A DNA stretch of 25,182 nucleotides from a virus, in the IMG/VR virus record IMGVR_UViG_3300043411_000987, positions 1 to 25,182 of that record. One strand, 5' to 3'. Positions 1 to 25,182 of this stretch are shown here, piece by piece. A program made the translations under genes and the position numbers. Within the stretch, counting starts at the first letter, position 1. Each line of letters begins with the position of its first letter. The notes beneath the pieces were generated by a model that saw only the letters and a list, made by a program, of their open reading frames with translations, searched no databases and was not told the DNA's origin.

Positions 1-29
1 CGCTTGCCCATATTTTTTATACCGAACAT
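1..29 (-). CDS. Start of an unidentified late gene (partial)
   Basis: Nine bases after the TAA of the adaptor gene an ATG opens a frame reading M-F-G-I-K-N-M-G-K before the window ends. A second in-frame ATG lies at position 11. The late genes are packed end to end on this strand, so a further gene is expected here. No strong ribosome binding site is visible before either ATG, and too little is seen to name a product. Confidence 0.35.
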
Positions 30-37
30 GTCCGACA

Positions 38-766
38 TTAGTTCATCTCCGCGTAGTGCGAGAAGTCCTGCGGAACCACGTCGTCGCGGTCCGGGACTCT
101 ATTCGTCAGGGTGTCAACCATAGTTTCCAGCAGAACAGCGAGCTTCTTCTCCGCTTTCTCTTCCGCCACTTTATCCTTCATCTTCTCGTAGCAGCGCATC
201 TTGGCGTGCTGCTCGAGCACAGAGCGGAATTCCGGAATATCAAGGATCGTCGCGAGCTGCGCGGCGCGGGTAGAGCCCTCTTCCACCAGGGGGACGCGGG
301 CGGCGTTGCGGATATAGTGGATCGTGAGATATGCGCCGGTTTCGTAGGCGGGTGGGGTGAGCTCGGCCACGGCCTGCGTGACGCCAGCGTCCATGCGGAG
401 GAAGTACATGTACTCCTCCGTGCTCGTAACCTGGTCATTGATGACCATGCGCTCGAGGAAGGCTTTCGGGTCACGCAAACGCTTTACTTCGAATATCCGG
501 CCAGCGTTCTTGTAGATGATGGCCCGGATTTTCTGGGCGTAGATATCGGACGGCAGAAGAATGTCGGCGGCGGAAGCCACCATGGAGAGCGAAGACTTGG
601 TTAGGAAATAGTCTTCGTCGATCTTGAGGATGATGGCCTCTGCTAGGTCGATGCCCTCGTTCACGTAGCCGGCCATCTCGTCATAGCCGATGAAGTTGCT
701 TTCATCCTGGAGATCAAGATCCTTGCGGATTTTCCCTTCGATCTGGCTGTACGTTACTGCTTGCAT
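38..766 (-). CDS. Head-tail adaptor / connector-like virion protein
   Basis: This 242-residue, mostly helical and charged protein has no signal peptide. The N-terminal layout, a short helix then a segment like Y-D-E-M-A-G-Y-V-N-E-G-I-D-L-A-E followed by a central beta part, resembles the SU10/P22-type adaptor proteins that sit below the portal in short-tailed phages. That is a recognition from memory, not a search. The C-terminal third (about residues 185-225) is a Lys/Glu-rich helix. The ATG is preceded by AAAGGGG four bases upstream, and the gene follows its neighbour by 9 bp, so it belongs to the same late transcript as the propeller protein. An ordinary helical virion protein is the alternative. 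Confidence 0.6.
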   Translation of the reverse strand: MQAVTYSQIEGKIRKDLDLQDESNFIGYDEMAGYVNEGIDLAEAIILKIDEDYFLTKSSLSMVASAADILLPSDIYAQKIRAIIYKNAGRIFEVKRLRDPKAFLERMVINDQVTSTEEYMYFLRMDAGVTQAVAELTPPAYETGAYLTIHYIRNAARVPLVEEGSTRAAQLATILDIPEFRSVLEQHAKMRCYEKMKDKVAEEKAEKKLAVLLETMVDTLTNRVPDRDDVVPQDFSHYAEMN

Positions 767-775
767 CGCGCCCCT

Positions 776-1165
776 TTAAACTTTCGCCTTAAATTCTTGT
801 GTCTCATTATCTGCGCGGGTCACACCCTGCGAGATTACGTTCGGAAAGGCTCCGACCAACATGCGAGCTGAAAGCGTACCGCTGAGGCCGGAAACTGAAA
901 ACACCAGCTCAGTATTCGTAAATTCTGAGTAGTGAAGAGTGAGCTTGGCACCGCTCGGAGCAACGTGGCGGGTGACGATTACGTCAAGCGGAATCGCCTT
1001 TAAGCCATGAGGTATTTTAGTACGGTCCTGGTTGCTCGTCACGGAAAACTCTACAACCTTGAACCCCGAAGCGATGGGCAGCGCCCCCATCATCTCCTGG
1101 AGGGTCTTGAAATTATCGCGGGTTAGCTGGTCCTCGATCCCGGACAGCTCGAGCTGCTTAAGCAT
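776..1165 (-). CDS. Small virion-associated protein
   Basis: The protein has 129 residues from the ATG at 1165. A GTG twelve bases upstream is possible but lacks its own Shine-Dalgarno. A short helical N-terminus (about 1-30) leads into a beta-rich body containing V-V-E-F-S-V-T, I-P-H-G-L and P-L-D-V-I-V-T. I recall similar proteins next to adaptor and propeller genes in podoviruses, where the His-Gly-Leu segment is typical, but no function is established to my knowledge. It overlaps the 3' end of the 1366-residue gene by 8 bp, which suggests translational coupling and a stoichiometric role in the tail or connector. Confidence 0.6.
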   Translation of the reverse strand: MLKQLELSGIEDQLTRDNFKTLQEMMGALPIASGFKVVEFSVTSNQDRTKIPHGLKAIPLDVIVTRHVAPSGAKLTLHYSEFTNTELVFSVSGLSGTLSARMLVGAFPNVISQGVTRADNETQEFKAKV

Positions 1166-4100
1166 TGGTGCCCCCACTCGTTACGTCACCCTTGTAGTCG
1201 GTCTGCTGATCGTCGTTCAGGTCATAGAGGACCGTGTAGCTAATGAGCCGCATCCGCTCCCCCTTGGGCTTGCCCCAGAGCTCCCAGGAGGCCGGTGCGC
1301 CGGTGGCAGGGGACGTGAGGCCCGTGGAGTCAAACCGTATTACGGAATCGGAGCTGCGCACTGTTACGGGGTAGTCGACCCCCGCTACGCGCAGGTAGTA
1401 ATCAACGCTGTAGAGCGGCCACTTGCGGGTCAGCACCAGGGAAACCAGGGTGGCGCTCCAGACCAGGCCCGCGACGTTCCCAATGGTAAGGGTGCCCATC
1501 TCCGTGCTGTTGGCGATGACCGTATACGCATTGGTGAACTGCACCGCGCGGAAGTTGGAGCGCAGGAACCCGTCGCCCTTGAACCAGCGGAACTCGTCGA
1601 TCGTGTCCCCGGGCTTGGTGGTGTAGATATCCCCGATCCAATCAAACTTGGAGTCTCCGTACCCCGCAGCAGTGGCCAGCTTTCTCGATCGGATCACGGG
1701 CAGTGACGAGATGCTCCGCCCCTTATCGGCGTCCGAGTTGATCTGCACCGAGAGGTTGGTGTCCACTTGTTCGAACTGCGCCGCGACCCGGGTGTAGTAT
1801 TTACGAAGCGCGGCCGTGCCGTAGTCGTGGTGGCAGCTCTTGACGTCCCAAACTATCGTCGCCGCGCTCCAGGAAGTAGCCGCCACGGCGGTGTCTTTGT
1901 GGAGGTCGATGGCGCGGTCTAGGGTTTGCTTCCAGGTGTACCCGTCGGCGTCTCCGTAGTGGAGGATTCCGCTGTGAAACGTGAGGGCGGTGGGATTGAA
2001 GCCATAAAGTGCGGAGAAAGTCGTAATAGGAGTCGAGTCAGCCTTGATGCCGAACTGCAGATCCAGGACCCAAATGCTATTGGGGCTAGAACCACTGTCA
2101 GTCTGCACTGTCCAGTAGACGCGCTTAGAGACGTTGTCGTAGGACCCCGAAACGCGACTGCGCTTACTGCTTGAATCAGTATAACGACGAAACGTGTCCT
2201 CCAGGTCCGTGACCCGCATGCACTGGTAGCCGTCGGTGAAGTAGAACCCGTCTTTTCCTGCAAAGAAAATTCCATTGTCTGCCCTTACGATAGAAGCCGC
2301 CGAGATTGCCCCCGTGCGGTTGAAAATCACGTCTTTGAGGATTTCCCCTTGGCCGAACTCGTCGCGAGCTCCTGAGATGCGCCAAACCTTGTCGACACTG
2401 AAAGCCACGACGTTCGATTTCGTCGCTGCCACGCCGATCAGGTCTTCCGGAAACTGGACGAAGAAGTCCCCTGGCACCGAATCCGGATCCCCCTGGACCG
2501 ATTGGTAGAGGCGATTGCCCTTGACGTAGTAGACCGTATCGTTGAACTCGCAGAGCGCGGTCGCCAAGGGAGGGGCATCGTTTTCGACCACGCCGCCGTT
2601 GGTGTAAAGCCCCAGCTGATCAACGAGGTAGGTGTCCTGGGAGTAGTCCGAGAAAGTGGTCGTGGCGTTGGAAATGTCCCCCACCACGGCGTTCACATCG
2701 ACGCGGTAGTAGAGCTGCCCGCTGTCTATGGTGCGGTAAATTTCTTTGCGCCAGTTGGTGGTATCCGCGATCGCATAGTTCTGGTTTGCGGCATTGGCGA
2801 AAACGTAAATATTGGAAAGCTCGGTGGAGAATTTTCCTTTTTCGGTCGAGCCACCGGCCGCCCTGTTGGCGTAGCCCAGGACGTTGATCGGAGTGCTCGG
2901 AGTGGAACGATCCTCGAAAGCCACCGAGCCTACCGAATAGCTGTATTTAAACAGCATGCGGTAGTTGATCGAGACGCCCTCCGGCACAGTGTCGGTGAAG
3001 TGCGTTTCAGGAAAGCCCGAACCACTCGCCGCCGACACAGGGTAGAAAATTGCGCCGGAGTTGGAAGCCGTCTCGAGGATCGGCTCCACGCTCGGGTGCA
3101 TGTGAGTCAAGACGCTCGTGCCGAGGGCCGCCGTAAAAGCGAACTCGCCAAACCCGCTCGTATTTTTATAGCGCGTATACTGCAAGCCGCCGTAAACAGA
3201 ATACTGGTTATAGGCAGCAAACTCCGCCGCCTCGAATGGCTCGAGGCCCACCAGGGCGTGCGTCTTGAGCGTAGCGGCCACGGTTTCGGCCAGGGTGGCA
3301 AGGCGGTCGAGCTCCGCGCTCGAGAGCAGGCGGTAGTCGATGGCGTTGAACCTGTCGGAGAGCGCAGCTGCGCCCGTGCCGGTAAACCCCGTGATCGTCG
3401 TAGCACCGGAGAGGTGGTACTGGGAGGCGGTGAAAAGGTACTGGATATTGGCGTCCGTCACGCCGAAATTGCTCGCGCACGTGATCGAAACAGCCGAGGT
3501 GTTAGCCGTCACGCGGTAGCTCGTCAGGCGCGGCATGCGCGTGAAATCCAGCTTCCAGGAAAACGGGCTTACGCCAGAACCCACCAAGGGGATGCACCAG
3601 AAGTCGCGGAGACTGTTGGTCGTCGGGGACGTGCCGCTCGAGAGGACGTTCGAGCCCGAAGTGGAATCCGCCTTCACCTGGGAGCTTGGCGTGATGGCGT
3701 CGCCAGAGTGCAGCTGGATCGCGTGCGCGAGCCATCCGAGCAGCGTTACGCACTCCCAAATATCATCAGGCGTGGAATCAATGCCGGCGGGAATCGCCGT
3801 CACGGTATCCAGCTGGTGGTGCATGTCCGAGCCCCGGTGCGCGTCGAACTCAGTCTTTAGATCCTGAACGTACTGCACCAAGGGGGAAAGCGGGGGCGTT
3901 ATTTTGGCCCAGGAATAGGGCTCCACGCGCGCAAGCGCGGTGGCGTGCACGCCGAGCTGCGTATAGCTCTCTGAGCCCTTGTAGCGCCAGGCATTGAAGT
4001 GGGTGAGGGTCGAATACTGGTGCCAGTTCCATTTGTCCCGCAGGTCGTTGAGGTACTGCAGCACGACGGCGATCTTGGCGTCCGTCGGCACGGAGAAGAG

Positions 4101-5258
4101 CGGGTCTTCGACGGAGAGGTTGAGGAAATGGAACCAGGCGTAAGAGGGCTGCAGGCTCGGCTGGTTGGGCGGGTTGTGGAGCCAGTAGTAATCGGTTACG
4201 GCGGCGGGCTTGACGTGGTAATTGCGCTGCAGGACGGTGCTCGCCGTCATGGTATTGGGCTGCTGCTTCTGGGCGTCCGAGACGTGGCTGGTGTACTGCG
4301 TGCGGAGCACGTTGAGAAGGGTGATCAGGGTGGCGAGGTTCGTGGCAGCCGTAGAGGCGGTTACGGCGGAGGCCTGGGCGGTCAGGTCGGCGTGCGTAAC
4401 GTGGGCCTTGGTCGAGACGGTTTCGACCGTGCCGGCGGCCGCGCCGTTTGACCCGTAGTGCGCGATCATCTGCGTGCGCAGATCATTCGCCAGGGAAATG
4501 GCGAGGGCCAGGCCCCCGTCCGTCGGGGTGAGGTCAGCGATCCCGGCCGTATACGCGCCAAAGATGGGCAGGCCCGCGGTGCGCAGCTGCATCGTACCCG
4601 CTGCGTCGCGGTACATTTTAATCGGTGGGGAGTTCGTCGCTAATATGGTATGGACGCCTGCTTGCGAGCCGCTCGTATTGATCGCGGATCCGCCGGACGT
4701 TGCGGAGAGTTGGAAGGTATTCGTGGCTGTGCTAACCACGTAGTAGGTCGTGCCAACAGCGAGGCCGGTGGGGAGCGCCCCGGTCGTCGATAAAAGTACA
4801 GACGCTCCGTTCGGAAGCCCGTGCGCGGCAGCGGTCCAAACCCCAGGGGAGGCGATCGTTACGGTGCCAGTTATAACTGGTGTGCTGGTAGCAGCATAAA
4901 GGTGCTTGTTCCACTGGTCGACCTCAACCAAGGATGCGGCACCATTCCAAGGGAAGGCGGAGAGGCTGTTCGGGCCCGTAACTTCAGCCCACGCGCCGGT
5001 CGCGTCGATGATGTTTGCCTTCTTGTTCTGGAAGGCGAGCAGCTCTGAGTCTGCGTTGAAAGAAACCAGACGGGCGACTCGTTCCGCCGCCGATAGTTGG
5101 TAGGCGGTCGAAGAAAATATGTCCAGGCCGTCGCGCGAGTACAACTTCTTGTCCCCATCAATAAGCACGTTATCAGCAACAGCCACCCTGTTTGTGACCC
5201 CGGGGATATTCTTGTCGGTCAGCCCGCCGTCGAAAAGCGTAAAGTCTGCTGGCTTCAT
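1158..5258 (-). CDS. Giant mosaic tail nozzle / beta-propeller protein with helical repeats
   Basis: This 1366-residue protein is the largest in the window. Residues 1-120 and about 740-1200 look like the two parts of a phage stabilisation/nozzle-type propeller (P22 gp10 or T7 gp12 class), with short beta repeats such as N-D-T-V-Y-Y-V-K-G-N-R-L-Y and N-G-I-F-F-A-G-K-D-G-F-Y-F. Residues about 125-206 form a separate beta module (A-H-G-L-P-N-G... T-G-L-A-V-G-T-T-Y-Y-V... N-T-F-Q-L-S) that recurs in phage tail proteins and often matches the FCCH-like family. Residues 248-670 carry six degenerate helical repeats of the form L-xx-L-R-xx-Y-xx-H. Family members without insertions are roughly half this size. 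The start has AAAGGA upstream and its ATG overlaps the stop of the HNH gene (ATGA). A receptor-binding role for the insertions is inference. Confidence 0.72.
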   Translation of the reverse strand: MKPADFTLFDGGLTDKNIPGVTNRVAVADNVLIDGDKKLYSRDGLDIFSSTAYQLSAAERVARLVSFNADSELLAFQNKKANIIDATGAWAEVTGPNSLSAFPWNGAASLVEVDQWNKHLYAATSTPVITGTVTIASPGVWTAAAHGLPNGASVLLSTTGALPTGLAVGTTYYVVSTATNTFQLSATSGGSAINTSGSQAGVHTILATNSPPIKMYRDAAGTMQLRTAGLPIFGAYTAGIADLTPTDGGLALAISLANDLRTQMIAHYGSNGAAAGTVETVSTKAHVTHADLTAQASAVTASTAATNLATLITLLNVLRTQYTSHVSDAQKQQPNTMTASTVLQRNYHVKPAAVTDYYWLHNPPNQPSLQPSYAWFHFLNLSVEDPLFSVPTDAKIAVVLQYLNDLRDKWNWHQYSTLTHFNAWRYKGSESYTQLGVHATALARVEPYSWAKITPPLSPLVQYVQDLKTEFDAHRGSDMHHQLDTVTAIPAGIDSTPDDIWECVTLLGWLAHAIQLHSGDAITPSSQVKADSTSGSNVLSSGTSPTTNSLRDFWCIPLVGSGVSPFSWKLDFTRMPRLTSYRVTANTSAVSITCASNFGVTDANIQYLFTASQYHLSGATTITGFTGTGAAALSDRFNAIDYRLLSSAELDRLATLAETVAATLKTHALVGLEPFEAAEFAAYNQYSVYGGLQYTRYKNTSGFGEFAFTAALGTSVLTHMHPSVEPILETASNSGAIFYPVSAASGSGFPETHFTDTVPEGVSINYRMLFKYSYSVGSVAFEDRSTPSTPINVLGYANRAAGGSTEKGKFSTELSNIYVFANAANQNYAIADTTNWRKEIYRTIDSGQLYYRVDVNAVVGDISNATTTFSDYSQDTYLVDQLGLYTNGGVVENDAPPLATALCEFNDTVYYVKGNRLYQSVQGDPDSVPGDFFVQFPEDLIGVAATKSNVVAFSVDKVWRISGARDEFGQGEILKDVIFNRTGAISAASIVRADNGIFFAGKDGFYFTDGYQCMRVTDLEDTFRRYTDSSSKRSRVSGSYDNVSKRVYWTVQTDSGSSPNSIWVLDLQFGIKADSTPITTFSALYGFNPTALTFHSGILHYGDADGYTWKQTLDRAIDLHKDTAVAATSWSAATIVWDVKSCHHDYGTAALRKYYTRVAAQFEQVDTNLSVQINSDADKGRSISSLPVIRSRKLATAAGYGDSKFDWIGDIYTTKPGDTIDEFRWFKGDGFLRSNFRAVQFTNAYTVIANSTEMGTLTIGNVAGLVWSATLVSLVLTRKWPLYSVDYYLRVAGVDYPVTVRSSDSVIRFDSTGLTSPATGAPASWELWGKPKGERMRLISYTVLYDLNDDQQTDYKGDVTSGGTNA

Positions 5259-5782
5259 GCGCGACTTTCCTTTGAGATGCGGCCTATAGTGATAACGCTA
5301 ATATCAAAAATTTTTGCCAGGGCTCTGGACACAAAAGCACCCTTGCCCCTCTGTCTCACATAGAAAAATCGCACGGCTGCGCGCTCTTCAGGAGTAAGGA
5401 GATTCTTTCCAGTAGGAGACTTCTTCCGAAGTCCCATCGCCTTGGCGTGCTCCGCATTTCCTTTTGGCGTGCACATTTCTAAATTACAAACTCGATTGTC
5501 ACCCCTGATTGCATTTTTATGGTTGACCTCGAGTTCCGCGGAAAAAGAACTCAGAAACGCCTCACAGACCAAGCGATGCACAAGCTTGGTTTTACAATCC
5601 AGGGTTGTTAAAATGTACCCGTTCTTAATTCTGGAGTTCATAATTCTGCCCTGGTGGCGGGCAGGGTACATAAAGCCACGCCTACTAAGTCGCATAGTTG
5701 TCCTGTCAACGGACCTCACGCGACCAAGGCTTGACGCCTCATAGCCAGGGCAGCTCGGTATTTCTTTCCAAATCTCGGTCAC
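5255..5782 (-). CDS. NUMOD4/HNH homing endonuclease
   Basis: This 175-residue protein starts with a NUMOD4 segment (W-K-E-I-P-S...G-Y-E-A-S-S-L-G-R-V-R-S, residues 5-24). An HNH_3 nuclease core follows: V-H-R-L-V-C-E-A-F-L (68-77), E-V-N-H-K-N (85-90), then D-N-R-V-C-N-L-E and C-T-P-K-G-N-A-E-H-A up to 113. His69, His88 and the Asn residues expected for metal and DNA binding are present, so it looks intact. The C-terminus (130-172) has a helix-turn-helix-like stretch for target recognition. The GTG start shares bases with the TGA of the upstream lipoprotein gene, and its own TGA overlaps the next ATG. It is a free-standing selfish endonuclease with no intron or intein visible. Confidence 0.9.
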   Translation of the reverse strand: MTEIWKEIPSCPGYEASSLGRVRSVDRTTMRLSRRGFMYPARHQGRIMNSRIKNGYILTTLDCKTKLVHRLVCEAFLSSFSAELEVNHKNAIRGDNRVCNLEMCTPKGNAEHAKAMGLRKKSPTGKNLLTPEERAAVRFFYVRQRGKGAFVSRALAKIFDISVITIGRISKESRA

Positions 5783-6165
5783 TGTGCCCCCGGGTCGAGT
5801 GCGTTGAGTTTACGGTCCCAGCTCTTAATGTATTTATCGCAATCGTTACGCTTGCACTGCTTAATTATATACGCCTTGAGCTCTGCCCATGAGGACGCGG
5901 GGAGAAGAACCATATAATTTCTCCGTTCCCACCAAGTCTTGGGCTTGTCGTCTCCGGGCAATTGGGCCGGGTGAAGCTCGTCAATTTCCCAATCCTTGTC
6001 AGTCACAGTGTTCGTGCAGAACCCTTTGGTCATATTTAGCTCGATGCAAATGGCCACATCAGGAACCGTGGCGCAGGAGCACATCAACAGCATTACGCCC
6101 ATGGAAATGAGCAGAAGCAAGAAAGGGCGCTCAATTCGTAAGTTTAGCGAATGCCTTGAACGCAA
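5779..6165 (-). CDS. Predicted lipoprotein
   Basis: The protein has 128 residues with an N-region rich in Arg (R-S-R-H-S-L-N-L-R), a hydrophobic core (F-L-L-L-L-I-S-M-G-V-M-L-L) and a lipobox-like M-C-S-C around residue 31. Lipidation at the second Cys fits best because Ser precedes it. The mature part has four more Cys and a Trp-rich W-W-E-R-R motif. I chose the TTG at 6165 because AGAAGGAG lies seven bases upstream and it supplies the positive N-region. Internal starts have no ribosome binding site and would lose the charges. The first 35 bp lie inside the preceding gene. It could be an outer-membrane spanin subunit (Rz1-like), since small membrane genes surround it, but it is larger than typical Rz1 and not Pro-rich. 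Confidence 0.65.
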   Translation of the reverse strand: MRSRHSLNLRIERPFLLLLISMGVMLLMCSCATVPDVAICIELNMTKGFCTNTVTDKDWEIDELHPAQLPGDDKPKTWWERRNYMVLLPASSWAELKAYIIKQCKRNDCDKYIKSWDRKLNALDPGAQ

Positions 6166-6496
6166 CGATCAGCTCCTTCTCTGCTTTCTCTTTGGCCACC
6201 GGGTCAGATCCTTTTTGGGCTTCTAGGTTCTTGCGCATCACCTCCTCAAACTCCCGGCCCTGGGCCGAAGTCCTTAGATCGATATAAAGAAAGAAAGCAC
6301 CAATCTCCGTCTCTCGAATGGCTATCTCGAGAACCTTGCCGACGAGGAACCCGAAGATCGGATTCAGCAGCATCCCGACAAAGCCGGTCGTCATCCCTGC
6401 GGGAAGTTGGGCCAGGAGCAGAGGAAGAATCTGCTTCTTGCCCAAGGACAGCACGGTGCTCTTTAGGAGCTCTACGTACTCGTCCCGCGAGGACAC
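6131..6496 (-). CDS. Small hydrophobic/amphipathic protein, possible membrane or lysis protein
   Basis: The product has 121 residues. Residues about 20-62 are strongly hydrophobic (I-L-P-L-L-L-A-Q-L-P-A-G then G-M-L-L-N-P-I-F-G-F-L-V-G-K-V-L), followed by an acidic/basic helical tail with many Lys and Glu. The start is GTG, one base after the TAA of the previous gene, with no good Shine-Dalgarno, so reinitiation after the upstream gene is likely. Its 3' end overlaps the lipoprotein start by 35 bp. The hydrophobic patch could form a hairpin in the membrane, as in some holins, but this is only suggested by context. I do not recognise the family with certainty. Confidence 0.6.
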   Translation of the reverse strand: MSSRDEYVELLKSTVLSLGKKQILPLLLAQLPAGMTTGFVGMLLNPIFGFLVGKVLEIAIRETEIGAFFLYIDLRTSAQGREFEEVMRKNLEAQKGSDPVAKEKAEKELIVAFKAFAKLTN

Positions 6497-6497
6497 C

Positions 6498-6704
6498 TTA
6501 GACGACGGCCTTGCCTACTTCGGCGAGGATGGCGGGCTTGGAGGCGACGATCACGCCACCCACAACCTTTACGATCGCGTTCGGGTGGAGTGCGCAGCTT
6601 TCGGACGCCCAATCCAGAACGGCCTCCGAAAGGGGTACGGCTTGCGCTTTCAGCTTGCCGAGAAGTTTGTCGCCGAGGGCTTTTAGTTCAAAGGGCTTTT
6701 CCAT
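6498..6704 (-). CDS. Small helical phage protein of unknown function
   Basis: The protein has 68 residues. An amphipathic Lys-rich helix (L-G-D-K-L-L-G-K-L-K-A) precedes an acidic segment and a moderately hydrophobic C-terminal stretch (A-I-V-K-V-V-G-G-V-I-V). It starts at an ATG with a strong AGGAGG nine bases upstream, and that ATG overlaps the previous stop as TAATG. Proteins of this type sit in lysis or tail regions of several phages as far as I recall, but no role is known to me. Its strong ribosome binding site suggests high translation. Confidence 0.65.
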   Translation of the reverse strand: MEKPFELKALGDKLLGKLKAQAVPLSEAVLDWASESCALHPNAIVKVVGGVIVASKPAILAEVGKAVV

Positions 6705-6880
6705 TATTTTTGGTCCTCCTGTGACCGTTTTTTGAGAAGAGGGGCGAGAATGAGCTCGATGGCGGAAGCGGCCTGCACCTTATTGGTGCGACCGAGCCAG
6801 AACTCTAATATGGCATACGCAACAGCACAGCCGGCGTAAATTACTTCCTTGTTTCCGAGTAAAACCTGGCACGCATCCAT
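6704..6880 (-). CDS. 58-residue single-pass membrane protein
   Basis: This small gene begins with M-D-A-C-Q-V-L-L-G-N-K-E-V-I-Y and has one predicted membrane span (about residues 13-29, V-I-Y-A-G-C-A-V-A-Y-A-I-L-E-F-W-L). A conserved-looking L-G-R-T-N-K-V-Q-A-A-S-A-I-E-L-I follows and the tail is charged (K-K-R-S-Q-E-D-Q-K). AAAAGGAG lies six bases before the ATG, which is strong support despite the short length. The stop overlaps the next ATG by one base, and the first 40 bp overlap the 3' end of the ligase-like gene. Charge distribution and neighbours make a holin-like or accessory lysis protein possible; this is inference. Confidence 0.7.
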   Translation of the reverse strand: MDACQVLLGNKEVIYAGCAVAYAILEFWLGRTNKVQAASAIELILAPLLKKRSQEDQK

Positions 6881-7992
6881 GCGGCACTCCTTTTAAATGG
6901 CAAAAATTTGGGCGAGCGTCCAAAGCGCTGCGTACAGCGTGACCAAAATAATAGCAAACGAAGCCAAGTCTCGCACTCCCTAATTCTACCATCCCGCTCG
7001 CTAAGTATCCACCCAGCCGAGAACAGCGTACCCGTAGCCGCCAGGTGGAGGGGGAAATTGCCTATGGCGTTGACCAAGAGGGCGGCGACCATAGCGTGGT
7101 GCCAGGTAAAGCGAAAGCGCCACACAAACCTCGCGAGCGCGGCCAGGATCAGAGCCCCGCCAATACGCCCGTATTCGACCAGGAGCTCGAGGAACTCGTT
7201 ATGGACGTGCGATACCCCTTGGTTCAAATAGACGAATTTAGCGGGCTGCCAGGAGCCCGTACCCCAGCCAAAGATCGGCCGGCCAAGGTGCGCCTCCCAG
7301 GCGATTCCCCACAATGCCTCCCGCCTGGTCATGGAGAAAAGCGGATTCCCCGGGTCGAAGAAGTAGCCGATCGCGGCCCCAACGACCACCAGGACGGCCA
7401 AGGTTTGGGCCAGGTAGCGGTCGAAGTTCCACAGGCACAGCATAAAGACCGTCCCGCCCGCGACAAGGCTCATGGTGGAGCCCGTGGCCAGGATGCACGC
7501 TCCGATCAGCAGGGAAGCAATCCAATGCCCCCGGAACATGGCCGGAGCCAAGCAGGCGGCCAGGAGCGCGCCAAGGAGGGTTTCTTGGCCCTGGAGCCCG
7601 GTGGGCTTATAGGCAAACCATGGCTGGGAGAATCCGAATGGGTCCCACCCGAGCCACTGGGCCAGCCCGAAGACGGCCTGGACGGTGCCGAGACGCACGA
7701 TCCAGACGGGCAGGTCTTCCCAGTCACTCAGCCACTTCCCGGCGGCAATAGCGGCCGCAACGCAGACCAGGTGAAGCATGCCGTGCGGCTGGTAATCGCG
7801 CAGCACCCACATCACTCCGGCGTAGCTAAAAAGCAACGCTAGGGGGAGTCCGATGAGCTTTTTGGTGTATTTGTGGCTTATAAGCGCCGCGGTGAGGAGG
7901 AGGAATCTAAGCTGCCCCAGGCGCGTGTCATCCCGAACAGGCACCCAATCTATGGCGAAAAGGATGAAGAAGAGGGCCGCCGCCTGGAACAT
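6841..7992 (-). CDS. O-antigen ligase/polymerase family membrane protein (Wzy_C type)
   Basis: This 383-residue integral membrane protein has about ten hydrophobic segments. The signature of the O-antigen ligase/polymerase family is clear: M-T-R-R-E-A-L-W (221-228), P-I-F-G-W-G-T-G-S-W (239-248) and, after a periplasmic loop, H-V-H-N-E-F-L-E-L-L-V-E-Y-G-R-I-G-G (262-279). Family members join or polymerise undecaprenyl-linked O-antigen at the periplasmic face of the inner membrane. The last ~45 residues after the final span are Arg-rich and unlike the family; they overlap the small membrane genes downstream. The start codon has only a weak ribosome binding site. In phages such enzymes can change surface polysaccharide and block superinfection, but whether this one is a ligase or a polymerase cannot be told. 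Confidence 0.82.
   Translation of the reverse strand: MFQAAALFFILFAIDWVPVRDDTRLGQLRFLLLTAALISHKYTKKLIGLPLALLFSYAGVMWVLRDYQPHGMLHLVCVAAAIAAGKWLSDWEDLPVWIVRLGTVQAVFGLAQWLGWDPFGFSQPWFAYKPTGLQGQETLLGALLAACLAPAMFRGHWIASLLIGACILATGSTMSLVAGGTVFMLCLWNFDRYLAQTLAVLVVVGAAIGYFFDPGNPLFSMTRREALWGIAWEAHLGRPIFGWGTGSWQPAKFVYLNQGVSHVHNEFLELLVEYGRIGGALILAALARFVWRFRFTWHHAMVAALLVNAIGNFPLHLAATGTLFSAGWILSERDGRIRECETWLRLLLFWSRCTQRFGRSPKFLPFKRSAAWMRARFYSETRK
6893..6976 (-). CDS. Possible 24-27-residue transmembrane micropeptide
   Basis: A different frame inside the 3' end of the ligase-like gene reads R-D-L-A-S-F-A-I-I-L-V-T-L-Y-A-A-L-W-T-L-A-Q-I-F-A-I and stops just before the ribosome binding site of the next small gene. 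Almost the whole peptide is one membrane helix. It could start at GTG 6976, or at TTG 6967, which has GGGAG eight bases upstream. Tandem placement just upstream of another tiny membrane gene supports it. The alternative is that the frame is accidental, because the overlapping gene is itself hydrophobic nearby. Confidence 0.35.
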   Translation of the reverse strand: MRDLASFAIILVTLYAALWTLAQIFAI

Positions 7993-8001
7993 GCCAGTAG
8001 C

Positions 8002-8220
8002 TTAGCGCGGCCTGTCTTCCAATTTCAAGACCCTTGCCTTGAGGTCCACGATTTCCCCGCCTCGCATTGCGTCTCTCTCAACCACAACTGCGATCTTCAC
8101 GTTTAGTTCCTGAATGCTAGCCCGAACGTAAGAAATCTCCGTGACGCCCCAAGCGCACACAGCAACGATCAGAGCTTGAAACCCCCAATTGATGAATGCT
8201 GTGAAGTTTGGTTTTTCCAT
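8002..8220 (-). CDS. Small membrane protein with coiled-coil tail
   Basis: The protein has 72 residues. One membrane span (about residues 10-29, F-I-N-W-G-F-Q-A-L-I-V-A-V-C-A-W-G-V) is followed by a heptad-like hydrophilic helix (residues 33-70) rich in Val, Leu, Glu and Lys. This is the layout of an inner-membrane spanin or a small holin-associated protein, though it is shorter than a typical Rz. AAGAG precedes the ATG. It lies 9 bp upstream of the ligase-like gene and six bases after the secreted protein gene. Together with the lipoprotein at 5779 it could form a two-part spanin, but the two genes are separated and this is speculative. Confidence 0.6.
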   Translation of the reverse strand: MEKPNFTAFINWGFQALIVAVCAWGVTEISYVRASIQELNVKIAVVVERDAMRGGEIVDLKARVLKLEDRPR

Positions 8221-8226
8221 GGGCTC

Positions 8227-8757
8227 TTAAATTTCCCGGCAAGTAACGGTTAGGTGCGTTCCGCTTAACGAAGTGCCCTGCCTACCAAAAAACTTCTCAG
8301 CGGGAACGTCAAACGAAACACCGAAGTAAGCCGGAACTAAGGAGTAAAACGTGTGAACGTACTGCCCTGCTACGTTGCTCTCATAAACAGGGTTAGTTAA
8401 GCTTCCAGTGGTTGCATCATGCGCAAAGGTCGCGTCAGCGTACATAAGCTGAAAGCTGGAGTTTGCCGCACTTGTCTGTCCAGAAATTCCGTAGCACTTA
8501 GCAGTCTTACCGGCTGTCACCTGGTACTTTACGCCGTTCTTAATGAACGGAGATACGTTGCCGTTCGTCCCCTCGCCGTAGGATATTACGGTGAACCAGC
8601 CCAGAGAGTTTGAGCCATCGGCAATTACCAGCGGCTGCATCTGTGTAGTGGTGGTTGACTGATGGCCCATGCTAATCGCAGGGAGCCCGCTTGGAACAGA
8701 AACAGCAAATGCCTGAAGTGAAAACAGAAGACTAAGAACGCTTAGAAAATTGACCAT
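8227..8757 (-). CDS. Secreted small protein linked to the fibre
   Basis: The 176-residue protein begins with a typical Sec signal peptide (M-V-N-F-L-S-V-L-S-L-L-F-S-L-Q-A-F-A, probable cleavage after residue 18). The mature part is beta-rich, full of Ser, Thr and Gly, with just two Cys (88 and 173) that could form a disulphide outside the cytoplasm. GGGAG lies six bases before the ATG, and the first 16 bp overlap the end of the fibre gene. Position directly after the fibre is where phages often keep a fibre tip or assembly protein. I do not recognise the family; a tip, adhesin or periplasmic partner are all open. Confidence 0.7.
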   Translation of the reverse strand: MVNFLSVLSLLFSLQAFAVSVPSGLPAISMGHQSTTTTQMQPLVIADGSNSLGWFTVISYGEGTNGNVSPFIKNGVKYQVTAGKTAKCYGISGQTSAANSSFQLMYADATFAHDATTGSLTNPVYESNVAGQYVHTFYSLVPAYFGVSFDVPAEKFFGRQGTSLSGTHLTVTCREI

Positions 8758-10412
8758 AAGGTACTCCCGTTTGAAATTAATTCTACTCCCGACTTTGGAA
8801 GACCGCCGCTGGGTAGAAGAATTGAAGTGTCGCCGTCGAATGTATCGCTGCCGTTCGGTGCAACGGTGCAGGTGTCTGCGCCGATATTCTTCACCCTGTA
8901 AGCCTTCGCAGTAGCGGTGGCAGCAGAGTGCATGGTTATCGTAATTGGGGTTCCCGCCGTGGCGTTGCAGAGGATTACGTCCTCTGAGTTGGTAACTGTG
9001 TAGTCAGCCGTCTTGGTCACGACGGAGAGTGTAGACCCAGCAGCGGCGACCCAGGAAGGCGCAGCGGCCCCGTTTGATTGCAGGATCTGCCCCGAGGTTC
9101 CGGCAGCGATCACCTCCATGGAGTCGGCATCAGTCCAAACCACGCCACCATTGACGGCGGTCATGTTCTTGTTCGTGCCACCGTTGGCGAGAGGTAAGAC
9201 TCCCGAAACGTCGGCGGTCAGAGAGGCAGCAGAGCAGGTCAGATCCCCGTTCGCAGCAATCGCCGTGGCCTTAGTTCCGACGCTGCAATCCGCAGGGTTC
9301 GCGGCCAGGGCGGTCGCAGTCGAGGCGTTTCCAGTCAGGGCAGCCGTGATCGTTCCAGCGGCGAAGTTACCAGACCCGTCCCTGAGAACAATCGTGCTGT
9401 TTCCAGCCAAAGCAGATGCCGTGGTCGACGCGTTCGTAATTGAGGCGCAGGTAAGGTTCCCGCTCGCGGCGATCGTGGTGGCGTAAGTGTCTGAGGCGCA
9501 GTCAGAAGGATTCGCGGCGAGTGCCGTGGCCGTATCGGCGTTGCCGGTCACGTTTCCGGTGAGTGAGGAAGTTACGCCGTTAAACGTAGCCGCCCCGGCA
9601 ATATCAATCTTTGCTAGTACTGTGGTGTTGTCCGTATCGCGGAGACGAATGAAATCCCCAGTTTGGGACGTCATCTTCTGAATCGCAAGAGAGTGGCGAG
9701 CAACTTCACCAGCGTTGTTTTTGATCCCAAAGTTTACGTCTGATGGAAACCCGCTAGGACCGGCAGCAATCCCCCCCGTAGCCTTCATGCCGAAACCGTA
9801 GACGGCTTGAGCGGGGTTATAGAAAGTCAGCTCTCCAATAGGAGAATCGTACAGGAGCCACTCAGAGTTTGCGGCTCGGCCCTGTCCCCAAAGAACAAGG
9901 TTTCCCCGGAGAGAGTCGCCGACATTCGTCAGGTCTAGAGTTCCCGAAGGAACTGCTGTACCTATACCAAGACGGTTGTTTGTGTCGTCGAAGAAAATTG
10001 AGGAGTTGTCCTCGGAGAGCACCCCACTCGCACCAGCGAATAGAACCGATCCAACCGTAGGCGCGTAGAACGTCGGAGCCCCCGCGCCGCCAGAGACTAC
10101 GGCCTGGCCACTCGTTCCTGCTGCGGTGACTTCCAGGGAATCGGCATCAGAGTAGACCAACCCGCCATTGGCTGCGGTCATGTTCTTGTTCGTGCCGCCG
10201 TTGGCCAGGGGGAGAACGCCAGTAACGTTCGAAGTAAGATCCGCCTGCCCGCTCGTCATTACCCCACTGGCGTCGAGCTTGCACATTCCAGCAGACTGCA
10301 ACGCCGCCGGAATCCATTTTACGGTCGTGCCGGAAAAAAAGACTGGAGCCCCGTGCCCGTAGGCCAGGCTCGGAAGCAGGAGGACCAGGAGAATAAGATT
10401 CTTGAGCATCAT
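8742..10412 (-). CDS. Fibre-like repeat protein with signal peptide
   Basis: The start is the first of two adjacent ATG codons, overlapping the TGA of the previous gene (ATGA), giving 556 residues; a longer upstream frame has no ribosome site. Residues 1-19 form a signal peptide (M-M-L-K-N-L-I-L-L-V... S-L-A-Y-G). The rest is beta-structured and repetitive. A ~60-residue module with V-L-P-L-A-N-G-G-T-N-K-N-M-T-A occurs at 57-115 and again at 398-456. A Cys-pair module (T-A-T-A-L-A-A-N-P-x-D-C ... L-T-C) occurs at 294-322 and 367-393. The C-terminal ~95 residues (D-Y-T-V-T... V-K-N-I-G-A-D) resemble the end domain of phage fibres. No S74 chaperone domain is seen. It is likely a receptor-binding fibre or a surface-exposed relative. 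Confidence 0.75.
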   Translation of the reverse strand: MMLKNLILLVLLLPSLAYGHGAPVFFSGTTVKWIPAALQSAGMCKLDASGVMTSGQADLTSNVTGVLPLANGGTNKNMTAANGGLVYSDADSLEVTAAGTSGQAVVSGGAGAPTFYAPTVGSVLFAGASGVLSEDNSSIFFDDTNNRLGIGTAVPSGTLDLTNVGDSLRGNLVLWGQGRAANSEWLLYDSPIGELTFYNPAQAVYGFGMKATGGIAAGPSGFPSDVNFGIKNNAGEVARHSLAIQKMTSQTGDFIRLRDTDNTTVLAKIDIAGAATFNGVTSSLTGNVTGNADTATALAANPSDCASDTYATTIAASGNLTCASITNASTTASALAGNSTIVLRDGSGNFAAGTITAALTGNASTATALAANPADCSVGTKATAIAANGDLTCSAASLTADVSGVLPLANGGTNKNMTAVNGGVVWTDADSMEVIAAGTSGQILQSNGAAAPSWVAAAGSTLSVVTKTADYTVTNSEDVILCNATAGTPITITMHSAATATAKAYRVKNIGADTCTVAPNGSDTFDGDTSILLPSGGLPKSGVELISNGSTLWSIF

Positions 10413-10861
10413 CCCACCAAAATTGCGAGCACTTCGCCCGAGTTGATTGCGGCGTTTCTCATGGCTCGGACCCAAAGTTTATTTCCAGAGGAAAGGCTGA
10501 CCCCAAAAACTTCTTCCCCGCCTTCATGGCAGACCCCGAGAGGGGCCGCAGCGGCCGCCGCTGTGGCGTCTGCGCCGGCGGCGAATACCAGGGGGGCTCC
10601 CGTGTGGTTCCGGACCCGGAGCGCCGTGCAGGTGTTGGCGATGTTGGCGATCGTGGCCATCTCAATGAACGCACCAGCTGAGGCATTGATGTTCGTTACA
10701 GCTGTGTCGTGAAGACGGTGCTCTTTGAAGGCTAGCTCCGAGAAGGTGGCCGTGACTGGCACCGCGACGGTGTTCGCGACGTTCACGTCCATGCAGTTCT
10801 TGGCGCCTACCGTGGTGCCGGTGACGAACAGTTTCAGGTTTTTTAACCAGAGTGGCGTCAT
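10409..10861 (-). CDS. Small beta-rich structural protein
   Basis: The protein has 150 residues with no signal peptide and a beta-rich composition, including an Ala-rich stretch (G-A-D-A-T-A-A-A-A-A-A-P-L) about two thirds in and the ending S-G-E-V-L-A-I-L-V-G. It shares the ending style S-G-E-[VL]-x-I with the next protein upstream, so the two may be distant relatives. The start at 10861 has only a weak ribosome site and lies 4 bp after the preceding stop. It is probably a virion component near the fibre attachment site; the exact role is unknown. Confidence 0.6.
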   Translation of the reverse strand: MTPLWLKNLKLFVTGTTVGAKNCMDVNVANTVAVPVTATFSELAFKEHRLHDTAVTNINASAGAFIEMATIANIANTCTALRVRNHTGAPLVFAAGADATAAAAAAPLGVCHEGGEEVFGVSLSSGNKLWVRAMRNAAINSGEVLAILVG

Positions 10862-10865
10862 GGCG

Positions 10866-11195
10866 TTACCCGAAGAAGTTAATCACGAGCTCGCCGCTCG
10901 TTACGTTTTGGTCCAGGGCCTTGGCCGAAATTCTAAAACTTCTGGAAAGCTCGAGGGGGATCAGCCCGGAATTCATCCCAGGGGTAAGATAGAGGGGAAG
11001 ATCCACCTCTGCAGCCGCGGCACCTTTGGCCAGGATGAGAATCCCCTCCCCGGTGTAGGACACCGAGATAGCGGTGCAGCCTGCGGGCATGGAGTCTTCA
11101 ATCTCGCGGTAGGCCGACGTGAGGATCGTGGCACCAGAAATGTCATGGCGAATTTTATGAACCGGCACCGAGGCCAGTAAATCCCGGACGCCCAT
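10866..11195 (-). CDS. Small structural protein of a phage-common beta family
   Basis: The protein has 109 residues. It contains segments such as Y-R-E-I-E-D-S-M-P-A-G-C, I-S-V-S-Y-T-G-E-G-I-L-I-L-A-K-G and S-G-E-L-V-I-N-F-F-G. I recall this pattern (a strand, G-E-x-L-x-L-A-x-G-A-A, then a closing S-G-E-L-x-x-N-F-x-G) from structural genes of environmental podoviruses, with no assigned role. Its ATG overlaps the TAA of the preceding gene (TAATG) with GGGAG eight bases upstream, so it is translationally coupled. It probably forms part of the neck or fibre base. Confidence 0.65.
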   Translation of the reverse strand: MGVRDLLASVPVHKIRHDISGATILTSAYREIEDSMPAGCTAISVSYTGEGILILAKGAAAAEVDLPLYLTPGMNSGLIPLELSRSFRISAKALDQNVTSGELVINFFG

Positions 11196-11650
11196 TAGAT
11201 TTGCTCCCAGAGGAACTTAAAGGTGAGGCTGTCCGCAGCGTACGTGGGCGTACCCGACCGCACAACCCCAGCCACCCAAAGGCTTTTGGACTTAACCTTG
11301 GCCCCCAGGAGCATATCGAGCTGCTTTGTCGCGTAAGCATTGGCGTTCCCGGAAACATAGTCCGCAGCCGCGACACGGACGTGCCCGATAAAAGGCCCGA
11401 ACTCAGCATCTGACATGGCCAGGGCTGCGTTGGCCGCGCCAAGGTTTCCCGGGTCTTCCGTGAAGAAAAGAAGGTCGATCGCCTGCTTCTGATCGGCCAG
11501 ATCCTGAACCACCAGGGTTCGGAGCTTGGCCAGGCCCTTCGTATCGAGAACCACGTTCTGGAGTTCAACCGGAACAAACAACACGTCGGCATCGGCGTAA
11601 ATGGCGGTGTCCAAGGTGGGTGTGAGCGTGATCAAAGATCCGTCTCTCAT
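11195..11650 (-). CDS. Structural protein of unknown function
   Basis: The protein has 151 residues, acidic and beta/alpha mixed, with no Cys and no signal peptide. The ending L-T-F-K-F-L-W-E-Q-I and a middle section D-L-L-F-F-T-E-D-P-G-N-L-G-A-A-N-A-A-L suggest a folded virion protein. It is the first gene after a short hairpin, with GAGG nine bases before the ATG, and is coupled to the next gene by a TAATG overlap. Position between capsid and fibre genes suggests a head-completion or neck protein, but I do not recognise it. Confidence 0.6.
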   Translation of the reverse strand: MRDGSLITLTPTLDTAIYADADVLFVPVELQNVVLDTKGLAKLRTLVVQDLADQKQAIDLLFFTEDPGNLGAANAALAMSDAEFGPFIGHVRVAAADYVSGNANAYATKQLDMLLGAKVKSKSLWVAGVVRSGTPTYAADSLTFKFLWEQI

Positions 11651-11671
11651 CGGGTAATCCTCGTAATCAAA

Positions 11672-11689
11672 TGGGCCATCCGTGGCCCA
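11672..11689 (-). terminator. Intergenic hairpin after the decoration-like gene
   Basis: A perfect 7-bp stem (TGGGCCA / TGGCCCA) with a 4-base loop lies in the 48-bp gap downstream of the decoration-like gene. On the transcribed (minus) strand it is followed by TTTGATT, a poor U-tract, so partial termination or mRNA 3'-end protection is more likely than full stop. Confidence 0.45.
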
Positions 11690-11698
11690 AGAGAGCTT

Positions 11699-12247
11699 TT
11701 AGCGGCTCAGAATGTAGTAGATCCACACGTTGATCTCACCCGCCACAACGGCGAGGGTGGAGATCCGCATGGACGGCGTATAGTTCTCGGAAACAGTCGG
11801 GAGCTTGATTGCGGTAGCTGCGCTTCCGACCGGGGTACAGGCTTTGAGGCCCGAAGGAGTATAGGCAGAGGTGAACCCTGCTTCTCCTTTTAGGTCCGCG
11901 CCCAAGATTCCGGTGCTGAAGCTGATCGAGGTCGTATTCAAGCCCGAGGTATTCGGCGCGGTGATTACGTCCAGGAGACAGTCCACGATGATCGCCCCTT
12001 TTGGAAGTTGGGCGGCTTTCCCGTCCACGTCCAGGAGCTCGTGGTTCCCGATCGCTCCGCCTTGTACGGCGTAGCTCCACTTGCCGCGCAGAGCATGGAC
12101 TTTTTTCTCCTGAAGCTGCGTGCCGAGTTGCACGCGCGCGCCTACAGGGGAAAGGTCCAGTTCGTCACGGATATCGTTGTGGCCGGGAAATGCCCCCAAG
12201 GCTGGGAGCGCGGTCAGCATCAAAAACAAACTAAGAAAACTTTTCAC
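11699..12247 (-). CDS. Capsid decoration-like protein with N-terminal signal peptide
   Basis: The 182-residue protein starts at GTG with GGAGG four bases upstream. Residues 1-19 look like a complete signal peptide (M-K-S-F-L-S-L-F-L-M-L-T-A-L-P-A-L-G-A). The mature body has the layout of a phage structural family often found just after the capsid gene: a Y-A-V-Q-G-G-A-I-G strand, L-P-K-G-A-I-I-V-D..L-D-V-I-T, S-I-S-F-S-T-G, then G-S-A-A-T-A-I-K-L and V-V-A-G-E-I-N-V-W-I-Y-Y. Those relatives, as I recall, have no signal sequence. It follows the capsid gene across a strong hairpin. It could be a head decoration protein with an unprocessed hydrophobic tip, or a version re-directed to the envelope. 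Confidence 0.65.
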   Translation of the reverse strand: MKSFLSLFLMLTALPALGAFPGHNDIRDELDLSPVGARVQLGTQLQEKKVHALRGKWSYAVQGGAIGNHELLDVDGKAAQLPKGAIIVDCLLDVITAPNTSGLNTTSISFSTGILGADLKGEAGFTSAYTPSGLKACTPVGSAATAIKLPTVSENYTPSMRISTLAVVAGEINVWIYYILSR

Positions 12248-12275
12248 GAAACCTCCGATAAAGGGTGAAGGATTA

Positions 12276-12298
12276 GGGGCGGCCGTTTAAGCCGCCCC
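12276..12298 (-). terminator. Strong GC-rich hairpin after the major capsid gene
   Basis: An 8-bp perfect stem (GGGGCGGC / GCCGCCCC) with a 7-base loop lies 8 bp beyond the capsid stop codon. On the minus strand it is followed by TAATCCTT, with no long U-run, so it is either a leaky terminator or a stabiliser of capsid mRNA. It separates the capsid gene from the decoration-like gene. Confidence 0.6.
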
Positions 12299-12305
12299 AA
12301 ACTCC

Positions 12306-13547
12306 TTAGTAGCTGATGCTGTGGATGATACCGCAGTAGCTTGGGCGCTGAACGATGAGCTCTCCGAAGAGGCACATGTCAACGATGTACGAGAAGCCGG
12401 TCGTCGCACGGACTTCGAAGTATTCGATGCCGTCAGGCGAGCGACGCTTCTTGAAGAAGCCGTTCGAGTAGAACTTGAGGGCTCTCCAGTCGATGAGCAT
12501 GATCACGTCGTTGTCGGCTTCCTGAACACCAACGAGCTTGATCGCGCCCTTGGTTACGGAGCCAACTTCGATCTCGGTCCAGCCGTACTGCGAAGCACGC
12601 TGCGAACCAGGAACCACGTTGAAAGCACCTTTCGATGCTTCGATGCGCTTCATACAAGAAGCGAGGTTCGTGTAGCTCATCACGAAATCGGTTGGGTTGC
12701 CCTTACCGAATTGACGAACCGTGGTCAGAGCGTCGAACAGCTTCTCCATGATGTTGGAAGCAGTGATCGCCGCGCCCGAGACGTTGATCGCCTGGAGGTA
12801 TGGGTAGAGCGTCTTGGTCACGCCGTAGAGGGTAGAGTCCCCGCCGTTGGCAGCCGAGAGCAGCGCGCCGCGAAGCGAGCTGAACGAAGCAGTGTCGGCA
12901 CCGTCGTTGTAAACCTTGGCTGCTTGAGCCACGGTGTACGCCGAGATATCGAGAGGGGTTGCGCCGCCGCGAGCCGTCACCACGTTCACCACTTTGGTGT
13001 TCATGTTGATCGTCTTCACGTAACCGGCAGCAGACACCGTAGTGTTGCCGTCGATGAAGAAAACCTTCTGGCCGATCTGGTAGCGGTCCGGACGGGTCGC
13101 GGTGAAGTTACCGGAGGCGTCACCGTCACCCAGGAGGATGTCGAAGTGCGCGCCGTTCAGGAGGTTCACGGAAACCACGTTCTTCATGTAGTCCATGAAG
13201 TCTTCGATCGTGCCAGGGAGGATCTTGAGGAAGTTCTGTTCGTTAACAGACTCATGCTCCATCAGATCGCGATGGTTGAAGATGAGGGAGCCCCATACTT
13301 CTTTGTGGCCCGAAACACCCCCGCGGACGAACTTGTCTTCCGCGATATCGGTGGATCCGGTTAGAGCGCCGAAAGCTACCGAGCTTGCGCCAGCGGCCTT
13401 AAACGGAACGACCAGGTTTCCGCCGAGCCAGGAGTTATCCTTCTCGACCTTGGAGAGCAGGTAGTCGCGCTTTACGAATTCTTCTTTGAGGAGCTCGTTG
13501 GGGAGATACTCGTTGAGCATGTCCTGAAATGTACGGGTTGTACCCAT
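12306..13547 (-). CDS. Major capsid protein
   Basis: This 413-residue protein lies directly after the scaffold gene and before a strong hairpin, the standard place for the major capsid. The N-terminus (T-R-T-F-Q-D-M-L-N-E-Y-L-P) is helical. A segment with G-S-L-I-F-N-H-R-D-L-M-E-H and a long helix (E-D-F-M-D-Y-M-K-N-V-V-S-V-N-L-L-N-G) fits an HK97-type E-loop and spine-helix layout. A beta insertion around residues 155-200 is likely. The ending is beta-rich (F-S-Y-I-V-D-M-C-L-F-G-E-L-I-V-Q). AAGGAAGGGA precedes the ATG by about ten bases. The call rests on gene order and general layout. Confidence 0.85.
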   Translation of the reverse strand: MGTTRTFQDMLNEYLPNELLKEEFVKRDYLLSKVEKDNSWLGGNLVVPFKAAGASSVAFGALTGSTDIAEDKFVRGGVSGHKEVWGSLIFNHRDLMEHESVNEQNFLKILPGTIEDFMDYMKNVVSVNLLNGAHFDILLGDGDASGNFTATRPDRYQIGQKVFFIDGNTTVSAAGYVKTINMNTKVVNVVTARGGATPLDISAYTVAQAAKVYNDGADTASFSSLRGALLSAANGGDSTLYGVTKTLYPYLQAINVSGAAITASNIMEKLFDALTTVRQFGKGNPTDFVMSYTNLASCMKRIEASKGAFNVVPGSQRASQYGWTEIEVGSVTKGAIKLVGVQEADNDVIMLIDWRALKFYSNGFFKKRRSPDGIEYFEVRATTGFSYIVDMCLFGELIVQRPSYCGIIHSISY

Positions 13548-13583
13548 GATGAAATTCCCTTCCTTGGAACTTAAAAAGTTTGT

Positions 13584-14627
13584 TTATTGGCCAGTCATCT
13601 TCGCGTGGATTTTCCGCAGATCGTCCAGGGATTTGGGAGGGCTCTTTGCAGGAGTCGTCGCAGGTTTCCCGGTGCCTACATTCGGCAGTACGATTTTGGG
13701 CGGAGTGGCTGGCGTGGCCTGCTGTGCAATCTGTGCGGGGGCTGCCTGTTGAGGCGGCTTCGCAGCGGATCCCAAAAGGGCTGCAGCACGTTCTGCTGCT
13801 TCCATCGGGGAAAGCACTTTTCCAGTGCGGGAAAATTCAAATTCTCCCATCTGGACCGCCAAGTCGCGAAACGTCGGAGGTACTCCGGGCGCTTTCGTTC
13901 TGGCGTCATACTCTTGAGCGAGAGAGCTGTAGTCAGGCCGCTCTAAAACCAGATCGAGCATTTGCATGATTTGCTCGGACTGGGCTTGCAGTTGCTCCTG
14001 AGATTGTGAGGCTTGTGTGCGCTCGAGCTCCCAGTTGCGTCGTTCTGCTAATTCGCGAGCCTCGTGGACCTGGCGTTGGTCCGGGGGCATCTGGCTCAAT
14101 TGTACCTTGCGCACCGCCCACTGCAAGACTTTATTTTCGTCGATCCGAAACGTCTTGAACACGGTATCGAGGTCCCCGCGCTGATAGGCTTCCCGGCCCA
14201 TCTGCACAGTACTCATCACCTGGCCGTGGGCCTGGTTGAGCTGCTGATGCTCCTGGCGGAGGCCCTGGAACCGCTCTTTCACGGTGTCGATGCCGTACGC
14301 CTTCTCGAAAAGCTGGTGGAGGAATTTCTGGCTCTGCTCGTCCTTGATCACGCCGCGCAGGAACTCAGGGATTTCATGCTCCTTGTTCGCCGCCTTGAAT
14401 TTGAAACTAGGCGTGAACGCAGGGGCCGCGGGCACTACAGGAGGCTTCTCGGCGGAAGGCGCTACGGTGCCTTTTTCTCTGATTTTTTCGTGGAGCGTTT
14501 TTTCAGGAACCACCGGCGCGGGAGCGGCGGGGTTCCCAGGGGGGAGGGATGCTTGCTGGGCGGTTTGTCCTGCGTCTTCATTGAGGGAGGGGGTTACTTC
14601 CAATGGCAATTCCGTTTGCAGATCCAT
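13584..14627 (-). CDS. Capsid scaffolding protein
   Basis: The 347-residue protein is Gln-, Glu- and Ala-rich and predicted mostly helical, with a Pro-rich flexible N-terminus (1-70) and C-terminus (280-330). The coiled-coil region (about 115-260) contains many Gln repeats such as S-Q-S-Q-E-Q-L-Q-A-Q-S-E-Q-I. The basic C-terminal helix (L-R-K-I-H-A-K-M-T-G-Q) matches the coat-binding end of known scaffolds. It lies between portal and capsid genes. It begins inside the last 50 bp of the portal gene with AAAGGA seven bases before its ATG. No protease domain is visible. Confidence 0.82.
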   Translation of the reverse strand: MDLQTELPLEVTPSLNEDAGQTAQQASLPPGNPAAPAPVVPEKTLHEKIREKGTVAPSAEKPPVVPAAPAFTPSFKFKAANKEHEIPEFLRGVIKDEQSQKFLHQLFEKAYGIDTVKERFQGLRQEHQQLNQAHGQVMSTVQMGREAYQRGDLDTVFKTFRIDENKVLQWAVRKVQLSQMPPDQRQVHEARELAERRNWELERTQASQSQEQLQAQSEQIMQMLDLVLERPDYSSLAQEYDARTKAPGVPPTFRDLAVQMGEFEFSRTGKVLSPMEAAERAAALLGSAAKPPQQAAPAQIAQQATPATPPKIVLPNVGTGKPATTPAKSPPKSLDDLRKIHAKMTGQ

Positions 14628-16767
14628 TTGCTAGTCCTTTGTCCATTTCCGTGGACGGTGTCGAAGGCGAGCGGTCTTGCCCACCTTCCGCCGAACTGCC
14701 AGCTTTGCCGGCAATCTGGGCCAGGTTTTCCTGGTTCATTTTTTCCATGGCCTCGAGCGTCTGCCCTTGGCCTTCCATTCTTTCGATCAACCAAGTGAGA
14801 GCGCCCGAGGGAACCCGCACCTTCTGGTCTTTCGTCCCGCCCGTGGAGTTGGGAACCTGGATATAGAAATCCGTGCTCACCAAGTACCCAGTGGTCGGGA
14901 TCAGTTCGTTTTTTGCGTCCTGAATTGCTTTGAGCTGCCGAGCCTGAATCTCCTGGTGGGCATCGAGGCGCTCGAGATAATTAATTCTGATCATGTCGTC
15001 CATGTACTCAAAGTCGGCCTGGCGCATGCGCTGCGTGAGGCGCTTGATCATATAGACGTGGTTATCGAACTCAGAGATCGCGGGTCGCTGCCCGCGGTCG
15101 AGCGCCAAGATATCGTTCGTCGCGGCCTCGTAGTCGATCGTGAGATCGGAGAAAGTTTCGTCGAGGTTCGAGTACGGCATCATCTTCATGATCTTGCCGA
15201 TATCCTCTTTACCCAGCTGAGCGGAGGTGTACTGCAGCGCCTGGCTGAGTACCATCTGCTTGCCCATCTTGGTTTCTAGGTCTTCCGCCTGCGCCTCAAC
15301 CTTGATCTTGTAGCAGAGCGGGTCCATCTGGCGGAACTCTTCGACGTTGACCTGCTCGTTCTTGCCGCACATCGCGACGATATCTTCGTCCGTGAAGTAG
15401 TAGCGCGCGAGCTCAAGGTACAGCTGCGCAAATTCCACCAGGAATTGCTCAAAGCGCGACACGTAGAGTTTGAACTTTTTCTTCTGCTTACCGGACCGAT
15501 AGATCAGCGCCATCGGGTCGACCTGGCCGCTCATGGGCTCTTCGCGCTCGTCCACATCCACCGCGTTGTACATTTCGGTGATGTTCTGCGTGAGGGTGGC
15601 GGTGTATTGGGAGCCGTCGCGGCCCTGCAGGACTTCCGGCTTCATGCCGGTGTAATTGAAGGAGCGGATCCCCGCGAGCACGCGGCCGTTGGTCAACTGC
15701 GTACCGTTCTGGATCAGGACCTTATCATCCCCAAGGGTGATCTGGTGCTCAGCGATTTTCGAGGCCGCGCGGTTGATCTCCGCCTGGAAAGGGCGAATCG
15801 TCTTGATGATCGCCTGGCCCCGGGCCTTTGTTTTCAGCTTCCGGAAGGGCTTGAAGATGATCGGAAACTTGCCGGCGGGGAGCTCCGACTCGAACAAGAT
15901 CTTCTCTTTTACGAAGTAGTAGACGTACCCATTGGGGTACTCGTAGCAGGGACGAAAGTACATCTTACGAAGGAGGCACTGGTCCTTGGTCTTCTGGTAG
16001 CCAGACTTTCCGCGGTCGAAAATCACGTACGTCTGGTCCGCTGACTCCTGGATATGGCGCTCGTTCTCTTCCCCAGGGAACATTTTCTTGAGATCGGCGC
16101 ACGGGACCATCTCTCTGATGGTCATGCGCTTGGCGGTCCGGTGGTCCGTGGCCGCGGAATCTATAATCAGGTTGAAACCGAAAACGGTCTTGGGCACCAG
16201 GTCGCCCTTGAATTTCGGCGTCATCTTGCCGTCTTCGCCCTGCTCCATCCCAAGGAAGGGGCCCGCCATGGGGTCGAAAGAAAGCAAAGTGGCCACTTCG
16301 CCGATCTGGGTGAAGTCCTCGGCCCAATCCTGGATCGTTTCATCGAATCCAAGGCGCTGCTTGGCCGATTCCCACACGCCCTTGTTCATTTCGGCCGCTT
16401 TTTGGTCCTGGAGCTCGGCTTTGTTCGCCGGAGAGAAGCCCACGCCCGGCGCGGTGCTCATAATGTGGTTCGTGTAGGCGTCCACGATCTTTTGGGTGTG
16501 GTTTTTCGTTAAACGGAGCTTTTGCTCCTCAGAAAGCGACTTTGAGTCGCGAACGCGCTTATAAAACGAAGATTTGAGCTTATTATAGTGGTCGCCGCTG
16601 TAAAGAAGCAGGTTTGAACGCTGTTCAGCGAAAAGTTCTTTGTCGACCTCTTCATCGCCTTGATAAAGAGCCTCCAGCTGCGAAATTGTGTGCTTGGCCT
16701 TGGGTTCTTCCGGCGGTTGCTGCTCGGGAGCTACCTGTTCAAGCGTCGTTTCCGTCATTCTCTGCAT
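14578..16767 (-). CDS. Portal protein (SU10/P22-like class)
   Basis: The 729-residue length fits the large portal proteins of short-tailed phages. An acidic Gln/Pro-rich N-terminus (1-30) precedes a helical wing (E-L-F-A-E-Q-R-S-N-L-L-L-Y-S-G-D-H-Y), the stretch K-N-H-T-Q-K-I-V-D-A-Y-T-N-H-I, a beta domain, and a long stem/crown helix region (about 390-480) with N-I-T-E-M-Y-N-A-V-D-V-D. The end (660-729) is Ser/Gly/Gln-rich and flexible. Twelve copies would form the DNA channel in the head. The start at ATG 16767 has GGAAG upstream; ATG 16758 is a possible alternative. It overlaps the upstream small gene by 29 bp and the scaffold start by 50 bp. Confidence 0.88.
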   Translation of the reverse strand: MQRMTETTLEQVAPEQQPPEEPKAKHTISQLEALYQGDEEVDKELFAEQRSNLLLYSGDHYNKLKSSFYKRVRDSKSLSEEQKLRLTKNHTQKIVDAYTNHIMSTAPGVGFSPANKAELQDQKAAEMNKGVWESAKQRLGFDETIQDWAEDFTQIGEVATLLSFDPMAGPFLGMEQGEDGKMTPKFKGDLVPKTVFGFNLIIDSAATDHRTAKRMTIREMVPCADLKKMFPGEENERHIQESADQTYVIFDRGKSGYQKTKDQCLLRKMYFRPCYEYPNGYVYYFVKEKILFESELPAGKFPIIFKPFRKLKTKARGQAIIKTIRPFQAEINRAASKIAEHQITLGDDKVLIQNGTQLTNGRVLAGIRSFNYTGMKPEVLQGRDGSQYTATLTQNITEMYNAVDVDEREEPMSGQVDPMALIYRSGKQKKKFKLYVSRFEQFLVEFAQLYLELARYYFTDEDIVAMCGKNEQVNVEEFRQMDPLCYKIKVEAQAEDLETKMGKQMVLSQALQYTSAQLGKEDIGKIMKMMPYSNLDETFSDLTIDYEAATNDILALDRGQRPAISEFDNHVYMIKRLTQRMRQADFEYMDDMIRINYLERLDAHQEIQARQLKAIQDAKNELIPTTGYLVSTDFYIQVPNSTGGTKDQKVRVPSGALTWLIERMEGQGQTLEAMEKMNQENLAQIAGKAGSSAEGGQDRSPSTPSTEMDKGLANGSANGIAIGSNPLPQ

Positions 16768-17062
16768 CCCCGGCTTCCGGGAGCGTCAGTTCGCCTTTTT
16801 CCGCGAGTTGTTCAGCCAAATAAGGGTCAGTGATCAATAACTCAGCGACCTGGCTCTCTCGGGCGGCGACTTCCTGCTCCTCTTGAGCGTTGCGTTCTTC
16901 CGTGTGTTGGGCCTGAATGACGTTTTCAGGACTTGTCGCTGGTTGGGTGGCACCAGGGGGCTGGATCTGTGCCAGGGACTGGATCGGGCCGCCGAAGGCG
17001 ACCTCGAGAGGGCCCAATTTCAACTGGGACACCCCGTGCTTGGCGCAGGATTCTAAAATCAT
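16739..17062 (-). CDS. Small terminase-portal linker gene product
   Basis: I place the start at ATG 17062 because GGAGG lies five bases upstream. An earlier ATG at 17101 overlaps the TerL stop but has no ribosome site. The resulting 107-residue protein opens with M-I-L-E-S-C-A-K-H-G-V-S-Q-L-K-L-G-P-L-E-V-A-F-G-G, a small alpha-beta head, then a Pro/Gln linker and a Glu/Gln-rich helix (about 55-85). Short proteins with this type of opening commonly precede portal genes in phages; their role is unknown to me. It overlaps the portal start by 29 bp, so the two are probably made in fixed ratio. Confidence 0.65.
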   Translation of the reverse strand: MILESCAKHGVSQLKLGPLEVAFGGPIQSLAQIQPPGATQPATSPENVIQAQHTEERNAQEEQEVAARESQVAELLITDPYLAEQLAEKGELTLPEAGDAENDGNDA

Positions 17063-17090
17063 ACAGACCTCCGCCCCATTTGGGAAGTGG

Positions 17091-18653
17091 TCAGCTTTCA
17101 TACATTGCGTTTGCTTCCGAGAAGTCGCAATCGAGCCCGTCGGCTTGTGCTTCTGCATCTATGTCCTCTCCCCGCCGCTGGCGGATCTCTTCCTCTTGAG
17201 GGGTTAGCTTTTTCTCAACCTTTTCCGGTGTATCGGCCGCGATATAGGTCGCCAGGATGGAGAAATCCCATGGGATGAAGGCGGAGATATAGCGGGTGGG
17301 GTCGATTACGTCGTCCTTACGCTTTCTCTTCGGGGTCGAAATCCCAAGCGAGCAGAGCTCGCCCACAAGCTTGCCGTTTTGCCCGCGCTGATAGATCGCC
17401 AACATGTCGAACTTGAACAAGGTGTTGAGGGTCTTTTCCCCTATCTCGTGATTTTTCTCGGCCGGGATCCACCCGCCCCCGTTTCGAGCCGCCATGATCT
17501 GGAACTCTGCGCTTCCCCAATCGTAAATCCTCGCAAGTGGCTGCACGCCGAACTCTTTGATCTGCTCGTCCGCAATTTTTAGGACATCGCCTGCAGTAGT
17601 ACGGATTCCATCCGTCCGGATACAGTCCACCACTCGAGCCTGCTGGTAGTCGGGCCGCACAGCCACCAGGACGATTCCACTGGGGTGCCCTTCGCCCTCC
17701 TCGCCATCCGTCCCGCTACCGATATCGACACCCTGGTACCAGAGGTACGATTTGGGGACCGGGTGCCAGGGCTTGACGTGCCGTTTAGCCTCGAACGTAG
17801 GGTAGACCAGGCCACTGTCTTTGATGAATTTTCCAAAAACCCTCCTCTGCACTTCGCTCGTATTGCGGCAAAGCGAAATAACGGCGTCGATACGCTCGTT
17901 CGTCCAAAGGGAGAGGGAGCCGTCGACGAATTTCTGGCAGTCGTACATCGACACCTGGCGCTTCCATGCGCCTGGGAATTTTTCTTCCTCGCCCTCCCCT
18001 GGCTCCAGTGCCTGACGCCACATTTCCTGCCCCAAGGTGGCGGTGAACGCCATGGAAATGTAGCCGTCCGTCGCCTGTACGCGCAGCATGAGCTCGCTCC
18101 ACAGGTCCACGGGGCACTCCTCGTCCAGGCAGAGGTAGTGCACGGTTGCGGTCTGAAGGGCAACCAACCCTTGTTTATAGGACTTAAAGTAAATGGTCGC
18201 GCCACTATTGAAGTAGATGGCGAAAACTTCCTTGTTTTTGTACTCGACCTTCCACCCGTACTTAGCGTCGTCCTTAAACTCCCCCCTTGGTAAATACTGC
18301 GGCTCCCACTTCTCCTGAAATTCTACGGTCGCCTGGGTGGCCGTGGGGTAGAAGTAGAAGATCGTAGGCCCCTTCTTGTTCTCGGGGTCGATCTTCATCT
18401 CCTGAGAGGCCCGGGGCCAGAGCTCAGACCAAAGCGTTGATTCGGTGGCCCAGTGGATGGCCCGGCGAATCTGCGCGGTCGATTTTCCGATTTGGTTGGC
18501 GGCGCAGATCAGGGCGAGCTTGTTGCGGGTTTCTAGGAACTCCAAAGACCAAGGGTAATGCTTGTACCCATGGAGGTACGGGAGCCCCCTTTTCAGGCGC
18601 AATTCCGCTTCCCGCAGCTCCAGCTTTTGCTTGAGCAGCTCGAAGTCGCTCAC
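17091..18653 (-). CDS. terL: Terminase large subunit (packaging ATPase/nuclease)
   Basis: The 520-residue protein has both expected domains. The ATPase part shows a Walker A of the A-A-N-Q-I-G-K-S-T form (51-59), Walker B L-C-L-D-E-E (174-179) and coupling motif F-T-A-T-L-G (203-208). The RNase H-like nuclease part has V-D-I-G-S-G-T-D (309-316), R-I-Y-D-W-G-S (375-381) and a third acidic pair near K-D-D-V-I-D. It cuts concatemeric DNA and pumps it through the portal. Its ATG overlaps the upstream stop (ATGA). The motifs look intact. It is the strongest anchor for phylogenetic placement in this window. Confidence 0.95.
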   Translation of the reverse strand: MSDFELLKQKLELREAELRLKRGLPYLHGYKHYPWSLEFLETRNKLALICAANQIGKSTAQIRRAIHWATESTLWSELWPRASQEMKIDPENKKGPTIFYFYPTATQATVEFQEKWEPQYLPRGEFKDDAKYGWKVEYKNKEVFAIYFNSGATIYFKSYKQGLVALQTATVHYLCLDEECPVDLWSELMLRVQATDGYISMAFTATLGQEMWRQALEPGEGEEEKFPGAWKRQVSMYDCQKFVDGSLSLWTNERIDAVISLCRNTSEVQRRVFGKFIKDSGLVYPTFEAKRHVKPWHPVPKSYLWYQGVDIGSGTDGEEGEGHPSGIVLVAVRPDYQQARVVDCIRTDGIRTTAGDVLKIADEQIKEFGVQPLARIYDWGSAEFQIMAARNGGGWIPAEKNHEIGEKTLNTLFKFDMLAIYQRGQNGKLVGELCSLGISTPKRKRKDDVIDPTRYISAFIPWDFSILATYIAADTPEKVEKKLTPQEEEIRQRRGEDIDAEAQADGLDCDFSEANAMYES

Positions 18654-19405
18654 TTCTTCACTTCGACTTCCACCACTTCCGCCTCGAGCACGGGCAGCTC
18701 TTGCCGCGGGCCCTCGCCCATCTGCTTTTCAATCTCCATCAGCCGCGACTGAATTGCGTTGATATCGCCCTTGGCGATCAAATTCTTGGTGTCGACGCTT
18801 ACCTCTTTGCGGCCAGCATCCACGTTCAAATTCAGCTGCTGCACCTTCTGGGTGGGGGCCCCGTGCAGGCGCATGTCCATCATTCCGGTGATCTTCGCCT
18901 GGAGCATCAGCATCTTGTGGTCGACTTTCCCATTGGGGAGAATTGCGGGCATGTCCAGGATCTGGCGCATCCTCTTAAGCCCATGGGAGAGCATTTCTCT
19001 GACTTGCTCCTGGTAGGCCGCGGGCCGGCAGACCAGGAACGCCGTGCGCCCCGGACAGCTGCCAAAGAGCCTATAGAAGCTACGCTCGTCACACACGAGG
19101 GAATGTATGTTCGCAACCTTCATTTTATCCGCTTCCAGGAGCGCGCGCTCGTACTCGAGCCAGAAGCTCATGCGGATTCGGCTGTCGGTCGGGGGGCAGC
19201 GGTAGCGGTACGCGACCTCCAGGTGCCTTAAAAGTGCGTCCTCGTCGTCCAGGAGCGGGTAGAGCTCCGGATCTTTGGAAAGTGAGTTTAGAAGACGGGT
19301 TGACAGGCCCGGGGGCAGTAAAGAGGCCAAGGAGACGGAAGATGAGGGGTCAAACAGGTTTCCGAGTAGATTTTGGTGTACTTCGGGAATTTCATCAAAT
19401 TTCAT
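18650..19405 (-). CDS. Putative terminase small subunit
   Basis: This is the first gene of the minus-strand late module, directly before TerL and coupled to it by an ATGA overlap. The 251-residue product is mainly helical. Its C-terminal half has D-H-K-M-L-M-L-Q-A-K-I-T-G-M-M-D-M-R-L-H-G-A-P-T-Q-K, a stretch typical of terminase small subunits in some phages as I recall, and it ends in an acidic tail (E-V-V-E-V-E-V-K-K). It would recognise the packaging start and regulate TerL. The start has no Shine-Dalgarno and lies at the edge of the control region, so a leaderless message is possible. Identity is mostly by position. Confidence 0.65.
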   Translation of the reverse strand: MKFDEIPEVHQNLLGNLFDPSSSVSLASLLPPGLSTRLLNSLSKDPELYPLLDDEDALLRHLEVAYRYRCPPTDSRIRMSFWLEYERALLEADKMKVANIHSLVCDERSFYRLFGSCPGRTAFLVCRPAAYQEQVREMLSHGLKRMRQILDMPAILPNGKVDHKMLMLQAKITGMMDMRLHGAPTQKVQQLNLNVDAGRKEVSVDTKNLIAKGDINAIQSRLMEIEKQMGEGPRQELPVLEAEVVEVEVKK

Positions 19406-19907
19406 TTACGTAATCGTCTGTGTAAGGGCCCGGGGAGTCAAGGCAATTTACCCCGCGCGGTGGGGAGGCCGAAAGGACGATTCTTTCAATATTATATTAC
19501 TACCCCCACCCCCCGGTCCGCGCACCGCGTACCACGCCCCTATGGGCCCAACGCACCGCGTGCAGCGCACCGAGTATACTAGGTGCGTAGACCAATAGCT
19601 CAATGATCCCCGGACCTTGGCGCGTGACGCGTGTGTGCTTGGTACGGGGGTCGAGAAGCTAGGTTTGCTGGCCCGAGGACAATGCAACTGAGTTGCGTTT
19701 GACATTTTGTCAGTACGGTACCGTGGGCCGGGGTGAAAGGGTGCGGACCTACACGCGTCAAGACTATTTACACCCGTCTGTAAAATGTATCTATCGAGAT
19801 ATCAACTACTTAGCAGCGCAATCCAGTAAAAAGGTTTAATGCGCCGTACCTGTTGACAGCCTAAGCATAGTAGGTCATGGCATACCCTTTGCTATGATGT
19901 TACACTC
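19406..19907. promoter_or_regulatory. Divergent control region between late and early genes
   Basis: About 500 bp without a supported gene separate the minus-strand late module from the plus-strand early block. Contents by position: a minus-strand TTGACT at 19441-19436; an exact TATAAT on the minus strand at 19496-19491; three GCGCACCG/ACGCACCG repeats at 19520, 19552 and 19565; a C-tract at 19503-19514; a GCAACT-G-AGTTGC palindrome at 19684-19696; a TTGACA at 19699; an ACGGTACCGT palindrome at 19715-19724; a TTTACA-6-TGTAAA inverted repeat at 19767-19784; and a second TTGACA at 19853. This many dyads suggests several operators. No rRNA or tRNA structure is seen. Confidence 0.65.
19890..19898 (+). 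promoter_or_regulatory. Extended -10 promoter for the early block
   Basis: TGCTATGAT matches an extended -10 element (TGnTATAAT with one change). Transcription would begin around 19904-19908, at or next to the ATG of the first early gene, so that message may be leaderless. The TTGACA at 19853 is 34 bp upstream, too far for a normal -35, but a regulator could bridge it. Confidence 0.5.
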
Positions 19908-20261
19908 ATGCGTGTACTTATTCTTCCTCCGAAAATGGCCGAACTCTTCGCAGCAGCAGGGTACGAGGTGTACTGCACCGATGGCCGTGTGCTTGACGGT
20001 AGCAAGGCGAGCGAAGACGCGCTCCGTGCTGAGCTACACGAAGAGTTCCGCGATACTCAAAAGGCGCAAGCGCGCAAAATGCTCAGCGTAACCGATGCTA
20101 GCTGCGACAATATCGCCGCCGTTCTCGGACTCTCGGCGCATACGGTCCGGGGCATGAGCACGGGCTCCAAGAACTATCGCGGCAAGCAAGAGCGCACCGA
20201 ACTTTCTTATAATCAAATAATGGCGGAGCTTGATTCATCCGCCTCTTACGTGGAGTGGTAA
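19908..20261 (+). CDS. Possible HTH regulator, first early gene
   Basis: The 117-residue protein has a predicted helix-turn-helix-like segment at about 67-85 (N-I-A-A-V-L-G-L-S-A-H-T-V-R-G-M-S), reminiscent of DNA-binding regulators, with Arg and Lys on both sides. No other domain is recognised. No ribosome binding site precedes the ATG, and the predicted promoter start lies right at it, as with leaderless repressor messages. Standing first in the divergent early block, it could control the switch with the late genes. This is inference; a small structural helix is the alternative. Confidence 0.6.
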   Translation: MRVLILPPKMAELFAAAGYEVYCTDGRVLDGSKASEDALRAELHEEFRDTQKAQARKMLSVTDASCDNIAAVLGLSAHTVRGMSTGSKNYRGKQERTELSYNQIMAELDSSASYVEW

Positions 20262-20263
20262 AA

Positions 20264-20446
20264 ATGAAACAAACGCACAAAGCAGCAAAGCGCGCAGGTT
20301 GGATGGCCACCGTTGAAGCAATGATAATCACTGAACGCCCGGACCTGGCGGGAAAGATTGATTGGGATACGCTTGCGTACCTTTATAACACTGGAATCAA
20401 TGAGGCCCTCGCAGCCTCTAAAATTCTCGCCAAGGTGAAAGCATGA
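20264..20446 (+). CDS. Small early protein, unknown
   Basis: The 60-residue protein starts at ATG 20264, three bases after the previous stop, with GGAG eight bases upstream; an in-frame GTG nine bases earlier is less likely. It is basic at the N-terminus (K-Q-T-H-K-A-A-K-R-A-G-W) and helical throughout, with I-D-W-D-T-L-A-Y-L-Y-N-T-G in the middle. The stop overlaps the next start (ATGA). I do not recognise a family. Confidence 0.6.
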   Translation: MKQTHKAAKRAGWMATVEAMIITERPDLAGKIDWDTLAYLYNTGINEALAASKILAKVKA

Positions 20447-20775
20447 AAACCAAAGTACACCGCAACCTGCACAAAGCCTGTTGGTCCGTTCGTCGCGGAG
20501 ATGCGAAGACAGAGCACACGCGCCGCATATTCCTAGCCAACGTCGAGTTCCGCGTGTCGCAAGCCGGGCGCGCCAAGGTATTGGAAAAGAAAGTCCGCAG
20601 CGTGCACGCCTACGCAACCGGCACCGAGATTGATCCTTTTGAATACGGTGAGTGGGACCGCGTTAATTATAACCCGTTCCGCTCGGGAGCCTTTACCATG
20701 AACGACGGAACAGAAGTCCGCCAGGCCGCTATCGTGAAGTTTGAAATCGACGGCGTTTGCTGGGTGCAGCGATGA
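20443..20775 (+). CDS. Phage-common early protein of unknown function
   Basis: The 110-residue protein opens with V-H-R-N-L-H-K-A-C-W-S-V-R and continues with F-R-V-S-Q-A-G-R-A-K-V-L-E-K-K-V-R-S-V-H-A-Y. I recall proteins with this R-N-L-H-K ... A-G-R-x-x-V-L-x-x-K-x-K-x-V-H-A-F pattern from many phages of proteobacteria, with no assigned role. The second half is beta-rich (A-I-V-K-F-E-I-D-G-V). It starts by ATGA overlap and ends by the same kind of overlap with a tiny gene. Confidence 0.7.
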   Translation: MKTKVHRNLHKACWSVRRGDAKTEHTRRIFLANVEFRVSQAGRAKVLEKKVRSVHAYATGTEIDPFEYGEWDRVNYNPFRSGAFTMNDGTEVRQAAIVKFEIDGVCWVQR

Positions 20776-20855
20776 CCCTCGCCACTAAACTGCACCATTG
20801 CTACAGCAACGCCGCTGCCGCCCAGACCGATCCCAACCAGATGGAGCTTTTCTAA
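20772..20855 (+). CDS. 27-residue micropeptide ending in a clamp-binding-like motif
   Basis: A tiny frame (M-T-L-A-T-K-L-H-H-C-Y-S-N-A-A-A-A-Q-T-D...) is joined by ATGA to the gene before and TAATG to the gene after, exactly the pattern of its real neighbours. Its last residues are P-N-Q-M-E-L-F. Q-M-E-L-F fits the consensus Q-x-x-L-F for peptides that bind the bacterial sliding clamp, and it lies at the very C-terminus, where such motifs usually sit. The rest is too short to fold. It may bind host or phage clamp; that is inference from the motif only. Confidence 0.55.
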   Translation: MTLATKLHHCYSNAAAAQTDPNQMELF

Positions 20856-21133
20856 TGAGCGCGCTAACCATGCCCGGAAAGATCGAGCGCATCCCACACG
20901 CAGGCATGCCCGATGGCTATTACCTCCAGCGCATCGACTGGTTCAAAGGCCACAAGCTGGAGAGCTACCGCCGCCCACCCTCTAAAGAGTGGCGCTGTGT
21001 TCTAGAGCTTGATGGTCGCTCGCTCCGCTGCCAGGACACCAAGATCAGCGAAGTAATCCGCGCAGCACATGCCGCGATCAACGACCACGTTTCTAAAACC
21101 GAAGAACCAAACGGACAGCGCAAGCTGTTTTAG
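20855..21133 (+). CDS. Small early protein with C-terminal clamp-motif-like peptide
   Basis: The 92-residue protein starts at the ATG overlapping the micropeptide stop. It is basic and beta-rich, with G-Y-Y-L-Q-R-I-D-W-F-K-G-H-K-L and W-R-C-V-L-E-L-D-G-R-S-L-R. It ends in Q-R-K-L-F, a second Q-x-x-L-F type ending in adjacent genes. The frame extends further upstream but that part belongs to the micropeptide region. No enzyme motif is visible; a DNA-associated accessory protein is possible. Confidence 0.65.
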   Translation: MSALTMPGKIERIPHAGMPDGYYLQRIDWFKGHKLESYRRPPSKEWRCVLELDGRSLRCQDTKISEVIRAAHAAINDHVSKTEEPNGQRKLF

Positions 21134-21143
21134 ATAGGAGCCC

Positions 21144-21356
21144 ATGAAGAAATGCACGTTCGCACCCCCAGGAACCTACGGACACGAGTGCGGCAAGCCC
21201 GCCACGCTTACCATGTCCAGGCCGAGCCTCAACACCAAGTCCGGCACCTTCTACGCTTTCCGCTGTGAAGAGTGCGCCAAGATCGTGGGCGGAGAAAACG
21301 CCCGCCTTTCCCCGCCCGAAGCAATTCAACCAACGCACACCAACAACTGGAAATAG
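21144..21356 (+). CDS. Cys-rich zinc-ribbon-like microprotein
   Basis: The 70-residue protein starts at ATG with TAGGAG five bases upstream. It has C5, a G-H-E-C-G-K-P-A motif and a C-E-E-C pair about residues 40-43, together able to hold one zinc. It is one of several Cys-rich small proteins in this operon. The ending (T-H-T-N-N-W-K) is polar. No specific partner can be inferred. Confidence 0.65.
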   Translation: MKKCTFAPPGTYGHECGKPATLTMSRPSLNTKSGTFYAFRCEECAKIVGGENARLSPPEAIQPTHTNNWK

Positions 21357-21364
21357 GAGTCAAC

Positions 21365-21652
21365 ATGGCCCAGAGAATCACGCAGAAAGACCTCGAAGCA
21401 GTAGCGAACCGAATCAACCTCATTACCAAGAGCCCAACCGAGCCGTGGAAAAGCATCGGCGGGAAGTTTACCGGGCAGATCGGCTGCTATCACATGAGCT
21501 ACGCATACGGAGGCGCAGCCCTGCACCGCATGGACACGACCGGCGGAGGCGTCCAAGACGTGCTCGGCATCGGCCACCAGCCCAAGAAAGAAATGTATCA
21601 CGCCATGCACGCTTTCATTCGCGGCCTAGACGCAGCCAACAAATCCGTTTGA
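21365..21652 (+). CDS. Phage-common early protein of unknown function
   Basis: The 95-residue protein starts at M-A-Q-R-I-T-Q-K-D-L (ATG 21365) with TAGGAGT five to seven bases upstream; the longer frame overlaps the previous gene. It has the pattern G-Q-I-G-C-Y-H-M-S-Y-A-Y-G-G-A-A-L-H-R-M ... G-G-G-V-Q-D-V, which I recognise from many phage early regions (I-G-N-Y-H-L-x-Y-A-Y-G-G-x-x-L-x-R). Those are uncharacterised. A 63-bp gap follows with no feature of note beyond the next ribosome site. Confidence 0.75.
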   Translation: MAQRITQKDLEAVANRINLITKSPTEPWKSIGGKFTGQIGCYHMSYAYGGAALHRMDTTGGGVQDVLGIGHQPKKEMYHAMHAFIRGLDAANKSV

Positions 21653-21715
21653 TGGCTTGAGCGTTGTGCCTCGATCCGGGGCGCTCCGCTGAACCTATCA
21701 ACCAAGGAGAAGACC

Positions 21716-22099
21716 ATGCAGAAAATTTCTTTCACTGTGATCTGTAACAACGGCGATGGCCGCCGAGAGCTCATGCTGCCAGGCACCAGCAAGAACGTCA
21801 TTTGCTCGCGCTGCGATGGCGAAGGCGTGCACTGTAACCCAGCAATAGACGGGCACGGGATCAGCCCTGAAGAGTTCGACGAAGACCCCGACTTTCGGGA
21901 AAACTATTTCAGCGGCGTCTATGATGTGCGCTGCGAAGAGTGCCACGGGGAGAAGATCATCAAGCAGCAGCGCCTCGCTCTGGAGTTCATTCCGGCCCCG
22001 CTCCGCAAGCGCATCCATGACACGCTCGCCGCCACGGCTGACGAAGCCAGCGAGCGCGCCCACTACAAGCGGCTTGCCGCTGCCGGAATCGAATACTAA
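21716..22099 (+). CDS. DnaJ-like zinc-finger small protein
   Basis: The 127-residue protein has two Cys pairs of the form C-S-R-C-D-G-E-G (about residues 29-36) and C-E-E-C-H-G-E-K, the C-x-x-C-x-G-x-G type found in the DnaJ zinc domain, with no J domain. Between them lies an acidic segment (E-E-F-D-E-D-P-D-F). The tail is helical. AAGGAG precedes the ATG by six bases. Small proteins of this kind occur in phage early regions; a chaperone-like or nucleic-acid role is possible but unproven. Confidence 0.7.
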   Translation: MQKISFTVICNNGDGRRELMLPGTSKNVICSRCDGEGVHCNPAIDGHGISPEEFDEDPDFRENYFSGVYDVRCEECHGEKIIKQQRLALEFIPAPLRKRIHDTLAATADEASERAHYKRLAAAGIEY

Positions 22100-22125
22100 C
22101 CACAACCACCAAGGAGAAAGACAAA

Positions 22126-22350
22126 ATGAAACTGCCACCAGACCCCGAGAACATGAACGAGCAACGCGCAGAGTGGGCAAGGGCCGCTGTCATAAAGTTT
22201 TCCAACGACACGGGAAGCGATGCGACCACTGACGAGGCGCTGCGCGATCTTCTCTGCAACATGCGCCACTACTGCGACCAAAACGGCTGGGACTTCGACG
22301 AAGCACTGGCCCGCTCGACCGCTTGCTACCACGAGGAAACGAAGCAATGA
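22126..22350 (+). CDS. Small early protein, phage-common family
   Basis: The 74-residue helical protein contains A-L-R-D-L-L-C-N-M-R-H-Y-C-D-Q-N-G-W-D-F-D-E-A-L, matching a family I recall from many phages (D-L-L-x-D-L-x-H-W-C-D), with unknown function. AAGGAG lies nine bases before the ATG. Its stop overlaps the next start (ATGA). Confidence 0.7.
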   Translation: MKLPPDPENMNEQRAEWARAAVIKFSNDTGSDATTDEALRDLLCNMRHYCDQNGWDFDEALARSTACYHEETKQ

Positions 22351-22466
22351 AAACCAAGACCAACACCTGCGACTGTTGCGGCGAAGCCCGCGACCACGCC
22401 GACCTTTACCGCATCGACGACGAATACCAAGACGAATATTACTTTGTTTGTAAGGAGTGTTTCTAA
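22347..22466 (+). CDS. 39-residue zinc-binding microprotein
   Basis: This tiny gene is linked by ATGA upstream and TAATG downstream. The protein has C-D-C-C at 8-11 and C-K-E-C at 35-38, with an acidic Tyr-rich middle (D-D-E-Y-Q-D-E-Y-Y). Spacing fits a single zinc knuckle. Its boundaries are supported by the overlaps on both sides. Confidence 0.65.
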   Translation: MKTKTNTCDCCGEARDHADLYRIDDEYQDEYYFVCKECF

Positions 22467-22720
22467 TGAACCCACTACTAAAAGAATGCCCGCATTGCCG
22501 TGGTCCGCTGCGGCTTGGTGAATACAGCCAGGATGACGCAAGCGTCACGGTCATCTCTTGCGGCAGCAAGCAATGCTCTACCAAGTACGGACCGCGCGAA
22601 GTGGCCCAGTGTTACATAGGCGCAGACGACTGGAGATACAACCGGGCAGGCAGCCGCGCGAAGTACGACGCTTTCATTGCCGAGTGGAAAGAGCCCGCGC
22701 CGACCTGGAGCGAAGCGTGA
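22466..22720 (+). CDS. Zinc-ribbon protein, Lar-like layout
   Basis: The 84-residue protein opens with L-K-E-C-P-H-C-R-G-P-L-R-L-G and has C-G-S-K-Q-C later, the two-knuckle layout seen in restriction-alleviation (Lar)-type and other phage zinc ribbons. The C-terminal W-x-Y-N-R-A-G-S is typical of that class (W-N-x-R). ATG 22466 has AAGGAG about eight bases upstream inside the previous gene. An anti-restriction role is possible, by family resemblance only. Confidence 0.6.
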   Translation: MNPLLKECPHCRGPLRLGEYSQDDASVTVISCGSKQCSTKYGPREVAQCYIGADDWRYNRAGSRAKYDAFIAEWKEPAPTWSEA

Positions 22721-22944
22721 ACCACCTCAAACACGGAACCATAGCAGTGGGCGCACCAGGATCAGAGGCAAGGCTGCAAGCCGAGCTCGAAGACGCAACC
22801 AAAGGTAGCAGCTCCCCGGACTTCTGGAACGCCTACGAAGACCTGGTGAACTTCTACAAGGAAGCCTTCGGGCTCATGCCCCCGCCCGCCCGGGCAATGG
22901 TCGACCTGTTTCTAGAGGCCAACGGCTGGGAGGCCCTACCATGA
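22717..22944 (+). CDS. Small acidic early protein
   Basis: This 75-residue protein starts at GTG overlapping the previous TGA. The longer upstream frame is rejected because it lies wholly inside the previous gene. It is helical, acidic and without Cys, with F-W-N-A-Y-E-D-L-V-N-F-Y-K-E-A-F. The family is not recognised. It is coupled to the next gene by ATGA. Confidence 0.6.
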   Translation: MNHLKHGTIAVGAPGSEARLQAELEDATKGSSSPDFWNAYEDLVNFYKEAFGLMPPPARAMVDLFLEANGWEALP

Positions 22945-23117
22945 GGAAAAAGAAAAAGCTGGCAGGGTACAGGTGCCCGTACTGCGAAAGCCCTAAACTG
23001 CGCGAGAAAATGTACGTGCTCGTGTGCAATGACTGTAACAAGTGCTTTAGCCGCGCCAACGCCCGCCAGGACGAACGGCCGCCCGAGCCGATCTACGCAG
23101 AGGAGGCCCCGCAATGA
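22941..23117 (+). CDS. 58-residue zinc-ribbon protein
   Basis: The protein has a very basic start (R-K-K-K-K-K-L), C-P-Y-C at 12-15 and C-N-D-C-N-K-C at 29-35, the classic two-knuckle zinc-ribbon arrangement, followed by an acidic Pro-rich tail. Overlapping start and stop codons at both ends support it. A DNA- or RNA-binding role is plausible from the basic end. Confidence 0.65.
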   Translation: MRKKKKLAGYRCPYCESPKLREKMYVLVCNDCNKCFSRANARQDERPPEPIYAEEAPQ

Positions 23118-23296
23118 CCGAGCTTTACTACTGCCGCCACTGTGAACACAGCTACGAGGCCGACGAATGGGATCGCCAGGAGGGGGAGCCCTCCGCGGAG
23201 CAATGCCCAAAGTGCGGGAGTCTCGACACCACCACAGACCCCGAGCTAATGCCCCGCCCTGACTCCTACCATTACGAAAGAGAGAATCCACGATGA
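23114..23296 (+). CDS. 60-residue zinc-ribbon protein
   Basis: The protein has C-R-H-C at 7-10 and C-P-K-C at 31-34, with a rubredoxin- or zinc-ribbon-like spacing, and is acidic overall. It is linked to both neighbours by ATGA. It may be a paralogue or functional partner of the preceding zinc ribbon, though the sequences around the knuckles differ. Confidence 0.65.
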   Translation: MTELYYCRHCEHSYEADEWDRQEGEPSAEQCPKCGSLDTTTDPELMPRPDSYHYERENPR

Positions 23297-23532
23297 CACA
23301 TACACCCGGCCCCTGGCACGTTGAGTCCGACTTTATCGCCTACTCGATCAGCGGGCCGCCCAAGGCAGCAGGCTACAACGGCTGCTTTGCGAAAGAGGCG
23401 GATGCCCGCCTAATCTCGGCAAGCCCCGACCTCCTGAACACGCTCCGATACATTCGGGACGAGTGCACCGGCCTGCCAGCCCATGCACGAGCCCTCGCGG
23501 ACCTGGCGATCAAGAAAGCCGAAGGCCCATGA
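23293..23532 (+). CDS. Phage-common H-T-P-G-P-W-H protein
   Basis: The 79-residue protein opens with T-H-T-P-G-P-W-H-V and has D-A-R-L-I-S-A-S-P-D-L-L-N-T-L. This pairing (T-P-G-P-W ... D-A-R-L-I-A-A-A-P-D-L-L) marks a very widespread but uncharacterised family in phages and prophages. It is linked by ATGA on both sides. Confidence 0.8.
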   Translation: MTHTPGPWHVESDFIAYSISGPPKAAGYNGCFAKEADARLISASPDLLNTLRYIRDECTGLPAHARALADLAIKKAEGP

Positions 23533-23738
23533 TCCCAGAATCCGAACGCCTCCGAAAAGCCGCCAAGAGAAAAACCCACCAGGTAAGCCGGTTTAACGAT
23601 GGCCGGACCTGGTGCGGGGCCAAGATCAGCCGTCGAACGCCCCTCCAAACGTCCACCACACCCACTTGCCTGCGCTGCCAGGCCGAGATTAAGAGGTTTA
23701 CCGATGAATCACCCCAATTTAGAACAGCTCTCGTCTGA
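23529..23738 (+). CDS. Small basic Cys-containing protein
   Basis: The 69-residue protein is rich in Arg and Lys, with H-Q-V-S-R-F-N-D-G-R-T-W-C-G at 21-34 and T-C-L-R-C-Q near residue 47, a split zinc site as in many small phage proteins. It starts by ATGA overlap and its last 35 bp overlap the next gene. A nucleic-acid-binding role is possible from charge alone. Confidence 0.6.
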   Translation: MIPESERLRKAAKRKTHQVSRFNDGRTWCGAKISRRTPLQTSTTPTCLRCQAEIKRFTDESPQFRTALV

Positions 23739-23877
23739 GGCGATCCTGCTTCGCCTGGACCTGATCCTAGACGTGCTCGACTACCAGGAAAGGGCGCTCC
23801 AGGAGGAGGACCCGACCGGCCTTAAGCATGGATACCTGTTGGCTGCTAATACCGTGAGGGCGTTTCTCAAAGGTTAG
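23704..23877 (+). CDS. Last early-block gene, small helical protein
   Basis: The 57-residue protein is almost entirely helical (S-S-E-A-I-L-L-R-L-D-L-I-L-D-V-L-D-Y), with an acidic middle. AGAGG lies eight bases before the ATG, inside the previous gene. Its stop codon overlaps the stop of the convergent minus-strand gene by four bases, so there is no terminator between the two transcripts. Confidence 0.6.
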   Translation: MNHPNLEQLSSEAILLRLDLILDVLDYQERALQEEDPTGLKHGYLLAANTVRAFLKG

Positions 23878-24089
23878 TCGCTACTCCACCCGGCAAAACC
23901 CTCGACCTTTTCGGGATTATAGAAAGGGTCGGGGCCGCCGCCCTGATCGAGCACCCGCAACTCGCTCGCGCCCGACTCCCAAAACAACGCCACCACCGGC
24001 CGATACCCTCGCACCTCTCCGCGCCCCTCCTTGAACAGAGCCCGCATGTTCGGCATGTGTACGACCGCTACCACTTTTCCTTCTTCCAT
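23874..24089 (-). CDS. Small convergent protein, unknown
   Basis: The 71-residue protein is preceded by a very good AAGGAGG five bases before its ATG, which supports it. It is mixed alpha/beta, without Cys, containing K-V-V-A-V-V-H-M-P and Y-R-P-V-V-A-L-F-W. I do not recognise it. It lies downstream of the helicase on the same strand, after the repeat region, so it may be made from the helicase transcript or from a promoter within the repeats. Confidence 0.7.
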   Translation of the reverse strand: MEEGKVVAVVHMPNMRALFKEGRGEVRGYRPVVALFWESGASELRVLDQGGGPDPFYNPEKVEGFAGWSSD

Positions 24090-24147
24090 CTCATCCTCCT
24101 TGTTTTAGAAAACCTACAGGTATTATTTGACGCGCTGCACAGTGGAG

Positions 24148-24349
24148 AGTGCCAAAGTGCCGGTCGTTTTTAAGAACCTTTGTATATGCTCCCATAAAGC
24201 CCAGGGGAATATTCCTATACTCTCTTAAAAAGATTATAGGCACTTTGGCACTTTGGCACTCTGGAGCCCTCCAACCCCTTGGAGTTATTGGACCCCGGAT
24301 CAAGTGCCAAACTCACATTTTGATCTCTGAAGTGCCAAACTCTGGCACT
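24148..24349. repeat. Iteron-like GTGCC repeat region, candidate origin or operator
   Basis: Eight copies of GTGCC/GGCAC lie in about 200 bp. AGTGCCAAAGTGCC at 24148-24161 is an exact inverted copy of GGCACTTTGGCACT at 24239-24252, and a third tandem 8-bp unit follows to 24260. More copies are at 24303-24312 and at 24331-24349, where AGTGCCA-5-TGGCACT forms a perfect hairpin just inside the helicase gene. The 77 bp between the arms are AT-rich and hold a GGAATATTCC palindrome (24206-24215). An exact minus-strand TATAAT (24238-24233) touches the triple repeat. Iterons around an AT-rich stretch beside a replicative helicase suggest an origin; an operator for the small gene is the alternative. 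No convincing gene is seen in the gap 24090-24312. Confidence 0.6.
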
Positions 24350-25182
24350 CCCATCACGCCCACCCCTTCGAAGAAGTCAGAGCCGTCGATAGTTTTAGTA
24401 TGGTATCCCTTGTTTCTGACCTGTTTGTAGAACTTATGTCGGGTAATAGAGTGCCGAACTTTAAAGAACGCCTCGAACCTCTCGAACAGCGCGTGTTGCC
24501 TGATTTTGGCACCCGGTCCAACTATTATCCCGTCCACTTCACCGCTCTTTGCAGCCGCCAAAAACTGCCCCACTGGGTCGTTTTCCAGCTTCCACTCGGC
24601 CAATGCTTCCTTGCCCGGGTTGAAGTAAAACCCGCCACTTTCGAGCAGATCGCGCAGGCCATCTTCGAAGAAGTCCAGGACACCCCCGGCCCCCGCTTCC
24701 AGGATCGCCATCTCGTACCCCTTTTCCATCGAGAGCGTAGGAATTACGTTATTCATCTCCACAATCGAGACGCGCCGGTTCATGGCACCAGACACCCCGT
24801 CGATTCCTTTGGGCAGGTGGTTCCCGCAGTAGAGGTGCAGCCAGGGCAGGCGGGCCGTGATCGTCTTTTTGTACATGCGCTTGATCGGCAGGCCGCGCGC
24901 GTCCGTAATGCGCTTGAGGAGCCCGCTGTCGACGCTTTTAGGGCTGTCGATATCGGTGCAGATATTGACCCGCTTGTTAATCATAATTTCCACCTGCTTG
25001 GCGTCCCCAAGGTCGTGGATAGATACCGGAGAGAGGTTTTCCTCCCCTACGAACATGGCGCAGAGGTTGGCAAAGGTGCTTTTCCCCGATTGCGCCTCTC
25101 CAAAGAAGAAGCCGAACACCGGGTTGATCGGTACCAGGCAGGCACCGCCCAATTGTTTCAGGGCGCGGATCTTTTCCTCTTT
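24313..25182 (-). CDS. Primase-helicase C-terminal part (SF3/D5-like), partial
   Basis: The gene enters from the right edge; 289 residues are visible. The frame is open through the last base, so an internal TTG at 25152 is not the start. Numbering from the window edge, Walker A is G-E-A-Q-S-G-K-S-T (28-36), Walker B-like N-I-C-T-D-I-D-S (73-80), motif C L-H-L-Y-C-G-N-H-L-P-K (115-125), and an arginine-finger-like N-R-R-V-S (135-139). This is the superfamily 3 helicase layout of phage primase-helicases of the D5/DUF5906 kind, hexameric enzymes that unwind DNA at the fork. The C-terminal ~100 residues form a winged-helix-like tail. The missing N-terminus may carry the primase. Confidence 0.85.
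   Translation of the reverse strand, partial: KEEKIRALKQLGGACLVPINPVFGFFFGEAQSGKSTFANLCAMFVGEENLSPVSIHDLGDAKQVEIMINKRVNICTDIDSPKSVDSGLLKRITDARGLPIKRMYKKTITARLPWLHLYCGNHLPKGIDGVSGAMNRRVSIVEMNNVIPTLSMEKGYEMAILEAGAGGVLDFFEDGLRDLLESGGFYFNPGKEALAEWKLENDPVGQFLAAAKSGEVDGIIVGPGAKIRQHALFERFEAFFKVRHSITRHKFYKQVRNKGYHTKTIDGSDFFEGVGVMGVPEFGTSEIKM

Follow-up and report, generated by a model that had tools for sequence, protein, structure and literature searches.

The window, a stretch of 25,182 bases from a virus record, carries a head-and-tail operon on its minus strand. Read along that strand, the genes are terminase, portal, a scaffold-like gene, the major capsid gene, dec182, p151, p109, p150, a fibre gene, and p176. 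The features on which our analysis depends are as follows:

17091..18653, minus strand: terminase large subunit (phrog_2, E = 3.6e-18), leader in 0/50 orthologues
14578..16767, minus strand: portal protein (phrog_156, E = 2.4e-12), leader in 0/61 orthologues
12306..13547, minus strand: major capsid protein, placed behind portal and scaffold and used as the comparison anchor, leader in 0/75 orthologues
12191..12247, minus strand: predicted Sec-type leader of dec182, MKSFLSLFLMLTALPALGA (n-h-c pattern, GTG start, same-place leaders in 8 orthologues)
11699..12190, minus strand: mature dec182, putative capsid cement protein (profile match, Foldseek, gene next after the major capsid gene)
10356..10412, minus strand: predicted Sec-type leader of the fibre, MMLKNLILLVLLLPSLAYG (n-h-c pattern, leader also on the fibre of the relative L002)
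8742..10355, minus strand: mature tail fibre with two CX16C and two LPLANGGTNK motifs, as read from the sequence
8704..8757, minus strand: predicted Sec-type leader of p176, MVNFLSVLSLLFSLQAFA (n-h-c pattern, scoring below the other two)
8227..8703, minus strand: mature p176, probably beta-rich, no function assigned, no relatives

The capsid protein matched 72 IMG/VR contigs and 3 MAG contigs. Searches of cultured phages with the capsid protein, the window fibre, and two dec orthologues returned no match, and the terminase found only remote terminases there.

Leaders were called with a home-made scorer, not SignalP, that combines the n-h-c pattern with the -3,-1 rule: the charge of the n-region must not be negative, the hydrophobic core must span at least 7 residues, and small residues must occupy -3 and -1. 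Of 14 E. coli Sec leaders the scorer recovered 13, and when it was run on the virion-module genes of lambda, BPP-1, T7, P22, KHP30, and phi1402 (90 in all), the single positive was lambda Lom, an outer-membrane beta-barrel protein. Neither the annotated lambda B leader nor the P22 gp7 cleavage scored as a Sec leader. When the 21 minus-strand proteins of the window were scored, values of at least 7 were reached only by dec182, the fibre, p176, and p128, the last of which is a lipoprotein (LLMCSCA). The protein p72 scored 6.1. By this scorer, dec182, the fibre, and p176 each carry an n-h-c leader with small -3/-1 residues and no further membrane helix, bearing out the sequence-only reading, which had seen a signal peptide at the start of all three ORFs. 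Its premise that phage structural proteins normally have none also agrees with our controls (1/90, Lom, and 0/108 in the sister phages described below).

The three leaders differ in how well they are founded. The dec182 ORF (12247-11699) opens with GTG behind a full GGAGGT Shine-Dalgarno sequence and has a predicted cut between MKSFLSLFLMLTALPALGA and FPGH. For the fibre ORF (10412-8742) the cut is predicted between MMLKNLILLVLLLPSLAYG and HGAP, and the start has no clear Shine-Dalgarno sequence. The weakest case is p176 (8757-8227, predicted cut between MVNFLSVLSLLFSLQAFA and VSVP), with a score of 7.3 and an n-region without positive charge. A search for relatives of p176 found none, its structure model (pLDDT 46) is too low to interpret, and its mature part has 2 Cys (88 and 173). 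We count p176 with the putatively exported set only by its leader and its position. When the first 60 residues were shuffled, the threshold was reached in 1.0% of cases for dec182, 5.2% for the fibre, and 1.3% for p176. Any one leader is by itself modest evidence, since it can arise by chance; more weight lies on conservation. Of 435 genes in the relatives that precede the capsid gene or are the capsid gene itself, 0 scored positive, vs 18 of the 217 genes over the following 4.5 kb (Fisher p = 1.5e-9), although those 18 are not necessarily all virion proteins.

The identity of dec182 was sought by profile and structure comparison. A profile of 15 dec orthologues had a single match in the PDB, the BPP-1 cementing protein 3j4u_H (E = 0.022). 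The AlphaFold model of mature dec182 reached a pLDDT of 86, and its top four Foldseek matches (7dou, 7eel_H, 8h89_J, and 7dn2; E = 2.3e-5 to 1.4e-4) were chains of cement or capsid proteins from phages KHP40, Pam1, GP4, and KHP30, with modest TM-scores of 0.41-0.54 and sequence identities of 12-18%. Modelled fold and gene place together indicate that dec182 is a capsid cement protein, which would presumably be present on the virion.

A dec gene lies beside the major capsid gene in the window and in 19 related loci. The comparison of homologues for the leader that had been proposed as a check found it in 9 of these 20 genes, the window included, while the same scan gave 0/75 for capsid, 0/61 for portal, 0/50 for terminase, and 0/31 for scaffold. 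Divergent orthologues have differing yet complete leaders at the same position (for example MKQLFSVLLLAMFAAQANA, MKFLLFSLTLLSALVVSPAQA, MKYFLISILAALSAATANA, and MKKYCEGLYLAFVALALCASNVWA). These end in AQA, ANA, AFA, VWA, or LGA at -3/-1, about 17-24 residues in, and the mature domains begin directly behind the predicted cut. Small residues at these positions match the classical cleavage pattern of signal peptidase I. In the window and in L002, L004, and L005, a GGAGG-type site stands ahead of the dec leader start. The 11 leaderless dec proteins, some of them near-identical, start at the mature domain, at about the point where the mature exported forms start. One relative, L049, has two dec copies side by side, one with a leader and one leaderless. 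On the dec and capsid-protein trees, three changes account for the dec leader, which clusters around the window; on the capsid tree, fibre leaders need six. These counts suggest that leaders were gained or lost as modules, those of the cement protein independently of those of the fibre, although the tree backbones are weakly supported and a single leader origin is not separable from multiple origins on them.

Cysteine content gives a mixed picture. All nine leader-bearing dec proteins have either 0 or 2 Cys in the mature part, with the pair at one of two alternative positions (four and three proteins) and two proteins without Cys; in dec182 itself the pair is at 90 and 137. By contrast, the leaderless forms have 0-3 Cys and an even number in only 4 of 10 (p = 0.011, uncorrected for kinship). 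This parity fits disulphides formed outside the cytoplasm but is weak evidence alone. The claim that mature parts hold few or paired Cys thus holds for dec, and it fails for the window fibre, whose mature part has seven, an odd number (44, 305, 322, 376, 393, 482, and 515). A general Cys enrichment in leader-bearing proteins was also considered and was unconvincing (11.2 vs 7.5 Cys per 1000 residues across a mixed set of proteins).

Segments of the window fibre are common to the fibres of L002, L066, L023, L077, and L078. L002 is the closest relative, and its fibre has a leader too; L077 and L078 are tailed-phage contigs with other gene contents whose leader-bearing fibres include window-fibre segments. 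Against PHROGs, the window fibre gave a weak match to phrog_5906, a family of unknown function (E = 0.0014), and a PDB sequence search gave only chance matches to CoA transferase. The leader-bearing fibres of L057, L048, and L006 match tail-fibre PHROGs, and the L057 fibre has an S74 chaperone. The description of these products as virion- or fibre-like therefore gains ground in two places, through the cement fold and position of dec182 and through the tail-fibre families matched by related leader-bearing fibres. Moreover, the fibres of 18 relatives have the same N-terminal domain directly after Met, with no leader. An HMM built from these 18 leaderless N-termini matched both L048, starting at residue 23, and L057, starting at residue 25 (E about 1e-14). 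Each match begins about 2 residues after the predicted cut and takes in almost all 44 positions of the domain. Within this domain, the L048 and L057 fibres have an extra Cys pair (SCAPAVTC and TCVPATTC). By eye, the start of the leaderless L004 fibre, MSKAPVIYDGINARLL, resembles the mature start of the window fibre, GAPVFFSGTTVKWIP.

Several lines of evidence point to a host among the Bdellovibrionota. A capsid protein 58% identical to that of the window lies in a 212,865-base Bdellovibrionales contig (L075), where the cement protein also has a leader. Because this locus is flanked by genes resembling cation-efflux and other host genes, it looks integrated. Capsid relatives occurred in 4 of 369 Bdellovibrionota genomes, compared with the seed genome alone in 396 Acidobacteriota and 287 third-phylum genomes. 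The window fibre matched proteins in 18 of the 369 Bdellovibrionota genomes (best E = 2.5e-10) and in 3 of 199 Acidobacteriota genomes (best E = 5.9e-6). Among six distinct Bdellovibrionota proteins that share window-fibre segments and have a visible start, five score with a leader. The domain behind that leader, seen in L107, L114, and L117, resembles by eye the N-terminal domain of mosaic adhesive trimer (MAT) adhesins. MATs are host-coded proteins of Bdellovibrio that are exported, phage-fibre-like, and displayed on the surface, with a conserved beta-rich domain of ~130 residues behind the signal peptide and, in 13 of them, an S74 chaperone (PMC10769870). The host of the window phage is thus probably, not certainly, a member of the Bdellovibrionota.

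A strict link between the trait and this phylum was rejected. Three other Bdellovibrionota relatives have no leader in the region (two of the three contigs stop close by), and the virion genes of phi1402 have none. In phi1422, a cultured Bdellovibrio phage, 2 of 30 virion-module genes have a leader (gp68 and gp75), both in the fibre cluster, compared with 0 of 108 in four sister phages with other hosts. A search with gp68 found no sequence match in other phages.

Our preferred reading is that the cement protein and the tail fibre are virion-type Sec preproteins that join the particles outside the cytoplasm, to which we assign a probability of about 0.45. With a leader in front and a normal virion domain behind it, the simplest reading would be export and then, most likely at lysis, joining outside the cytoplasm. 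The computed support consists of the leaders, their conservation, the cement fold, the placement of a leader before the conserved fibre N-terminal domain, and the link of both family and trait to the Bdellovibrionota. From this we infer export, cleavage, disulphides, virion presence, and the time and place of joining. Cement protein and fibre would pass the Sec translocon and lose their leaders, then fold in the periplasm and remain there, any paired Cys forming disulphides. In the cytoplasm, heads and tails would be assembled and filled as usual. Once lysis breached the inner membrane, the finished particles could take on the exported cement protein and fibres in the periplasm, or, in a predatory host that grows within its prey, in the prey ghost instead. 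Such joining would be late and possibly inefficient because capsids and exported proteins would be in separate compartments until lysis. We counted the leaderless Bdellovibrionota relatives, phi1402, and the reliance on a home-made scorer against this reading, and the leaderless second dec copy of L049 could serve the capsid.

Two outcomes had been offered from the sequence alone, export to the infected cell's envelope or addition to the virion in the periplasm. Export, which both have in common, is strengthened by leaders that are conserved in dec and absent from the other head genes. As for the choice between them, the main rival to our reading is that the cement- and fibre-like proteins belong to the envelope of an infected or lysogenic cell, acting at the periplasm or surface as adhesins like the host MAT fibres, in blocking superinfection, or in coating the cell, rather than virion parts. 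We regard this as possible, though tentatively. MATs show that exported, phage-fibre-like adhesins exist (PMC10769870), and leaders were scored on five of the six Bdellovibrionota proteins that share window-fibre segments and have a visible start. The phage-coded adhesin PblB of Streptococcus, for which a signal peptide is predicted in one strain, offers a second example (PMC4508584). Lom, coded among the lambda tail genes, is likewise exported, and the exported and leaderless dec copies of L049 could be read in the same way. However, the leader-bearing dec genes keep the cement fold and come immediately after the capsid gene, the place that dec also has in leaderless relatives. In L048 and L057, the domain behind the leader is the start domain of leaderless fibres of the same family, and the window fibre appears by eye to have no MAT-type N-terminal domain. 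The position of the leader before otherwise normal cement and fibre domains thus seems to favor periplasmic addition to the virion over envelope export.

The other two explanations concern the leader itself. The hydrophobic cores are long enough that they could span a membrane, so an uncleaved leader might tether the cement protein and the fibres to the inner membrane for assembly or serve as a hydrophobic end for ejection. This is improbable given that every dec leader shows the signal peptidase I pattern with the mature domain starting right behind it, and that the Cys parity suggests an oxidising compartment. Less probable still is an artefact of chance hydrophobic N-termini or wrong start codons. 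Our scorer is home-made, 1-5% of shuffles reach its threshold, p176 is weak and stands alone, and the fibre start has no clear Shine-Dalgarno sequence. Yet nine dec orthologues with leaders, the 0/435 vs 18/217 distribution, and the single positive, Lom, from the classical phages are all at odds with chance, and we judged a start-codon artefact unlikely from the dec orthologue leaders and the GGAGG-type sites before them.

Tailed-phage virions are taken to be finished in the cytoplasm; a capsid cement protein with a conserved leader would break this rule. The absence of a signal peptide has been cited in support of a phage origin for variable phage proteins (PMC6199706). Our results suggest that, in annotation, a signal peptide by itself should not count against a virion role. 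In the open-licence literature, we found no report of leaders on cement proteins and no close case. More broadly, we tentatively suggest that some tailed phages may use a two-compartment assembly in which Sec-matured cement protein and fibres are added at lysis. This route would suit phages of predators in the prey ghost, where released parts stay together. It could also be a source of MAT fibres, in that phage fibre genes already equipped with a leader could have passed to Bdellovibrio-type predators and given them exported phage-like fibres. Because phi1422 is cultured and has leader-bearing fibre-cluster proteins, the question of virion vs envelope is directly testable.

Signal peptides on virion proteins, with membrane or periplasmic steps, are familiar from filamentous and other membrane-assembling phages. 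The window differs from these in being a tailed phage with terminase and portal, in which DNA is packaged into preformed heads. Its dec182 has a common fold, and a place beside the capsid gene, with the cement proteins of BPP-1, Pam1, GP4, and KHP30/KHP40, but the virion genes of KHP30 and BPP-1, including the KHP30 gene behind the capsid gene, have no leader. Lambda Lom and PblA/PblB are like the window proteins in being exported or surface-displayed and coded among tail genes; unlike dec182 and the fibre, Lom is a beta-barrel membrane protein, and the site of action of the Pbl proteins is the host cell surface. The window fibre resembles MATs in its leader, in the shaft and tip segments that it has in common with Bdellovibrionota MAT-like proteins, and in the S74 domain of the related L057 fibre, and differs in lying in a phage head-tail operon and in that no MAT-type N-terminal domain is evident in it by eye. 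The gp68 and gp75 proteins of phi1422 are similar to the window proteins in that they have leaders and are encoded among the clustered tail-fibre genes of a tailed phage, although phi1422 is a myovirus with an unrelated capsid and head proteins without a leader.

The following genes lie on the minus strand of the window:

6841-7992, minus strand: membrane protein whose sequence matches the Pfam O-antigen ligase domain Wzy_C at E = 3.1e-11
5779-6165, minus strand: lipoprotein-like gene (lipobox LLMCSCA)
5255-5782, minus strand: HNH endonuclease-like ORF (resemblance by eye)
24313-25152, minus strand: ORF with a GEAQSGKST motif, close to the window end

By position, the Wzy_C-domain gene is part of the phage operon, and a relative of its product is present in L002, the locus most closely related to the window. 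This protein could alter the surface polysaccharide of the host. The lipoprotein-like product is possibly an outer spanin, and the small genes close to it may be lysis genes. The HNH-like ORF is inserted between the lipoprotein gene and a tail-region gene of 1366 residues. The GEAQSGKST-motif ORF resembles, by eye, a D5-type phage primase/helicase.

Two related loci carry two copies of dec, the capsid cement protein gene. Both copies in L074 lack a leader (the predicted Sec-type signal peptide), and those in L049 are tandem paralogues of which only one bears a leader:

L049 11316-11849: dec paralogue
L049 11876-12385: dec paralogue

Nature thus provides a pair of copies on which a division of labour between dec proteins could be tested.

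Among cultured phages, the Bdellovibrio phage phi1422 (L086) encodes two fibre-cluster proteins with predicted leaders, both annotated only as hypothetical proteins:

L086 4430-6274: gp68
L086 8299-8811: gp75
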